Source: Aurantiacibacter odishensis (GTDB lineage Bacteria; Pseudomonadota; Alphaproteobacteria; Sphingomonadales; Sphingomonadaceae). From it: a stretch of 64,000 nucleotides of DNA. This document shows, one piece after another, positions 1 to 64,000 of this stretch. The translations under genes and the position numbers were made by a program. Position 1 is the stretch's first letter, and every line of letters begins with the position of its first letter. The notes beneath the pieces were generated by a model. The model did no database searches. It worked only from the letters and a program-made list of their open reading frames with translations, and had not been told where the DNA came from. The DNA is taken from NCBI RefSeq assembly GCF_003605195.1, contig NZ_QYOS01000025.1:682001-746000 (forward strand), in the 5' to 3' direction.

Positions 1-97
1 CGACCATGCGCGCAGGCTTCGCATCGAGGAACAGGCAGGCAATGGCCCCGACCAGCGGCACCGCCAGCATGACGGAAAGGATAGGAAAGCCGCCCAT
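1..97 (-). CDS. nuoM: NADH-quinone oxidoreductase subunit M, N-terminal fragment
   Basis: Only the first 32 codons lie in the window; the gene runs off the left edge. The ATG at 97 overlaps the nuoL stop codon (ATGA). The visible residues begin [11 protein letters not shown] and form a hydrophobic first membrane segment, as expected for the proton-pumping subunit M of complex I. Position directly after nuoL matches the standard nuo order. The identification rests mainly on context plus the hydrophobic N-terminus. Confidence 0.85.
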   Translation of the reverse strand, partial: MGGFPILSVMLAVPLVGAIACLFLDAKPARMV

Positions 98-2154
98 CAG
101 AACAGCACCCAGGTGATTGCGGCGACAAGGCCTAGCAGCATGATCAGGGCGTAACTCGTAAGATAACCGGACTGGACATTCTTCGCAAAGCCGCTGCCGC
201 GATCGACCACCCAGGCAACGCCGTTGGGGCCGAAGCGGTCAATCGTGCCCTCGTCGCCCTTCTTCCAGAAGACGCGGCCGAGCCAGAAGGCGGGTTTCAC
301 GAAGATGAGATTGTAGAGTTCGTCGAAGTACCACTTGTTGAAGACGAAGTTGTAGATCGGGCCGAGCTGCTCCGTGGTCTGCCGCGGGAGGTCCGGGCGG
401 CGGATATAGGCCAGCCAGGCTCCGAACAGACCGAGCAACATCACTACCAGCGCCGAGTACTTCACCCAGTAGGGAACCTCGTGCATCGCGTGCATCAATT
501 CGGCGTTGTAGGCGATGGAGCCATCCCAGAACTCTGCGCTGTCGAGGAACGACTCGGCAAAGAACTGACCGGCGAAAATTGCACCCAGCGAGAGAACGCC
601 CAGCGGCACAAGCATCGTCCAAGGGCTCTCGTGCGGATGATAACCACCGGTTCCATCGCCATGGTCCGGATTGGGGACGGCATGGGTCACGTCGTGGCCA
701 GCGTCTTCCTGCGCTGCGGGATTGTGCTCGTCCGGCTCGTCATGGCCGTGATGGACGGCGTGCTGGATGTGCTCGCTCTCGATCCAGCGCGGCTTGCCCC
801 AGAAGGTGAGGAACATCAGGCGCCAAGAATAGAAGCTGGTTAGTAGCGCCGCAAACACGCCAACCCAGAACGCCCCGGTGCCATTGCCACCAGCGGCATA
901 AGACACCTCGAGAATGGCATCCTTCGACCAGAAGCCGGCAAAGCCTGCGCCGAGGTGATAGATACCGACGCCCGTGATCGCCAGCGTGCCGAACATCATC
1001 GCCCAGAACGTGAACGGGATTTCCTTACGCAGGCCGCCGTAATAGCGCATGTCCTGCTCGTGGTGCATCGCGTGGATGACCGAGCCCGCGCCGAGGAACA
1101 ACAGCGCCTTGAAGAAGGCGTGGGTGAACAGGTGGAACATGGCGGCGCCGTATGCGCCCACGCCAGCGGCAAAGAACATGTATCCCAGCTGCGAGCAGGT
1201 GGAATAGGCGATCACGCGCTTGATGTCCCACTGCGTCGTGCCGATGGTGGCGGCGAACAGGCAGGTTGCCGCACCGACCGTCGTCACCACGGCCAGCGCG
1301 ACAGGCGCGGCCTCGAACATCGGCGACAGGCGGCAGACCATGAACACACCTGCGGTCACCATGGTGGCGGCATGGATCAGCGCGGAGACCGGCGTTGGGC
1401 CTTCCATCGCATCGGGCAGCCAAGTGTGCAGGCCAAGCTGTGCGGACTTGCCCATCGCGCCCACGAAAAGCAGCAGGCAAAGGATCGTCATCGTATCCCA
1501 GCGCGCGCCCATGAAAGTGATCGAGCTACCCGCCATCGCGGGTGCGGCATCGAGGATTTCAGGGATGCTGGTGGTCTGGAACACCAGGAAGGTGCCGAAG
1601 ATACCCAGCATGAATCCAAGGTCGCCCACGCGGTTGACCACGAAGGCCTTGATCGCGGCGGCATTGGCGCTGGGCTTCTTGTACCAGAACCCGATCAGCA
1701 GGTAGCTGGCGAGGCCTACGCCTTCCCAACCGAAGAACATCTGCACCAGGTTGTTCGCCGTCACCAGCATCAGCATGGCGAAGGTGAACAGCGACAGGTA
1801 GGCGAAGAACCGGCTCTGGTCCGGGTCCTCGTCCATGTAGCCCCAGCTGTAGAGGTGTACGAGCGCGGATACGGTGGTGATCACCACCAGCATCACGGCC
1901 GTCAGTGTATCGACCCGCAGTGCCCAGTCGAACGTCATCGCGCCCGATTGCACCCAGGTCATGACCGGGGTCACGCTCGCCTCGGCATTGCCGGCAATGA
2001 ACGACAGGAAGATCGGCCAGCTCAGCGCGCAGGCCAGGAACAGGCCTGCGGTGGTGACGATCTTTGCCGCGGTGTGGCCAATCCACTTGCCGCCAAGGCC
2101 AGCGACAATCGCAGCCAGCAGCGGCGCGAAAACGATGATCAGGATCGAGTTCAA
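97..2154 (-). CDS. nuoL: NADH-quinone oxidoreductase subunit L
   Basis: Distal antiporter-like membrane subunit of complex I (685 aa), involved in proton pumping. The sequence is almost entirely membrane helices and carries the conserved Mrp/NuoL core, with motifs such as [18 protein letters not shown] and [20 protein letters not shown]. The start is TTG at 2154, preceded at about 7 bases by AAGGG, which lies inside the last codons of nuoK. A hydrophilic loop encoded around 618-795 is unusually rich in His and Asp/Glu. The gene overlaps nuoM by ATGA, so the two are probably translationally coupled. Confidence 0.98.
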
Positions 2155-2157
2155 GGT

Positions 2158-2463
2158 CTATCCCTTCATCCGGTTGACGTCGTCCACCGCAATGGTGCCG
2201 CGGTTACGGAAATAGATTACGAGAATGGCGAGGCCGATGGCGGCCTCGGCGGCAGCCACGGTCAGCACGAACATGGCGAAGATCTGGCCCGTCAGATCGC
2301 CCAGGTAGGCGCTGAAAGCCACAAGGTTCAGGTTCACCGACAGCAGGATCAGCTCGATCGCCATCAGGATGATGATGATGTTCTTGCGGTTGAGGAAAAT
2401 CCCCAGCACGCCGATCACGAAGATGATCGAACTCACGACGACATAATGTTCGATACCGATCAT
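2158..2463 (-). CDS. nuoK: NADH-quinone oxidoreductase subunit K
   Basis: Small membrane subunit of complex I (101 aa, the usual size) with three predicted helices. The family-typical acidic residues within helices are visible ([18 protein letters not shown] and [12 protein letters not shown]). It starts with ATG overlapping the nuoJ stop (ATGA) and ends three bases before the nuoL TTG start. Confidence 0.98.
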
Positions 2464-3077
2464 AGCTCGACCCCCTGACCGATTTCCGGCTTCACGTTGC
2501 GCGTCGCCTCTTCCGGGCGGCGGCGGTTTTGCTTGCCAATGTCCTGCATCCCGCGCGGATTGGTGTTGCCGCGGTGGGTCAGCACGATGGCGCCGATCAT
2601 GGCGACGAGCAGAATGATGCCCGCCACTTCGAACAGGAACAGATACTGCCCGTACAGCAGCGCGCCGATGCTCTCGATGTTGCTTTCGCCCACAAGCGGC
2701 GCGGCGCTGCCATCGGGGGTGCCGAGGTCCAGCGCGCCGGCGCGATAGGCGCCCACGCCCAGCACCAGTTCAGCCAGCAGGATGACGGCCACGGCCACGC
2801 CCAGCGGCGCGTTCTTCATGAAGCCCGCGCGCATTTCGGCATAGTCGATGTTGAGCATCATGACGACGAACAGGAACAGCACCGCGACCGCGCCGACGTA
2901 GACCACGACCAGCAGCATCGCGAGGAATTCGGCCCCCACGATCACCATCAGGCCCGCCGCATTGAAGAAGGCGAGGATGAGCCAGAGCACCGAGTGCACC
3001 GGGTTGCGCGCAAAGATGGTGAACGCCGCGGAGGCGATCATCAATGCGGCAAAAAGGTAGAAAGCGAAGACGGTCAA
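2460..3077 (-). CDS. nuoJ: NADH-quinone oxidoreductase subunit J
   Basis: Membrane subunit J of complex I (205 aa) with five predicted helices. The conserved segment [20 protein letters not shown] is recognisable. The start is TTG at 3077 with an AGGGG ribosome-binding site about 7 bases upstream. The final 35 residues are hydrophilic and basic, after the last helix. It overlaps nuoK by ATGA. Confidence 0.97.
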
Positions 3078-3120
3078 AGTCAGCCCCTGGGTTTAGCTCT
3101 TGGCGAGTCTTGCGGCGCGC

Positions 3121-3606
3121 TTAACGATACGGCGCATCGGCTTCAAGGTTCGCGGCAATGGCCCGCTCCCACTTGTCCCCGTTCGCCAGCAGTTTTGCCT
3201 TGTCGTAGAGCAGTTCCTCGCGGGTTTCGGTCGCGTATTCAAAGTTCGGCCCCTCCACCACGGCATCCACCGGGCAGGCTTCCTGGCAGAAGCCGCAGTA
3301 GATGCACTTGGTCATGTCGATGTCGTAGCGCGTGGTGCGGCGGCTGCCGTCCGAACGCGGCTCGCTCTCGATGGTGATCGCCTGCGCGGGGCACACGGCC
3401 TCGCACAGCTTGCAGGCAATGCAGCGTTCTTCGCCGTTCGGATAGCGGCGCAGCGCGTGCTCACCCCGGAAACGCGGGCTGAGAGCGTTCTTCTCGAACG
3501 GATAGTTGATCGTCACCTTGGGCTTGAAGAAATACTTCAGCGTAAGGGCGTGCGCCTTCACGAATTCCCACAGGGTGAACGACTTGATGAGATGGGCGAC
3601 GCTCAT
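3121..3606 (-). CDS. nuoI: NADH-quinone oxidoreductase subunit I (8Fe ferredoxin-like)
   Basis: Peripheral-arm subunit (161 aa) carrying the two [4Fe-4S] clusters N6a and N6b that pass electrons toward NuoB. Both CxxCxxCxxxC motifs are visible: [12 protein letters not shown] and [13 protein letters not shown] chose the ATG at 3606 because it overlaps the nuoH stop (ATGA) and gives the family N-terminus ([15 protein letters not shown]). The frame stays open upstream, but that extension lies within nuoH. Confidence 0.97.
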
Positions 3607-4655
3607 GCGGCACCTCCATAGCGGGTCAGCATCAGCCAACCGGAAATCAGGAAAACGAACACCAGGCTGAGCGGCAGGAACACCTTCCAGCCAAGGCGCA
3701 TCAGCTGGTCGTAGCGGTAGCGCGGAACGGTCGCCATCACCCAGCTGAACATGAAGAAGAAGAAGAACGTCTTCGCGAAGAACCAGATGAAGCCCGGCAC
3801 TGCGTAGAGCGGCTCCCAGTCCACCGGCGGCAGCCAGCCACCGAAGAACAGCAGCGTGTTGAGCGCGCACATCAGCAGGATGTTGGCGTACTCACCCAGC
3901 CAGAACAGCGCGAAGGCCATCGAGCTGTATTCGGTTTGGTAACCGGCCACCAGCTCGCTTTCCGCTTCGGTCAGGTCGAACGGCACGCGCTGCGTTTCCG
4001 CCAGCGCGGAGATGAAGAACATCACCCACATCGGGAAGAGCAGGATGTTGAACCAGTAGCCGTTGACGATGCCGAGCCCGTGTCCGCGCTGCGCCTCGAC
4101 AATGCCGGTCAGGTTGAACGTGCCGGCATAGAGCACCACGCAAACGAGAATGAAGCCGATCGAGACTTCATACGAGATCATCTGCGCGGCGGCGCGCATG
4201 GCGGAGAAGAAGGGATACTTCGAGTTCGATGCCCAGCCCGCCATCGTCACGCCGTATACCGACAGAGACGAGATCGCCAGGATGTAGAGCAGGCCGACGT
4301 TGATATCCGCCAGCACCACGCCCGCATCGAACGGGATCACCGCCCAGGCGAGCAGCGCCACGGTGAAAGTGATGATCGGCGCAAGGATGAAAATGCCCTT
4401 GTTGGACGCCGAGGGGATGATCGTTTCCTGCAAGAACACCTTCAGGCCGTCCGCAAAACTTTGCAGGATGCCGAAGGGGCCGACAACGTTGGGGCCTCGG
4501 CGCAGGTTGATCGCTGCCCAAATTTTGCGGTCGCAATAGATGACGATGGCCACGGCCAGCATCAGCGGGAAAGCGATCAGCAACACACCCGCAAGAGAGG
4601 CGACGAAGAACGCCCAGCCTGCGTCCATGCCCAGCGAGATGAAGAAGTCGGTCAT
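3603..4655 (-). CDS. nuoH: NADH-quinone oxidoreductase subunit H
   Basis: Membrane subunit H (350 aa, normal length) that forms the quinone-binding interface with the peripheral arm. Visible signatures include [20 protein letters not shown] in the first loop and the acidic segment [19 protein letters not shown]. Starts at ATG 4655, overlapping the nuoG stop (ATGA), and overlaps nuoI in the same way. Confidence 0.98.
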
Positions 4656-6640
4656 TCCGCGGCCTCCTTGATCTCGTCACCGTGAAGCAGTTCGTCCGAA
4701 CAGCGCTGCATCACCACGCTGGCGCGCGCGATGGGATTGGTGAGGTAGAAGTCCTTGATCGGGTAGCCGATCGTGCCGCTGGCGCTCGAGCCATCGGTCG
4801 ATGCGGGCATCACCCCGTAATCGGCCAGGCCCTCCACGCCCAGCGCGGGCACTTCGGCAGCCATGGCGGCGCGAAGCTCGTCGAAGCTGTCGAAGCCAAC
4901 GGAAACGCCCAGCGCATCGGCCAGTGCGCGCAGGATCGTCCAGTCCTCGCGCGCATCGCCGGGAGCGAACACGGCCTTATCGGACATCTGCACGCGGCCC
5001 TCCGTGTTGACGTAGGTGCCGGCCTTTTCCGTGTAGGCGGAGGCGGGCAGGATAATGTCGGCAGCGTGTGCGCCCTTGTCACCGTGGTGGCCGATGTAGA
5101 CTTTCAGCGAGCCATCGAATTGGCTCCAGTCCACTTCGTCCGCGCCCAGCGCCAGCACCACCTTGGGCTTGGCCGACGCGAGATCGGCAATGCCGCCCTT
5201 GCTGGCAAAGCCCAGCATCAGCGCGCCCATGCGGGCAGCCGCAGTGTGCAGAGCGTTGAAGGTTGCGCCCAGCGAACTGGCAGCTGCCATCGCCGCTCCG
5301 TGCGCACCGGCGGCAAAGCCGCCAGCGCCGAGGATGACGGCGGTGTTGTCCTTGCCATCAAAAGCATCGCGAACGTGCTGCGGCAGCTTGGCAAGGACGG
5401 ATGCGTCGTCGCCAAGGAACTCTGCCGGATAGGTGGTATCCCACTCGGGGCCGACCACGAACACCTTGGCTCCGCGCTTCACGGCCTTGCGCAGGCGCAC
5501 GTTGATAAGCGGGGCTTCCCAGCGAACCTGACTGCCGACGATCAGCACGGCCTGTGCTTCCTCGATCCCGGCAAAGGTGCTGTTGAAGTTGACCGCCGCG
5601 AGGTTGGACACGTCGTAGTCCATGCCGGTCTGGCGGCTTTCCATCAGGTTGGAACCGCTCGCCTTCAGCAGGGCCTTGGCCGCGAACATCGTTTCGCAGT
5701 CGAGCAGGTCGCCAGCGACGGCGGCGATGCTTTTGCCCGGCTTGGCGGCGGCGATTTTCTTGAAGGCGTCTTCCCACGAAGCGGCTTCGAGTTTCCCGCG
5801 CTTGCGGATCCACACCTTGTCGAGACGGCGGCGTACAAGGCCGTCGACCTGATAACGCGCCTTGTCGGAAATCCACTCCTCGTTCACATCATCGTTGATG
5901 CGCGGCAGGACGCGGAGCACTTCGCGACCGCGGCTGTCGATCCGGATGTTGGAGCCGACGGCGTCGGACACGTCGATGCCCAGCGTCTTCTTCAGCTCCC
6001 AAGGGCGGCTTTCGTAAGCATAGGGGCCGCTGGTGAGCGCGCCGACCGGACACAGGTCGATCACGTTGGCCGACAGCTCGTGTTTCGCCGCCTGCTCGAG
6101 GTAGGTGGTGATCTGCATGTCCTCGCCGCGATAGAGTGCGCCGATTTCGTCCACCCCGGCGATCTCCTCGGAGAAGCGGACGCAGCGGGTGCAGTGGATG
6201 CAGCGGGTCATGATCGTCTTGATCAGCGGGCCCATGTACTTCTCGGTCACCGCGCGCTTGTTCTCGTGATAGCGCGTCGCCCCGCGACCATAGGCCATGG
6301 CCTGGTCCTGCAGGTCGCATTCGCCGCCCTGATCGCAGATCGGGCAATCGAGCGGGTGGTTGATCAGCAGGAATTCCATCACGCCTTCGCGCGCGGTCTT
6401 CACCATCTCGCTGTCGGTGCGGATTTCCTGGCCCTCGGTGGCGGGCAGCGCGCAACTCGCCTGCGGCTTGGGCGGCCCCGGCTTCACTTCCACCAGACAC
6501 ATGCGGCAGTTGCCCGCGATGCTCAGGCGCTCGTGATAGCAGAAACGCGGGATTTCCTTGCCTGCGAGTTCACAGGCCTGAAGGACGGTCGCGCCGTCCG
6601 GAACCTCGATTTCCTGTCCGTCTACTTTGACTTTAGGCAT
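4652..6640 (-). CDS. nuoG: NADH-quinone oxidoreductase subunit G
   Basis: Large iron-sulfur subunit of the peripheral arm (662 aa). The N-terminal third holds the [2Fe-2S] region ([19 protein letters not shown]), the His/Cys motif [19 protein letters not shown] and a ferredoxin-like [10 protein letters not shown]. The rest is a molybdopterin-oxidoreductase fold without the cofactor-enzyme role, as in all NuoG. The ATG overlaps the nuoF stop by one base (TAATG). It ends inside the nuoH start. Confidence 0.98.
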
Positions 6641-7932
6641 TATTCAGCAGCCTCTGGCATGGCATTTTCACGCGCGGCAATGCGGCGCTCGAGTTCGGGG
6701 CGGAAGTGCTTGAGCAGGCCTTGGATAGGCCATGCGGCGGCATCGCCCAAGGCGCAGATCGTGTGGCCTTCCACCTGCTTGGTGACTTCGTAGAGCATGT
6801 CGATTTCACGCGGGCTGCTCTCGCCAACGCGCAGCCGTTCCATCACGCGCCACATCCAGCCCGTGCCTTCACGGCAGGGGGTGCACTGGCCGCAGCTTTC
6901 GTGCTTGTAGAAATAGCTGATGCGGCTGATGGCGCGCACGATGTCGGTGGACTTGTCCATCACGATCACGCCCGCCGTGCCGAGGCCGGAGCCCAGTTCC
7001 TTCAGCCCGTCGAAATCCATGTGCGCATTGCGGATCTGCTCACCGGGCACCAGCGGTACGGACGAACCACCGGGGATCACGGCCAGCAGGTTGTCCCACC
7101 CGCCGCGAATGCCGCCGCAGTGCTTGTCGATCAGCTCCTCGAAGGTGATGCTCATCGCTTCTTCGACGACGCACGGATTGTTCACGTGGCCGCTGATCTG
7201 GAAGAGCTTGGTGCCCTTGTTGTTCTCGCGCCCGAAGCTGGCGAACCATTCGCCGCCGCGACGCAGGATGGTGGGCACCACCGCGATCGACTCAACGTTG
7301 TTCACCGTGGTCGGGCAGCCGTAGAGGCCCGCGCCGGCCGGGAACGGCGGCTTCAGGCGGGGCTGGCCCTTCTTGCCTTCGAGGCTCTCGATCATCGCGG
7401 TTTCTTCCCCGCAGATGTAAGCGCCCGCGCCGCGGTGCATGAACACGTCGAAATCGTAGCCAGAACCGCTGGCGTTCTTGCCGATCAGCCCTGCGTCGTA
7501 GGCCTCGTCGATCGCGGCCTGGAGCGTTTCGGCCTCGCGGATGTATTCGCCGCGAATGTAGATGTAGGCCGCCCTCGCCCGCATGGCGAAACCGGCGACC
7601 AGCGCGCCTTCGATAAGCTTGTGCGGATCGTGGCGAATGATCTCGCGATCCTTGCACGAACCCGGCTCGGATTCATCGGCGTTGATGACCAGGAAGGACG
7701 GGCGACCGTCCTTGCTCTCTTTGGGCATGAAGGACCACTTCATCCCGGTGGGGAAGCCCGCGCCGCCGCGACCGCGCAGGCCCGAGGCCTTGATCTCGTC
7801 GATGATCGAGTCCTGCCCCTTGGCGATCAGGTCTTTCGTATTGTCCCAGTCACCACGCTTCTGCGCGGCTTTCAGCCCCCAGTCCTGGAAGCCATAGACG
7901 TTGGTGAAGATGCGATCCTTGTCAGCCAGCAT
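6640..7932 (-). CDS. nuoF: NADH-quinone oxidoreductase subunit F (NADH/FMN binding)
   Basis: Catalytic NADH dehydrogenase subunit (430 aa) holding FMN and cluster N3. The NADH-binding glycine-rich segment [16 protein letters not shown] is near residues 50-65. The FMN-binding region lies in the middle, and the [4Fe-4S] motif [12 protein letters not shown] is at about residue 345, with the fourth ligand in [12 protein letters not shown]. Its first 11 bases overlap the end of the small membrane-protein gene upstream, so translation is probably coupled. Confidence 0.98.
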
Positions 7933-8122
7933 CTTTGTCTCCTGTCGGCGTTTTCGCCAGCAACAAGGCGAAGACCAGCAAGGCCACTCCGCCGAAAATC
8001 ATCAAACCATCGCCCAGCGTATCCATGCCGAGCCAAATCAGAACGCCGCCCACGATGAAGCCGAGGCTTCCGGCAGCAAGGCCGACGCGGGAAATCTGGC
8101 GCAGGACGAGCTTGTCGATCAT
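7922..8122 (-). CDS. 66-aa membrane protein embedded between nuoE and nuoF
   Basis: I do not recognise a family. The product is short with two hydrophobic segments (about residues 13-32 and 39-57), a basic N-terminus and a charged C-terminus. The ATG at 8122 overlaps the stop of the next small gene upstream (ATGA), and the 3' end overlaps nuoF by 11 bases. A longer frame upstream exists, but this ATG gives the coupled arrangement. Inference: an operon-encoded accessory or assembly peptide for complex I, or simply a small membrane protein co-expressed with it. Confidence 0.75.
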
Positions 8123-8268
8123 GCGCCCAGCCCTCCGCCGAACACCCACACCGCAACCGCCGCCAGGATCACCACCAGCGCAACGGTTTTCACGATGCCT
8201 TTCAACACCTTCCACGCCAGAGCGATCAGCACGACGGCGATGAGGATGGGGATGATCTGCTCGATCAT
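8119..8268 (-). CDS. 49-aa membrane peptide in the nuo operon
   Basis: A very short gene that would be missed by a length cut-off. Reading from ATG 8268 gives MIEQIIPILIAVVLIALAWK followed by KVVL-like basic residues, then a second hydrophobic run (VALVVILAAVAVWVF) and a TGA at 8119. Both ends use ATGA overlaps with neighbouring small genes, which is strong evidence that it is translated. Two hydrophobic segments are separated by a short basic stretch (K20, K23 and K27). No family recognised; the role is unknown. Confidence 0.7.
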   Translation of the reverse strand: MIEQIIPILIAVVLIALAWKVLKGIVKTVALVVILAAVAVWVFGGGLGA

Positions 8269-8438
8269 TCGGCATCCTCCGCAGCGGAACCGCGCTTCTT
8301 CTTCAGGCCGAAGAAGACGAGAAAGACGATACCCAACGCCAGGAACGACGAGCCACGCGAACCCTCGCCGCCGATGAAGTTACCGGCAGCGATGAACAGG
8401 AACACCAGCCCGAGGATGCCAAAGACGTTGAGCCCCAT
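8265..8438 (-). CDS. 57-aa membrane protein downstream of nuoE
   Basis: Short protein with two hydrophobic segments (about residues 5-23 and 31-44) and a positively charged KKKR patch followed by an acidic tail. I chose ATG 8438, two bases after the nuoE stop; an in-frame GTG at 8447 would overlap nuoE. A GGAG lies upstream but its spacing is imperfect for either start. It overlaps the 49-aa gene by ATGA. Family unknown; part of the cluster of three tiny membrane genes between nuoE and nuoF. Confidence 0.72.
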   Translation of the reverse strand: MGLNVFGILGLVFLFIAAGNFIGGEGSRGSSFLALGIVFLVFFGLKKKRGSAAEDAE

Positions 8439-8440
8439 GA

Positions 8441-9109
8441 TTACCACTCGCTCCGGTAATCGTGGTTGGCGTCGACCATTTCCTTGAGGCTAGTCGGACC
8501 GCCAGCAGGTTCGCTCGTGTGGCGACCCGGCTCTTGCGTGCCGGTCTTGGGCTGCTCGCCCGCGGCCAGCGCGTCGAGGACCTTGTCGAGCCGCTCTGCG
8601 GTCAGGTCTTCATAGTTGTCGTCGTTGATCTGCACCATCGGCGCAGTGGCGCAGTTGCCCATGCACTCCACCTCGGTGAAGGACCAAAGGCCATCGTCGG
8701 AGACGTGGCCTGCCTTCATGCCGCGCTTCTTGCACGCTTCGATCAGGTCGTCCGACCCGCGCAGCATGCACGGCGTGGTGCCGCAGACTTGAACGTGGAA
8801 TTTGCCCACGGGTTCGAGGTTATACATGGTGTAGAAGGTCGCCACCTCGAGCACGCGGATCACCGGCATGTCGAGGTAGTCGGCGATGTATTCCATCACC
8901 GGCAGCGGCAGCCAGCCTTGCGTCTGCGTTTCCTCGCCAACTTGGCGCTGGGCCAGGTCGAGCAGCGGCATCACCGCGCTTTTCTGGCGGCCTTCGGGAT
9001 ACTTCTTGATGTGCCAGTCGGCCTTTTCACGGTTGGCATCCGTGAAAGTCCAACCTCCCCACTGCGCGCGCAGTTCGGGGGTGTCGGCAGCGATCTTACG
9101 AGCGGCCAT
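8441..9109 (-). CDS. nuoE: NADH-quinone oxidoreductase subunit E
   Basis: Thioredoxin-fold [2Fe-2S] subunit (222 aa) holding cluster N1a next to NuoF. Cysteine ligands are in CGTTPCMLRGS and CMGNCATAPMVQIND. The last roughly 45 residues are a hydrophilic tail. I chose ATG 9109 ([14 protein letters not shown]); the longer frame to 9142 would extend into the preceding small gene. The gene overlaps that small gene by 14 bases. Confidence 0.97.
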   Translation of the reverse strand: MAARKIAADTPELRAQWGGWTFTDANREKADWHIKKYPEGRQKSAVMPLLDLAQRQVGEETQTQGWLPLPVMEYIADYLDMPVIRVLEVATFYTMYNLEPVGKFHVQVCGTTPCMLRGSDDLIEACKKRGMKAGHVSDDGLWSFTEVECMGNCATAPMVQINDDNYEDLTAERLDKVLDALAAGEQPKTGTQEPGRHTSEPAGGPTSLKEMVDANHDYRSEW

Positions 9110-9284
9110 GTGCCAGCCTCCGTTCCAGATAACGGCCCGCATAGAGGCCGATCACCGCGGCAAAGGCGGTGGAAAGCACTTCCTTCAGGCTCGCTTCGCC
9201 GTGAAACGCCGCGAGATACGCGGCAACAGCCGAAGCAAACGCCGCGAACGCGGCGACGAAGATGAAGAGTTCGCGCCAGATCAC
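9096..9284 (-). CDS. 62-aa membrane protein between nuoD and nuoE
   Basis: Small protein with an amphipathic or hydrophobic N-terminal helix (about residues 5-28), a second hydrophobic stretch (about 36-50) and a basic C-terminus. The GTG start at 9284 overlaps the nuoD stop (GTGA). The 3' end overlaps nuoE by 14 bases, so its translation is locked into the nuo operon. I do not recognise a family. Extra reading frames inside alphaproteobacterial complex I operons are known, for example in Paracoccus, but I cannot say this is one of those families. Confidence 0.75.
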
Positions 9285-10495
9285 CGGTCACACTCCCCGA
9301 ACACCACGTCGATCGCCCCGAGAATGGCGGTCGCATCCGGCAGCATGTGGCCCTTCGACATGAAGTCCATCGCCTGCAGGTGCGAGAACGCCGTCGGGCG
9401 AATCTTGCAGCGGTAGGGTTTGTTCGACCCGTCGCTGACCAGATAGACGCCGAATTCGCCCTTGGGGCTTTCGGTTGCGACGTAGACTTCGCCAGCGGGC
9501 ACGTGGAAGCCCTCGGTATAGAGCTTGAAGTGGTGGATCAGCGCTTCCATCGACTGCTTCATTTCGGCGCGCTTGGGCGGCGAGACCTTGCGGTCTTCGG
9601 AAGCAATCGGGCCTTCGGGCATTTCCGCCAGGCACTGCTTGATGATCTTGGCGCTCTCGTAAACTTCCTTCACGCGCACCATGAAGCGATCGTAGCAGTC
9701 CGAGTTCGTGCCGACGGGAATTTCGAAGTCCATCCGGTCATACACGTCGTAGGGCTGCGATTTGCGCAGGTCCCACGGAATGCCGGCAGCGCGGATCATC
9801 GGGCCGGAGAAGCCCCATTTCACCGCATCTTCCTTGCTGACAACGGCGATATCGACGTTGCGCTGCTTGAAGATGCGGTTGTCGGTGACAAGACTCATCG
9901 CGTCGCCGAACAGTTCGGGCAGGCGCCCGTCCACCCAGTCGCCGATATCGGTCAGCAGCTTAAGCGGCACGTCCTGGTGCACGCCGCCGGGACGGAACCA
10001 TGCAGAGTGCATGCGGGCGCCGGACGCACGTTCGAAGAAGTTCAAGCAATCCTCACGGAGCTCGAAAACCCACAGATTCGGCGTCATCGCGCCCACGTCC
10101 ATCACGTGCGCGCCGATGTTGAGCATGTGGTTGCAGATGCGGGTCAGCTCGGCGAACAGCACGCGCAGGTACTGGGCGCGCTCGGGCACCTCGACATTCA
10201 GCAGCTTCTCGATGGCGAGGACGTAGCTGTATTCCTGCGCCAGCGGCGAACAGTAGTCGAGCCGGTCGAAGTACGGCAGGGCCTGCAGGTAGGTCTTGTA
10301 TTCGATCAGCTTTTCGGTGCCGCGATGCAGCAGGCCGACGTGCGGATCGATACGCTCGATGATCTCGCCGTCCAGCTCCATCACCATGCGCAGCACGCCG
10401 TGCGCCGCGGGGTGCTGCGGGCCGAAGTTGATGGTGTAGTTCGAGATTTCCTCGCCTTCGGTGGTCGGCGATTGCTCGTAAGTGAGACCGCTCAT
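9281..10495 (-). CDS. nuoD: NADH-quinone oxidoreductase subunit D
   Basis: 49-kDa-type subunit (404 aa) that forms the quinone-reduction site with NuoB. Recognisable segments are [21 protein letters not shown] (quinone-site His), [18 protein letters not shown] and the C-terminal [13 protein letters not shown]. Starts at ATG 10495 overlapping nuoC (ATGA). nuoC and nuoD are separate genes here, not fused as in E. coli. Confidence 0.98.
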
Positions 10496-11340
10496 TCCTT
10501 GTCCTCCGGCTTGGTCGCGCCCTTGGTATCGTGCACGTCACCCTCGCTCGCCTTGCGGTCGGGCTGGTCCTCGGTGGTTTCGGGCGCCTCGGTGTCGATA
10601 CCGGTGTCCTCCTCGGCAGGAGCACCCGCGCTCACCTTTTCCTCGGCCTTTTCATCGGCCTTGGCACCGGCGCCGGTGTCGCTGGGCTTTTCCGTGACCT
10701 TCGGGTCGTCGACCGGCGGCACGTCCGCCTTTTCGTCACCGGGCAGCACGTAGTCCGCGCCTTCCCATGGGGAGGTGAAGTCGAAGCTGCGGAAATCCTG
10801 CGCGAGTTCGACAGGCTCGTACACCACGCGCTTCTCCTCTTCGGAATAGCGCAGCTCGGTGTAGCCCGTCAGCGGGAAGTCCTTCCGGAAGGGATGCCCC
10901 TCGAAGCCGTAGTCCGTCAGGATGCGGCGCAGGTCCGTGTTCCCGTCGAACATGACGCCATACATGTCGAACACTTCGCGTTCGAGCCACCCGGCGACTG
11001 GCCACAGCGTGGTGACGGTGGGCACAGGCGTTGCTTCGTCGGTCGAAACCTTCACCATGACGCGGTGGTTCTTGGTGAGACTGAGCAGCATGTAGACGAC
11101 TTCGAACCGCTCGGGACGGCTCGGATAGTCGGCCCCGGCGATTTCCATCAGCTGCTGGTAGGCATGCTCGTCACGCAGCAGGCGCAGGGCATCTTCGATG
11201 CTCTCGCGCTTCACCGTGATCACGATCTCACCGAATTCCTCGATGCTGTCGACCACCATGGAGCCGAGCGCGGCGCACAGGGCATCGCGCACACCTTCGT
11301 TGGTGGCATAGCGCGGGGCGGAATGCAGGACTTTTGCCAT
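10492..11340 (-). CDS. nuoC: NADH-quinone oxidoreductase subunit C with long acidic tail
   Basis: 30-kDa-type subunit (282 aa). Residues 1 to about 190 are the conserved core, including [20 protein letters not shown] and [20 protein letters not shown]. The last roughly 87 residues are low complexity, rich in Glu, Asp, Ala, Lys, Pro and Thr, and go beyond the usual family end of about 200 residues. Starts at ATG 11340, 13 bases after nuoB, and overlaps nuoD by ATGA. Confidence 0.96.
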
Positions 11341-11353
11341 CAGCTTGCCTCCC

Positions 11354-11965
11354 TCAACGCTCGATCGTGCCGATGCGGCGGATCTTCCGCTGCAACTGCA
11401 TCACGCCGTAAAGCAGCGCCTCGGCAGTCGGAGGACAGCCGGGGATATAGATGTCGACAGGCACGATGCGGTCGCATCCGCGCACAACAGAGTAGCTGTA
11501 GTGATAGTAGCCGCCACCGTTGGCGCAGCTGCCCATCGAGATCACGTACTTCGGCTCCGACATCTGGTCGTAAACGCGGCGTAGCGCAGGCGCCATCTTG
11601 TTACACAGTGTGCCTGCCACGATCATCACGTCCGACTGGCGCGGGCTGGCGCGCGGGGCGACGCCGAAGCGCTCCATGTCGTAGCGCGGCATGTTGACGT
11701 GGATCATCTCGACCGCGCAGCAGGCGAGACCGAAAGTCATCCACCACAGCGAGCCGGTGCGTGCCCACTGGAACAGGTCCTCGGTGCTGGTGACGAGGAA
11801 GCCCTTGTCGTTCACCTCGGTCTGCAGAGCATTGAAGTATTCCGCATCGGGTTGCTTCACGTCGCCACCCTTCGCGGTCGGCAAGTCGTGCAGCGCCGGA
11901 TTGGCGGAGTCGGCCACCGTATCCTGGTACGGCGGATAGAGTGCAGGTTCGTCGCGAGTGCTCAT
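11354..11965 (-). CDS. nuoB: NADH-quinone oxidoreductase subunit B
   Basis: PSST-type subunit (203 aa) holding the terminal cluster N2 that reduces quinone. Cluster ligands are visible: the vicinal pair in [10 protein letters not shown], the third in [15 protein letters not shown] and the fourth in [18 protein letters not shown] 11965 overlaps the nuoA stop (ATGA); I prefer it to a longer frame. An N-terminal extension of about 40 residues precedes the conserved core. Confidence 0.97.
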
Positions 11966-12336
11966 TGCCAGTCCAGAGCTCCCTTCTTCCATTCATAGGC
12001 GAGCCCGATGGCAAGGATGCCGAGGAACATCATCATTCCGATCCAGCCAGCCCAGCCCGTGTGATCGAGGCTGACGGCCCAGGGGAACAGGAACGACGCT
12101 TCCAGATCGAACAGCAGGAAGCTGATCGCGACCAGGTAGAACTTCACGTCGAACTGGCTGCGCGGATCCTCGAACGCGGGGAAGCCGCATTCGTACTCGG
12201 TCAACTTCTCGGCCTGCGGCTTGTGCGCGCCCGTAAGGCGGGAGACGCCCATGGGGAGGAACACGAAGGCTGCCGAAAGCCCCGCCGCGATGGCGAGGAA
12301 AAGCAGGATGGGGAAATACTGGCTGAGATCGACCAA
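11962..12336 (-). CDS. nuoA: NADH-quinone oxidoreductase subunit A
   Basis: Membrane subunit A (124 aa from this start, the normal size) with three helices and the conserved loop [21 protein letters not shown] chose TTG 12336 because the protein then begins [13 protein letters not shown] after the initiator, as in relatives; an in-frame ATG at 12402 would add 22 residues unlike the family. No strong ribosome-binding site is seen at either. This is the first gene of the nuo operon, so the promoter should lie in 12337-12426 or within the end of the upstream lipoprotein gene. Confidence 0.93.
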
Positions 12337-12426
12337 GACAGACTCGACAGGTTGCTGCGGGGTTTCGTGGGCGCGTCTAGGCAATGGAAGGCCGCGATGC
12401 AAGGCAGTCGAGCGCCCTATGGCCCG

Positions 12427-13695
12427 CTAATCCGTGGGTTTCTCCCTCAGCTCAAGTCGGCGAATGTGCGTGGGGCGCAGTTCCGCACCTTCCTTCAGCG
12501 TGCCGCCCTCCTCGAACAGGTCCCAACTGCCGTTCCCTATATAATATAGCGCGCCTTCGTGAATGTCGCCGCCAAGCGGCTCGGTCCAGTCGGGATTGGC
12601 CCGTTCCAGCACGCGCATCCCGGTTATGCGATTGCCGTCCTCGGACAGGCGCAGGGCCACGATCCGCCTGGGGCTGAGACCGTTCTGGATGGCAATCAAC
12701 TCGCCTTCGTGCAGCCAGAGACCGTCGATCCCGTCCAACAGCATCGGTGTATCGGCGGTGAGCCTCGACACCTGCCCCGTCGCGCTGTCAATCGCCGCCA
12801 GCCCATAACGATAGTCGCTGACGTAGAGCCGCGCCCCGTCTTCGCTGGGCGCAATCCCCTGTGGCGAGCGCAAGGTGCCCGGCGGCACGAGAGCCGTGAG
12901 AGCCGATCCTATGGCCTCCGACCTGTAGACCCCACCACCAGCGGGATCGCTGGCGTAGATGGTCTGGTCGCGGACAAATGTCAGGTCTGACAAGTTCACG
13001 CCCTCCGGAGCGGGCATCGAAACGGCATAGTTCCGTTCTTCCATCGCGATGAGGCCGGAGAAGGCTTCTTCTCCCGGAGGAACCATCCCGAGGTCCGCCG
13101 ATGCCACGACAAGGCCGCTTGCATCGCTCGCTATGCCGCTGAGGTTTCCGGCATCCGGCAAGGGTACCGCAGACCAGGACTCTTCGCCACGGAGCCAGAG
13201 TTCTCGCGAAACGACAGTCGTGACTGCGAAGAGACCATCGGCAACAACCGACAAGCCTTCGGGCAACTTGGCTTTTTCAGGAATGGTGGCCACGATCTCG
13301 CTGGCGGGCAGCGGCGCGGCATTTTCATCGTTCATGACGAACCAAGAGGGCACCGATCCGGTGGCAAACAGCCCTTTGAGGTAATCCATCGCACCGGGCG
13401 AGAAAGCGTAACCGTCCAGCACCAGTCCCTCTGCCACCACTGTTGCCTGCGCGTTTTGACCGGAAGCGACATATGCATTCAACAGACGAAGCCGGACGGA
13501 CGAGGAATTCGGAAAGGCTTGCGCCAGGCTCTCCAGATCAGCCACATCGGTGATCGCGCCTGTCCGGGCATCGACCGGATGCCATGGAACGCGCGCTTCG
13601 CTCGGCGGTTTTTCAGACGAGGCTGGTGTGGCGCAAGCAGCCAGTACGAAGGTGAGTGCTGCGATCATCATGTTGCAGCGCACAATCTTGCGCAT
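12427..13695 (-). CDS. Lipoprotein with probable beta-propeller (SMP-30/NHL-like) fold
   Basis: 422-aa predicted lipoprotein. The signal peptide ends in a lipobox (VLAAC, Cys near residue 20) with Ala at +2, which suggests the outer membrane. The body has repeated segments of the kind DGLFAVTTVVSR, SGLVVASADLG and DGARLYVSDYRYGLAAIDSA, typical of six-bladed propellers such as SMP-30 or NHL. ATG 13695 was chosen over a longer frame because it gives the signal peptide and has AAGGGG upstream. No catalytic residues can be assigned, so the substrate is unknown. Divergent from the thiolase gene. Confidence 0.8.
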   Translation of the reverse strand: MRKIVRCNMMIAALTFVLAACATPASSEKPPSEARVPWHPVDARTGAITDVADLESLAQAFPNSSSVRLRLLNAYVASGQNAQATVVAEGLVLDGYAFSPGAMDYLKGLFATGSVPSWFVMNDENAAPLPASEIVATIPEKAKLPEGLSVVADGLFAVTTVVSRELWLRGEESWSAVPLPDAGNLSGIASDASGLVVASADLGMVPPGEEAFSGLIAMEERNYAVSMPAPEGVNLSDLTFVRDQTIYASDPAGGGVYRSEAIGSALTALVPPGTLRSPQGIAPSEDGARLYVSDYRYGLAAIDSATGQVSRLTADTPMLLDGIDGLWLHEGELIAIQNGLSPRRIVALRLSEDGNRITGMRVLERANPDWTEPLGGDIHEGALYYIGNGSWDLFEEGGTLKEGAELRPTHIRRLELREKPTD

Positions 13696-13766
13696 GTCGC
13701 AATCCCCTTCTACACAGCCCACCAAACACGTTTCTTTCAATTAATCTCACGAGAGGCAAGCATTCC

Positions 13767-14963
13767 ATGGCCACTTTCAACGAAGCCGATCCGATCGTCA
13801 TTCTCTCCTATGCCCGTACCCCCATGGGTTCGATGCAGGGCGCGCTGTCCGACGCTTCGGCCACCGATCTTGGCGCGACCGCAGTGAAGGCGGCGATGGA
13901 TCGCTCCGGGGTGGCGGGCGAGGACGTGGACCGCGTTTACATGGGCTGCGTGCTTCCCGCCGGTCTCGGCCAGGCCCCTGCCCGCCAGGTCGCGGTAAAA
14001 TCCGGCCTGCCGCTCTCGGCGCAGGCGACCACGGTGAACAAGGTGTGCGGCAGCGGCATGCAGACCGTGATCATGGGCGCAGAAGCGCTCGCCACCGGCA
14101 CGGTCGACGTGATTGTGTCGGGCGGGATGGAGAGCATGACCAATGCTCCCTACCTGCTGAAAAAGCACCGCAGCGGCGCGCGCCTCGGCCATGATACGGC
14201 TTACGATCACATGTTCCTCGACGGCCTCGAAGATGCCTACGAGGAAGGCCGCGCCATGGGCACTTTCGCGCAGGACATGGCCGACAAGTACCAGCTGACG
14301 CGTGAGGAAATGGACGAGTATTCCATCGCCTCGCTGGACCGTGCAAACAAGGCGATCGAAAGCGGCGCCTTCGCCGACGAGGTCGTTCCGATCACGATCA
14401 AGACCCGCAAGGGCGAGGTCATCATCGATACCGACGAAGCACCGTCGAAGGGCCGCCCGGACAAGATTCCAACCTTGCGTCCGGCCTTCGCCAAGGACGG
14501 CACCATCACCGCCGCCACCTCCTCTTCGATCTCCGACGGCGCGGCTGCCGTGGTGCTGACGCGCAAGAGCGTGGCCGAAGCAAAGGGCCTGACGCCGGTT
14601 GCGACCATCCACGGCCTCACCGCTCACGCCCAGGCCCCCGAGGAGTTCACCATCGCGCCGGTGGGTGCGATCAAGAAGCTGCTCGAACAGACCGGCTGGA
14701 GCGTTGACGATGTCGACCTGTGGGAAGTGAACGAGGCCTTCGCCTGCGTCGCCATGTTCGCGATGCGCGACATCGGCATCGATCACGACAAGATCAACGT
14801 GAACGGCGGCGGCACGGCTCTGGGCCACCCCATCGGTGCCAGCGGCACGCGCATCATCGTCACCCTGCTCAACGCTCTCAAGACGCAGGGCAAGAAGCGC
14901 GGTATCGCCTCGCTCTGCATCGGCGGCGGCGAAGCGACGGCAGTCGCCGTCGAGATCGCCTGA
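13767..14963 (+). CDS. Acetyl-CoA C-acetyltransferase (thiolase)
   Basis: Thiolase of 398 aa, the usual length. The acylated Cys is C94 in NKVCGSGMQTV. The catalytic His is H354 in GGTALGHPIGASG, and the second Cys is C384 in CIGGGEATA. Such enzymes condense two acetyl-CoA to acetoacetyl-CoA or run beta-oxidation backward; the biosynthetic type (AtoB/PhaA-like) fits best, but no PHB or ketone genes flank it. ATG 13767 is preceded by GAGAGG. It shares a 71-bp divergent interval with the propeller lipoprotein. Confidence 0.93.
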   Translation: MATFNEADPIVILSYARTPMGSMQGALSDASATDLGATAVKAAMDRSGVAGEDVDRVYMGCVLPAGLGQAPARQVAVKSGLPLSAQATTVNKVCGSGMQTVIMGAEALATGTVDVIVSGGMESMTNAPYLLKKHRSGARLGHDTAYDHMFLDGLEDAYEEGRAMGTFAQDMADKYQLTREEMDEYSIASLDRANKAIESGAFADEVVPITIKTRKGEVIIDTDEAPSKGRPDKIPTLRPAFAKDGTITAATSSSISDGAAAVVLTRKSVAEAKGLTPVATIHGLTAHAQAPEEFTIAPVGAIKKLLEQTGWSVDDVDLWEVNEAFACVAMFAMRDIGIDHDKINVNGGGTALGHPIGASGTRIIVTLLNALKTQGKKRGIASLCIGGGEATAVAVEIA

Positions 14964-14976
14964 TCAAGAAATTGTC

Positions 14977-15000
14977 AGGGCGGGCTGCAAGGTCCGCCCT
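14977..15000 (+). terminator. Possible terminator hairpin after the thiolase gene
   Basis: A 7-bp perfect stem (AGGGCGG at 14977-14983 with CCGCCCT at 14994-15000) around a 10-base loop, starting 13 bases after the stop codon. There is no run of T after it, so it may be a weak or Rho-assisted terminator. Confidence 0.45.
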
Positions 15001-15059
15001 TGGCAAGCCTCGATTTCCGTGGGACAATGTCAACAAACGGAGGAAAGAGGAGCCTTAGC

Positions 15060-15512
15060 ATGAAGAGAATAATCGCCATCAGCGCCGCACTTGCGCTCGC
15101 CGCCTGCAACGGTGCCGGCGAAGAACCTGTGGCAGACGACGCAGCTGGAACAGAAACCGCCACGGCCGACGCCAGCGACATGCTGGAAGGCGATGCGCCC
15201 GGTTTCGAAGCGGTCGCCCCCGGAACCTACCAGGTGACGCGTAGCGGCGGCGAGATCGATTTCATCGAAATCCATCCCGGCATGACATTCTCGCGCGTTG
15301 CCGAAGGCGGCGATGCCACGGGCGGCGTTATCTTCATGAAAGGCGGAATGACCTGTTTCCTGGTCGAAGGCGAAGACGAGGAAAGCTGTTTCACCGACGG
15401 CCCGAAGCAGGAAGACGGCAGCATGGAAACCACGTCCGAAGCAGGCGATGTCTCGACGGTCATGCCGGTCGATGGCACTCTGGCAGACCACGTCGACGAG
15501 ATCCCGGCCTGA
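15060..15512 (+). CDS. Small lipoprotein (tandem pair, first copy)
   Basis: 150-aa predicted lipoprotein with signal peptide MKRIIAISAALALAAC and a lipobox Cys at residue 16. An Ala/Glu/Asp-rich spacer follows, then a compact domain containing APGTYQVTRSGGEIDF and a Cys pair in TCFLVEGEDEESC. The same pattern recurs in the next gene (GTYTSTTEDGTEVSV and TCLTAEGGDGEDC), so the two look like diverged tandem duplicates. A strong GGAGGAAAGAGGAG precedes the ATG. Function unknown. Confidence 0.85.
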   Translation: MKRIIAISAALALAACNGAGEEPVADDAAGTETATADASDMLEGDAPGFEAVAPGTYQVTRSGGEIDFIEIHPGMTFSRVAEGGDATGGVIFMKGGMTCFLVEGEDEESCFTDGPKQEDGSMETTSEAGDVSTVMPVDGTLADHVDEIPA

Positions 15513-15597
15513 TCGGCTGCGGACCAGACCGGACCCATTTGCCCCCTCGCCCGTTACGAGGGATGAATTTCATACCAAGAGTTACAGGGAAACAAGA

Positions 15598-15978
15598 ATG
15601 AAGAAGCTTATCGCAGTTGCCGCCCTCGCCAGTCTCGCCGCTTGCGGCGGCGGTGCCGACGAACCGGCCGAGGATGCGAGCCTCGACGAAGCGGCTGCCG
15701 AAGTGATCCCCAGCACCAGTGCCGGGACCTACACCTCCACGACAGAGGACGGCACCGAAGTCTCCGTCGCTCTCAACGCCGATGGAACCTACGCCGTGAT
15801 GCAGGGTGGCGAACAGGTGGAAACCGGCACCTGGGAAGACAACATCCGCGGCACCTGCCTCACCGCTGAAGGTGGCGACGGCGAAGACTGCTGGAACATC
15901 CAGCCCGGTGCCGAAGACGGCATGATGGATGTGACCGACTCTACCGGCCAGACCATGAGCTACAGCTTCGAGGGTTGA
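15598..15978 (+). CDS. Small lipoprotein (tandem pair, second copy)
   Basis: 126-aa predicted lipoprotein with signal peptide MKKLIAVAALASLAAC and Gly-rich residues after the Cys. It shares with the upstream gene a GTY...DGTE strand motif and a paired-Cys motif spaced TCxxxEGxDxExC. ATG 15598 was chosen because it gives the signal peptide, with AGGGAAAC upstream. The domain looks like a small beta-sandwich. Function unknown. A good terminator follows 24 bases after the stop. Confidence 0.85.
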   Translation: MKKLIAVAALASLAACGGGADEPAEDASLDEAAAEVIPSTSAGTYTSTTEDGTEVSVALNADGTYAVMQGGEQVETGTWEDNIRGTCLTAEGGDGEDCWNIQPGAEDGMMDVTDSTGQTMSYSFEG

Positions 15979-16001
15979 ACGCCGGTCGCCCGGAACAATC
16001 G

Positions 16002-16032
16002 AAAGGGCGGTCCTTCGGGGCCGCCCTTTTTC
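16002..16032 (+). terminator. Intrinsic (probably bidirectional) terminator
   Basis: Perfect stem AAAGGGCGG (16002-16010) with CCGCCCTTT (16021-16029), a 10-base loop and a T-rich end. It lies between convergent genes (the lipoprotein on plus and the SH3 protein on minus), and the complementary strand also ends in T residues, so it could serve both. Confidence 0.85.
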
Positions 16033-16046
16033 GTTGGCGGAAGCGA

Positions 16047-16514
16047 TCAGGGCTCGCCCGCACCCCAGAGGCGGCCCTCTCTCACCCACCCGATGTGGCG
16101 ATCCACATCCAGTTCGCACCAACCAGCTTCGCAATCGCCAAGCTCGCCGACTACCCCCGGCTCGAGATTCCAGCGCAGGTCTGCATCGTCCGATGGCCCC
16201 TCGCGCATCGCAGCCAGACCATCCCCGACCACGATGGCGGTGCGCTGGCGGCTGAGCAAGCTGGCAGAAATCCATCCAGTCGTGCCGTCGGGCTCCTCGA
16301 CATAGCGCCAGCCCTGCATGAGCCGCACGACCTTCACTGGCAGCCCCTCGCGCTTGTAGACCCACTGGATCGGAAACTGCTCCCCTGCGCCCACCCGCAT
16401 GTTCGCTTCGGGCGCGTCGATGCTCGCCCAGTAGGGAAGCTCCACGTCCTGCGCTGTGGCAGGAACGGCAAGGAAAGCGGTGATACAGGCTGCGAGTCGG
16501 AAGCTGCGTGGCAT
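16047..16514 (-). CDS. Exported SH3-domain protein
   Basis: 155-aa secreted protein with a cleavable signal peptide ending near ATA/Q (residue 21). Two bacterial-SH3-like units follow: about residues 30-90 (NMRVGAGEQFPIQWVYKREG, GTTGWISASLL) and about 100-150 (AAMREGPSDDADLRWNLEPG, HIGWVREGRLWG). Such domains usually bind peptidoglycan or other envelope partners; none is indicated here. Convergent with the lipoprotein pair and divergent from amt. Confidence 0.85.
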   Translation of the reverse strand: MPRSFRLAACITAFLAVPATAQDVELPYWASIDAPEANMRVGAGEQFPIQWVYKREGLPVKVVRLMQGWRYVEEPDGTTGWISASLLSRQRTAIVVGDGLAAMREGPSDDADLRWNLEPGVVGELGDCEAGWCELDVDRHIGWVREGRLWGAGEP

Positions 16515-16643
16515 GGCAATGGATTAGCCGTCCACAACAGGGTGCCGCAACACGCAACAGAAGCCTTGCCCAATTGGAAGAATCTGTCCTAACACGCGCG
16601 CCGGACGCAATCCCGCTTCAGAACGGGTTCGAGGGGAACATCT

Positions 16644-17942
16644 ATGCTTCGCACATTTGCCGCCGCGGCGGTGCTTACCGCCCTGCCGCAGACGGCGCGC
16701 GCGCAGGAACTCACCAACATCGCGCAGAACGAGACGGGTGATACCGCGTGGATCCTGACGGCGACGGCCCTCGTGCTGCTGATGACGCTGCCGGGTCTCG
16801 GCCTGTTCTACGGCGGACTGGTGCGGGCGAAGAACTTCCTCTCCGTGCTGCTGCAGGTCGGCGCGGTGGCGGGCATCGCTTCGGTGCTCTGGATCGTCGT
16901 TGGCTATACCCTCGCGTTCGGCAACACCACGGGTGGCTGGATCGGCGATGGCGGCAAGTGGATGCTGATCAATCTCGATAACGTGCGCAGTGGCATCACC
17001 CTTCCCGAAAGCACCTTCGCGGCCTTCCAGATGACTTTCGCTGCGATTACCCCGGCCCTGATGGTGGGCGCATGGGTAGACCGCGCGCGCTTCGGCTGGG
17101 TCATCGGTTTCGCTGCCATCTGGGGCCTGCTCGTCTATGCGCCGGTCGCCCACTGGATCTGGGGCGGCGGCTGGATGAGCGAGCTTGGCGTGCTCGATTT
17201 CGCAGGGGGCCTCGTGGTTCACACCACGGCGGGCGCTTCGGCGCTGGTCGTCGCCTTGCTGCTGGGCAAGCGGCAGGGCTTCCCCGGCTCCACCCTGCTA
17301 CCGCACGCCCCTGGCATGACGATGCTGGGCGCGATGCTGCTGTGGGTCGGCTGGTTCGGCTTCAACGGCGGCAGCGCTCTCACCGCGACGGACGATGCCT
17401 CGATGGCGATCATCAACACCCATGTCGCCGCCGCGACTGCGGCGCTGGCGTGGGCGCTGGTGGAAAAAATCGCTTTCGGGAAAGCCACCACGGTCGGCTT
17501 TGCTACCGGTGCTATCGCTGGACTTGCGACGGTGACGCCCGCCGCCGGTTTCATCTCGCCGGGTGCGGCAATCCTGTTTGGCATTCTGGCCGCGCTCGTC
17601 TGCTACTACGCAATCCAGCTGGTGAAGACCAAGCTGGCCATCGACGATTCGCTCGATGTATTCGCGGTTCACGGCGTGGGCGGGATGCTGGGCAGCCTGC
17701 TGCTGGGCGTGTTCCTCTCGCAGGATCTTGGCGGGACCGGTTATGCCGACGGCATGACGATGGGCGGCATGGTCGGCGTGCAGGCGCTTGCCATCGCCAT
17801 CGTCGCCCTGTTCTCCGCCGTTGTGACGGCGGTGATCGCCATCGGCGTATCGCTGTTCATCCCGATGCGCGTGACGGAGGAAGAGGAAGTCCAAGGTCTC
17901 GACGTGACGAGCCACGGCGAGCGCAGCTGGCAATTCGACTGA
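16644..17942 (+). CDS. amt: Ammonium transporter
   Basis: Amt/Mep/Rh channel (432 aa) with a signal-peptide-like N-terminus (ends around residue 20, ARAQ), as in many bacterial Amt proteins, then about 11 helices. Recognisable motifs include GLGLFYGGLVRAKNFLS, the pore segment DFAGGLVVHTTAGASALVVA with the twin-His first residue, and FAVHGVGGMLGSLLLG. The ATG follows GAGGGGA. No glnK/P-II gene is adjacent, unlike the common glnK-amt pair. A hairpin follows that covers the start of the next gene. Confidence 0.97.
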   Translation: MLRTFAAAAVLTALPQTARAQELTNIAQNETGDTAWILTATALVLLMTLPGLGLFYGGLVRAKNFLSVLLQVGAVAGIASVLWIVVGYTLAFGNTTGGWIGDGGKWMLINLDNVRSGITLPESTFAAFQMTFAAITPALMVGAWVDRARFGWVIGFAAIWGLLVYAPVAHWIWGGGWMSELGVLDFAGGLVVHTTAGASALVVALLLGKRQGFPGSTLLPHAPGMTMLGAMLLWVGWFGFNGGSALTATDDASMAIINTHVAAATAALAWALVEKIAFGKATTVGFATGAIAGLATVTPAAGFISPGAAILFGILAALVCYYAIQLVKTKLAIDDSLDVFAVHGVGGMLGSLLLGVFLSQDLGGTGYADGMTMGGMVGVQALAIAIVALFSAVVTAVIAIGVSLFIPMRVTEEEEVQGLDVTSHGERSWQFD

Positions 17943-17952
17943 TCGGGTGATC

Positions 17953-17995
17953 GTCCCTTGCGCGCCGCTGCCGTTCGGCTAGGTGCGCAGGGGAC
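17953..17995 (+). promoter_or_regulatory. Hairpin that would sequester the ribosome-binding site of the next gene
   Basis: Bases 17953-17963 (GTCCCTTGCGC) pair with 17985-17995 (GCGCAGGGGAC) over 11 positions with one G-U. The 3' arm contains the AGGGGA ribosome-binding site and ends on the base before the ATG at 17996. The loop contains a smaller CCG/CGG hairpin. It could also act as a T-less terminator of amt. Confidence 0.55.
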
Positions 17996-18424
17996 ATGGA
18001 TACCTTTGCCGCACGCCTCGAAACCCTTGAACATCAATGGATGCGTGCGTGGATGCGCGGCGACCGCAAGCTGATGAAGGAAGTCGCTGCGCGCGACTTC
18101 GTGTTTCTCCTCGGCGGCAAGAAAGCCACCCTGCTTGACCGGGTGAGCTGGCTGGAAGCGGCAACCACGCGCCTGCGCTGCCACTCCTACCGCTTCGGCG
18201 ACATCTACGTGCGCCGCCACGGCTCCATCGGTCTGTTCGCCTGCCAGATGGAGATTGAGGCTTCGATCGGCGAGCACGAATGGAAAGGCACCGTGTGGGT
18301 GTCTGACCTGTGGCGTAGGTCTGCCGTGAGCAGGAAGTGGAAACTGGTGGAGCGCGTCGCCTCCCGGCCCGAGGGCGACAATGCCCTGGGCGAGGCGCTG
18401 AAGAAATTCCAGCTCTGGACCTGA
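17996..18424 (+). CDS. NTF2-like / SnoaL-like protein (DUF4440 type)
   Basis: 142-aa soluble protein with the cone-shaped NTF2-like pattern: an N-terminal helix (LETLEHQWMRAWMRGDRKL), then KEVAARDFVFL, strands around residues 60-110 and a final WRRS...KWKLVERVASRP. DUF4440-type proteins are often small ligand-binding or enzyme domains; no active site is evident. The start is decided by AGGGGAC just upstream, although a hairpin may cover it. Convergent with the alpha/beta hydrolase gene, only three bases between stops. Confidence 0.75.
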   Translation: MDTFAARLETLEHQWMRAWMRGDRKLMKEVAARDFVFLLGGKKATLLDRVSWLEAATTRLRCHSYRFGDIYVRRHGSIGLFACQMEIEASIGEHEWKGTVWVSDLWRRSAVSRKWKLVERVASRPEGDNALGEALKKFQLWT

Positions 18425-18427
18425 GTC

Positions 18428-19096
18428 CTAGGCGGCGTCCATTTCCGCCATCTTTGCCAGTATCTTTTCGATTGCAGCAGCTGACGTTCCCAGCGCGAAA
18501 TGCTGCGCGTCGATCCGCAGCGTCTCGTCCGCCTCCTCGTCCCGTCCGCGCGAGCACAGCGGCGAAACGATACCGTCGCAGGCAGACCAGACTGCCAGCG
18601 TCGGCACAGGCGGCTTATCGGAAACCTGCTCCGCGAAAGGCGGATTATCGACCGTGTGATCGTTGATCGCCTCGTATAGCTTCCACGCGACATTGGCATG
18701 GCGGTCGCCCGAGAAGGGGCTGGCGACCGTCACTACCATCCCGACATGCTGTGGTGAGCGATGCGCGAGCACCCGCGCATATAGTCCGCCAAGGCTCCAC
18801 CCGATCAGGACGACCTTCTCGCCGGTCTGGCGGTGCAGATCCTCAAGCCGCGCTTCGAGCGCTTTCAGCTTCGCCGGATCGGCCCCGGTGTTCAGCCCGC
18901 GCCGCCAACCCTCTGGCCTGAAGCCGCGCGCCTTCAGCGTCCGCCGCAGCAGGGTGGTGGAAACATCGCCAGTGGCAAGGCCGGGAATGACGATCACTGC
19001 CCTGCCCCGGCCAAATTCCCTGCCCGCCTTCGGCAGCCGGAACGGGTTCAGCAGGACGCGCGGAATGGCCAGCCCCTCGCGCAGGGTATTGCGCAA
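18428..19096 (-). CDS. Alpha/beta hydrolase
   Basis: 222-aa hydrolase from a proposed TTG start at 19096, with GAAGAG nine bases upstream; no ATG or GTG gives the full domain, so the start is uncertain. The nucleophile elbow is GWSLGG (Ser near residue 100). A likely acid lies in SACDGIVSP and the His in DAQHFALG. The oxyanion region is VIVIPGLATGD. The shape resembles lipase/PGAP1-like esterases. It is the last gene of a minus-strand run after the flavin oxidoreductase (32-base gap). Substrate unknown. Confidence 0.82.
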   Translation of the reverse strand: MRNTLREGLAIPRVLLNPFRLPKAGREFGRGRAVIVIPGLATGDVSTTLLRRTLKARGFRPEGWRRGLNTGADPAKLKALEARLEDLHRQTGEKVVLIGWSLGGLYARVLAHRSPQHVGMVVTVASPFSGDRHANVAWKLYEAINDHTVDNPPFAEQVSDKPPVPTLAVWSACDGIVSPLCSRGRDEEADETLRIDAQHFALGTSAAAIEKILAKMAEMDAA

Positions 19097-19128
19097 GGGC
19101 GGTGGCTCTTCGTGCGCGTCCGCCAGGA

Positions 19129-20535
19129 TCAGTCGCCCGTCAGGATCCGCTCGACCAGTTCCTTCACCGTGGGGGTGTAGTTGTTGGAATAGAACGGGTC
19201 GGTCTTGAAGCGGTATGCCGCATGGCCTGCAAAGGCGAGGTTCTCGTCCGGATCGCCGCCGTGGGCGATGTCCTGCAAGGTTTTCTGGATGCAGAAGCTG
19301 CGCGGGTCGGCAAGGCGGCCGGTGGTGTGCGTGTCGTGATCCTTCCAGCTGGAGAACTGGCAGTGCGACAGGCAGCCCATGCAATTCGCCTGGTCCGTAC
19401 GGATCTGGTCTGCGCTTTCGGGCGTCACGAAAACCACGGTATCGTCCGGCGTCTTGAGAGCTTCGGTAAAGCCTTCGTGCATCCACGCCAGCGCCTTGCG
19501 CTGGTCTCCGGGATGGACGTAGAAATACTTCGCCTTGCCGTGATCCATCAGCGGGATGGTGCCCTCTTCCTGGTCCCGCTTGAAGATCGGGATTTGCCGC
19601 TCCGAGCGGTGCATCAGGTCGTAGAGGAAAGGCGTCTTCACCGCGCTGGAATAGAAACCGGTTGGCGAGAACTTGTGCAGCAGCACATCGCCGGGCTCCA
19701 CCGTGCGCAGCATTTCCTTCCACACGTTGGGAATGGGGCTTTCCTTCGTCAGCAGCGGCCGCGTGCCGAACTGGAAGGCGATCTTGCCAAGCTCCGGATT
19801 GTCGATCCAGTCTTCCCACTCGCGCAGATACCAGACGCCGCCCGCCATAACGATCGCCGTTTCCTCGGACACGCCTTCCTTGCGCATCGTCTCTCGCAGG
19901 GCCGCGACGCGGGGATAGGGATCCTGCGGCTCGCGCGGGTCTTCTGCGTTTGACAGACCGTTGTGCCCGCCTGCCAGCCACGGATCTTCGTAGACCACCG
20001 CCGCCATCAGGTCCGGCACCTTGGAATAGCTACGCTTCCACAGCGCGCGGAAAGCGCGGGCCGAGCTGATGATCGGCAGGTAATAGACGTTGTAGTGCTG
20101 GGCGATCTCGGCCAGCTTGTAGGGCATCCCTGCGCCGCAGGTGACGCCCGTCACCAAGCCCTTGCAGTTCTCCAGCACACCCTCGAGCACGCGCTGCGCG
20201 CCGCCCATTTCCCACAGCACGTTGATATTGATCGCGCCGTTACCGCCCGCGATCTCGTGCGCGCGCTTCACCTGCTCGGTCGCGCCGTCGATGGCATAGC
20301 GGACAAGCTGCTCGAAACGTTCGGTGCGGGTCGCCTGCGGGTAGACCTGCGGAATGGGGTTGCCATCGCTGTCGTAACTGTCGGCATTCACGGCGCTGAC
20401 CGTGCCGATGCCGCCGGCTGCGGCCCATGCGCCGGAACTGGCGTGGTTGGTGGCGGAAACGCCCTTGCCGCCTTCGATCAGCGGCCAGACTTCACGGCCG
20501 CCGTAGGAAATCGGCTTAAGACCCTTGAAACTCAT
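19129..20535 (-). CDS. NAD(P)H-dependent flavin oxidoreductase (nitronate monooxygenase-like)
   Basis: 468-aa TIM-barrel FMN enzyme of the nitronate monooxygenase/2-nitropropane dioxygenase group, longer than the usual 320-370 aa. Motifs include GVSATNHASSGAWAAAGGIG, VTGVTCGAGMPYKLAEIAQH and VMAGGVWYLREW. The C-terminal part carries a Cys cluster, NCMGCLSHC, not normal for nitronate monooxygenases. Of two adjacent ATGs, the one at 20535 has better spacing from GGGGA. The start lies inside the upstream methyltransferase gene (20-base overlap). The true substrate is unknown. Confidence 0.85.
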   Translation of the reverse strand: MSFKGLKPISYGGREVWPLIEGGKGVSATNHASSGAWAAAGGIGTVSAVNADSYDSDGNPIPQVYPQATRTERFEQLVRYAIDGATEQVKRAHEIAGGNGAININVLWEMGGAQRVLEGVLENCKGLVTGVTCGAGMPYKLAEIAQHYNVYYLPIISSARAFRALWKRSYSKVPDLMAAVVYEDPWLAGGHNGLSNAEDPREPQDPYPRVAALRETMRKEGVSEETAIVMAGGVWYLREWEDWIDNPELGKIAFQFGTRPLLTKESPIPNVWKEMLRTVEPGDVLLHKFSPTGFYSSAVKTPFLYDLMHRSERQIPIFKRDQEEGTIPLMDHGKAKYFYVHPGDQRKALAWMHEGFTEALKTPDDTVVFVTPESADQIRTDQANCMGCLSHCQFSSWKDHDTHTTGRLADPRSFCIQKTLQDIAHGGDPDENLAFAGHAAYRFKTDPFYSNNYTPTVKELVERILTGD

Positions 20536-21310
20536 CATTGTCCCCAGAAGTGTTCTCATCCGTCAGGGAGAACTCGGTGTTGGTATCGCCCGGTTGCATG
20601 CAGGGCTCGATATCGCGTGGATCGGGCCTTTCGCCCACCACTTCGAACTGCGCGTAATAGCCTGCAATCTGAGGCTTGCGCACATATTGAACGAGCCGAT
20701 AGCCGACGCGTTCGAATTCGCAAAACAGTAGTTGTGGATTGATGCCGTGCTGATCTGCCGGCCTGTCGGTATCCACGACGATGACCTGCCCGCCTTCTCT
20801 CAGCGAGGGGCGCATGCGCCACAGCAGGGCATAGGGTTCGGCAATCTCGTGGTACATGTGGACCATGAAGATGCGGTCGAAGCTATCGTCAGGCAGCTTG
20901 GGATCGTCCGGGTCGCCAAGCGCGATGGAGACATTGTCCAGCCTTTCGCGCTCCACACGGCTGCCCAGGCGGCGCAGCGCGTCCTCGTCGATATCCTGCG
21001 CCAGCACGCGCCCATCGGCCCCTACCCGCGCAGCCAGGCGCACTGTGTAGTATCCCTCGCCCGCACCAATATCGGCCACTGTCATCCCGCGCGTGATATC
21101 GGCCTGGTCCATCACGGTCTGCGCTTCCTGCCGGTCGTCGCGTATCTGCTCGGTAGAGAAGGCGTTCGATCCGGTATCAGACACGGGGCGATAGGGCCGC
21201 GGAAAATCGCGAGCGGTCACGGGGCGGTCGTCCTCGGCGACGTCGCACGCGGCAAGAGACGTGCACGCCACACCAGCCGCCAGAATTCGCAAGAAGGACC
21301 CTCTCTTCAT
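20516..21310 (-). CDS. Class I SAM-dependent methyltransferase with lipoprotein signal
   Basis: 264 aa. The N-terminus MKRGSFLRILAAGVACTSLAAC looks like a lipoprotein signal peptide, with Asp at +2, which in E. coli favours inner-membrane retention. Motif I of a Rossmann methyltransferase is clear (VADIGAGEGYYTVRLAARVG), followed by LAQDIDEDALRRL and a post-motif DDSFDRIFMVHMYHEIAEP. ATG 21310 was chosen because it creates the signal. An exported SAM enzyme is puzzling because SAM is cytoplasmic. Overlaps the next gene by 20 bases. Confidence 0.82.
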   Translation of the reverse strand: MKRGSFLRILAAGVACTSLAACDVAEDDRPVTARDFPRPYRPVSDTGSNAFSTEQIRDDRQEAQTVMDQADITRGMTVADIGAGEGYYTVRLAARVGADGRVLAQDIDEDALRRLGSRVERERLDNVSIALGDPDDPKLPDDSFDRIFMVHMYHEIAEPYALLWRMRPSLREGGQVIVVDTDRPADQHGINPQLLFCEFERVGYRLVQYVRKPQIAGYYAQFEVVGERPDPRDIEPCMQPGDTNTEFSLTDENTSGDNDEFQGS

Positions 21311-21389
21311 GCCCCCGGCTCTAGCGACAGGCGCGGCGGAAGGCAAAGCGGCAAATGCCTTGGCGAGCGTGTTTCGCGGCCGCTCCCGT

Positions 21390-21860
21390 TCAGCCGGGCT
21401 GTGCATTCGTTCGAGGGAGCGGCGACCAGCTGTTGTAAGGACCGACGCGGGAAAGGCGGTAACGGTGCATTAGTGTTCCGCCCAGCAAGAGGGCCAGTTG
21501 CAGCAGCACCGGCAATTGCGTCATCGCCCAGAACGCCTGCGACCAGCCATCGCGAGCCACGAGCGCAGAGATACTTCCGGTCACGGCGACAAGTTGCGCT
21601 GCGGCAATGGCCAAGGGGTAAAGGCGGTTGGCGCGCATTGCGACAGTGATGAGAGCACTGGCCGCAAACAGGTCGAGCAGTAACCTGCTCAGGTCGAATT
21701 CGACAAAGGATCGCGGCCCGATCGTGAACTGGAGCAACAGGTCGATGATCGCCTCGGCAGCGATGATCGCGGCGCAACATTTCTCGGGCGCATCTCCCCT
21801 CGCCGCCGCGAAAGCGACGACGAGGAAAGTGGCAGCGACAATGAGGACGAACAGGTTCAC
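21390..21860 (-). CDS. Small integral membrane protein, unknown function
   Basis: 156 aa from a GTG start, with about four or five hydrophobic segments (near residues 2-20, 28-45, 60-76, 82-100 and 112-132) and a short basic cytoplasmic-type tail. No motif I recognise. It lies 18 bases after the helical protein gene and 79 bases before the methyltransferase gene on the same strand, so it is probably cotranscribed with both. Confidence 0.7.
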   Translation of the reverse strand: MNLFVLIVAATFLVVAFAAARGDAPEKCCAAIIAAEAIIDLLLQFTIGPRSFVEFDLSRLLLDLFAASALITVAMRANRLYPLAIAAAQLVAVTGSISALVARDGWSQAFWAMTQLPVLLQLALLLGGTLMHRYRLSRVGPYNSWSPLPRTNAQPG

Positions 21861-21878
21861 ACTATCGCTTTCGGGAGG

Positions 21879-22229
21879 TCAGGATGCGGCGCGCAAATCG
21901 GCCTTGTGGCCCATGGGCTCGCCCGGAGGGCACTTCTCGACACCAAGCACGTCGCCCTGAACCTGAAGCAGGTTCGCGTGGACACGGGCAAGGTCGCTTC
22001 CGGCAGAAACCAGCGTCTGATGCGACTTGGTGAGACGCAGCAGGGCTTCCTGTCCAACGAAGGGGCCGGCATCGGTATCGCGCCGAGCCTCGATCATCGT
22101 GGCAAGCAGGGTGCTCTGGCGAAGCAAGGCATTGTCCAGCGCCTCTTCGGCGGCTTTCAGTTCGCGGGTGATACGCATCTGCGCAATGTCGGGAGACATG
22201 CCCATCTCGATAACTCCATTTGCGGCCAT
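21879..22229 (-). CDS. Small helical protein, unknown function
   Basis: 116 aa, predicted almost entirely alpha-helical with Ala/Leu-rich heptad-like runs (ITRELKAAEEALDNALLRQS and LLRLTKSHQTLVSAGSDLAR). No signal peptide or membrane segment. AAGAGG precedes ATG 22229. Located between a membrane-anchored HTH regulator and a membrane protein on the same strand. Function not recognised. Confidence 0.7.
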   Translation of the reverse strand: MAANGVIEMGMSPDIAQMRITRELKAAEEALDNALLRQSTLLATMIEARRDTDAGPFVGQEALLRLTKSHQTLVSAGSDLARVHANLLQVQGDVLGVEKCPPGEPMGHKADLRAAS

Positions 22230-22265
22230 GCGGCCTCTTGATCTGCGAAGGAGTCCTAAGGCAGC

Positions 22266-22796
22266 CTACTGCATGAGCTCGGATAGTTCGCCGAAAATGG
22301 CCAATCCAACCAAAGCTGCAACCAGCAGGCCAAGGGTAATTCCGACGATAGCGGTTAGACGCCAGAAATACCCGTAGCGACCCTCAAAAGACTCCGGGAC
22401 GACGCGGTACTGGACGATTGGCCGTGTGCTTTCGGGAGGCCTGCCTGAATCGGCATGCACCTGGCTATCGTCCGGCACCGTGTCGGACCCGGCATCTTGG
22501 TCGCGCGGTTCCGGCAGAGTTTCGACCTGCGAGGATTGATATACGGGTCTTTCGTATAATGGCGCATCGCCCCTGTCGGCAGTGGCGGCCATGTAGGCAG
22601 CGGCGAGTTCGCTACGCGTCTCAACGCCGAACTTTTTGCGCGCCGCCGTCACCCGCTGGTCCACGGTATGTGGCGAGATGCCAAGTTCGCGGGCGATCTG
22701 CTTCGATGTCTTGTGCAGCACCAGCAGGTCCAGCACGTCCTGCTGCTTGTCGGTTAGCGTATCCAGGACGTTATCGATATCTCGTGCGTGATCCAT
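22266..22796 (-). CDS. LuxR-type HTH regulator with C-terminal membrane anchor
   Basis: 176 aa. Residues about 10-65 form a LuxR/GerE-type DNA-binding domain (LTDKQQDVLDLLVLHKTSKQ, IARELGISPHTVDQRVTAAR). A Pro/Asp-rich linker follows, then one transmembrane helix near residues 148-170 (LTAIVGITLGLLVAALVGLAIF) and a tiny tail. This reverses the usual LuxR layout, where the HTH is C-terminal. ATG 22796 is used; a TTG nine bases upstream is possible. It heads a minus-strand gene run and may control it, though no operator is identified. Confidence 0.85.
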   Translation of the reverse strand: MDHARDIDNVLDTLTDKQQDVLDLLVLHKTSKQIARELGISPHTVDQRVTAARKKFGVETRSELAAAYMAATADRGDAPLYERPVYQSSQVETLPEPRDQDAGSDTVPDDSQVHADSGRPPESTRPIVQYRVVPESFEGRYGYFWRLTAIVGITLGLLVAALVGLAIFGELSELMQ

Positions 22797-22893
22797 TTCG
22801 CCCAATCCGGCCCGCCATCATGCGCAGCAAGCCCCTCCCTCAAGGGTCTGTATATCAAAGCGTTGCACGATTGCGAGGCCCGCGAAAATGTTA

Positions 22894-22915
22894 TCCCGTC
22901 GAGCTATTATCGGGA
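22894..22915 (-). terminator. Weak hairpin after prfB
   Basis: A 5-bp stem (TCCCG/CGGGA) with a 12-base loop starts eight bases beyond the prfB stop. Read on the minus strand it is followed by TAACATTTTCG. It is a plausible but weak terminator of the amidase-PBP1A-prfB block. Confidence 0.3.
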
Positions 22916-22922
22916 AGAGTCC

Positions 22923-24050
22923 TTACTCCACGTCATCGACGTCCACCGTTTCCCCCGTCACGCGCTGAGCCAGTGCCGCGGCGATGAAATCGTCGATCTC
23001 GCCATCCAGCACGTCGCCCGGTGAGGTGGAAGTGGTGCCGGTGCGCAGGTCCTTCACCATCTGGTAGGGCTGGAGAACATAGCTGCGGATCTGGTGGCCC
23101 CAACCGATTTCGGTCTTCTCCGCATATTCGCCCGCCGCCACGGCTTCGCGCTCGGCCAGCTCCCGCTCGTAGAGGCGCGCTTTCAGCATGTTCATCGCGG
23201 TTGCGCGATTCTTGTGCTGGCTGCGATCGTTCTGGCTGGCAACGACAACGCCAGTGGGCTTGTGGGTGATACGCACGGCAGAGTCGGTGGTGTTCACGTG
23301 CTGCCCGCCCGCGCCCGATGCGCGGTAGGTGTCGATTTTCAGGTCGCCTTCGTTGATCTCGATGTCGATATCGTCGTCGATCACCGGATAGACCCAGACG
23401 CTGGAAAAGCTGGTGTGGCGGCGCGCCGAGCTGTCGTAGGGGCTGATGCGAACGAGGCGGTGGACGCCGCTCTCGGTCTTGGCATAGCCATAGGCGTTCT
23501 CGCCCTTGATCAGCAGCGTGGCGCTCTTGATGCCGGCCTGTTCTCCAGCGGCGTATTCCACCGTTTCCACCTTGAACCCGCGGCGCTCGGCCCAGCGAAC
23601 GTACATGCGCATCAGCATTTCCGCCCAGTCCTGGCTCTCGGTGCCCCCGGCGCCCGCGTTCACCTGCAGGTAGGTGTCGTAATTGTCGGCCTCGCCCGAA
23701 AGGAGGGCGTTCACCTTGTCGCGGTCGGCGCGCTTGGCCAGTGCTGCCAGGCTGGCAAGACCCTCGGCCACGACATCATCGTCACCCTCGGCCTCGCCCA
23801 TTTCCACGAATTCGGAGGCGTCGGACATTTCCTGGCTGATCTCGTTGACCGTCTCGACCGCGTCCTTCAGCTGCTTGTGCTCGCGACTGATGGCCTGCGC
23901 CTGCTTCGGATCGTTCCACAGGTCGGGGTCCTGCACGCGGGCTTCCAGCTCGTCGAGACGGCGGAGCGCGTGTTCCCAGTCCAGCGACTTGCGCACCAGC
24001 GCCAGCGCGGCTTCGATCCGGTCGATGTGGGCCTGCCCTTCGGCACGCAT
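22923..24050 (-). CDS. prfB: Peptide chain release factor 2
   Basis: Release factor RF2 (375 aa), recognising UGA and UAA stop codons. The GGQ peptidyl-hydrolysis loop is in [20 protein letters not shown]. The stop-codon recognition region includes the RF2-type [12 protein letters not shown] area. The gene is a single open frame: the E. coli-type programmed +1 frameshift with an in-frame UGA near codon 26 is not present. The corresponding stretch reads KSLDWEHAL without a stop. Same strand as PBP1A, 85 bases downstream of it. Confidence 0.97.
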
Positions 24051-24135
24051 GGCATTAGTCCTTCACAAGATTTGAGACGCGCGCCTAGCGCAAGGCGTGA
24101 CGCGGGGGAAGTGCGGTGGTGGAAAAGCGGACGGA

Positions 24136-26658
24136 TCAATAGATGCCGCCCTGCTCCTCGGCAAAGTCCTCGCGCTCGCCCGCGCCGCTCTGGACACGCG
24201 GGCCCTCGTTGCGACGGCGCAGCTGGGCAAGGATCATCTCACGCATGGCGTCGATCTCATCCTGCCGCTGGCTGCGGCGCGGTTCGGTGTCGGGCTTGAA
24301 CGCTTCCCAGATCACCGCGGACGTAGGCTCATCCGAAGGCCAGCCATCGAACACCCGGCGGCCCGTGCGACGATCCACACGCACCATGCGCACGCCCTCG
24401 GGCGCGAGGAACGGCCTGCCGCTCCAGTGGTCGCGCGTTTCCTGCACGAACTGCTTGAAGATCGGCGCTGCCGTGTTGCCGCCCTGGATCCATCCGCCCA
24501 TGTTGCGAGGCTGATCGAACCCGAGATAGGTCGCCCCCACAATATCGGGCGAACCGCCCACGAACCACGCGTTGGTGGGACCGGAGCTTGTGCCGGTCTT
24601 GCCGAACAGCGGCAGCTCAAGGTCGCGCAGGCGCGTAGCGGTCCCGCGCTCGACCACACCTGTCAGCATGTTGACGATCTGGAATGCGGTGCGCGCATCC
24701 ATCACCTGCCGCCCGGTCCTGCCGAAGCGCGGCATAGGGCCGCCGTCCCACTCGTCCATGTTACAATTCGTACATTCGCGGTTGTCGGCGCGGAAGATCA
24801 CCTTGCCGTCGCGGTCCTGCACGTAGTCGATCACGGTGGGATCATTGAGCCGCCCGTGGTTGACGAGGGCTGCGTAGGCCGCGGCCATGCGCTCTACGGT
24901 CGTATCCCCAGCGCCAAGCGCGAAAGCGGGGAACGGCTCGTATGCACCTTCGTCCGCGATGCCCACATCTTCGAATGTGTCGATTACCTGTTCCATCCCA
25001 GAGTCCATCGCGATGTGGACCGTCATCAGGTTCTTGGACTGCTCCAGGCCATATCGCATCGGGTACTCGCCCCCGCCACGGCTACCACCGAAGTTGGTGA
25101 AGCATTTCTCGCCAAGGTTAGCGCCCTGGTAATAGCAGTACTGACTATCCGGGATCATCGAGGCAGGCGTCATGCCATTGTCGAGGCCGGTCGCGTAGAC
25201 GAAGGGCTTGATCGTCGAGCCGGGCTGCCGATTGGCCTGCGTGGCGCGATTGAAACTGCCGAGGCGGGAATCGAAACCGCCCTGCATGGCAAGAATGCGC
25301 CCGCTGTCGGGTGCAATGGCCAGGAAGCCGCCCGACACACTGGGGATAGTCTCAAGCCGCCAGCCATTGCCGCGCGGCGAGGCGACCACGACATCACCGA
25401 CACTCATCTCGTCGGCGGGATTGGACAGCGGATATTCCTCGCCGTCCGAGAAACCGATAGTTGCCGAACCGCTTCCCAGCGCGGTGATCACGCCAACGCG
25501 CCAGTTTTCGTAATTGATCGAGAGGTAGGAGCTGCGAAGCTGCGCCGTCAGGTCTCCATTATCGGGATTGAGCGTCGCGACAGGCCCCGCCCAGCCGCGG
25601 TTGCCGTGATAGCGCAGCATGGCACCGCGCAGCGAATTGCGCGCGGCGTCCTGCATCTCGGTATCCAGCGAGGTGCGCACCCACAGGCCACCTGCATAGA
25701 CGCTGTTGCGGCCATCTTCGGCCTCTTCACCGAAGCGCTCAATGAGTTCGCGGCGCACTTCCTCAAGGAAATAGCCGGCGTCCGCAGAGCGCTCCGCCCG
25801 CTGGCCCTGGATTATGCCCAGCGGCTGCGCCTGCGCGGCCTGCAACTCCTGCGGCGTGATAAAACCGTTGTCTTCCATCTGGGCGAGCACCCAGTTGCGG
25901 CGTTCGCGCGCGGTATCGTAGTTCGCCTGGCGGCTGTAGACTTCCGGCGCACGCGGCAGGATGGCGAGATAGGCCATCTCGTGCAGTTCAAGGTCGTCCA
26001 CGTCCTTGTCGAAATAGGCACGCGCGGCGGCCTGCACACCGAAACTGCGACGACCCAGCGGAATTTCGTTGAGGTAAAGCGTGATGATCTGCTGTTTCGA
26101 GAGTACGCCTTCGATACGCGTGGCGAGGATCATCTCCTTCAGCTTGCGCGTCACCGAGTATTCGTTGCCGACAAGAATGTTCTTGGCGACCTGCTGCGTA
26201 ATGGTCGAACCGCCGACTGCGCGCTCGCCAGAGCCGATCTTCGATACGTAATCGATCACCGCGCCGATGAAGCCGCCCGCGTCGATGCCGCCGTGCGTCC
26301 AGAACGTCTCGTCCTCCGCCGAGATGTAGGCGTTCATCAACTGCTCCGGCAGGTCGCGGAACTGCAGTTCCACCCGCCGTTCACGCTCGTAGCGGTGGAC
26401 GATCTCACCATCGATGCCGCGCACGACTGATGGCAGGTTCGGCTCGTAATCCAGCAGGGTTTCCGCATCGGGCAGGTCGCGCGCCAGCCAGGCCCAGCCC
26501 AGCAGCCACAGCACCAGCGCGGCAAAAACGGCGTAGCCCGCCCACCGGAACAGGCGCTTTTCGCGCCAGGCATCGCGCAGCGGTGCACCGATGCGATGGG
26601 TGGTTTCGCGAAAACGCTGCAACGCGTTGCCGATGGCAGATGATTCAGAGTTCGTCAT
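24136..26658 (-). CDS. mrcA: Bifunctional penicillin-binding protein 1A
   Basis: Class A PBP (840 aa) that polymerises and cross-links peptidoglycan in the periplasm. A single N-terminal helix (about 40-57) anchors it. The glycosyltransferase domain has the catalytic Glu in SAEDETFWTHGG (E115) and the GGSTITQQVAKN motif. An OB-like insert lies in the middle. The transpeptidase has the active-site Ser in PGSTIKPF (S481), an SKN motif (EQSKNLM) and KTGTSSG (K687). ATG 26658 was chosen over an upstream extension. It follows the amidase gene on the same strand, a common alphaproteobacterial order. Confidence 0.97.
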   Translation of the reverse strand: MTNSESSAIGNALQRFRETTHRIGAPLRDAWREKRLFRWAGYAVFAALVLWLLGWAWLARDLPDAETLLDYEPNLPSVVRGIDGEIVHRYERERRVELQFRDLPEQLMNAYISAEDETFWTHGGIDAGGFIGAVIDYVSKIGSGERAVGGSTITQQVAKNILVGNEYSVTRKLKEMILATRIEGVLSKQQIITLYLNEIPLGRRSFGVQAAARAYFDKDVDDLELHEMAYLAILPRAPEVYSRQANYDTARERRNWVLAQMEDNGFITPQELQAAQAQPLGIIQGQRAERSADAGYFLEEVRRELIERFGEEAEDGRNSVYAGGLWVRTSLDTEMQDAARNSLRGAMLRYHGNRGWAGPVATLNPDNGDLTAQLRSSYLSINYENWRVGVITALGSGSATIGFSDGEEYPLSNPADEMSVGDVVVASPRGNGWRLETIPSVSGGFLAIAPDSGRILAMQGGFDSRLGSFNRATQANRQPGSTIKPFVYATGLDNGMTPASMIPDSQYCYYQGANLGEKCFTNFGGSRGGGEYPMRYGLEQSKNLMTVHIAMDSGMEQVIDTFEDVGIADEGAYEPFPAFALGAGDTTVERMAAAYAALVNHGRLNDPTVIDYVQDRDGKVIFRADNRECTNCNMDEWDGGPMPRFGRTGRQVMDARTAFQIVNMLTGVVERGTATRLRDLELPLFGKTGTSSGPTNAWFVGGSPDIVGATYLGFDQPRNMGGWIQGGNTAAPIFKQFVQETRDHWSGRPFLAPEGVRMVRVDRRTGRRVFDGWPSDEPTSAVIWEAFKPDTEPRRSQRQDEIDAMREMILAQLRRRNEGPRVQSGAGEREDFAEEQGGIY

Positions 26659-26713
26659 AAGGCAGGCCAGCGTCTTACATGCCATCCGATGATGGCGCCA
26701 CAATGAATAAGCA

Positions 26714-27586
26714 TCAGTTCGTCGCGGTCTGGCGTGCGAAATAGATGCGGATGGCCCGTGCCATCACTTCGGCGAAGCGTTCGCGCCCCTCCACCGAAGC
26801 CAGCCTTTCAGCATCCTCCGGATTGGTCACGAAGCCCGATTCGAACAGGACGCCCGGCACGTCTGGAGCGCGCAGCACGGCCAGCGCAGCAGAGCGGCGG
26901 GCCTCGGGGTGGAAGACGAGCGTCCCCTCGCCCTCGCGCTCTATGAGTTCGGCAAACTCCACCGATTTCTCCGACGTGCGTCGTTGCGACAATTCGACAA
27001 GGATGGCGTTCACGTCCTCGTTCTGCCCGGAGAGATCGACACCGTTGACGATATCGGCATCGTTCTCGCGCTCGGCAAAGAGGGCCGCGGCCTCGGAACT
27101 GGCATTCTCGGACAGGGTGTAGATGCTCGCCCCGCTCACCCCCTCCTTGTCGCCTGCGGAATCGGCGTGGATGGAAAGGAACAGGTCCGCGCCCAGCGCC
27201 CGCGCGATCTCAGCGCGTTCCTGCAACACGATGAAGCGATCGTCGTCGCGGGTCATGGCGACGCGGATGCCGCCATCTTCCAGCAATCGGTCCCGCAGCG
27301 CACGCGCCAGACCAAGGACGATAGCTTTTTCCCGGTATGTCTCGCTCACCGTGCCGGGATCGGGGCCGCCGTGCCCTGCGTCGATCACCACCAGCGGACG
27401 CGCCGGATCGGAGGGGCCCAATATCTCCGGCAAGCCGATGGGCGTGCTGCCGTCGGGCAAGGCAACGCGCACCACGTAATCGCGGCCCAGCACCGGAACC
27501 GGGATGGCCGCGCCCAGTGTATAGAGCGCACCCAGCAAAAGCACCGGGAGTGCGAACAGCAGGCCGATCTGAAATCGATACGCCAT
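26714..27586 (-). CDS. N-acetylmuramoyl-L-alanine amidase (AmiC-like, amidase_3)
   Basis: 290-aa zinc amidase that cleaves the bond between muramic acid and the stem peptide. One N-terminal hydrophobic anchor or signal (about residues 6-27) is followed by the amidase_3 domain. Metal ligands are visible: His in VIDAGHGGPDPG, Glu in TYREKAIVLG and His in LSIHADSAG. The catalytic Glu is in LFESGFVTNPEDAE. No AMIN domain is present, so it is shorter than E. coli AmiC. ATG 27586 is used; the longer frame lacks a signal. Divergent from rne. Confidence 0.93.
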   Translation of the reverse strand: MAYRFQIGLLFALPVLLLGALYTLGAAIPVPVLGRDYVVRVALPDGSTPIGLPEILGPSDPARPLVVIDAGHGGPDPGTVSETYREKAIVLGLARALRDRLLEDGGIRVAMTRDDDRFIVLQERAEIARALGADLFLSIHADSAGDKEGVSGASIYTLSENASSEAAALFAERENDADIVNGVDLSGQNEDVNAILVELSQRRTSEKSVEFAELIEREGEGTLVFHPEARRSAALAVLRAPDVPGVLFESGFVTNPEDAERLASVEGRERFAEVMARAIRIYFARQTATN

Positions 27587-28065
27587 GCGGGCGGCGAAAC
27601 GTCCTTTGCGGCGCGCCGTGCAGGCGCGGGAATGGTTAAGGCAACACCAAGGGAAATTTGCGCGAATGCGCAACAAGGTTGCCGTATCTTTTCCCCGATG
27701 CTAGCTAGAACGCAGCCGGAGCGATAATGCAATCCGGCGCCCGGCTCGGCCCCATTTCTGGCCAACCCGGCAATGCTTACAGGTTGATGCCGCGATGCAA
27801 AGTAAAAGCCAGCAAGCCACGGAGCGTTCGACTGAACGTGCGACGGCTGCAAGGCTTCCAGCGCAGACGAAAACCCTGCGCCTTTTCACCGCGACAGACA
27901 CGTTTCGCGCGTCCACCCGCAAACCGGCGACCTGCCGGACGGGCGGCGTGATGATTTCCAACACCCGCGACAATCGCGGGCCCCACACATATCGGCAATC
28001 CTCTCCACCCGGCCCGGCATCATGCCGTCTGACCGGAGTGACGGCGATTGCCCGGAGAATACTAC
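27587..28065 (+). promoter_or_regulatory. Divergent control region and long leader of rne
   Basis: 479 bases without a convincing gene between the divergent amidase and RNase E genes. It holds several inverted repeats: CGTTC/GAACG (27825-27838), GCGCAG/CTGCGC followed by CTTTT (27861-27885) and a perfect 7-bp stem CCCGCGA-CAA-TCGCGGG (27964-27980). A weak promoter-like pair (TTGCCG at 27679, 17-base gap, TAGCTA at 27702) would give a leader of about 350 bases. Long structured leaders of rne mediate autoregulation in enterobacteria; the same role here is inference. Confidence 0.5.
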
Positions 28066-30789
28066 ATGGCAACGCGCATGCTTATCGATGCGCGCCACCC
28101 GGAAGAAACACGGGTGGCGGTGCTCAAGGGAAACCGGATTGAGGAGTTCGACTTTGAATCTGCCGAACACAAGCAGATCAAGGGCAATATCTACCTGGCA
28201 AAAGTAACGAGGGTCGAACCCTCCTTGCAGGCGGCTTTCGTCGACTTCGGCGGCAATCGCCACGGCTTCCTCGCTTTCAGCGAAATTCATCCCGACTATT
28301 ACCAGATCCCCGCCGCCGACCGCGAAGCGCTGCTGCGCGAGGAACAAGCCGCTGCCGAGGAAGAGGCAAAGCTTCGCGCCGAAGAGGACGAGGACGGCGC
28401 CCCGCTCGACGAGGATATCGACGACGAGGATGAAGACGAGGACGAAACCGGCGTCGAGGAAATCGACACCAGCGAGAAGGACGACGTCTCCACCATCGAG
28501 GATGGCCACGTAGAGAACGGCGACGAGGAAGCATCGGACGATTCCGACGAGGACGATGACGACTCCGACGAGGAAGAATCGAACGACAAGCGCCGTGGTC
28601 GCGGCCGCGGTCGTGGCAAGGGCCGTCGTCCGCAGGGCCGCCGCCAGGGTGGCAGCCGTGCGAAGGAAATCGACGAAGCCCGCGCCAAGCGCCAGGCGCT
28701 GCGTCGCCGCTACAAGATCCAGGACGTCATCCAGCGCCGCCAGGTGCTGCTGGTGCAGGTCGCCAAGGAAGAGCGCGGCAACAAGGGCGCTGCGCTCACC
28801 ACCTACCTGTCGCTGGCTGGCCGCTATTGCGTGCTTATGCCCAATTCCAGCCACGGCGGCGGCATTTCGCGCAAGATTTCCAACGGTTCCGACCGTAAGC
28901 GCCTGAAGAGCATCGTGTCCGATCTCAGCCTTCCCAAGTCCATGGGCCTGATCGTGCGCACCGCCGGTCTCAGCCGCACCAAGACCGAGATCAAGCGCGA
29001 CTTCGACTATCTCGCCCGCCTGTGGGACGAAATCCGCGAACGCACCATGTCGAGCAGTGCTCCGGCGCAGATCCACTCGGACTCCGACCTGATCAAGCGC
29101 GCCATCCGCGACATCTACAATCGCGAGATCGAGGAAGTCGTGGTCGAGGGCGAGGAAGGCTACAAGGCCGCCAAGTCCTTTATGAAGCTGCTGATGCCCA
29201 GCCACGCACGGCGGGTGAAGGCCTACAACGATCCTGTTCCGTTGTTCCAGCGCTACGGCGCGGAAGACCAGTTGTCGGCGATGTACGATCCGATGGTGCA
29301 GCTGAAATCTGGCGGCTACCTGATCATCAATCCGACAGAAGCGCTGGTGTCGATCGACATCAACTCGGGCCGCTCCACCAAGGAGCACGGGATCGAGCAG
29401 ACCGCGCTCCACACCAACCTCGAGGCGGCGAAGGAAATCGCCCGACAGCTGCGCCTGCGCGACATGGCGGGCCTCGTCGTGATCGATTTCATCGACATGG
29501 AGCGCACCGGAAACGTGCGCAAGGTCGAACGGTGCATGAAGGATGCGCTGAAGAACGACCGTGCGCGTATTCAGGTGGGTCGAATTTCAGGCTTCGGCCT
29601 GATGGAAATGAGCCGCCAGCGCCTGCGTACCGGCGTTCTGGAAGCGACCACGCGCGAATGCCCGCACTGCGACGGCACCGGCCTTGTCCGCACGGCAAGC
29701 TCCGCCGGTCTTTCCGCGCTGCGCCTGATCGAGGACGAAGCCGCCAAGGGCAAGGGAACGGTGATCACGCTTTTCGCCTCCACCGAAGCGGCAGTGTACC
29801 TCCTCAACGCCAAGCGTGCCGACCTTGCCGAGATCGAACAGCGTTACGGCGTGACCGTGGAAGTGAAGCCCGAAGGCGAAGACGAAGGCGCGAAGATGCG
29901 CGTCGCCTCCTCCGGCCCGCGCCCGGCGCAGGCTCCCAAGTTCGAGCCGATCGTCGATGACGATGACGATGACGACATCGAAGACGACGACGATAACGAC
30001 AACGATACGAGCGGCGAGGACGATGACGATACGGGCGGCCAGCCCAAGAAGCGTCGCCGTCGCCGTCGCGGCGGTCGCGGTCGCAACAAGAATCGCCAGC
30101 AGGACGAAGGTCAGAACGACTCTTCCGATGACAACGACGATGATGGCGACGATGACGAAACCTCGTCCGACAATGGCAACGACGACGACAGCGATGGCAA
30201 GCCACGCCGCCGTCGGGGTCGCCGCGGCGGTCGCGGCAGGAACCGCAACCGGCAGGACAACGACAACAGCGCCAACGACGATAAACAGCGTTCGGACGAA
30301 AGTCCTGATGGCGAAGAACCCAATGAAGCAGTAGCCAAGCAGGCAGACGCTCCGCAGGACGAGGCCCAGCCCGAAGTCGAGGAAAAGCCGAAGCCCAAGC
30401 GCACCCGTCGCAAGAAGGCCGAACCCGCCGAAGCAGAACAGGCCATGCCGGATGACGCCGAAGCAGAGGAAAAGCCGAAGCCCAAGCGCACCCGTCGCAA
30501 GAAGGCCGAACCCGCAGAGGCTGAAGAGGCCAAGCCGGAAGACGCCGAAGCCGAGGAAAAGCCGAAGCCCAAGCGCACTCGTCGCAAGAAGGCCGAGCCT
30601 GCTGCAGAAGTCGAGGCCGAAGCCGCCGAAGCCGAAGCTGAAGCTGAACCTGCGGCAAAGCCTGCGAAGAAAACTGCCAAGGCAGAAGCACCCGCCAATG
30701 ACGGTGAACAGGCCGAAGGCGACGAAGGAACCAGCGAGGATGGTTCTCCCCGTCGCGGCGGTTGGTGGCAGCGCACCTTCGGCAACTGA
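28066..30789 (+). CDS. rne: Ribonuclease E
   Basis: Endoribonuclease of the degradosome (907 aa), acting in mRNA decay and rRNA/tRNA processing. The S1 domain (about 38-80) is interrupted by a highly acidic then Arg/Gly-rich insertion (about 82-216) before the S1 fold resumes at YKIQDVIQRRQVLLVQ. Catalytic Asp residues lie in LVSIDINSGRST and LVVIDFIDMERT, and the Zn-link is ECPHCDGTG. The C-terminal third is disordered, alternating acidic and Arg-rich RNA-binding blocks with a 29-residue repeat. ATG 28066 begins the family N-terminus MATRMLIDARHPEETRV. Confidence 0.97.
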   Translation: MATRMLIDARHPEETRVAVLKGNRIEEFDFESAEHKQIKGNIYLAKVTRVEPSLQAAFVDFGGNRHGFLAFSEIHPDYYQIPAADREALLREEQAAAEEEAKLRAEEDEDGAPLDEDIDDEDEDEDETGVEEIDTSEKDDVSTIEDGHVENGDEEASDDSDEDDDDSDEEESNDKRRGRGRGRGKGRRPQGRRQGGSRAKEIDEARAKRQALRRRYKIQDVIQRRQVLLVQVAKEERGNKGAALTTYLSLAGRYCVLMPNSSHGGGISRKISNGSDRKRLKSIVSDLSLPKSMGLIVRTAGLSRTKTEIKRDFDYLARLWDEIRERTMSSSAPAQIHSDSDLIKRAIRDIYNREIEEVVVEGEEGYKAAKSFMKLLMPSHARRVKAYNDPVPLFQRYGAEDQLSAMYDPMVQLKSGGYLIINPTEALVSIDINSGRSTKEHGIEQTALHTNLEAAKEIARQLRLRDMAGLVVIDFIDMERTGNVRKVERCMKDALKNDRARIQVGRISGFGLMEMSRQRLRTGVLEATTRECPHCDGTGLVRTASSAGLSALRLIEDEAAKGKGTVITLFASTEAAVYLLNAKRADLAEIEQRYGVTVEVKPEGEDEGAKMRVASSGPRPAQAPKFEPIVDDDDDDDIEDDDDNDNDTSGEDDDDTGGQPKKRRRRRRGGRGRNKNRQQDEGQNDSSDDNDDDGDDDETSSDNGNDDDSDGKPRRRRGRRGGRGRNRNRQDNDNSANDDKQRSDESPDGEEPNEAVAKQADAPQDEAQPEVEEKPKPKRTRRKKAEPAEAEQAMPDDAEAEEKPKPKRTRRKKAEPAEAEEAKPEDAEAEEKPKPKRTRRKKAEPAAEVEAEAAEAEAEAEPAAKPAKKTAKAEAPANDGEQAEGDEGTSEDGSPRRGGWWQRTFGN
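30379..30606 (+). repeat. 87-bp tandem repeat inside rne
   Basis: Three copies starting at 30379, 30466 and 30553, a spacing of exactly 87 bases (29 codons); the third is partial. Each unit encodes EEKPKPKRTRRKKAEPAE followed by an acidic spacer. Copies are nearly identical at the DNA level, suggesting recent in-frame duplication. The unit is a basic RNA-binding patch in the disordered C-terminus of RNase E. Confidence 0.9.
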
Positions 30790-30814
30790 TCGCCGCCGTT
30801 AACGGAGGCCAACG

Positions 30815-31642
30815 ATGGACCCACTTCCCGTCACCGTGATCGTGCTGGCGGCCCAGCGCACCGGCGTGGTCAACCCCCTCGCCGCGCGCGCGGGGGTCAG
30901 CCACAAGTGCCTGGCGCCGATCTGCGGCCGCCCACTGATCGCGCATGTCATGGAAACGCTCACCACGCTTCCGGACATTCGCGAGATCCGCGTGGTGCTG
31001 GAACCCGATGGGCAGGCGGAAGTCGATCCGGTGCTGGAAACCTTCCGCGATCGCGGTGCGCCGATCACGCTGGTGGATAGCGACGCCAACATCGTCGAGA
31101 GCGTACTGGCGGCCTCCAGGGGCGAGGAAGGACCGTTCGTCATCACGACGGCAGACAACGTGCTGCTGACCCACGACGGTTTCGAGCAGGTCCGTAACGC
31201 CATGCGCGATGCCGATGCCGTGATCGGCGTGACCACCAAAGAGCGGGTCCATGCCGTGCACGAGCGCGGCCAGCGCGGGTTCTACGAGTTCAAGGACGCC
31301 GGTTACGCAAACTGCAATCTCTATGGCCTCGCCAATCGCAAAGGCCTGAAAGCAGCAGAAATCTTCCGTGAAGGCGGGCAGTTCCAGTCCAATCCGGGCC
31401 GCATGGTCCGGGCTGCGGGCATCTTCAATATCCTGCTGATGCGCTTTGGGCTCATCACCTTCGCGCGCGGGCTTGACCGAGTTGGCAAGCGCTTCGGCGC
31501 AAAGCTGCGTCCGGTCGTGTTCGAAGATGGTGCGCTCGCCATCGATGTCGATAACGAGCGGACCTATGCAATTTGCGAGTGGGTGCTGGGGCAGCGGCTC
31601 GGGATGGATATTCCCAAGCCCGAAATCGAGGACTGGAACTAA
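30815..31642 (+). CDS. Nucleotidyltransferase-family protein
   Basis: 275-aa protein with the Rossmann-like NTP-transferase fold: VIVLAAQRTG at the N-terminus, HKCLAPICGRPLIAHVMETL, and a metal-site acid in FVITTADNVLLT. The usual GxGTR loop is altered to AAQRTGVVNP. Relatives attach nucleotides to sugar or alcohol phosphates or to molybdopterin; I cannot name the substrate. GGAGG lies upstream of the ATG, 25 bases after rne, so the two are likely cotranscribed. Convergent with the methyltransferase gene (4-base gap). Confidence 0.8.
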   Translation: MDPLPVTVIVLAAQRTGVVNPLAARAGVSHKCLAPICGRPLIAHVMETLTTLPDIREIRVVLEPDGQAEVDPVLETFRDRGAPITLVDSDANIVESVLAASRGEEGPFVITTADNVLLTHDGFEQVRNAMRDADAVIGVTTKERVHAVHERGQRGFYEFKDAGYANCNLYGLANRKGLKAAEIFREGGQFQSNPGRMVRAAGIFNILLMRFGLITFARGLDRVGKRFGAKLRPVVFEDGALAIDVDNERTYAICEWVLGQRLGMDIPKPEIEDWN

Positions 31643-31646
31643 CGGC

Positions 31647-32282
31647 TCAGGCGCCTGCCCGGCGCGCCACGCCCCATTCCATCCAGCCCGCCCACTTGGG
31701 GGCCTTCTCGAAATAGATCTGTCCGATCGGCTCGATCTCGAACCCGGCCGCGCGGATAGAGCCGCCCACTTCGCGCGTCAGGTGACAGTTCCCCGCCAGG
31801 TGCTTCCAGACAGGTTCGATACGGCGCTGCCAAGTCGCCGGGCCGGGATCGGGAGCCTTGCCGTGTTCAAGGAATAGCAGCCGCCCGCCCGGTTTCAGCA
31901 CCCGGCGCATTTCCGAAAGCACGCGGCCGGGATCGTCCACCGAACATAGCGTGTAAGTGCACACGACCGTATCGAAAGCCCCGTCGCCGAAAGGAATGTC
32001 CTCCCCCTTCCCTTCGCGAATATCGGCCTGCCAGCCTTTCTCCTGCGCTCGCTGCCGGGCCGCATCGAGCAGGCTGGCATTGGGATCTATGCCGGAAAAG
32101 CTTGTGACCGCATCAATATCATAGTGCCGCTGGTTGAACCCGCCACCGCAGCCCAGTTCGAACACCGCGCCCTTGGCAAGCGGCACCACCTCGCGGCGAA
32201 GTTCGTCCACGTCCTCGGAACCGCAGCCGAGCGAGACGACCTTGGGCAGGATGGTCTCGTCATACCATTTGCCAAACCCCAT
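31647..32282 (-). CDS. Class I SAM-dependent methyltransferase
   Basis: 211-aa soluble methyltransferase. Motif I is VFELGCGGGFNQRHY, followed by FSGIDPNASLLDAARQRA, the motif III-like GAFDTVVCTYTLCSVDDPGR and VLKPGGRLLFLEHGKAPDPG. The LCSVDDP and LEHGKAPDP patterns resemble the METTL7/UbiE-like subgroup. The substrate is not predictable. Divergent from the ATP-grasp gene. Confidence 0.88.
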   Translation of the reverse strand: MGFGKWYDETILPKVVSLGCGSEDVDELRREVVPLAKGAVFELGCGGGFNQRHYDIDAVTSFSGIDPNASLLDAARQRAQEKGWQADIREGKGEDIPFGDGAFDTVVCTYTLCSVDDPGRVLSEMRRVLKPGGRLLFLEHGKAPDPGPATWQRRIEPVWKHLAGNCHLTREVGGSIRAAGFEIEPIGQIYFEKAPKWAGWMEWGVARRAGA

Positions 32283-32426
32283 TCGCGCCTCCTCAGGCTG
32301 GCACCGGAGTAACGGATTGTTTCACGATACGCGGATTTTGCAACGGCGAATTGCGCAGCGATTGCACCGGAACCCGTTTGGGCCTAACCGCCGCGAGAAT
32401 TCAACCGCCACCAGAAGGCCGAGTCC

Positions 32427-33440
32427 ATGACCACCGAAATTGCCCCGCTGCGGATTCCCGAAGACGCCAAGGAACGCGTGAAGATGCTGTTCATGGCCAA
32501 GCACGCCTTGTGGGGCGGCGGGATGCATCCGGAGGATGGCAACCACGCGATCTACCACCACGAGGTGCGCACCACGCTGGAAAACCTCGGCCTGAACCTG
32601 GAATTCGCGAACAGTTACGACGTGCTGTTCACACGGCCCGAGGTGGATTTCGTATTCCCGCTGCTAAACCGCGGCGGCTTCGTGAACAGCGAGATGCTGA
32701 TCCCGATCCTGTGCAACATGCACCGCATCCCCTACCTCGGCGCCATGCCGTTCCTGCGCGGCCTGGGCGATGACAAGAGCGTGTCCAAGCTGGTCTGCAC
32801 CCACGCAGGCGTGCCGACGGCACCCTGGTTCTGCTATCGCAGGGGCGCACCCGTGCTGGAAGCGGACCTGCCGCCCGCGCCCGATGGCCGCTGGGTGATC
32901 AAGCCCAATGCGAGCTCCGCCAGCTGGGGCATTTCCGACGCGCACGACTGGAATGGCGTGACCAACGCCGTCGCCGATATCCACGGCCAGGGCCACGATG
33001 CCATCGTGGAGCCTTACCTCGACGGCTACGACGTGCAGTGCGCCTTCATCACGCTGGACAACGAGCCGACGGCCCTGCCGATGCTGTGGTACGAGCGCGA
33101 GAACACGCAGAAGCTGTGGACCTACTACGAAAAGCGCGACCTCGTGCCCAACACGGAGAAGGCCGCGCTCAAGCGATTCGACCATCCCGAGCTTGCGCCG
33201 AAGATCGAGGAAATGGCGAAGAAGTTCGCCCGCCAGATGACGCCCTTCGACTATGGCCGGATTGAATTCCGCGTCGACCTGAAGACCGGCGACATCAATT
33301 TCATCGAGATCAACCTCAACTGCAACCTGTGGAGCGAGAAGGTGATGGCAAAGGCGGCCGCGCAGGCAGGCTTCAGCCATGCCGACCTGCTGGAAACGCT
33401 GCTGGCCGAGTGCTGGCGCCGTCACGGGCTCATCAGCTAG
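32427..33440 (+). CDS. ATP-grasp ligase (D-Ala-D-Ala ligase-like)
   Basis: 337-aa ATP-grasp protein. The nucleotide-binding part includes GRWVIKPNASSASWGISDA, DAIVEPYLDGYDVQCAFITL and the metal-binding end NFIEINLNCNLWS. This architecture fits ligases that join a carboxylate to an amine or peptide via acyl phosphate. It lacks enough D-Ala-D-Ala ligase signature to call it Ddl, and no cell-wall genes adjoin. The 144-base divergent interval with the methyltransferase gene should hold both promoters. Convergent with the SDR gene. Confidence 0.83.
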   Translation: MTTEIAPLRIPEDAKERVKMLFMAKHALWGGGMHPEDGNHAIYHHEVRTTLENLGLNLEFANSYDVLFTRPEVDFVFPLLNRGGFVNSEMLIPILCNMHRIPYLGAMPFLRGLGDDKSVSKLVCTHAGVPTAPWFCYRRGAPVLEADLPPAPDGRWVIKPNASSASWGISDAHDWNGVTNAVADIHGQGHDAIVEPYLDGYDVQCAFITLDNEPTALPMLWYERENTQKLWTYYEKRDLVPNTEKAALKRFDHPELAPKIEEMAKKFARQMTPFDYGRIEFRVDLKTGDINFIEINLNCNLWSEKVMAKAAAQAGFSHADLLETLLAECWRRHGLIS

Positions 33441-33447
33441 GTTTCAG

Positions 33448-34164
33448 CTAGGGCTCCACCCGCTCTCGCTTGTAGTCGAACACGTCGCCGCTGTTGTCGG
33501 GAGTCAGCTTTTCCAGCACGCCCAGCAGGTTGGCCGCGGCTTCGTCGGGCGCGGTGAGCTGGCCTTCGGGCAGGTTGTTCTGGAACGGCTCCGACAGGGG
33601 CGTGTCTACCGTGCCGGGATGCAGGCCCACGGCCACGGCCTGCTTGTGCGTGCGGGCAAGTTCGATGGCGAAATTGCGCACCAGCATGTTCAGCGCGGCC
33701 TTGCTGGCGCGGTAGCTGTGCCAGCCACCGATGCGGTTGTCCCCGATCGAGCCGACGCGCGCGGAAATCGCGGCAAAGGTCGCCGGGGCATCGCGAGGGA
33801 ACAGCGGCAGGACGTGCTTTGCCACCAGCGCGGGGCCGATGGTGTTGAGGTGCAGGACGCGGGCCATTGCCCTGGCATCGAGGTTCTTGAAGCTGCGCTC
33901 CGGCCCGGTCCCGTCTTCCAGCGTGAGAACGCCCGTGGCGACGATCACCAGATCGGGCGGATCGTCCCGCCACGTCTCGGTAACGTCGGCGATGCTGGCT
34001 TCATCGTCGAAATCGAAGCGGAATGGCGTCACGCCGGGAAGATCAGGCGCCTTGCCGCTTCGCGACCCTGCGAAGACGGGTATGTTCCGCTCCGCCAGTG
34101 CCTGCACGAGTGCAGAGCCGATCCCGCCGCTGCTGCCGAACACTGCCGCCCGTTTCCATGTCAT
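33448..34164 (-). CDS. Short-chain dehydrogenase/reductase (C-factor-like)
   Basis: 238-aa SDR. The nucleotide-binding motif is VFGSSGGIGSALVQAL (GxxxGxG), the active-site Ser is in AAISARVGSIG and the Tyr-Lys pair is in YRASKAALN. The order and the HPGTVDTPLSEPF segment resemble the CsgA/C-factor group. Substrate unknown. The 261 bases upstream to sdhB are a divergent promoter region in which I could not identify a firm promoter. Confidence 0.9.
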   Translation of the reverse strand: MTWKRAAVFGSSGGIGSALVQALAERNIPVFAGSRSGKAPDLPGVTPFRFDFDDEASIADVTETWRDDPPDLVIVATGVLTLEDGTGPERSFKNLDARAMARVLHLNTIGPALVAKHVLPLFPRDAPATFAAISARVGSIGDNRIGGWHSYRASKAALNMLVRNFAIELARTHKQAVAVGLHPGTVDTPLSEPFQNNLPEGQLTAPDEAAANLLGVLEKLTPDNSGDVFDYKRERVEP

Positions 34165-34425
34165 ACCTGCGCTGCTCCTTTCCTACGTCCAAGTCTTTCA
34201 CATAGGAACCGCGCATGGCCTGCAAAACACCCTCTCTAGCCCGTATTTCCGCCGGTTTTTCATTCGCCTATGGAAGGTCCGGACATTTGCGTCAGGACAC
34301 TGTTCCAGGTGTTCCACATTCGCCGCGGCAAGCGTGCAAATCCGGGCAGAAAACCCAAGGCTTTGCTTGCTCTCGCACGCCGGATGAGTAGATAGGCACG
34401 CAGAAGCGACAGGAACGATCAGATC

Positions 34426-35208
34426 ATGGCTACCTTCACCCTCCCCGCCAACAGCAAGATCCGCAACGACGGCGAAGTCCACAAGGCGGAAACCGGCGGG
34501 AAAATCCGCAAGTTCCGCATCTATCGCTACGATCCGGACAGCGGCAAGAACCCGCGCTACGACACGTTTGAAGTGGACCTGGACGAATGCGGGCCGATGG
34601 TTCTTGATGCCCTGTTCAAGATCAAGAACGAGATCGACCCGACGCTGACCTTCCGCCGCTCCTGCCGCGAAGGCATCTGCGGTTCGTGCGCGATGAACAT
34701 GAACGGCAAGAACGGCCTCGCCTGCACGACCGCGATCGAGGACGTGAAGGGCGACATCCGCATCACCCCGCTGCCGCACATGGAAGTGGTGAAGGACCTC
34801 GTGCCCGATTTCACGCACTTCTACGCGCAGTACGCCAGCATCCGGCCTTGGCTGCAGACCGTCTCCACCACGCCTTCGGGCAAGGAGCGGCTCCAGTCGC
34901 CCGAACAGCGCGACAAGCTGGATGGCCTCTACGAGTGCATCTTGTGCGCCTGCTGCTCCACAGCCTGCCCCAGCTACTGGTGGAATTCCGACAAGTTCCT
35001 TGGGCCGGCGATCCTCCTGCAGGCGTACCGCTGGCTGGCCGACAGCCGTGACGAGATGACCGGTGAGAGGCTCGATGACCTGGAAGATCCCTTCCGTCTC
35101 TATCGCTGTCACACGATCATGAACTGCGCCAACGTGTGCCCCAAGGGCCTCTCGCCCGCAAAGGCCATCGCGGAAATCAAGAAGATGCAGGTGGAACGGC
35201 ACGTTTGA
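34426..35208 (+). CDS. sdhB: Succinate dehydrogenase iron-sulfur subunit
   Basis: Electron-transfer subunit of complex II (260 aa), carrying [2Fe-2S], [4Fe-4S] and [3Fe-4S] clusters between SdhA and quinone. Cluster ligands are in [38 protein letters not shown] and [20 protein letters not shown]. No sdhA, sdhC or sdhD is adjacent; upstream are the divergent SDR gene and a 261-base interval with a 7-base direct repeat (TGTTCCA at 34301 and 34310). It is followed after two bases by the GFA-like gene. Confidence 0.97.
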
Positions 35209-35210
35209 CG

Positions 35211-35645
35211 ATGGCGATTGGTGCAGGAAACAAGGTCGAGGGCGGATGCCTGTGCGGTGCCATCCGCTACACCGTCACCGGGCCGGAGATGTTCACCTCG
35301 CAGTGCTGCTGCAAGGATTGCCAGAAGGCGACCGGGACCGGCCACACGACGATTATCGGCCTGCGTCGCGACCAGCTGGTCCTGCGCGGCGAGCCGAAGA
35401 CCTATACCAACGGCGGTGACACGGGCGGCAAGGTGACGCGGCATTTCTGCGGCGAATGCGGTGGACGTCTCTACACCACCGGAGACTTGCCGGGTGATGA
35501 AGTGCTGATCCTGCAGGCAGGATCACTGGACGATCCCAATGTAGTCTCGCCCGAGAGCGTTATCTACGTGAAGGACGCGCCGGCCTGGGATTTCTTCGAT
35601 CCCGACCTCCCCAAGTTCGAGGCGATGCAGCCCCGCGAGCGATGA
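35211..35645 (+). CDS. GFA-family zinc protein
   Basis: 144-aa protein of the glutathione-dependent formaldehyde-activating enzyme (GFA/CENP-V) fold. Zinc-binding Cys residues occur in GGCLCGAIRYTV, SQCCCKDCQKATGTGHTT and HFCGECGGRLYTT. Most members of this family are not proven formaldehyde enzymes, so the specific reaction is open. ATG 35211 is two bases after sdhB, and the stop overlaps zapE (ATGA), giving an sdhB-GFA-zapE operon. Confidence 0.88.
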   Translation: MAIGAGNKVEGGCLCGAIRYTVTGPEMFTSQCCCKDCQKATGTGHTTIIGLRRDQLVLRGEPKTYTNGGDTGGKVTRHFCGECGGRLYTTGDLPGDEVLILQAGSLDDPNVVSPESVIYVKDAPAWDFFDPDLPKFEAMQPRER

Positions 35646-36757
35646 GCGGTATCCTTTCCCGCTACGAACGCCTGATTTCTGCCGGAGAGCTGAAACCCGA
35701 CGCGGACCAGCGCCGCGCTGCGGAGAGGCTCGAGGCGTTGCAGAAGGAACTGGAGGCCGAGCAATCGGGCGGCTTGCTCGGGCAACTGTTCGGCCGAAAG
35801 AAGGCGCGGCCACAGGGCGTCTACATGGTCGGCGGCGTGGGGCGCGGCAAGTCCATGCTGATGGACCTGTTTCATGCCACGCTCGACATCCCGGAAAAGC
35901 GCCGCGTGCATTTCCATGCCTTCATGCAGGAAGTCCACGCCGCCCTTCGGGAGGCCCGCAAGAGCGAGAGCGGCGACCCCATCCCCCCGGTGGCAGAGAA
36001 GTTATCGAGAGACCTTCGGGTGCTCGCCTTCGACGAGATGGTGGTAAACAATTCCGCCGACGCCATGATCATGAGCCGGCTGTTCACAGACCTCATCTGC
36101 AAACGGAACGTAACGGTCGTCACCACCAGCAACAGGCGCCCCACCGAACTCTACAAGGATGGTCTCAACCGCGAGCATTTCCTGCCCTTTATCGACCTGA
36201 TCCAGGCCGAACTGGACGTGGTGGAACTGGACGGGCCGACCGACTACCGCATGGAGCGTATCGGCGGGCTGCAAACCTGGCACTGCCCGCTTGGCGATGA
36301 GGCAACGGCCAAGGTGCGCGAGGCGTTCTTCCGCCTGACCGACTACCCGCCCGAGGATGCCAAGCACGTTCCCAGCGCCGAACTCGATGTAGGCGGCGGA
36401 CGGATGATGCATGTTCCCAAAAGCCTGAAAGGCGTGGCCGTGTTCAGTTTCAAGCGCCTCTGCAAGGAAGCGCGCGGCGCGCCCGATTACCTCGCCATTG
36501 CGCGGACCTATCACACGGTCTTCATCGTCGGCATCCCGCAGATGGACAAGGACATGCGCAACGGAGCGAGCCGTTTCGTGACCCTGATCGATGCGCTGTA
36601 CGAAAACCGCGTGAAACTGTTTGCCACGGCAGAGACGGAACCGGAGGATCTCTATCCAGCCGGCGATGGTGCGTTCGAGTTCCAGCGCACGGTCAGCCGC
36701 CTGAAGGAAATGCAGAGCGAGGAATACATGGCTCTCGGCCACGGCATGGCGGATTAG
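35642..36757 (+). CDS. zapE: Cell division protein ZapE (AFG1-like ATPase)
   Basis: 371-aa AAA-type ATPase. Walker A is GGVGRGKSMLMD, Walker B LRVLAFDEMVV, and the family motif NRRPTELYKDGLNREHFLPF is present. ZapE associates with the division ring in E. coli; the mitochondrial relative AFG1/LACE1 handles respiratory proteins, which is interesting beside sdhB. ATG overlaps the GFA stop. Its stop codon overlaps that of the convergent amidotransferase gene by two shared bases. Confidence 0.93.
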   Translation: MSGILSRYERLISAGELKPDADQRRAAERLEALQKELEAEQSGGLLGQLFGRKKARPQGVYMVGGVGRGKSMLMDLFHATLDIPEKRRVHFHAFMQEVHAALREARKSESGDPIPPVAEKLSRDLRVLAFDEMVVNNSADAMIMSRLFTDLICKRNVTVVTTSNRRPTELYKDGLNREHFLPFIDLIQAELDVVELDGPTDYRMERIGGLQTWHCPLGDEATAKVREAFFRLTDYPPEDAKHVPSAELDVGGGRMMHVPKSLKGVAVFSFKRLCKEARGAPDYLAIARTYHTVFIVGIPQMDKDMRNGASRFVTLIDALYENRVKLFATAETEPEDLYPAGDGAFEFQRTVSRLKEMQSEEYMALGHGMAD

Positions 36758-38649
36758 GCGATTCCCAGGCGGGCCAGCGAGCGGTCCAGCATGACGAGTT
36801 GCCACAGCAGGCGAGAATGATCCGCGCGGCCTCCGATATGTTCCTCGGCAATCTCGGCGAGGCGCACATTGTCGAACCACCCGGTACGCGCCAGCATCGC
36901 GCTCTTGGAAATGCCGCGTGCCTTGCCCGCCAGTGGGCCGCGAAACCACTCCGCGATCGGAGTGACGAAGCCTTGCTTGGGGCGGTAAAGAATGTCTTCC
37001 GGCAGGTACCGCCCCATCGCCTTCTTGAGCAGCCATTTGCCCTGTCGGCCCTTGATGCGCAGCCCTTCCGGAAGCCCCGCCGCGAACTCGACGAGGCGAT
37101 GATCGAGCAACGGTTCGCGCGCTTCGAGGCTGGCGGCCATGCTGGTGCGGTCGACCTTGGTGAGGATATCGCCCGGCAGCCAGAACTTCAGGTCCGCGTA
37201 CTGAGCCTGATCCAGCCCACTGCGCATCGGTGCCCTGCCCATCAGATCGTAAAGCGGCTGCTCCGCACGATAGCTGCCGAGCTGTCCGGCCAAGTCCGGA
37301 GAGTAGAGGGCGAACCGCGCCTCCGGCGACACGACCGACAGCGCACGGGCATAGCCTTCCTCGGCAGAACCCGCGAGCGAAAGAAGCGTCGTCTTGGCCC
37401 GCAGGGGCCGCGGTGCCCAGTCCGCCTTCGGATAAGCCCGGCCGAGCGGGCCGAGCACGTTCTTGCGCACCGCTTTTGGTATCAAACCGCGCAGTCGCTC
37501 CTCGTGCGCGTGGAACACCTGTCTCCTGTAACCCGCCATCGCTTCGTCCGCCCCGTCCCCGGACAAGGCCACGGTGACGTTCTCCCTTGCCAGTTGGCAC
37601 ACCCACCAGGTGGGCAGCGCGCTGGCATCGGCGAACGGCTCGTCAAACATGCCTGCAATCGTGTCTATCGCGTCGAACTGGTCGGCGCTTACGGTGCGGG
37701 CTTCGTGATCGGTAGCGAAAAGCTCTGCTACCTGCCGGGCGTAACTCGTCTCGTCCGCGCTGGCGACGTCGAAACCGATGGAACAGGTCTTCACCGGCTG
37801 GCGGCTTGCTTCCGCCATGAAGGCGACCACGCTGGAACTGTCGACACCGCCGGAGAGAAACGCGCCGAGCGGCACGTCCGAAACCATGCGGCTCGTCACC
37901 GCCTGCTGGAGGTGGTGGAGCAGTTCCGCCTCGAGGTCTTTCGCCTTGCCCTTGTGGCGCTTGGCGAAACTGATGTCCCAGTACTGCTGCGGTTCCGGAA
38001 CCGGGCTGTCGTGACGCAGCGTTAGCGTATGCCCGGCAGGCAATTTGCGCACGCCTTTTAGGATGGAACGATGGTCGGGCACGTAGCCCCACGCCATGAA
38101 GTCCTCCACCGCCCTTGGATCGGCATCACGCCGCATCAAAGGGTGGGCGAGCAGTCCCTTGAGCTCGGAGGCAAAAGCAACCGATCCGTCGGAAAGCTGC
38201 GTGTAGAACAGCGGCTTCACGCCGAAACGGTCACGCGCCAGGAATAGCTCCCGTCGCTTGCGGTCGTAGATGGCGAAGGCGAACATGCCATGGAGGCGGG
38301 AAACGCATTCGGCACCCCACTGCTCGTAGGCTGCAAGGATCACCTCGGTATCGCCCTCGGTGCGGAAGGTAGTGCCGCGCGCTTCCAGCTCCTTTCGCAC
38401 TTCCCGAAAGTTGTAGATCTCGCCGTTGAAGCTGATCGTCAGCCTCTCGCTGATCGAATGCATCGGTTGCGGAGAGCCTGCCACGTCGATGATCGACAAG
38501 CGACGATGGCCGAGGCCCACCCCTTGCGCCGTCCAGACACCGGAGCCATCCGGACCGCGATGGGCGAGCACGTCGGTCATCCGTTCGACCCTGATGGGAT
38601 CGACCGGCTTGATCGTGCCGCAATGGAAAAGGCCCGCGATCCCGCACAT
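36754..38649 (-). CDS. Exosortase A-associated amidotransferase (asparagine synthetase-like)
   Basis: 631-aa AsnB-like protein. The N-terminal glutaminase starts with the processed nucleophile Cys2 (MCGIAGLF) and the C-terminal synthetase domain has the PP-loop SGGVDSS. It corresponds to the exosortase-linked amidotransferase family (TIGR03108 from memory), thought to amidate a sugar acid or peptide precursor of the polysaccharide, not to make free asparagine. Last gene of the long minus-strand unit, 9 bases after xrtA. Ends in an overlapping convergent stop with zapE. Confidence 0.93.
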   Translation of the reverse strand: MCGIAGLFHCGTIKPVDPIRVERMTDVLAHRGPDGSGVWTAQGVGLGHRRLSIIDVAGSPQPMHSISERLTISFNGEIYNFREVRKELEARGTTFRTEGDTEVILAAYEQWGAECVSRLHGMFAFAIYDRKRRELFLARDRFGVKPLFYTQLSDGSVAFASELKGLLAHPLMRRDADPRAVEDFMAWGYVPDHRSILKGVRKLPAGHTLTLRHDSPVPEPQQYWDISFAKRHKGKAKDLEAELLHHLQQAVTSRMVSDVPLGAFLSGGVDSSSVVAFMAEASRQPVKTCSIGFDVASADETSYARQVAELFATDHEARTVSADQFDAIDTIAGMFDEPFADASALPTWWVCQLARENVTVALSGDGADEAMAGYRRQVFHAHEERLRGLIPKAVRKNVLGPLGRAYPKADWAPRPLRAKTTLLSLAGSAEEGYARALSVVSPEARFALYSPDLAGQLGSYRAEQPLYDLMGRAPMRSGLDQAQYADLKFWLPGDILTKVDRTSMAASLEAREPLLDHRLVEFAAGLPEGLRIKGRQGKWLLKKAMGRYLPEDILYRPKQGFVTPIAEWFRGPLAGKARGISKSAMLARTGWFDNVRLAEIAEEHIGGRADHSRLLWQLVMLDRSLARLGIA

Positions 38650-38658
38650 GCGTGCGAA

Positions 38659-40215
38659 CTAGTCGAGCCGGGCCAAAGCGTCCATCCAATCCGAAACGGG
38701 AGCGGTGGATTGCAGAAAGTCCGCGAGCACGGTCTCACCGTCCTGCGTGGACGTATCCTCGGCAGAGACGATAAGCATCATCGTCGGCTGTGGAACGGAA
38801 AGCAGGCGATCCCGCATATTGAGCAGCTTGAGGCGAAGGCGGCTGCTGCCGGTCCATTCGTCATGACGATACCAGGTGTAGGCGACGCGTTGCTGCGTGC
38901 CCAGCGCCTGCAATCGCACGCCGCTCGCACCAGCAGGCGCGTTGTTCGCCGATAGCCACCGCCATTCGGTATCGCTCGGCAGCGCGCCTTCGCCGTAGCC
39001 CCCCGCCTCTCGGCCCTCTTCCTGCGCGGCGTAGAGTGCGAAGATCACGTCCACCACCCTGCCCTGCCTATCTCGATAGCTGGTAATCAGCCGATGATCG
39101 TAGCCGGTCGCGCGCGGGTGCCACGGATACGACTGGTCCAGCGCGACAGGCTCCCACCCCTCGATTTCGACCAGTCCGATTTCGTCCGGAAGCGCTGCCT
39201 CTACGCTGCGGGCCTGGGCCGCCCAGGCGATGTGGACCACGGCTGCAACAACAAGCGCGCTCATGACGAACCAGCCATTGCCGTTCCAGCGTTCCAGGCG
39301 GCCGGGCCACCTGGCGGCGCGGATCGTAGCGGCATCGATGAACGGAACGCCGATCTGCCGGTCGAAGAACTTCCAGCCTGCGGCCAACAGCGCCGCCATC
39401 ACCAGCGCGAAGAAAATCCAGCCATAAACAATGTGATCGAAGCCTGCGGCAAAGGCGATACCTTGAGACTGGGCGATGTAGATCGTGCCCCATGCGCGCA
39501 CGCCGTTCGCAAGGATCGGCAGGACAACCGCCACCACCATGAACACCGCGCGCCGTCGCCACGCAAGGAAGCATACGTGCGCGACCAGCGTGCCAAGCGC
39601 CACCATGGCGATCAGGAATTTCACGCCCGAGCATGCTTCGGCGACCTCGAACAGGCCGACCGGCGTGTCGATGAAGACGCCTTCCACCGCGGCGGGAATC
39701 CCGCTGGCATGGGTCAGTGCGATCGTGATGTGCGCCGTGATCATCTGCAATGCCGGAACAAGCTCTTCCCCGACAGGGACAAGGAAAAGGCCGAACGCGA
39801 GCGGAAAGAGCAACGCCCATGCCACGCGCGGCCCGAACAAGGTGACGACGCTGGCCTGCAATACCATCACGAGCGCGAGGTGGCTGACGGTTGCCGTTCC
39901 GGAAATATCACCCAGCAGCCAAGCGAACATGGCCCCTGTCACCATCAGCAATCCCGGCCCCCATGCTTGCGGCACCAGTTTCGCCAGTTCTGGCGATCTC
40001 TGCCACACCAGCCAACCAATGATCACCGGTACAAGCAGGATGTGGTTAAAGGTGGAGATGTTCCACCACTGGTTCACCATTACCGCCCAGTCCGCCGCGA
40101 ACAGCGCCAGTATCGCGGCCCAGGCGATTGCAAGACGTAGCAGGGGCATACGCCAGGCAGGCGCAATCCTCTCTGTGATCGCGGCGCGATGCGGAGAGGC
40201 CGCTTCAAGCAGCAT
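38659..40215 (-). CDS. xrtA: Exosortase A fused to EpsI domain
   Basis: 518-aa polytopic membrane protease/transpeptidase that cleaves PEP-CTERM sorting signals. About eight helices occupy residues 25-290. The catalytic Cys is C195 in AEACSGVKF, the Arg is R240 in NGVRAWG, and the His is H261 in DHIVYGW. From about residue 335 the EpsI domain follows (VEIEGWEPVALDQSYPWHP), fused as in sphingomonad XrtA. The start at ATG 40215 overlaps the glycosyltransferase by 11 bases; a later ATG (M23) is possible. Confidence 0.95.
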   Translation of the reverse strand: MLLEAASPHRAAITERIAPAWRMPLLRLAIAWAAILALFAADWAVMVNQWWNISTFNHILLVPVIIGWLVWQRSPELAKLVPQAWGPGLLMVTGAMFAWLLGDISGTATVSHLALVMVLQASVVTLFGPRVAWALLFPLAFGLFLVPVGEELVPALQMITAHITIALTHASGIPAAVEGVFIDTPVGLFEVAEACSGVKFLIAMVALGTLVAHVCFLAWRRRAVFMVVAVVLPILANGVRAWGTIYIAQSQGIAFAAGFDHIVYGWIFFALVMAALLAAGWKFFDRQIGVPFIDAATIRAARWPGRLERWNGNGWFVMSALVVAAVVHIAWAAQARSVEAALPDEIGLVEIEGWEPVALDQSYPWHPRATGYDHRLITSYRDRQGRVVDVIFALYAAQEEGREAGGYGEGALPSDTEWRWLSANNAPAGASGVRLQALGTQQRVAYTWYRHDEWTGSSRLRLKLLNMRDRLLSVPQPTMMLIVSAEDTSTQDGETVLADFLQSTAPVSDWMDALARLD

Positions 40216-41428
40216 CGCGCGAAGACACCTGAACCATGCTCAACAATTGCGGCAATTCAGACAGCATGGCTCGCCAGTTCATTGTCTCCATGACGAACCG
40301 CCGCGCCTCATGCCCCAATGTCCGTGAAGCGGCGGGCTCAGATGCAAGCCGCAGCAGTGCAGCCACGAAAGCGGCGTTGTCTTCTGCAACGAGGACTTGC
40401 TCGTTCTCGGCTGCGTGAATGCCGCTCGCAGCATCTGGCGACACGATGACGGGCCGCGCCATGGCCATTGCCTCCAGCACCTTGTTCTGCACACCCCGCG
40501 CGATCCGGAGCGGTGCCACGACGGCATCTGCGCCGGCGAGCCAGGGCCGCGTATCGGGCACTTCGCCGATGACGCTGGTACCGTGAACGCCGTGCAAGGA
40601 TCGCACTTCTTTAGTAGGGGCGCGGCCGACAATATGGAACTGTGCCGCGGGCAGAGTGCGTAGGACGTCGGGCATGATCTCGCGGGCCATCCGCGTAACG
40701 GCTTCGACATTGGGGGCGTAATCCATCTGCCCTGTAAAAACATAATGCGGGCCACCTTCCATCAGTACCGGGGCAGGTCCGACCGAACCCGGATCGAACA
40801 GCGCACAGTCGATGCCGTTGCGCAGGGCACGAATATCGTGCGTTCCGCTCGTCCGCTCCCGCAGCAAGTTGGCCTCGGCCTCGCTCACCAGCAGCGTGGT
40901 GTCGGCGCGTTGTACGAGGCGGGATTCTTCCGCTTTCAGCAGCCTCCCCTCCCGTGCATCGACGAACGCCCGTGGACCGGTTCCCGCCTTGCCGTAAGCT
41001 TCGAACTTGGCGGAATCGACATCGACGAGATCGAGCAGAAGGTGTCCTTGCCAATCGGTCGGCACATACTGTCCCATTTGCCCGGAAAAGACGTAGATTG
41101 CCGCTATCTTGCCCGAACTGAGGAGGTTCTGCACCCAATCCGCCAACTCGCGCGAGCGGAAAGCGGCAAAGCTTACAGGCTCACCGCGCAGTAAAGCTTC
41201 GGCACCGGCTAGTGTAAGCGGCTTCGATCGGCGTGGCATGCACCAGCTGCGCGCCATTCCGTCCAGGAAGTGCGCGGACGCCATATCGGCATCGGTCTCG
41301 GCGAGGCAGCCGACATGCACGGGCGCAATGCCCGCCAGCGCCTTGAGGACGTGGTGCGAACGAATCTTGTCGCCGCGGTCAGGGGGGAACGGCAGGCGAT
41401 GCGCGAGGAAGAGGATATCGCCGCTCAT
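40205..41428 (-). CDS. Exosortase A-associated glycosyltransferase (TIGR03087 type)
   Basis: 407-aa GT4-like glycosyltransferase. The N-terminus LFLAHRLPFPPDRGDKIRSH and the later segments FTGQMDYAPNVEAVTRMARE and ARGVQNKVLEAMAMARPVI are typical of this PEP-CTERM-linked family (TIGR03087, recalled). It should add a sugar to the polysaccharide repeat on its lipid carrier at the inner face of the membrane; sugar specificity cannot be read. It overlaps xrtA by 11 bases and is 9 bases after the FemAB-like gene. Confidence 0.93.
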   Translation of the reverse strand: MSGDILFLAHRLPFPPDRGDKIRSHHVLKALAGIAPVHVGCLAETDADMASAHFLDGMARSWCMPRRSKPLTLAGAEALLRGEPVSFAAFRSRELADWVQNLLSSGKIAAIYVFSGQMGQYVPTDWQGHLLLDLVDVDSAKFEAYGKAGTGPRAFVDAREGRLLKAEESRLVQRADTTLLVSEAEANLLRERTSGTHDIRALRNGIDCALFDPGSVGPAPVLMEGGPHYVFTGQMDYAPNVEAVTRMAREIMPDVLRTLPAAQFHIVGRAPTKEVRSLHGVHGTSVIGEVPDTRPWLAGADAVVAPLRIARGVQNKVLEAMAMARPVIVSPDAASGIHAAENEQVLVAEDNAAFVAALLRLASEPAASRTLGHEARRFVMETMNWRAMLSELPQLLSMVQVSSRDAA

Positions 41429-41437
41429 GGCTGTCCC

Positions 41438-42496
41438 CTACCCAAGTCCGCGCGCAATGATCGGACCGACCCGGTTCGCCACGCCCAGCGGCAACTTCTT
41501 CCACAGCGCGATGCGCGACTGGTGCTGCGCACTGGTAGGATCGGCGTCCCGCGCCTCATGGCCCGGTGCGGTCCAGCTTGCGTAGGACAAGGGCTCGGCT
41601 CCGAAACCCCAGTTCTTCTTGAATGCGTAGGCCCCGCTGTTGGTCTTGCTGCGCCCAAAATCGAAGCGCTCGCACCCGCGGCTGCGAGCATGCAGCATCA
41701 GCTCGAAATACATGCGATCGTTGGCGCGGAGGCGGCGCGCATTCCATGTGCCGCCGCCCCAGTACGGCATGACCGCGCCATCGTGATAAAGCGAAAGCAC
41801 GCTCGCGACGGGCGCGCCCTTGTCCCACACTGTCAGGATGTCCGCATCGAGCCTGTCGAGCACGGCATCGAACAGGGCCTTCGGGAACACCGGCGTGCCA
41901 AGGTTACGCACGCTTTCGGCATAGACGCGGTAATGCGCCAGGCGTTCTAGCGAGCCCTTGCCAGTCGTGACCTTCAGATTGATGTTGAGGCTCTTGCGAA
42001 CCTCGGCGCGCTGCTTGCGCGGGATCGCTGCGAGTTGCGCATCGTCGTCCACGGCCAGCGGCGCGACGAAGCCGCAATGGCTTTCGTGGCGCAGGTGCCA
42101 TCCGCGGCCTGCCACGCCGCCACGAACCTCCACCGTCGGGCAGGACAGGCGAAGCGCATATTCCTCGGCCGCAGTAATCAGGTTCAAGGCGGTTTCGTCG
42201 CTTTCGGCCAGTGCGCCGCCTTCAACCGCAAAACCGGAGGACGCCAGCATTCGTCCGAACACGGGTGAATGAACCTCGGTCAGCGGCAGCCAGCCTGTCA
42301 CCCTGTCGCCTCTTTCCGCGACAAGACCTCGGGCGCGCTGGCCCGTGCCTGTTTCAACAGCCTGCAACCATGCCGGCCGGTGGAAGACCGATCCAGCTTG
42401 GTCCGCCACGTATGCCTCGATGCGGGCCACTTCGTCTGGCTGGCGCAGGTCGACAGCGCGCGTCATTTCGCGAACCATGGGGAACGGCGCATTCAT
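41438..42496 (-). CDS. FemAB-like protein, exosortase A-associated
   Basis: 352-aa GNAT-fold protein of the FemAB/BioF2-like group (TIGR03019 from memory). Recognisable segments include VFHRPAWLQAVETGTGQRAR, the basic stretch IPRKQRAEVRKSLNINLKVT, and the core FDFGRSKTNSGAYAFKKNWG. FemAB proteins transfer amino acids from tRNA; here the likely role is aminoacyl or acyl modification of the polysaccharide, which is inference. ATG 42496 overlaps the deacetylase stop (ATGA). Confidence 0.9.
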   Translation of the reverse strand: MNAPFPMVREMTRAVDLRQPDEVARIEAYVADQAGSVFHRPAWLQAVETGTGQRARGLVAERGDRVTGWLPLTEVHSPVFGRMLASSGFAVEGGALAESDETALNLITAAEEYALRLSCPTVEVRGGVAGRGWHLRHESHCGFVAPLAVDDDAQLAAIPRKQRAEVRKSLNINLKVTTGKGSLERLAHYRVYAESVRNLGTPVFPKALFDAVLDRLDADILTVWDKGAPVASVLSLYHDGAVMPYWGGGTWNARRLRANDRMYFELMLHARSRGCERFDFGRSKTNSGAYAFKKNWGFGAEPLSYASWTAPGHEARDADPTSAQHQSRIALWKKLPLGVANRVGPIIARGLG

Positions 42497-43404
42497 CCGT
42501 GCACCGCTTTCTCCAGGCGTAGTCGCAGGTTCTCACGCTTGGCGACGCCATCCATGCGGCCCCAGTGAAACTCGCGCACGAGGTGTTCGAGCTTGCCGGA
42601 CATCTTGCCAAGGTTCGTGTAGTGCCGCAAACGCGAACGCAGCGGCGCCCCAGCCACCCGAGGCTGGCCCGGATCGATTTCCCAGGGGTGGAAATAGAAG
42701 ATCGCCGGACGCACATCGGTGCGGTTGACCTGGCGGATGGCCCAGCGGCTGAACGCGTATGGCAGGACACGGAAGAACCCGCCCCCGCCTGCAGCCAGGC
42801 GCTTACCGCGAAACATGGCAGTTGTGACGGGGAGCTCTACGAAATTGCTGCCCTCGACCGGCTTGAACGCGAAACGCGGCGCTTCCCGCCAGCCATAATG
42901 ATCGTGCGCAATCGGCGCGACGCTGGAGGAATAGAGGTAGCCCGCATCCACCAGTGCCTCGTGCGCCCATGGCGTGCGCGCATCGATGGAGAAACTTGGC
43001 GCGCGATAGCCGACAACCCGCGTGCCGCTCGCGTCTTCCAGCACCTTTCTGGTGCTGGCAATATCGGCCGCGAAACTCGCCTCGTTCATGCGAAACACGC
43101 GTTGGTGATCCCAGCCGTGGCTGGCAATTTCGTGGCCGCGGCCGGCAATGTCGCGCAGTAGGCTTCCGTGGCGCTGCGCCACCCAGCCCAGCGTGAAGAA
43201 GGTGCCTTTAGCGCCCGCCTCGTCGAACAGGTCGAGAATGCGGCGCACGTTGCGGTCCACCCGGTCATCCAGAGTGGACCACTGGCCGCGCTCGATCACA
43301 TCCTCGAATGCGCCGACCTGGAACCAGTCTTCCACATCGACCGACAGGCCGTTGACGACTTCTTCCGCCTTGGCCGGCTTGTTGTCGAAGTTCAGAGCAT
43401 TCAC
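42493..43404 (-). CDS. Polysaccharide deacetylase, exosortase A-associated
   Basis: 303-aa NodB-type carbohydrate esterase (CE4). The metal-site Asp pair is in LSVDVEDWFQVG and the His pair in EIASHGWDHQRVF. Other motifs are TFFTLGWVAQR and GYRAPSFSID. It removes N-acetyl groups from the polysaccharide or a precursor (TIGR03006 type, recalled). The start is GTG 43404 with AAGGAG ten bases upstream; no ATG is suitably placed. Confidence 0.94.
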   Translation of the reverse strand: MNALNFDNKPAKAEEVVNGLSVDVEDWFQVGAFEDVIERGQWSTLDDRVDRNVRRILDLFDEAGAKGTFFTLGWVAQRHGSLLRDIAGRGHEIASHGWDHQRVFRMNEASFAADIASTRKVLEDASGTRVVGYRAPSFSIDARTPWAHEALVDAGYLYSSSVAPIAHDHYGWREAPRFAFKPVEGSNFVELPVTTAMFRGKRLAAGGGGFFRVLPYAFSRWAIRQVNRTDVRPAIFYFHPWEIDPGQPRVAGAPLRSRLRHYTNLGKMSGKLEHLVREFHWGRMDGVAKRENLRLRLEKAVHG

Positions 43405-43445
43405 GGCGTTTCGGCTCCTTGCCCGGATTGGCTCCGCCTTGGCGT

Positions 43446-44600
43446 TCAGGCGGCCTTGCTCGAATCCATGTCGTTCTCGATCCAGTCGATCAACATGGTG
43501 AGCGTCTGACGGATCGTGCGCTCCTGTTCAAAGCACCTGGATTCGACGCGGGCGAGCTGCGCGCGCAGGCTTTCGATCTCCGGGTTCACCTTCTCAGCAA
43601 TATCGGCGTCGCGCTGATCGGCCATTTCCACGATGGCCTGCTGCAATTCGGCGATCTGGGCGTCGCGCTCGGCCAGGTATTCTTCCAGCATCTCCCTGTC
43701 GACCCGCGGAGTGGTGGGCATGGCCTTCACAGGCTCATAGCTCACCTCCTGCGCGGGCATCGGCGAGGGTGCCGCTTCGGGGAAGGCACGCTCCGCCTCC
43801 ATCTCGGCCAGAACGTTCTGCAGCATGGCAGCATCGATGCGGTTTCTCTCTTCCACAGCGCCCAACAGCAGCAGGCGATTGGCGATCTGGTTCACCCGGC
43901 GCGGAATACCGCCGCTGGCTTCGTACAGTTCCGTAAACACGCGCTGGTCGAATGCCGGGTTGCCATCCCAGCCCACTACTTTCAGGCGGTGGAAGATATA
44001 GGGCTCGATCTCACCTTTCTGCATCGGCTCCAGGTGGTGCGCGGCAATCACGCGCTGGCGCAGCTGTTCGAGCCCCGGGTCGCTCTGGATCGTCACGCGG
44101 AATTCGGGCTGGCCCAGCAGCAGCGTCTGCAACAGCGGGTGGTTGCCAAGCTGGAAGTTCGACAGCATCCGCAGCTCTTCCAGCGCCGAAACGGAAAGGT
44201 TCTGCGATTCGTCCATCACCAGCAGGCAGCGGCGACCCTCACGGGCTTCCTCGTGCAGGAAGCTCTCGATCTCGGTCAGCGCGGTGGCCTTGTCATGCCC
44301 TTCGATATCGAGACCGAAGCTGCGCGCGACGACGTGGACAATCTCTTCGCCATCCAGCTTGCTGGTGACGACCTGCGCGATAGTGACCTGGCTATCATCC
44401 AGGCTTTCCATCATGTGCGCGACCAGCGTCGACTTGCCCGATCCCACTTCGCCGGTGATGACGATGAAGCCCTCTCCTTGCGCTAGGCCATAGCCGAGGT
44501 AGGACAACGCCTTGCGATGCGTCACCGAGCGGAAGTAGAACTCCGGATCGGGCGTCAGCTGGAAAGGCTTGCCGGTGAGGCCATAGAAGTTATCGAACAT
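43446..44600 (-). CDS. Exosortase A-associated ATPase (ExeA/GspA-like)
   Basis: 384-aa AAA ATPase (TIGR03015 type, recalled). The N-terminus is MFDNFYGLTGKPFQLTPDP, Walker A is GEVGSGKSTLVA, Walker B is CLLVMDESQNL, and the sensor region is LLGQPEFRVTI. The last roughly 90 residues form a coiled coil. The start is ATG 44600 with AAGGAG upstream; the longer open frame upstream lies inside the outer-membrane protein gene. Likely powers or organises export across the envelope. Confidence 0.94.
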   Translation of the reverse strand: MFDNFYGLTGKPFQLTPDPEFYFRSVTHRKALSYLGYGLAQGEGFIVITGEVGSGKSTLVAHMMESLDDSQVTIAQVVTSKLDGEEIVHVVARSFGLDIEGHDKATALTEIESFLHEEAREGRRCLLVMDESQNLSVSALEELRMLSNFQLGNHPLLQTLLLGQPEFRVTIQSDPGLEQLRQRVIAAHHLEPMQKGEIEPYIFHRLKVVGWDGNPAFDQRVFTELYEASGGIPRRVNQIANRLLLLGAVEERNRIDAAMLQNVLAEMEAERAFPEAAPSPMPAQEVSYEPVKAMPTTPRVDREMLEEYLAERDAQIAELQQAIVEMADQRDADIAEKVNPEIESLRAQLARVESRCFEQERTIRQTLTMLIDWIENDMDSSKAA

Positions 44601-44625
44601 GGGTCTGGTCTCCTTGATGACCCTA

Positions 44626-46311
44626 TCAGTCAAACGTGTAACGAAGGCCCAGCAGGGCCGAAGCGGATGAATAGTCGGCGAGGTCGTCGTCGCGGCTGAT
44701 GCCGTCGATGCCCACGGCAGCGATGCCGGTGAGTCCGCGCCAGATGTCGCGATTGTAGGCGAGCGATGCGGAATAACCGATGCCATCGCCCAGATTGCCC
44801 GCGCCGGCATCGAACCAGCTGGCATAGGCACCAGCGGACAGCCCCGAATTGCGATCGAGCTGGTGGGCGATATTCGCCGCGATGTAATAGCTTTCGTCCA
44901 CCACCCCATCCACAGCGGCGAGGACGGTCTCCTCCGCGCCAATGAAGCTGCGGCGATCGTAACCCGCGCCGATGCCGAAGCTGGTGCGTCCGGCAACGGC
45001 GGAATAGCTCGCGGAAACCCCGCGATTGCGGAAGACCGAGGAGCGCAGCGAGTTGAGCTGTGCTAGCGTGCAGTTGTTGCCCTCCACCCCGATCACGCAG
45101 CCGCCGAGGTCGCCCGAGATCGGATTGCGAACGGCGGTGAAATCGGTGCCCAGCAGGTCCAGCGCGTTCGTCAGTTGCCCCCCGAAGCCGGTGATGTTGT
45201 CGTAAACGGCGACGCTGAGGCCCGAATTGCGGCTGGGCGCGTAAGATAGCGTGCCGTAATAGGTGGTGGAGCCATAGCGGCGGCCCAGTGTAGCAGAGAG
45301 CGAGGTGCGGCGACTGGGCCGCCACATCACGCCCACGTCCCAGATCAGCCCGTCTGTCTCATAGGCGATCCGGCGCGGCTGGCTTTCGTCGGTGACAAGT
45401 CGGCCATCGGGGCCGAGCAGCACAGTGCCATCCGCATCCAGCACGGCGTCGCGGCTGGATACCTCTACGTCTTCGTACCCGACACCCGCTACCAGAGCGA
45501 GGGTCGGAGAAACCGGGAGCGTCACGTCGGCGCGCACGTACTTGTCGTCGATACGCTGATCGAGATTGGAAATGTCCTGGCGGTTCCATCCGCCGCCCAC
45601 ACCGACGCCAACCGGTGCGACCGTGCCCGGAGCAAGCCCGACGCGCAGCGCAGCATTATGCGTCACGCTGTCGTCGAAGATATCTACCGGCTCCTCACCC
45701 GGCGCGAGCGCCAGCGCATCGGGCGACTCCACACGGGTGTAGCCGAGCCGATACTGGCCGCTGATCTGCATCGGCCCGGAACGGGTCTGGATCGCGGGAC
45801 CTGCGTAGACAGAATAGATCTGGCTGGTTGACCCCTCATTTCCGGCAATCTGGCCGACCGAACTGAATCCGCTGCCATCCACGCTGGTGCGGGAAGCGAG
45901 GCCCCCGGCCTCCAGCGTGATGCCCTGGCGATAGAGGCTGAGCGACGCGCGGGCGATGCCCGACACGGTATCGCTGTCCACCGCATCGCCGTAACCAATG
46001 TCGCGTTCGTAACGCAGCGATGCGGATGCGGCGCTGTTGCGGCCCGCAATCGTGGCATCCACGCCAGCGGCAAGCTGCGTGTAGGTCAGCACCTCGTCGC
46101 CCGGTTGCAGCTGCGCGGTAATGACCTGCGAAGCCTCGATATAGGGCGCTACGTCCGCGCCGTAGGCACGCTCGGCACGCTCGTTGCTGTCGCGCTCGGC
46201 CATTGCAGAAGGGGCAGCGGGGCCTTCCTGCTGGGCAAGCGCGGCCTGCGACAACGTGGCCAACGCCAGCGCAAGGGTCGCTCTCGCAAACAGACATGGG
46301 TGCCCTGCCAT
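44626..46311 (-). CDS. Exosortase A-associated outer-membrane beta-barrel protein
   Basis: 561-aa protein (TIGR03016 type, recalled) with a signal peptide (residues 1 to about 27, ending ALAQ) and a body of alternating amphipathic strands such as SASLRYERDIGYG, FGIGAGYDRRSFIG and GLRYTFD at the C-terminus. The final aromatic Phe is followed by a charged residue, roughly as in outer-membrane barrels. It probably forms or surrounds the polysaccharide exit pore. ATG 46311 overlaps the kinase stop (ATGA). Confidence 0.92.
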   Translation of the reverse strand: MAGHPCLFARATLALALATLSQAALAQQEGPAAPSAMAERDSNERAERAYGADVAPYIEASQVITAQLQPGDEVLTYTQLAAGVDATIAGRNSAASASLRYERDIGYGDAVDSDTVSGIARASLSLYRQGITLEAGGLASRTSVDGSGFSSVGQIAGNEGSTSQIYSVYAGPAIQTRSGPMQISGQYRLGYTRVESPDALALAPGEEPVDIFDDSVTHNAALRVGLAPGTVAPVGVGVGGGWNRQDISNLDQRIDDKYVRADVTLPVSPTLALVAGVGYEDVEVSSRDAVLDADGTVLLGPDGRLVTDESQPRRIAYETDGLIWDVGVMWRPSRRTSLSATLGRRYGSTTYYGTLSYAPSRNSGLSVAVYDNITGFGGQLTNALDLLGTDFTAVRNPISGDLGGCVIGVEGNNCTLAQLNSLRSSVFRNRGVSASYSAVAGRTSFGIGAGYDRRSFIGAEETVLAAVDGVVDESYYIAANIAHQLDRNSGLSAGAYASWFDAGAGNLGDGIGYSASLAYNRDIWRGLTGIAAVGIDGISRDDDLADYSSASALLGLRYTFD

Positions 46312-47297
46312 CACGCCTCTTCACCGTAATAGGCACCGAAGCGGCGGCCGCTGGGGCTGAAATGCGCGGCATTGAGCAGCAGTTTGAGATCGGGACAGGC
46401 GGAGAGCAGCGTCAATGCATCCTCGAGCGCATTCTGCCCTGTACGATCGGCACGAACGACCATGATGGCCTGACCCACGTGATTGGCGAGTTCGGCAGCC
46501 GGAGAGGCCGCCAATGCGGGCGGACTGTCGAAGATGATGATCCGCCGGGGCGCAGCGCGGGTCAGCCGGTCCAGCACCTGCGCCGTGCGATGGCTGGCGA
46601 GGTATTCGCTGTCCGACGTGGTGTGATTGCCTGCTGGCAAAACGTGCAGTCCGGCGATGTCGGTAGCGAGCACGCAGTCTTCCACCATCACGTCGTCGCG
46701 TGCCAGCACGTCCATGAAGCCCGGCCCCTTCGGCAGGCCCAGCATCCTGAGCACGGAGGGCTTTGCGAAATCAGCATCCACAAGCAGGACTTCGCAGTCC
46801 TTCTCTGCGGCCAGCGCCAGCGCGAGGTTTACCGCGCAATAAGTCTTGCCCTCGTCCGGGTGCGGAGAGCAGATCAGCACGCGCTGCGCCAGCGCACCGT
46901 TGCCCTTCTCCTGCGCCTTGCGCACCGATTGCAGCACCTGCCGCTTCACGATGCGGAACTCCTCCAGCAATTCGGTGACTTGCCCCTCAGGCTGGATCAG
47001 GCCGTAGCGGGACAGGCAGTCCCGGTTGAGCGGGTGCTGCTTGTCGCTGAATTTCACGTCGACGTAGACTGGCTCCGGCGGCGCTCGCAGTTCCGCCTGC
47101 GGCGCTTCGATAGGCACCGGGGCTTCTTCGCTTTCGTTCAACTTCGGTTTCGGCGTTGCACGTTTCGGGCGACGGTTCACCGGCTTCTTCAATTCATTCG
47201 GTACCTTGGCCGGCTTGTAGCCGCCCATGCCGAACATGCTTTCGGCCCGCTCCAGCAGCGTCTTGGGTGGTTCGGGAGAGTTGCTCTGGTCTGTCAT
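46311..47297 (-). CDS. Exosortase A-associated tyrosine autokinase (CpsD/CapB-like)
   Basis: 328-aa BY-kinase (TIGR03018 type, recalled). The N-terminal 100 residues are basic and low complexity. Walker A is SPHPDEGKTYCAVN, Walker A' is VLLVDADFAKPSV and Walker B is RIIIFDSPPALAA. The C-terminal end has only one or two Tyr (GAYYGEEA), so autophosphorylation sites are few. It partners with the chain-length protein that follows upstream to control polymer length. Gap to that gene is 13 bases. Confidence 0.93.
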   Translation of the reverse strand: MTDQSNSPEPPKTLLERAESMFGMGGYKPAKVPNELKKPVNRRPKRATPKPKLNESEEAPVPIEAPQAELRAPPEPVYVDVKFSDKQHPLNRDCLSRYGLIQPEGQVTELLEEFRIVKRQVLQSVRKAQEKGNGALAQRVLICSPHPDEGKTYCAVNLALALAAEKDCEVLLVDADFAKPSVLRMLGLPKGPGFMDVLARDDVMVEDCVLATDIAGLHVLPAGNHTTSDSEYLASHRTAQVLDRLTRAAPRRIIIFDSPPALAASPAAELANHVGQAIMVVRADRTGQNALEDALTLLSACPDLKLLLNAAHFSPSGRRFGAYYGEEA

Positions 47298-47310
47298 CGC
47301 TCGGTCCCCC

Positions 47311-48828
47311 TCAAGCCACCATGCCGCGCTGGACGAATTCGACGCCCATCAGCACCACGAACATCACGCCCAGTCCGCCGACGCCGGCTGCGAAATACTT
47401 GAGGCGCTTGGCCCGCAATTCGCGGCCTGCCTCGGTAAAGGTATGCGAGATCGTACCGATCACCGGCAGACCGACGCTGCGCTCAAGCTGGCCTGCGGTT
47501 GCGAAAGTAGAGCCGAGCTTGCTCAGTGCGTAGGCACTGCCGCCGCCCGCACCTATGCCCACGATCAGCACTCCCAGCAGCAGCAACGGCCGGTTTGGCG
47601 CGGCAGGCTTGCGCGGGGTGGTTGGTGGATCGACCACTTCGAACTGCACCGCGCTCCGCTCGTTTTCCACCTGCCCCCGCAGGCGCAGTTCCTCACGGTC
47701 CTGCAGGAGCTGGTCGTACTGTTCGCGCAGCACGTCATAGTCCCGGCTGATCCGCTGGGCTTCGGCAGCAGCGCCCGGCTCCAGCGCCTGGTTTGCCGTG
47801 ATCGAGGCGATTTCCGCCCGCAGCCCCGCCGCCCGCGATTGCAAGGACTGCACGTTGGACTGCCGTTCCACGTACATCGACTGAAGCGTGCTGTAGGCGG
47901 GGTTCAGCTGGCCGCCCGAAGGCCCGGCTGCCTGTGCCTGTTCGCGCAAAGAGGCAACCGTCCGGCGGGCTGCGACCATGTCGGGATGCTCGTCGGTAAG
48001 ACCGCGTGCCTCCAGCGCGGCGAGCTGCGCCTGGGCCTGCGCCAGCGAAGCCTGCGGTCCGCCAGATCCGGGCGTGACGATGAAGCGCGGCGTGCTGGAG
48101 ATCTGGCCCTCCAGGCCCGCCAGCGCGCTCTGCGCGGCGGCAAGGTCGGCTTCCACAGCGCGCAGTTCGGCGCGGGTCGCGTTTAACTGGTTGGCAATGG
48201 CCTGCGCCCCGCCGATCAGTTCCGGGTGCGCGGTTTCGAATGCGAGGCGGCGCTCTTCTGCCGCAGCAAGCTCGGCTTCGCGCGCGGCCAGCTGCTGGTT
48301 CAGGAATTCGATGGAGTCCTGCATATCCCCGCGCGCCCCGCCAAGGTTCTCCTCGCGGAAAATCTCGATCATGCGCTGGGCGATGACTTGCGCCAGTTCC
48401 GCGTTCTGCGAATCGGACAAGTCCCGGCGACCGCTGGCAGCGGTGATCTCGAAGATGTTCTCGCCTTCGCTCACCACCTCGATATCCCTGGTCAGCCCCT
48501 CAATGGCGGCTTCCATGTCGGTGGGTGAAGTCACACCGTCGCCGATACGGGTGGAGCGGACCACCTTCTCCAGATTGACCGCGCTGACAAGCGTCTGGCG
48601 GATACGATCGATATCGCGCGCGCGGCTTGCCGCACCTATGCCGATCTGTTCGGCAAGCACGTCGTCTAGCTGCACGAAAATGCGCGTTTCGCTCTCGTAG
48701 GTGTTGGGGATCAGCGCGACGACCAGCCAGCCCAGAAGGCAGGTTGCCCATGCGATGCCCAGCGCCAGCCAGCGGCGATTCCAGATCGCATAGATGCCGC
48801 CACGCAGTTCTTCGAGAAGCTGGTTCAA
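47311..48828 (-). CDS. Exosortase A-associated chain-length determinant (Wzz/GumC-like)
   Basis: 505-aa polysaccharide copolymerase (TIGR03007 type, recalled). One helix near residues 19-40 (RRWLALGIAWATCLLGW...), then a long periplasmic coiled-coil region (about 170-380) and a second helix region near residue 425. The kinase is a separate gene here. The start is TTG 48828 with GAAGG just upstream; it yields the family N-terminus NQLLEELRGGIYAIWNRRW. Controls polymer length with the tyrosine kinase. Confidence 0.93.
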   Translation of the reverse strand: MNQLLEELRGGIYAIWNRRWLALGIAWATCLLGWLVVALIPNTYESETRIFVQLDDVLAEQIGIGAASRARDIDRIRQTLVSAVNLEKVVRSTRIGDGVTSPTDMEAAIEGLTRDIEVVSEGENIFEITAASGRRDLSDSQNAELAQVIAQRMIEIFREENLGGARGDMQDSIEFLNQQLAAREAELAAAEERRLAFETAHPELIGGAQAIANQLNATRAELRAVEADLAAAQSALAGLEGQISSTPRFIVTPGSGGPQASLAQAQAQLAALEARGLTDEHPDMVAARRTVASLREQAQAAGPSGGQLNPAYSTLQSMYVERQSNVQSLQSRAAGLRAEIASITANQALEPGAAAEAQRISRDYDVLREQYDQLLQDREELRLRGQVENERSAVQFEVVDPPTTPRKPAAPNRPLLLLGVLIVGIGAGGGSAYALSKLGSTFATAGQLERSVGLPVIGTISHTFTEAGRELRAKRLKYFAAGVGGLGVMFVVLMGVEFVQRGMVA

Positions 48829-48844
48829 AGCCTTCGGACCTTCC

Positions 48845-49489
48845 TCAGAACATGCTTTCCGGGATGATGATCACGTCGCCGGGACGCAGCATCACGTTGG
48901 CATCGCTATCCCCACGCCGCAGAAGGTCTGCCAGGCGCAGGGAGTATTCCTTCTGGCTGCCGGACTGGCGATCAAACCTGATCAGCGTAGCGCGGTTGCC
49001 CGCAGCGTATTCGTTGAGGCCACCGACCGCGATCATCGCGTCGAGCAGCGTCATGTTGGCGCGGTAGGGGATGGAGGCGGGCTGCGCGGTCGCACCCACG
49101 ATGCGAACCTGCTGGCTGAACGTGCCGGCAAATTCGTTCACGATCACGGTCACCAACGGCTCTTCGATGTATTGCGACAGTTGCAGACGGATATCCTCGG
49201 CAAGCATCGTCGGCGTCTTGCCCACGGCGGGCATATCCGCCACCAGCGGCGTGGTGATCCGGCCATCGGGGCGCACCTGCACCTCTGCACCAAGTTCGTC
49301 GTTGCGCCAGACGTGGACGGTGAGCTTGTCGAGCGGACCGATAACGTATTCCTCGCCAGGCCCTTCCTGCATCGCAACAAAACGCGCGGGCTCAAGCTGC
49401 GGACCCGATGCCCCGCCGCCGCAGCCGGTCAGGCCGACAGCGAGACAGGTCGAGGCGAACATGAGACTTACGGGCATTTTCGTGCGCAT
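48845..49489 (-). CDS. Polysaccharide export lipoprotein (Wza-like), exosortase A-associated
   Basis: 214-aa outer-membrane export lipoprotein (TIGR03027 type, recalled). The lipobox is LTGC near residue 24. The Poly_export domain includes EEYVIGPLDKLTVHVWRNDE, and the SLBB-like segment is QVRIVGATAQPASIPYRANM. First gene of the export half of the cluster. About 190 bases separate it from the decarboxylase gene, with a hairpin in between, so it probably has its own promoter. Confidence 0.94.
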   Translation of the reverse strand: MRTKMPVSLMFASTCLAVGLTGCGGGASGPQLEPARFVAMQEGPGEEYVIGPLDKLTVHVWRNDELGAEVQVRPDGRITTPLVADMPAVGKTPTMLAEDIRLQLSQYIEEPLVTVIVNEFAGTFSQQVRIVGATAQPASIPYRANMTLLDAMIAVGGLNEYAAGNRATLIRFDRQSGSQKEYSLRLADLLRRGDSDANVMLRPGDVIIIPESMF

Positions 49490-49613
49490 CAGGCGTCCTT
49501 CGCGAATTACCGGCGGCCAGCGTGAACGGCGATCGTACCGCCCATGCGAACTGCCCTTGGGATCCGGTCAGGGCTTCTCTCGAAAAAGGGTGAACAATGC
49601 GTTAGTCTTCATG

Positions 49614-49642
49614 CGCAAAACCGCGCAGGAAGCGGGTTTGCG
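49614..49642 (-). terminator. Stem-loop between the biosynthetic and export halves of the cluster
   Basis: An 11-position stem (CGCAAAACCGC at 49614-49624 with GCGGGTTTGCG at 49632-49642) with a single mismatch and a 7-base loop. It lies 40 bases after the decarboxylase stop. There is no T run on the minus strand, so it may be a partial terminator or an RNA-stability element. Confidence 0.45.
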
Positions 49643-49681
49643 AAGACCTGTCCTGTTCTGGGACGCTTCGAGAATCGGGTA

Positions 49682-50908
49682 TCAGACCAGCAATTCGCGG
49701 GCTGCACCCTGGCCGAGGAATGTCGCCGGGCTGGCGCTCGCCCCATATGCCCCGGCGCAGAACACGGCGACCAGATCACCCACCTCTGCGCGCGGAAGGT
49801 GTGCCGCGTCCGCCAGGCGATCCAGCGGGGTGCAAAGACAGCCGACGACGTTCACAACCTCTTCCGGCTCCGCATCGAAGCGCGTGGCGATGGCCACGGG
49901 ATAATTACGCCGGACAACGGTCCCGAAATTTCCGGACGCTGCCAACTGGTGATGGAGCCCGCCATCGGTAATCAGGTAAGTGGTGTCGTGGCTCACCTTC
50001 CGATCAACAACACGCGTCAGGTATACACCTGATTCGCCGACGAGATATCGCCCCAGTTCGATCGCGAACCGGGTTTCGCGTAGCACGTTAGGAAGGTCGG
50101 CGAAGCGTTCTTCCAATGCGGCACCTATTGCGGCGATATCGACCGGCGTGTCCTTGTCGAAATACGGAATGCCGAAGCCACCGCCCATGTTGAGGTGCGG
50201 CAGGTCTACGCCCGCTTCGTCTGCCAACTGCGCGGCAAGGTCGAGCACGTGACCTTGCGCCTCGATCAGCGCCTCTGCATCCAGTGCTTGGCTGCCCGAA
50301 TAGATATGGAAGCCCTGCCAGTTCGCGCCAGCGTCGACAATCCTTCGCGCAAGCGCGGGAACGCGGTCCGCGTCGATGCCAAACGGCTTCGCCCCGCCGC
50401 CCATCTTCATGCCGGAACCGCGCAGTTCGAACGTCGGGTTCACCCTGATCGCGAGCCGGGGCTTCACTTTCAGTTGCTTGCCCATCTGGAGCGCGCGCCC
50501 CGCCTCGTTCTCGGATTCGAGATTGAGCGTGACCCCGGCCTTGATTGCGGCGAACAATTCACGGTCGCGCTTACCCGGCCCCGCAAAGCTTATCTCGCGC
50601 GGCAGATAGCCAGCTTCGCGAGCTTGCTCGAACTCTCCGATGGAGGCGATATCGAGACCATCTACGAGGTCTGCGATGAATTGCAGCAAAGGCCCGTAAG
50701 GATTTGCTTTCATTGCGTAATGAATATTCAGGCGCTCTGGCATCGCGGCGCGCAATCCGGCGATGCGCTGCTCGATAATACTGCGAGAGTAGACGAACAG
50801 CGGCGTGTCACCGGCCTCTTTGACCAGCGAGGATGCCGTGCGTCCGCCGATGGAAAGCTCGTCATCCAGGGCCGTGAATTCGGGCGGGATCGGGCCGAGC
50901 GCCTTCAT
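49682..50908 (-). CDS. Exosortase A-associated PLP-dependent decarboxylase
   Basis: 408-aa fold-III PLP enzyme of the ornithine/DAP decarboxylase superfamily (TIGR03099 type, recalled). The PLP-binding Lys is in IHYAMKANPYGPLL, with the phosphate-binding loops HIYSGSQAL and NMGGGFGIPYF, the active-site Cys region NVVGCLCTPLDRLA and GAYGASASPATFLGQ near the end. The true substrate is unknown; the gene starts at ATG 50908 overlapping the acyl-ligase stop (ATGA), so it likely acts on what the ligase activates. Confidence 0.94.
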   Translation of the reverse strand: MKALGPIPPEFTALDDELSIGGRTASSLVKEAGDTPLFVYSRSIIEQRIAGLRAAMPERLNIHYAMKANPYGPLLQFIADLVDGLDIASIGEFEQAREAGYLPREISFAGPGKRDRELFAAIKAGVTLNLESENEAGRALQMGKQLKVKPRLAIRVNPTFELRGSGMKMGGGAKPFGIDADRVPALARRIVDAGANWQGFHIYSGSQALDAEALIEAQGHVLDLAAQLADEAGVDLPHLNMGGGFGIPYFDKDTPVDIAAIGAALEERFADLPNVLRETRFAIELGRYLVGESGVYLTRVVDRKVSHDTTYLITDGGLHHQLAASGNFGTVVRRNYPVAIATRFDAEPEEVVNVVGCLCTPLDRLADAAHLPRAEVGDLVAVFCAGAYGASASPATFLGQGAARELLV

Positions 50909-52407
50909 GTCATTTCTCTTGCAAGCAGGGCCCGGTCGACCTTGCCGTTGGGGTTCAGCGGCATGGCATCGAGCCAGCGGATAACAGCGGGCTGCATGAA
51001 ATTGGGCAATTCGCGCCGAAGCGCCGCTCGCAACTCGTCTTCCGAACCGCTGCCGCGCACGACAAGATAGATGGCGTGCCCCAGTTTGTCGTCGGGAACG
51101 CCAAGGGCAACGGCTTCCTCGGCCAGTCTCGTCGCGATTGCTGCCTCCTCGATTTCCTGCGGGCTGATGCGATTGCCCGCGCTCTTGATCATGGCATCGT
51201 CGCGCCCGACGAAATAGAGCAAGCCATCCTCGTCCCGCCGCACGTTGTCGCCAGACCACACCGCCATGCCGCCGTAGTGCGACGCCTTGGGGGCAGGCTT
51301 GAAACGTTGCGCCGTCCGCTCCGCATCCTGCCAGTAACCTTGCGCAACCAGCGGGCCGCAATGCACGAGTTCACCTTCACTGTCGATCTCACCATCCTGA
51401 TTCACAACGAGGATTTCTGCAAACGGAATGGCGCGGCCCATCGATGTGGGATGCTTGTCCACCAGTTCGGGATCGAGGTATGTCGAGCGGAAAGCCTCTG
51501 TCAGGCCGTACATCGGAAACAGGCGCGCGTCCGGGAAAGTGCGGCGAAGATCCCCTACGAGATCCTCCGTCAAGGCGCCGCCACTGTTGGTCAGGCGGCG
51601 CATCGATGCCACCGCCTCGGCGGGCCACTTCTGCCTCACGAGCTGCACCCACAGCGGCGGCACGGCGGCGAGCGTCGTGATGCCATGGCGGCCGCACGCC
51701 TTGATGACGTCACGCGGCGTCAGGTAGTCCAGCGGCACCGCGCTGCCGCCCGCGTACCAAGTGGAAAGCAACTGGTTCTGCCCGTAATCGAAACTGAGCG
51801 GCAAGACGGCGAGCGTCACGTCGTCCGCCTTCATTCCGAGGTAATGCGCCACGCTGACCGCGCCCAGCCACAGGTTGCTATGGCTGAGCATTACGCCCTT
51901 GGGCCGTCCGGTGGAGCCACTGGTGTAGAGGATGGCGCAAAGGCCAGCGAGATCGGCTGACGAGGGATCGAGCAACGGTGTTGCCGAGCGCGCTGCCTCC
52001 AAGGCTGTCGCTTCCTCGATCTGCGGGCAACCGGCGGGCACATCCCCTTCCTCCATCGAAGCGAGACGCGCCGCATTCGCGATTAGCAGACTGGCGCCGC
52101 TATCGGCGAGAATATGGTTTACCTGCGCCCGCTTCAGCAGCGGGTTTATCGGCACGTGCACCAGCCCTGCCCGCGCAGCCGCAAGCGGCATCAGGCAGGT
52201 CAGTTCCCCCTTGGCCGCCCATGTGGCGACCCGCGCGCCCTTCTCCGGGACCTTGGAGCTTAACCATCCCGCAAGCTGCGCGACACGGCTTCTTAAGTCC
52301 TTCCAGCTAAGCGTCTCCCCCCGCAGGACCAAAGCCGCGTCCGCATCATCACCACGCAGCGCAAGGTGATCGAGCGGATAGGGCGTGGGGTCGGGCGTGG
52401 TGGGCAT
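50905..52407 (-). CDS. Exosortase A-associated AMP-forming acyl ligase
   Basis: 500-aa ANL-superfamily enzyme (TIGR03098 type, recalled) that activates a carboxylic acid as acyl-AMP. Core motifs: ILYTSGSTGRPKGVMLSH, MYGLTEAFRST, YFVGRDDAMIKSAGNRISP and the catalytic Lys near the end in LNPNGKVDRALL. The start is ATG 52407 with AGGAAG upstream; frames extending further are antisense to the neighbouring plus-strand gene. The likely thiol acceptor is the acyl carrier protein encoded divergently at 53428. Confidence 0.93.
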   Translation of the reverse strand: MPTTPDPTPYPLDHLALRGDDADAALVLRGETLSWKDLRSRVAQLAGWLSSKVPEKGARVATWAAKGELTCLMPLAAARAGLVHVPINPLLKRAQVNHILADSGASLLIANAARLASMEEGDVPAGCPQIEEATALEAARSATPLLDPSSADLAGLCAILYTSGSTGRPKGVMLSHSNLWLGAVSVAHYLGMKADDVTLAVLPLSFDYGQNQLLSTWYAGGSAVPLDYLTPRDVIKACGRHGITTLAAVPPLWVQLVRQKWPAEAVASMRRLTNSGGALTEDLVGDLRRTFPDARLFPMYGLTEAFRSTYLDPELVDKHPTSMGRAIPFAEILVVNQDGEIDSEGELVHCGPLVAQGYWQDAERTAQRFKPAPKASHYGGMAVWSGDNVRRDEDGLLYFVGRDDAMIKSAGNRISPQEIEEAAIATRLAEEAVALGVPDDKLGHAIYLVVRGSGSEDELRAALRRELPNFMQPAVIRWLDAMPLNPNGKVDRALLAREMT

Positions 52408-52431
52408 GAACTTCCTGGAGTGCGCTTCTCG

Positions 52432-53415
52432 GTGACGGCGATCAGCTATCACGACACGGTTAACGATCTGCAAGGCCTCGATTGGTCTAATGCAGGTCCT
52501 TTTGCACGGCCGGAATGGTTCGCCTTGCTCGAAAACAGCGGTATGCGACCTTTCCTGGCGCTTGCCCGAAGCCATGAGCAAGGCATCGCCCTGCCCCTTT
52601 GCCGAACCGGCAACGGCTTCGAAGCGCTGACCAATTGGTATGCCTTCACCTGGAGCGACCTTCGCACGAGCGGCGCGGGCGACGATGCCATGCTTAGGGA
52701 ACTCGCCGCAGACCTTGCGCGCCGGACACACCGCGTGGTCCTTTCCAAGCTGCCGGACGATGGCACCCTGACGCGGTTCGCACATGCCTTTCGCAGCGCC
52801 GGATGGCTTGTCATTGTCGAACCCTGCGACACGAACCACGTCCTCGCAGTCGGTGAGCGAAGTTACGAACAGTATCTTGCCAGTCGCCCGGGTCACTTGC
52901 GCACGACACTGAAGCGTAAAGCGAAGAAGGTCGAGCTGGCGATTGCCGACAGGTTTGACCCTGCCGATTGGTCGGCATACGAGGATATCTACGCCGATAG
53001 CTGGAAACCTGAGGAAGGCGATCCAGACCTCCTGCGTGCCTTCGCGCAGGGCGAAAGCGAAGCGGGCCGCTACCGCTTCGCCCTTGCCCGCCGGTACGGA
53101 CAGCCAATCGCCGCGCAATTCTGGACCGTCGATAACGGCACGGCCTACATTCACAAGCTGGCGCACCGGCAGGGCGTCGACAAGCTCTCGCCCGGCACCA
53201 CGCTGACTGCGGCTATGTTCGAGCGGGTCATCGATACCGACGGCGTCAATCTCGTCGACTTCGGCACGGGCGACGATCCTTACAAGCGCGACTGGATGGA
53301 AGACGTAAGAGTGCGATGGAGGCTCATCTGTCTCGGGCCGGGGAGCCCGCGAAACTGGCCGGTCCTGGCGAAGCACGTGTTTCGCAAGCTTGTGCGCGGG
53401 GCATCCGATGGCTAG
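52432..53415 (+). CDS. FemAB/GNAT-like acyltransferase in the exosortase A cluster
   Basis: About 327 aa, GNAT-fold protein with a BioF2/FemAB pattern: FARPEWFALLENSG, the basic LRTTLKRKAKKVELAIADRF, then RYGQPIAAQFWTVDNGTAYI and VDFGTGDDPYKRDWMEDVRV. It is a second such protein besides the one at 41438. The start is uncertain: GTG 52432 fits a GGAG at 52417-52420; GTG 52420 is the alternative. It begins a plus-strand unit with ACP and two hydrolases. Probably transfers the carrier-bound acyl group to an acceptor. Confidence 0.85.
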   Translation: MTAISYHDTVNDLQGLDWSNAGPFARPEWFALLENSGMRPFLALARSHEQGIALPLCRTGNGFEALTNWYAFTWSDLRTSGAGDDAMLRELAADLARRTHRVVLSKLPDDGTLTRFAHAFRSAGWLVIVEPCDTNHVLAVGERSYEQYLASRPGHLRTTLKRKAKKVELAIADRFDPADWSAYEDIYADSWKPEEGDPDLLRAFAQGESEAGRYRFALARRYGQPIAAQFWTVDNGTAYIHKLAHRQGVDKLSPGTTLTAAMFERVIDTDGVNLVDFGTGDDPYKRDWMEDVRVRWRLICLGPGSPRNWPVLAKHVFRKLVRGASDG

Positions 53416-53427
53416 TGCGCAACTATT

Positions 53428-53721
53428 ATGGCGACCAACCTTCCCGCCCGCACCGAACAGTCCGAGGACACGGATCTCATCCTGCGCCAGGTCCTTTCGG
53501 ACGTGCTCGGCCTTTCGGCAGAGCGAATCGACGAGCTTGAACCGGACTCCGGCCTTTTCGGACATCTGCCGGAACTCGATTCCATGGCGGTCGCCGGGCT
53601 GCTCACCGAACTGGAAGACCGGCTCGATATCATCATCGATGACGAGGACGTTGACGGCGAAATGCTGGAGACGTTCGGAGGTCTTCGTTCTTTCCTCGTC
53701 GGCAAGCGCGCCATCGGCTGA
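53428..53721 (+). CDS. Acyl carrier protein
   Basis: 97-aa acidic protein with the phosphopantetheine attachment site LDSMAV (Ser 52) and the four-helix ACP pattern (TDLILRQVLSDVLGLSAERI, then VAGLLTELEDRLDIIIDDED). It differs from fatty-acid AcpP and lies inside the exosortase cluster, so it is likely dedicated. Predicted to be loaded by the divergent AMP-forming ligase. Spaced 12 bases after the transferase gene and 6 bases before hydrolase 2. Confidence 0.93.
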   Translation: MATNLPARTEQSEDTDLILRQVLSDVLGLSAERIDELEPDSGLFGHLPELDSMAVAGLLTELEDRLDIIIDDEDVDGEMLETFGGLRSFLVGKRAIG

Positions 53722-53727
53722 ACCGCC

Positions 53728-54390
53728 ATGCTGACGGGTCTCTGGCCCTCGCCCTCCGGTAACGATGAATACGTGCTCGGCTTCGATGCAGACCGGGCCC
53801 GACGCGTCCTGTTGCTGCGCGGTCTGTTCGACGAAGGCAACAAGCTGCGCCATTTCACTGTCGAACTGATGCGCAGGCTGGATGTAGCCGGAATCGATTC
53901 ATTCCTGCCTGATCTGCCTGGCACCAACGAAAGCCTCGCTCCGCTGGAACGCCAGACTCTGGCCGGATGGCGAGAAGCGATGCGTCACGCCGCGAACCAT
54001 TTCCGCGCCACGCACGTGCTGGCGATCAGGGGTGGCGCACTGGTTGCGCCAGCCACTCTGCCCAACGTCCATTACGCCCCGGCTTCCGGCCCCAGCCTTC
54101 TGCGCGCAATGCTGCGTGCGCAGGTCATGGTTGCAAGGGAGGCAGGCCGCGCAGACACGCGCGAGGAACTCCTCCGTCGTGGCCGGACAGAGGGCTTGCA
54201 ACTGGCCGGATACCGGATCGGCCCCGAAATGATTGCCGAGCTGGAGCAGGCGCAGCCTGAAGATACCGTTGCGGTGGAGATCGCGCAGGGCGATGTCGGT
54301 GGCGGCGGCCTCTGGCTGCGCGTCGAACCCGGTCACGATCCAGCCCAGGCCGATCGCCTCGCCGCGCTGGTGGCGGAGCGGCTGCCATGA
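53728..54390 (+). CDS. Exosortase A system-associated hydrolase 2
   Basis: 220-aa protein with an alpha/beta-hydrolase-like pattern (TIGR03101 type, recalled): LLLRGLFDEGNKLRHFTVEL and SFLPDLPGTNESLAP. Where the serine-nucleophile elbow is expected the sequence reads LAIRGGALV, with no Ser or Cys, so it is probably not a hydrolase in the normal sense. The end overlaps hydrolase 1 by ATGA. It may act as a chaperone or scaffold for its partner, which is speculation. Confidence 0.83.
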   Translation: MLTGLWPSPSGNDEYVLGFDADRARRVLLLRGLFDEGNKLRHFTVELMRRLDVAGIDSFLPDLPGTNESLAPLERQTLAGWREAMRHAANHFRATHVLAIRGGALVAPATLPNVHYAPASGPSLLRAMLRAQVMVAREAGRADTREELLRRGRTEGLQLAGYRIGPEMIAELEQAQPEDTVAVEIAQGDVGGGGLWLRVEPGHDPAQADRLAALVAERLP

Positions 54391-55169
54391 CAAGGCAGCA
54401 TGTCCCGTTTTCCTGCCTCGCCGAGAGTCTGGTCGGTACTCTGGACGATGCAGAGGGATCGGCAGGCTTGCTGGTGGTGAGCGGTGGTAACGCGGCCCGT
54501 AACGGTGCCTTCTCAGGCCTGTCGCGGCTTTCGGCACAGGTGGCTGCGGCAGGCTTTCCGGTATTTCGTTTCGACCGGCGCGGGGTCGGGGACAGTAGCG
54601 GCGAAAACCTTGGTTTCCGCGCCTCCGCCCCTGATGTCGAGGCCGCCATCGCCAGATTCCGACAGCAATGCCCGCAGGTCCGGCGATTTGTCGGCTTCGG
54701 CAATTGCGACGGGGCTGCGGCACTGATGCTGGGGCGCGGTTTCGGAATGGATGCGCTGGTCCTCGCCAATCCGTGGACGTTCGATGACGAGGCCTCGGAC
54801 GAAACCACGCCCGAGGCGATCCGGGCGCGTTCCCTCGAAAAACTGCGCAATCCGCGGGAGATCGCTCGCCTGATTACCGGGAAGGTGTCTCTTGGCGGCG
54901 TGGCCAGAAGCCTTAAACGCGCCGCGACGACAAGGCCATCGACCACGATTCTGGGCGAAACCATGGCATCGTCGCTGGCTGAGTTCGATGGCGACGTCCG
55001 CATCCTGCTGGCGAGCCGGGACCGTACGGCGCAGGCGTTCAAAGCGAACTTCCCGATCAGCGACCAGACGGTGCATGAGTGCACCGGCGCAGATCACGCC
55101 TTCAGTGACCCGGAGCACAGTGACTGGTTACGGCACCACATTATCGAGGTCCTAAACGATCAAGCCTGA
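54387..55169 (+). CDS. Exosortase A system-associated hydrolase 1
   Basis: 260-aa alpha/beta hydrolase (TIGR03100 type, recalled). The nucleophile elbow is FVGFGNCDGAAAL, with Cys in the nucleophile position, and the likely His is in CTGADHAFSDPEH. The arm FRFDRRGVGDSSGENLGFRA matches the family. It could release a product from the acyl carrier or edit a mis-loaded one. ATG overlaps hydrolase 2. The 3' end overlaps the convergent RNA methyltransferase gene by 10 bases. Confidence 0.87.
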   Translation: MTRQHVPFSCLAESLVGTLDDAEGSAGLLVVSGGNAARNGAFSGLSRLSAQVAAAGFPVFRFDRRGVGDSSGENLGFRASAPDVEAAIARFRQQCPQVRRFVGFGNCDGAAALMLGRGFGMDALVLANPWTFDDEASDETTPEAIRARSLEKLRNPREIARLITGKVSLGGVARSLKRAATTRPSTTILGETMASSLAEFDGDVRILLASRDRTAQAFKANFPISDQTVHECTGADHAFSDPEHSDWLRHHIIEVLNDQA

Positions 55170-56362
55170 CGCAGGAAAAGGCTCGCGAGTTCCACGTGGG
55201 TCGACCAGCGGAATTGCCCGACCGGACGAAGCTCCGCCAGCGCGTAACCAGCCTCTTTCAACTGCACGCAGTCACGCGCCCAGCTCGACGGGTTGCAGCT
55301 GATGTAAACGACGCGTTCGACATTGCTCTGCGCCACCTGCTCCACCTGCGTGCGAGCGCCAGCGCGTGGCGGGTCGAGCACGATGCCGTCGAAGGCATCC
55401 AGTTGACTCGCGCGAAGCGGATTGCGGAAGAGATCGCGATGCGCGCATTCGATGGGCAAGCGGCGACGATTGGCGACGAGCCGCAAGGCATTGCTGGCCG
55501 CAGCATCGGCCTCTGCCGCCAGCACCTGCGATTGAGCGGCAAGCGACAGGGCGAAAGTGCCCAACCCCGCGAACAGGTCCGCCACGCGGTTGCAGCCTGA
55601 AAGCCACTCTCTCGCCGCTGCCACCAGCGCCGCCTCACCATGGTCCGTGGCCTGCAGGAAGGCGCCCGGCGGGAAAGGCACGGGCACGCCGCCCAGCGTT
55701 GCCGTCGCAGGCTCCGGCTCCCAGAAGCTTTCCGCGCCAAAGCCATGGTCCAGCGTCAGGCGCGCAAGGCTTTGCTCCCGGCAGAAATCAAGAAGTGTCT
55801 CGGTCTGCTCCAGCCCTTCCGGAGCGAAACCGCTGATGTTCAGGTCCACGCCTTGATCCAAAAGCGTCATCTCGATGCCGATGGCGTAGCGGCCTTTCAG
55901 TTGCGCAAGGTAATCGCGCAACGGCTGCACCAGCGCAAAGAGCCGGGGATGCAGCACATGGCACTCGCGCATGTCGACGACCTTGTGCGAGCCACCCTGC
56001 GTGAAGCCGATCAGCGGGCGGCCACCTCCGTTCACCGCGCGCAGACTTGCACGGCGGCGGGTGTGCGGAGGTGACATGGCGGGAGCGGCAACGACCTGAG
56101 GCTCCAGCCCCTGCCCATGCGCCGCATGGACCACCCGCCCTCGCACGAAATCGCTGAGCGTCGCTTCGTCGCAATGTTGCAACTGACATGCGCCGCAGGT
56201 GCCGAAGTGACGACACGGCGGAGTGGCATGGTGCGGACCATGTTCGAGGGTGCCATCGGCGCGCAGCACGTCACCGGGCACGGCCCTGGCGACGTGCCGT
56301 CCATCTGCGGTCACGCCATCGCCCTTTGCAGCGATGCGGATGATCTCGGCATTCTCGCTCAC
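55160..56362 (-). CDS. TrmA/RlmD-family uridine-C5 RNA methyltransferase
   Basis: 400-aa SAM-dependent methyltransferase for uridine C5 in rRNA or tRNA. The N-terminal [4Fe-4S] cysteines are in CRHFGTCGACQLQHC, motif I is VADLFAGLGTFALSLAAQ, and the catalytic Cys is in VVYISCNPSSWARD. It lacks a long N-terminal TRAM domain, giving a compact form usual in alphaproteobacteria. The GTG start overlaps the nnr stop (GTGA). Whether it acts on 23S rRNA or tRNA cannot be decided from sequence. Confidence 0.9.
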   Translation of the reverse strand: MSENAEIIRIAAKGDGVTADGRHVARAVPGDVLRADGTLEHGPHHATPPCRHFGTCGACQLQHCDEATLSDFVRGRVVHAAHGQGLEPQVVAAPAMSPPHTRRRASLRAVNGGGRPLIGFTQGGSHKVVDMRECHVLHPRLFALVQPLRDYLAQLKGRYAIGIEMTLLDQGVDLNISGFAPEGLEQTETLLDFCREQSLARLTLDHGFGAESFWEPEPATATLGGVPVPFPPGAFLQATDHGEAALVAAAREWLSGCNRVADLFAGLGTFALSLAAQSQVLAAEADAAASNALRLVANRRRLPIECAHRDLFRNPLRASQLDAFDGIVLDPPRAGARTQVEQVAQSNVERVVYISCNPSSWARDCVQLKEAGYALAELRPVGQFRWSTHVELASLFLRQA

Positions 56363-57759
56363 GATAGCTCCGCAAAGGCATCGGGGATGTATTCGACAAG
56401 CTGGCCTGCCGTGAAGACCGGGCCCGCAAGCCGCGCTGCCTCCGCATGGAGCCAGCAGCCCTGTTCCGCCGCAAGGCGTGGGCTGACGCCGGTTGCCAGC
56501 CTGCTGCCGATCAGGCCCGCGAGAACGTCTCCCGTTCCCGCCGTGCTGAGCCAGCTGGTGGATGGCGGCATGACCGCCAGCGAAGAGCCTTGTGCGGCAA
56601 CGATCGTATCCGGCCCCTTGGCGACCAGCACGCCTTCGATCGCTTCGGCCAGTTCGACCGCCTGCTCCACCCTGTCCAACCCGACGGTGCCGAAGGCGTT
56701 GGCCATCCCTTCGAGTTCGCCCGCATGAGGCGTGGCGATGATCGGCAGATTGCGGTCTTCCAGCATTGGCGGCTGCAACAAGGCCAGCGCATCGGCATCG
56801 ACAACGGTGGGAACGTCGCAGGCGAGGATCCAGTCGAGGCGCGACACGGCAGCATCGCTGCGACCGAAGCCGGGGCCGATCACGATGGCATCGATCCTGT
56901 TGTCGCGGACCATCTGGAACAGGGAGCCATGCTCCACCACAACGTCAATCGGCGCACCGGGCGGCTCGCAATCCTCGTCCACGAGGATTTTGACATAGCC
57001 CGCTCCGCCAAGCTGCGCGGCACAGGCGGCGAGGACAGCGGCGCCCGGCATTGCGCCCGCAATCACGGCCACCATTCCGCGCGAATACTTGTGGGCATCA
57101 GGCGCAGGTTTGCGGAAGCTGGGCCGTGCGGAAAGGCGCGCGGCGGAATGCACCTTGCCCACGCCGATATCGACCAGCCTGCGCTCTCCCATCCGTGCCA
57201 TCGCAGGCATGAACCAGTGCGCGTGCTTCCACGCCCCTAGCGCGAGGGTGAGATCGTAATCCGGCAGACCCTCGTTGAGGACATCGCCGTTATCGCTGTC
57301 GACACCGCTTGGCAGATCGACAGCTATCCGTAGAGTGTGGCTGTTCACGAGATGAGTCAGCAAAGCAAACAACTCATCCGAAAGCGGCCTGCCCAACCCG
57401 GTTCCGAACAGGCAATCCACCAGTACCTCGCCGCTGGCTTTCTCCACCACCTCGCCGCCCCATTTGCCGCGCGCTGTCTGCGCGGCATCAGTCTTGGGCT
57501 CGATCGGCGCGACGACCGATACGGAAAGGCCACGATCTGCAAGAACTCGGGCGATCACGTAGCCGTCTCCGCCGTTGTTGCCCGGCCCGCACAGCACCGT
57601 CACGGACCGACCGGCGGCAAGGCGCCAGACCCAGTCGGCGGCCCCGGCACCGGCGCGCTCCATCAGGCTTTCGACTGTATCGCCACCGTCGATCAACGCC
57701 TGCTCCGCCGCCTGCATCTGCTCAGCGGTCAGAATTTGCTGGGGCGCGGCGGCGCTCAT
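56359..57759 (-). CDS. nnr: Bifunctional NAD(P)H-hydrate epimerase/dehydratase
   Basis: 466-aa repair enzyme for hydrated NAD(P)H. The N-terminal YjeF_N epimerase domain has GPGNNGGDGYVIARVLADRG and the C-terminal ADP-dependent dehydratase domain has ATPHAGELEGMANAFGT and STAGTGDVLAGLIGSRLA. The fusion has the E. coli NnrD-like layout. ATG overlaps the stop of the small lipoprotein upstream (ATGA), and the end overlaps the RNA methyltransferase gene. Confidence 0.96.
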   Translation of the reverse strand: MSAAAPQQILTAEQMQAAEQALIDGGDTVESLMERAGAGAADWVWRLAAGRSVTVLCGPGNNGGDGYVIARVLADRGLSVSVVAPIEPKTDAAQTARGKWGGEVVEKASGEVLVDCLFGTGLGRPLSDELFALLTHLVNSHTLRIAVDLPSGVDSDNGDVLNEGLPDYDLTLALGAWKHAHWFMPAMARMGERRLVDIGVGKVHSAARLSARPSFRKPAPDAHKYSRGMVAVIAGAMPGAAVLAACAAQLGGAGYVKILVDEDCEPPGAPIDVVVEHGSLFQMVRDNRIDAIVIGPGFGRSDAAVSRLDWILACDVPTVVDADALALLQPPMLEDRNLPIIATPHAGELEGMANAFGTVGLDRVEQAVELAEAIEGVLVAKGPDTIVAAQGSSLAVMPPSTSWLSTAGTGDVLAGLIGSRLATGVSPRLAAEQGCWLHAEAARLAGPVFTAGQLVEYIPDAFAELS

Positions 57760-58100
57760 TGCGAAACCGGCAAGTGATAGCGATCCGAATCCACGCGAAC
57801 TTCGACATATCCGCCGCGGTCAGTCACTTCGGCTTGCTGCGCGCCGTCGGCAGTGACGAGGCCGGAACCCGGCACACCAAGCTCGAAGCGGCGAAATGCC
57901 CCGTCTGGATGGCGCACGATCACGAAGCTGGCGCCATCCTGCTCGACACGTTCCATGGAACAATCGCGCCCAAAGCCACCCGCGCCGCCCAGCGAGCAAT
58001 CGATCATCGTCGTACTGGTTGGCTGTGCACCCGCTTCGCCCGCATCCTGGCAACCGCCCAGCACAATGATCGCAATAATGGAAGCGCCGCCTGCTCGCAC
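57756..58100 (-). CDS. Small lipoprotein between ilvD and nnr
   Basis: 114 aa from GTG 58100. The signal sequence ends in a lipobox VLGGC with Gln at +2. The mature part holds a paired Cys pattern (DCSLGGAGGFGRDCSM) and strands such as FVIVRHPDGAFRRFELGVPG. The GTG overlaps the ilvD TAG stop (TAGTG), giving a tight operon position. Function unknown. A longer frame upstream lies inside ilvD and lacks the signal. Confidence 0.8.
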   Translation of the reverse strand: MRAGGASIIAIIVLGGCQDAGEAGAQPTSTTMIDCSLGGAGGFGRDCSMERVEQDGASFVIVRHPDGAFRRFELGVPGSGLVTADGAQQAEVTDRGGYVEVRVDSDRYHLPVSQ

Positions 58101-59962
58101 TATTTCCGGCCCTGTGTGATCTGGCTCACGTCGCGAACCGCACCCTTGGCGGCGCTCGTCGTCATGGCGGCATAGGCCTGCAAGGCGGGCGTGATGCGCC
58201 GCTCCCGCTTCTCGACCGGCTGCCATGCGGCATCGCCTTTCGCTTCCATATCGGCGCGGCGGTGGGCGAGTTCTTCCTCGCTGATCGCCATGTTGATGGT
58301 GCGGGCGGGAATGTCGATCTCGATGATGTCGCCGGTTTCCACCAGGGCGATGGCCCCGCCCTCACCCGCTTCGGGGCTGGCATGGCCGATGGAGAGGCCC
58401 GATGTGCCACCGGAGAACCGCCCGTCGGTCAGCAGAGCGCATTTCGCCCCAAGACCCTTCGACTTGAGGTAGCTGGTGGGATAGAGCATTTCCTGCATGC
58501 CCGGACCGCCCTTCGGCCCTTCGTAGCGGATCACCACCACGTCGCCTGCCTTCACTTCGTCACCGAGGATCGCCCCGACGGCTGCGTCCTGACTTTCGTA
58601 GACTTTGGCCGGACCCACGAATTTGAGGATGCTCTCATCCACCCCCGCGGTCTTAACGATGCATCCGTCGCGCGCGATGTTGCCGTAAAGGACGGCAAGT
58701 CCACCATCCTGCGAGAATGCGTGTTCGGCGCTGCGGATCACGCCGCTTTCCCGGTCAAGGTCGAGCTCCTCCCACCGGCGCGACTGGCTGAATGCCGTCT
58801 GCGTGGGCACGCCGCCGGGGCCCGCCTTGTAGAATTCGTGAACTTTCGGGTTGCTGTTGCGGACGATATCCCAGTCATCCAGCGCATCGCCCATTGTCGG
58901 GCTGTGCACGGTGGGCAGCGCCGTGTGCAGCAGCCCCGCACGGTCCAGCTCGCCAAGGATCGCCATGATACCGCCCGCCCGGTGCACGTCTTCCATGTGC
59001 ACGTCGGCCTTGGCCGGAGCAACCTTGGACAGGCACGGCACCTTGCGGCTTAGCCGGTCGATATCCTGCATGGTGAAATCAACTCCTGCTTCCGCTGCGG
59101 CAGCGAGCAGGTGAAGCACGGTATTGGTGGAACCGCCCATGGCGATATCCAGGCTCATCGCGTTCTCGAACGCTTCGAACGTCGCGATGGAGCGCGGAAG
59201 GACGCTCGCATCGTCCTCTTCGTAATAACGCTTCGCCAGAGCGACCACGAGCCGCCCGGCCCGCTCGAACAGGCCCTGACGGTCGGAATGGGTGGCAAGC
59301 TGCGAGCCGTTGCCCGGCAGCGAAAGGCCAAGCGCCTCGGTGAGGCAGTTCATGGAGTTCGCGGTGAACATGCCGCTACACGATCCGCAGGTCGGGCAGG
59401 CCGACTGTTCGATGCTGAGGACTTCCTCGTCGGTGTAGCTCTCGTCCGCCGCTGCGACCATGGCGTCGACCAGGTCCAGCGCCACTTCCTTGCCCTTCAG
59501 CACCACCTTGCCGGCCTCCATCGGTCCGCCGCTGACAAACACGACAGGTACGTTCAGTCGCATCGCCGCCATCAGCATGCCGGGCGTGATCTTGTCGCAG
59601 TTGGAAATACACACCATGGCATCGGCGCAGTGCGCGTTCACCATGTATTCCACGCTGTCCGCGATAAGATCGCGGCTGGGCAGCGAATAGAGCATCCCGT
59701 CGTGGCCCATGGCAATGCCATCGTCCACGGCGATGGTGTTGAATTCCTTGGCAACGCCGCCTGCCGCCTCGATCTCGCGTGCGACCAACTGTCCAAGGTC
59801 CTTCAGGTGTACGTGGCCCGGCACGAACTGGGTGAAGGAATTGACAACGGCGATGATCGGTTTGCCGAAGTCGCTATCCTTCATGCCGGTGGCGCGCCAC
59901 AGGCCGCGGGCACCGGCCATGTTGCGGCCGTGGGTGGTGGTACGTGAGCGATATGCGGGCAT
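58100..59962 (-). CDS. ilvD: Dihydroxy-acid dehydratase
   Basis: 620-aa Fe-S dehydratase that converts dihydroxy acids to keto acids in valine, leucine and isoleucine synthesis. Cluster cysteines are in [11 protein letters not shown] and [19 protein letters not shown]. The N-terminus [20 protein letters not shown] is that of the ilvD family. A ribosome-binding AGGA precedes ATG 59962; no leucine-leader-type attenuator is obvious in the 110-base upstream interval. Followed by the lipoprotein, nnr and methyltransferase genes. Confidence 0.97.
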
Positions 59963-60072
59963 TGTCGATCCTGCCTTGCGTCGGTCCAGCTTGGGTATGT
60001 CGCAACCTCCCTTAAAGGAAGCGGCAACCTGTCCGAAAGAGGAAAAGCTTTTGCGCGATCAAGCGGCGCTGA

Positions 60073-60804
60073 TCAGTCGAACGTGTCGAGCGCCAGTTTC
60101 ACCCGCCCCGCGACGTCTGCGATGATCGCAGCCCAGCGGGCCTGCCCGGTTTCGGTGGCAATCAGGTCATTGCGGATCTCGATCGCGCAATAGGGCCGTC
60201 CGTGCGCCTCGGCATGACGGTTCATCGTCGCATTGAGCAGCTTGCCGGAATAGGGCTCGTTATCGCCAACGGTCACGCCGAGTTCGCCAAACAGGCGAAT
60301 GGCATGCTTCGCCGCGCGATCATCCTTGTTGTAGAGCAGGCCGATCTCCCACGGACGTTCCTGCGCAGGATCGCTTTCGAGTTCGGGCGTGAAGCTGTGA
60401 ATGGAGAGAATAAGGCCGGGTTGCACCTCGTCGAACCAGCGCTCCATCTCGGCATGGTAAGGCCGGTGGTAGGCATCAAGGCGCGCCTCACGGTTTGCGC
60501 CGATGTTGCCGGGGACAAGAATGCCATCGGTGTTAATGGGAATCAGCTTGTCGTGATCTTCCTCCCGGTGCATGTCGATCACGAGGCGGCTGACGTCACT
60601 AAGCAGACACGCGATGCCGTGTCGGCGCGCAAGGCGGTCGCATACGCCACCCGCGCCAATGTCCCATGCGACGTGCTTTTCGAGCGTTTCGCGCGACACG
60701 CCCAGTTCGAATTCGCCGGGCACGCGGTTGGAAGCATGGTCGCACACGGCAACAATGCCGCCCGGCCGGGCTTCGCCGATATGGCGAAAGACCGTCTCGC
60801 TCAT
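60073..60804 (-). CDS. N-formylglutamate amidohydrolase family protein
   Basis: 243-aa protein of the HutG-like/FGase family. Recognisable segments are IVAVCDHASNRVPGEFEL, RLVIDMHREEDHDKLIPIN, ILSIHSFTPELESDP and YCAIEIRNDLIATETG. Relatives hydrolyse N-formylglutamate or formyl-amino acids; some have other substrates. No histidine-degradation genes flank it. ATG 60804 overlaps the ispE stop (ATGA). Confidence 0.87.
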   Translation of the reverse strand: MSETVFRHIGEARPGGIVAVCDHASNRVPGEFELGVSRETLEKHVAWDIGAGGVCDRLARRHGIACLLSDVSRLVIDMHREEDHDKLIPINTDGILVPGNIGANREARLDAYHRPYHAEMERWFDEVQPGLILSIHSFTPELESDPAQERPWEIGLLYNKDDRAAKHAIRLFGELGVTVGDNEPYSGKLLNATMNRHAEAHGRPYCAIEIRNDLIATETGQARWAAIIADVAGRVKLALDTFD

Positions 60805-61613
60805 CGCAAAGATCCTTTCATCTGCCACCAGTCGGAATGCTCCGATGCCAGCTTTTGTGCCGCCCTATCGCGAATTTCTGCCGTTTCATAAAGAGCGAAG
60901 CAGGTCGCTCCGCTGCCGGACATCTCGTGCATCCACGGGTCGGTGGTGGATAACGAGGTGAGAACGGTGGCGATTTCAGGGCAGATTTCGATGGCCGGCT
61001 GGCGCAGGTCGTTGCGACCGTGGCGGGCGATGCGGCTTGCCGGTCCGGTAGGTAGCGCCCCTCTGTCCGTGCCATCCCACGCCTTGAACACCGGTCCTGT
61101 CGGAACCGGCTTTCGCGGATTGACCAGCAGCACGGCCATGCCGGCCATGTCGTTCTCGACCTCCACGCGCTGCGCTCCGGTGCCCAGCCCGATATGCATG
61201 TCGCTGTCGACGCAGGCGGGGACATCCGCGCCAAGTCTTGCCGCCCGCTCACGCCAGTCGTCGGGCAGGCTGTAGGCCCCACGAACCATGCGAAAGACTG
61301 CCCCTGCATCGGCCGAGCCGCCGCCCAGCCCCGCTGCGACGGGCAGGTTTTTCTCCAGCGTTACGTCCAGCCCATCGGATCGCGGCAGCGCCGACAAGGC
61401 TTGCATCACGATATTGTCGAAAGGATTTACCAGCGCCGTCGCGAACGGACCGACGGTGTTCAGCCGATCCTCCTCCGCGCTGTTCGCCGTCAGCACGTCT
61501 CCACAATCTACGAAAGCGAACAGGGTCTCAAGTTCGTGATAGCCATCCTCGCGCCGACTGCGGACATGCAGCGCGAGGTTGATCTTGGCATAAGCAGTTT
61601 CCGTGAGGTGCAA
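60801..61613 (-). CDS. ispE: 4-diphosphocytidyl-2-C-methyl-D-erythritol kinase
   Basis: 270-aa GHMP kinase of the MEP isoprenoid pathway. Conserved elements are ETAYAKINLALHVRSRREDG at the N-terminus and the phosphate loop PVAAGLGGGSADAGAVFRMV; the GHMP C-terminal motif MSGSGATCFALY is present. Start is TTG 61613, nine bases after the ETF-QO gene, with CGGGGC upstream. Other pathway genes are not in the window. Confidence 0.96.
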   Translation of the reverse strand: MHLTETAYAKINLALHVRSRREDGYHELETLFAFVDCGDVLTANSAEEDRLNTVGPFATALVNPFDNIVMQALSALPRSDGLDVTLEKNLPVAAGLGGGSADAGAVFRMVRGAYSLPDDWRERAARLGADVPACVDSDMHIGLGTGAQRVEVENDMAGMAVLLVNPRKPVPTGPVFKAWDGTDRGALPTGPASRIARHGRNDLRQPAIEICPEIATVLTSLSTTDPWMHEMSGSGATCFALYETAEIRDRAAQKLASEHSDWWQMKGSLR

Positions 61614-61622
61614 AGCCCCGAC

Positions 61623-63266
61623 TCACATGTTCGGATAGTTCGGCCCGCCGCCGCCTTCGGGCGTGGTCCAGTTGATGTTCTGGTTGGGGTCCTTTATGTC
61701 GCAGGTCTTGCAGTGGACGCAATTCTGCGAGTTGATGACGAACTTCGGCTCCTCGCCGTCCTCCTTTACCCACTCGTATACGCCAGCCGGGCAATAGCGC
61801 GTCGACGGACCTGCGTAGACTTCCAGTTCGCTCTTGCGCTGCAACTCCATGTCCGCAACCTTCAGATGATTGGGCTGGTCCTCTGCGTGGTTGGTGAAGC
61901 TGTAGGAAACGCTGGTGAGACGGTCGAAGCTGATCTTGCCGTCGGGCTTTGGATAGTCGATCGGCTGGTGAAGATCGGCGCGGTTTGTAGCCTCGTAATC
62001 GCGGTGATGGCCCATCGAGCCGAGACCGACGCCCAGCGTGCGCAGCCACATGTCCGCGCCGGCCAGCACCGTGCCGATGTCACCGCCGAACTTGGCAACC
62101 AGCGGCTGCGCGTTCTGCACCTTCTTCAGTTCCTTGGCGATCCAGCTATCGCGCAGGTTAGCGTCGTAATCCGCAAGCTCGGTATGTTCTTGCCCTTCGC
62201 CGATGGCTGCCGCCACGCTCTCGGCCGCCAGCATGCCGCTCTTCATCGCGGTGTGGCTGCCCTTGATGCGCGGCACGTTCACGAAGCCCGCCGCGCAACC
62301 GATTAGCGCGCCGCCGGGAAAAGCCAGCTTGGGCACGGACTGCCAGCCACCCTCATTGATGGCTCGCGCGCCATAAGCCACGCGGGTGCCGCCTTCGAGG
62401 TACTCCTTGATCGCAGGGTGATGCTTCCAGCGCTGGAATTCCTGGAACGGCGAGACGTAGGGGTTCTCGTAATCGAGCGCCGTAACGAAGCCGATGGCGA
62501 CCTGTCCGTTCGCCTGGTGGTAGAGAAAGCCCCCGCCCCAGGTGTCGGTTTCGCTGAGCGGCCAACCCTGGGTGTGAATCACTCGGCCCGGCACGTGCTT
62601 TTCGGGATCGATGTCCCACAATTCCTTGATGCCCAGGCCGTAGACCTGCGGCTGACAGTTCGCTTCCAGGTCGAACTTCGCCTTCATCTGCTTGGTCAGG
62701 TTGCCACGAGCGCCTTCGGCAAAAAGGGTGTACTTGGCCTGGATCTCCATGCCCGGCTGGTAATCTGGCTTGTGGCTGCCGTCAGCGGCAACGCCCATGT
62801 CCTGCGTGATCACGCCGGTGACAGCGCCGTCCTCGCCGAACATCACCTCGGCAGCGGGGAAGCCGGGGAACACCATGACGCCAAGCGCCTCGGCCTGTTC
62901 GCCCAGCCACCGGGTCAAGTTGCCCAGCGATCCGGTATAGCAGCCTTTGTTGCTCATCAATGGCGGCATCATGGCGTGCGGCAGGCTGGTCTTGCCGTTC
63001 TTGCCGAGCATCCAGTGCCAGTTGTCGGTGACGGGCGTTTCCGCCATCGGACAGTCCATCGTGCGCCAGTCCGGCAACAGTTCATCCAGCGCCTTCGGAT
63101 CGACGACGGCGCCCGAGAGGATGTGCGCCCCGATCTCGGAGCCCTTTTCCAGCACGACCACTTCCAGCTCTTCGTTGAGCTGCTTCAACCGGATTGCCGC
63201 GGACAGGCCAGCAACGCCGCCGCCGACAATCACTACGTCCACGGGCATGGATTCCCGTTCAACCAT
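61623..63266 (-). CDS. Electron transfer flavoprotein-ubiquinone oxidoreductase
   Basis: About 547 aa. Delivers electrons from ETF (beta-oxidation and amino-acid oxidation) to ubiquinone. FAD-binding Rossmann motif VVIVGGGVAGLSAAIRLKQ at the N-terminus; the C-terminal ferredoxin-like [4Fe-4S] cluster has NSQNCVHCKTCDIKDPNQN plus CPAGVYEWV. Two adjacent ATGs (63269 and 63266); the second has the better spacing from GAGG. It shares an 84-base divergent interval with the UDG-like gene. No etfAB adjacent. Confidence 0.97.
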   Translation of the reverse strand: MVERESMPVDVVIVGGGVAGLSAAIRLKQLNEELEVVVLEKGSEIGAHILSGAVVDPKALDELLPDWRTMDCPMAETPVTDNWHWMLGKNGKTSLPHAMMPPLMSNKGCYTGSLGNLTRWLGEQAEALGVMVFPGFPAAEVMFGEDGAVTGVITQDMGVAADGSHKPDYQPGMEIQAKYTLFAEGARGNLTKQMKAKFDLEANCQPQVYGLGIKELWDIDPEKHVPGRVIHTQGWPLSETDTWGGGFLYHQANGQVAIGFVTALDYENPYVSPFQEFQRWKHHPAIKEYLEGGTRVAYGARAINEGGWQSVPKLAFPGGALIGCAAGFVNVPRIKGSHTAMKSGMLAAESVAAAIGEGQEHTELADYDANLRDSWIAKELKKVQNAQPLVAKFGGDIGTVLAGADMWLRTLGVGLGSMGHHRDYEATNRADLHQPIDYPKPDGKISFDRLTSVSYSFTNHAEDQPNHLKVADMELQRKSELEVYAGPSTRYCPAGVYEWVKEDGEEPKFVINSQNCVHCKTCDIKDPNQNINWTTPEGGGGPNYPNM

Positions 63267-63350
63267 CATTTCGCCTCGTTTTGCGGAACAAACATCGGAT
63301 TGGGCTTGATCGTTGCCCGACTGATCGTCAAGACCACCCTTGGTCCAAAC

Positions 63351-64000
63351 ATGGAATATCGCAACGAAATCCCCCTGGGCGATCAGTTTGCCGCTGCCAT
63401 GGACTGGTGGCGCGATGCGGGCGTGGATTACGAGTTTTCCGACGAGATCGTGGCACTCCTCGTGGACGAAACGGAAGCCGAAGATCCTCGTCCCGCCGCA
63501 CCGGCAAAAGTAGAGGCGGAAAAAAAGCCTCCCGAACCAAAGGTTAAGTCGGCAGACTTGCCGCGCGATCTTGCTGCGTTTCGTGACTGGTGGGTAGGCC
63601 CGGATAACCCCTTTGCCAACGGTCACGCCGCACGCGTCGCGCCCATCGGCAAGCAAGGCGCGCCGCTGATGGTGATAACTGCGATGCCGGAAGCCGAGGA
63701 CCGCGACAGCCTGCTGTCAGGCCCGCAGGGTCGCCTCGTCGGCAACGTGCTGCGCGCCATGGGCCTCGACCCGAACCTCGCCTATTTCGCCAGTGCGCTA
63801 CCGTGCCACACCACCCTGCCGGACTGGGACCAAATGGCGGCGGACGGCCTAGGCAGCGTGATTGCCCATCACGTCACGCTGGCAAAGCCGCAGCGCGTAC
63901 TGCTGCTAGGCAGCAAGATCCCGGCGGTGCTTGGTCACAACCCTGCGGCCCCGCCAGACTCCTTCTCGGCCTTTGCCGACACCCCTACCCTCGCAACATT
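63351..64000 (+). CDS. Uracil-DNA glycosylase family protein (partial, 5' end)
   Basis: 216 codons are visible and the frame is open at the window end. A short N-terminal domain (MEYRNEIPLGDQFAAAMDWW) is followed by an acidic-to-Lys-rich linker (about residues 46-70), then a UDG-fold core: APLMVITAMPEAEDRDSLLS, GRLVGNVLRAMGLDPNLAYF and RVLLLGSKIPAVLG. The four Cys of iron-sulfur UDGs are not seen in the visible part, so catalytic status is open. Divergent from the ETF-QO gene. Confidence 0.8.
   Translation, partial: MEYRNEIPLGDQFAAAMDWWRDAGVDYEFSDEIVALLVDETEAEDPRPAAPAKVEAEKKPPEPKVKSADLPRDLAAFRDWWVGPDNPFANGHAARVAPIGKQGAPLMVITAMPEAEDRDSLLSGPQGRLVGNVLRAMGLDPNLAYFASALPCHTTLPDWDQMAADGLGSVIAHHVTLAKPQRVLLLGSKIPAVLGHNPAAPPDSFSAFADTPTLAT

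Follow-up and report, generated by a model that had tools for sequence, protein, structure and literature searches.

A ligase, carrier protein and decarboxylase associated with exosortase A as a probable carrier-dependent source of beta-alanine replacing PanD

What is the function of the small biosynthetic cassette that lies beside the genes for exosortase A (XrtA)? In the window, by which we mean the whole 64,000-nucleotide stretch analyzed, the exosortase A locus occupies positions 36754-49489. It includes exosortase A with an EpsI domain (38659..40215, minus strand; TIGR03109, 324 bits, and TIGR02914, 92.5 bits), the XrtA-associated FemAB protein (41438..42496, minus strand; TIGR03019, 294 bits) and the XrtA polysaccharide deacetylase (42493..43404, minus strand; TIGR03006, 413 bits). 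The cassette itself has six genes, encoding a PLP-dependent decarboxylase, an AMP-forming ligase, a GNAT transferase, a stand-alone acyl carrier protein (ACP) and two hydrolase-like proteins. The original prediction, made from the DNA alone, took these six as one line in which an acid or amino acid is activated, loaded on the carrier, decarboxylated either in the bound state or free, and transferred to a polysaccharide, a lipid or a protein. All six reading frames were found where they had been placed, and the 4-base overlaps between ligase and decarboxylase and between hydrolase 2 and hydrolase 1 were verified. However, the six genes are arranged as two units that diverge from each other, and in function they fall into two layers. 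The ligase and decarboxylase are on the minus strand and the other four genes on the plus strand, with 24 bases separating the ligase start from the GNAT start, and so they do not form one operon. It had also been claimed that no product is established, and none was named in the literature search listings. The words ligase and decarboxylase are absent from the 2006 paper defining the PEP-CTERM/EpsH system, the phrase "exosortase A system-associated" was not found among the matches listed in the literature search, a search pairing butirosin with exosortase A returned nothing relevant, and a paper on vitamins in leaf isolates does not mention Sphingomonas.

The ligase (50905..52407, minus strand) scores 636.2 bits against TIGR03098, above the family cut-off of 592.35. 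In a search of the PDB with a profile built from 23 relatives, VinN was the top stand-alone enzyme at 361.7 bits, the next stand-alone enzyme scoring 299.0; multi-domain NRPS chains sum above VinN, with single LgrA domains at 255 and 295 bits. Residues D207, S275 and R307 align with Asp230, Ser299 and Arg331 of VinN, as in VinN-type ligases. D207 and R307 are present in 42 of 42 sequences, position 275 is Ser in 34 and Thr in eight, and position 208 is aromatic in 38 of the 42. An assignment as a fatty acyl-CoA ligase was rejected on the basis of the Asp at the VinN Asp230 position and the VinN-type Arg. VinN-type ligases have a beta13-beta14 loop shorter than that of alpha-amino-acid A domains (PMC11253843); here the loop aligns without gaps to VinN and is two residues shorter than in LgrA domain 2 and two longer than in LgrA domain 1. 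The enzyme is predicted to adenylate the side-chain carboxyl of L-aspartate and thus to be an L-aspartate:ACP ligase acting on the beta-carboxyl.

The decarboxylase (49682..50908, minus strand) scores 583 bits against TIGR03099, where the cut-off is 478.45. A plain LysA was rejected, as the TIGR01048 score of 239 bits is below the cut-off of 297.9. The closest solved structure is BtrK, at 220 bits vs 141 for the top LysA-type chain, and the family profile gives 443 bits for BtrK and at most 330 for LysA-type chains. K67, H201, E284, C359, D363 and Y388 are kept in all 42 sequences compared. BtrK is a glutamyl-ACP decarboxylase, with a carrier-bound substrate, and the present enzyme, a predicted beta-aspartyl-ACP alpha-decarboxylase, probably acts on a carrier-bound substrate as do BtrK, VinO and AfcP. 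The ACP (53428..53721, plus strand) matches PF00550 at 27.9 bits, its closest solved chain is 2lki (51 bits), and its phosphopantetheine site, Ser52 in an LDSM motif, is kept in 38 of 38 sequences. With a VinN-type ligase and a BtrK-like decarboxylase, the predicted activation, carrier loading and decarboxylation in the bound state are probably correct.

The ligase, ACP and decarboxylase are the core of the cassette, hereafter the trio. On the residues and genome distributions described here, we consider it likely that the trio makes beta-alanine on a carrier protein and so takes the place of PanD in the supply of CoA. The ligase would convert L-Asp to beta-Asp-S-ACP, and the decarboxylase would strip the alpha-carboxyl from the carrier-bound residue to give beta-Ala-S-ACP. 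Beta-alanine would then be freed from the ACP, by an enzyme or spontaneously, and PanC would take it to pantothenate and on to CoA. In XrtA genomes, hydrolase 1 and hydrolase 2, often with the GNAT protein, probably divert beta-alanyl-ACP to an exosortase or polysaccharide acceptor.

Several known systems resemble the trio in part. VinN-VinL-VinO of vicenistatin synthesis is also a ligase, an ACP and a PLP decarboxylase, but it uses 3-methylaspartate and feeds a polyketide synthase via a second ligase and an acyltransferase, neither of which was seen here. BtrI-BtrJ-BtrK, for the butirosin side chain, shares the decarboxylase family and carrier-bound decarboxylation, whereas its substrate is glutamate and not the aspartate predicted here; its ligase, BtrJ, lies outside the AMP-forming ANL enzymes, and an aminoglycoside receives the product. 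PanD would share the predicted product, beta-alanine, but is one small pyruvoyl enzyme that uses free aspartate, without carrier or ATP. A parallel in chemistry is AfcQ-AfcK-AfcP from the AFC-BC11 lipopeptide pathway of Burkholderia, which in the available text of PMC12186527 turns L-Asp into carrier-bound beta-Ala in vitro, a VinN-type ligase loading L-Asp through its side chain on one carrier, where PLP-dependent decarboxylation follows. Unlike the trio, that system belongs to secondary metabolism, is iterative and leads to FAAL and KAS III-like steps; the trio, for its part, has a distribution that excludes panD. For alphaproteobacteria without panD, reductive uracil degradation, with AmaB of Rhizobium etli, has also been published as a solution (PMC7142369). 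This route has other enzymes and another precursor, and in the table of that source all three Erythrobacter rows show 0 for both PYD3 and PYD2.

The main sample comprised 197 genomes of the order Sphingomonadales, in which panD was taken as TIGR00223 aspartate 1-decarboxylase. The decarboxylase of the trio is found in 163, panD in 18, both in none and neither in 16, such that panD occurs in 0 of 163 decarboxylase genomes vs 18 of the 34 others (Fisher 1.6e-16, kinship ignored). The panD genomes are 15 from one family (f2) and three from one genus (g183) with shared neighbours, and therefore represent few independent events. Within genus g183, 16 genomes have the decarboxylase and no panD and three have panD and no decarboxylase. 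Two collinear genomes of this genus, G349 and G392, have the trio and panD swapped at one site, truA-[X]-trxB. The three panD loci have pairwise common neighbours and thus count as one event, not three. Beyond the order, panD was found in none of 10 genomes with a canonical decarboxylase; for genomes outside the Alphaproteobacteria, the counts are 0 of 9 vs 22 of 28 controls. Absence of panD in alphaproteobacteria is weak evidence because the gene is uncommon there anyway, being found in only 3 of 13 class controls. In PMC7142369, ADC is given for 17% of the 204 genomes surveyed, and in 19 Sphingomonadales rows of its table the entry for ADC is 0 throughout, while PYD3 has a 1 in no more than two of the 19.

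The exclusion could be an accident of shared ancestry, with the trio having some other role independent of XrtA. The clustering of the panD genomes is in keeping with this, as are the 16 genomes with neither gene, in which another source of beta-alanine or auxotrophy must exist; panD is also absent from four XrtA genomes without the decarboxylase. Against it stand the exchange at one collinear site in g183 and the contrast with controls outside the class. In addition, two genomes of different genera (G394 and G472) have panB at a distance of 3.6 kb from the ligase and on its strand. Across 109 stretches, made up of 108 loci plus the window, E. coli PanB gave 2 matches and E. coli PanC none. 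One of the genomes with neither gene is, by plasmid identity, Zymomonas mobilis ATCC 10988, and Z. mobilis is described in the available parts of PMC10370309 and PMC9746714 as a pantothenate auxotroph without PanD activity that can grow when given beta-alanine. We therefore regard shared ancestry alone as improbable. A different substrate, L-glutamate converted to GABA-ACP by a route like that of BtrI-BtrJ-BtrK, would fit the closest solved decarboxylase, BtrK, but seems very unlikely to us. Among stand-alone enzymes the ligase is nearest to VinN, with all three recognition residues kept; the VinN-type ligase AfcQ uses L-Asp and BolO is proposed to do so; BolN, a proposed aspartyl-carrier enzyme, resembles BtrK too; and the panD exchange indicates beta-alanine.

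It could also be that beta-alanyl-ACP (or GABA-ACP) is made only as a donor, with which the GNAT/FemAB proteins and hydrolases decorate an exosortase-linked polysaccharide or protein. The genes are together in many XrtA genomes, hydrolase 1 being found in 50 of 62 named loci bearing XrtA-locus genes (several of the remaining loci end at contig edges), and in a phylum sample 24 of 26 genomes with the decarboxylase over its cut-off also have XrtA over cut-off. In one genome with no XrtA match (G107), the ligase, decarboxylase and ACP have glycosyltransferases, a deacetylase and a protein weakly matching Wzy_C around them. The modelled fold of the GNAT protein is FemX-like. However, XrtA is absent or below cut-off in 41 of the 163 decarboxylase genomes. 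Of these loci 20 were read; none retains the genes for export and chain length, while the ligase and decarboxylase are retained in 20 of 20, and strict dependence of the trio on the exosortase was rejected for this reason. The ACP is present in 18 and was not seen in the other two, and 18 comparisons among such loci gave dN/dS of 0.05-0.37 at dS of 0.7-2.5. In genomes that lack hydrolase 1, no enzyme stands out as the one for release. A role as donor only, which leaves the exclusion of panD unexplained, is thus unlikely. Since the trio is kept in these loci and its decarboxylase excludes panD, its main job is most simply the supply of beta-alanine. Of the six genes, only those for the two hydrolases and the GNAT protein behave as exosortase-linked, and a single line of all six leading to the exosortase polysaccharide is not supported.

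Those three proteins would form a second, exosortase-linked layer. The GNAT protein (52432..53415, plus strand, GTG start) has PF13480 as its sole family match (67.7 bits), with no NCBIfam match at E <= 0.01. It does not match the XrtA FemAB family TIGR03019, whose true member is the separate gene at 41438-42496. Its profile matched no solved structure; its AlphaFold model (pLDDT 84.5) matches FemX, Sba18/Sbb17 and MprF with TM of 0.53-0.67. Hydrolase 1 (54387..55169, plus strand), a predicted acyl transferase or thioesterase, scores 204.3 bits against TIGR03100 (cut-off 168.45) and has an alpha/beta-hydrolase fold with Cys107-Asp212-His237 kept in 40 of 40 sequences; its model (pLDDT 83.7) resembles esterases and lipases with TM of about 0.6. 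Its distribution follows XrtA together with the trio, and it was rejected as the general releaser of beta-alanine, since 39 of the 41 genomes that have the decarboxylase but no XrtA above its cut-off lack it. Hydrolase 2 (53728..54390, plus strand) is a short, diverged alpha/beta-hydrolase relative, assigned by position and partial alignment only, with 32.5 bits against TIGR03101 where the cut-off is 202.75. Its nucleophile elbow has Arg instead of Ser in 9 of 9 aligned sequences, and an active serine hydrolase was rejected for this reason.

A fuller history, which we hold to be quite unlikely, would have the trio begin as the beta-alanine source of the exosortase A system, lead to the loss of panD, become essential and outlive the locus. 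In XrtA genomes, beta-alanyl-ACP would then serve CoA and would also, through hydrolase 1 with its Cys, hydrolase 2 with no nucleophile, and the FemX-like and FemAB transferases, give the polysaccharide a beta-alanyl arm. Exosortase A would attach PEP-CTERM proteins to the free amine of this arm. Beta-alanine supply by the trio would in itself be a specific three-gene answer to CoA synthesis without PanD in many alphaproteobacteria, and would explain why these genes outlast the exosortase locus. It would assign a function to two families named solely by their association with exosortase A, and give a clear, testable job to genes of exosortase bacteria that have long gone unexplained. It would also mean that a mechanism of secondary metabolism serves an essential vitamin step.

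The table in PMC7142369 lists Erythrobacter sp. SD-21 and Novosphingobium capsulatum with PanB and PanC present and PanD absent, and we found the ligase, ACP and decarboxylase in both. In SD-21, as in a Croceicoccus species, the trio has no genes of the exosortase locus next to it, whereas in N. capsulatum NBRC 12533 it does. The same source gives other genes that could supply beta-alanine, namely a GAD-like gene in two of three Erythrobacter rows and aminomutase and GabT genes in N. capsulatum. Of 25 genomes in which the cassette has distant relatives, 8 also carry panD. Some of these distant relatives sit in clusters that resemble secondary metabolism.

The six genes that the original prediction grouped as one biosynthetic line lie in the window at the claimed positions, and the claimed overlaps, ligase with decarboxylase and hydrolase 2 with hydrolase 1, are 4 bases each. 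The PLP decarboxylase (49682-50908) and the ligase (50905-52407) are on the minus strand, and the GNAT gene (52432-53415), the acyl carrier protein (ACP) gene (53428-53721), hydrolase 2 (53728-54390) and hydrolase 1 (54387-55169) are on the plus strand. The best named hit of the decarboxylase (94%) places the organism close to Erythrobacter westpacificensis/Aurantiacibacter. The six genes adjoin an exosortase A (XrtA) locus (36754-49489) with amidotransferase, XrtA, glycosyltransferase, FemAB, deacetylase, kinase, and chain-length and export genes; an EpsI domain is fused to the exosortase A at 38659-40215. The claim that such families are recorded with exosortase A held for the decarboxylase, ligase and hydrolase 1, which match XrtA-associated NCBIfam families above cut-off, but not for hydrolase 2, which scores far under its family cut-off, or the GNAT, which has no NCBIfam match.

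Judged from sequence comparisons, the trio of ligase, ACP and decarboxylase is likely, as the simplest reading, to be a carrier-protein-dependent beta-alanine pathway in place of aspartate 1-decarboxylase (PanD). Among solved structures the decarboxylase is closest to BtrK (220 bits, versus 141 for the best diaminopimelate decarboxylase), and its family profile gives BtrK 443 bits versus at most 330 for diaminopimelate decarboxylase structures. With a profile of 23 ligase sequences, VinN is the top stand-alone enzyme among those listed (361.7 bits; next 299.0); multi-domain NRPS chains total above VinN, and the LgrA domains taken singly reach 255 and 295 bits. VinN also ranks first among solved structures when the middle of one ligase homologue is the query. 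In the search with one homologue, Asp, Ser and Arg pair with VinN chain positions 246, 315 and 347, which would be Asp230, Ser299 and Arg331 if the chain has 16 extra residues, a shift that we infer and that is the same at all three positions. The VinN-type Asp and Arg are present in 42/42 ligases compared and the Ser in 34, with Thr in 8; at the position of VinN Phe231 (PMC11253843), 38 have Tyr or Phe and 4 have Ala. The nearby beta13-beta14 loop, which VinN has in a short form, aligns without gaps to that of VinN; it has two residues fewer than LgrA domain 2 and two more than LgrA domain 1. The ACP Ser is kept in 38/38 sequences. A side-chain thioester would keep the alpha-carboxyl available to a PLP decarboxylase, and therefore ligase and decarboxylase suit each other. 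This class of mechanism is already known from natural products. AfcQ/AfcK/AfcP are reported to convert L-Asp to beta-Ala on the carrier (PMC12186527), a logic demonstrated there in vitro and predicted here, and VinN/VinL/VinO reportedly combine side-chain loading with decarboxylation in the same way (PMC11284099), the likeness there extending to the aligned Asp, Ser and Arg. Among the open-licence papers listed, we saw no report of the mechanism as an apparent PanD substitute, nor of its assignment to TIGR03098/TIGR03099, the ligase and decarboxylase families.

Of 197 genomes sampled from the order, 18 have panD, none of them together with the decarboxylase, and 16 have neither (for example G343, G370, G420 and G468); the latter would need another beta-alanine source or be auxotrophic. 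G440, one of these 16, is by sequence Zymomonas mobilis, the 20 kb compared being 100% identical to a plasmid of strain ATCC 10988. Zymomonas is described as a pantothenate auxotroph without aspartate decarboxylase, whose growth beta-alanine supports (Gliessman 2017, cited in PMC10370309 and PMC9746714). Table A2 of PMC7142369 credits Erythrobacter sp. SD-21 and Novosphingobium capsulatum NBRC 12533 with PanB and PanC and with neither PanD nor GAD; a GAD-like gene appears in its other two Erythrobacter rows, and the aminomutase and GabT genes of N. capsulatum are viewed there as possible beta-alanine sources. Both strains carry the ligase, decarboxylase and ACP (L136, L170), and within 6 kb on each side of the SD-21 trio we found no exosortase-locus gene except an ATPase-like one.

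Exchange of the two systems is seen in genus g183, where 16 genomes have the decarboxylase without panD and three the opposite. By flank names read from sequence, the order rmuC-def-recR-fmt-truA-[decarboxylase-ligase-ACP]-trxB-pyrG-secG-tpiA in G349 is matched by rmuC-def-recR-fmt-truA-[panD]-trxB-pyrG-secG-tpiA in G392; G434 keeps the truA side, and in G415 panD lies 5 kb away from trxB. The complete XrtA arrangement, found in many named loci, is trxB-hydrolase 1-hydrolase 2-ACP-GNAT-ligase-decarboxylase-export. The trio therefore looks like an in-place remnant of a cut-down locus, and in g183 panD may later have occupied that site.

Among 299 genomes of the phylum sample, scored over cut-off, we found the decarboxylase in 26, the ligase in 25 (all within those 26) and XrtA in 29, including 24 of the 26. 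In 31 chosen genomes (the 26 plus 5 XrtA genomes without decarboxylase), FemAB accompanied XrtA in 29/29 (28 over cut-off) and was in neither of the two without XrtA over cut-off. All 24 that combine XrtA with the decarboxylase also had hydrolase 1 (23 over cut-off); among the remaining seven, five lacked any match and two had weak ones (G107, 58 bits, away from its cassette; G007, 46 bits). G107, with no XrtA match, has a canonical ligase-decarboxylase-ACP within an exopolysaccharide locus (L036:5128-14833) that also encodes a deacetylase and matches Wzy_C weakly.

In the order, the decarboxylase was in 163 genomes (160 over cut-off), XrtA over cut-off in 139 and hydrolase 1 in 118 (116 over cut-off). 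Forty-one genomes of 13 genera have the decarboxylase without XrtA over cut-off, seven with below-cut-off exosortase matches (G301, G350, G394, G414, G437, G472, G477). In the 20 of these 41 loci that were read, the ligase is present in all and the ACP in 18; an XrtA-type ATPase-like gene is retained in five, and in none do genes for export or chain length appear within 10 kb. One, G356, retains hydrolase 1, hydrolase 2, GNAT and an amidotransferase-like ORF; G146 is a further case, with the deacetylase kept too. Ligase and decarboxylase are under constraint (dN/dS 0.05-0.37 in 18 comparisons, dS 0.7-2.5). The trio therefore has a role independent of the exosortase. Two of these genomes, G394 and G472, which belong to different genera, carry panB upstream of the ligase, 3.6 kb away and in the same orientation, in the order panB, TPR-like gene, bamB-like gene, der, ligase, decarboxylase (intervening names read from sequence). 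Loci L075 and L084 have panB, der, ligase and decarboxylase together; no ACP was found beside the last two, and the carrier may be sited elsewhere.

The hydrolases and GNAT form an exosortase-linked second layer, separate from the trio. Hydrolase 1 is in 116 of 122 order genomes with decarboxylase and XrtA, the six misses all in genus g191, and in 2 of the 41 with the decarboxylase and no XrtA over cut-off; it is in none of 17 XrtA-only genomes and none of 17 with neither gene. Its Cys107, Asp212 and His237 are present in 40/40 sequences, and its model is an alpha/beta-hydrolase (pLDDT 83.7) with esterase/lipase neighbours (TM about 0.6); a Cys nucleophile would suit a thioesterase or acyl transfer. 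The name hydrolase 2 is probably misleading, given that Arg replaces Ser at the nucleophile elbow in 9/9 aligned sequences (the window gene and orthologues). Closest to the GNAT model (pLDDT 84.5) are the aminoacyl transferases FemX, Sba18/Sbb17 and MprF; its sequence profile found no relative among solved structures. Trio and XrtA are kept and hydrolases 1 and 2 missing in g191 (G362, G410, G427, G450, G462, G463) and in Sphingobium loci L153, L155, L163, L166 and L185, where trxB immediately adjoins the ACP gene and the GNAT is retained; this shows that here the locus can do without the hydrolases.

Beyond the order, 80 genomes were screened for panD. It was in 0/10 with the canonical decarboxylase, 0/4 with XrtA and no decarboxylase, 8/25 with distant cassette relatives, and 3/13 alphaproteobacterial and 22/28 other controls. 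For non-alphaproteobacterial decarboxylase genomes the contrast is 0/9 versus 22/28 (p = 4e-5, relatedness ignored), and the independent evidence is smaller than this because four of the nine share a family with panD-less, decarboxylase-less genomes or with each other. Settings of the distant relatives vary, from the exopolysaccharide locus L036 to a site beside a sulfotransferase (L056). At L059:9516-15063, a ligase, decarboxylase, B12-binding radical SAM protein, small ACP-like ORF and AAC(3)-type acyltransferase stand in a row, which possibly put a modified beta-amino acyl group on an amine. L051, L053 and L055, from alphaproteobacteria and others, are KAS III/P450/acyl-CoA dehydrogenase clusters with an ACP-like ORF, decarboxylase and several ligases, and look like relatives of the AFC-BC11 (afc)/bolagladin cluster; in L051, where a P450 is present, the decarboxylase is fused to the acyl-CoA dehydrogenase.
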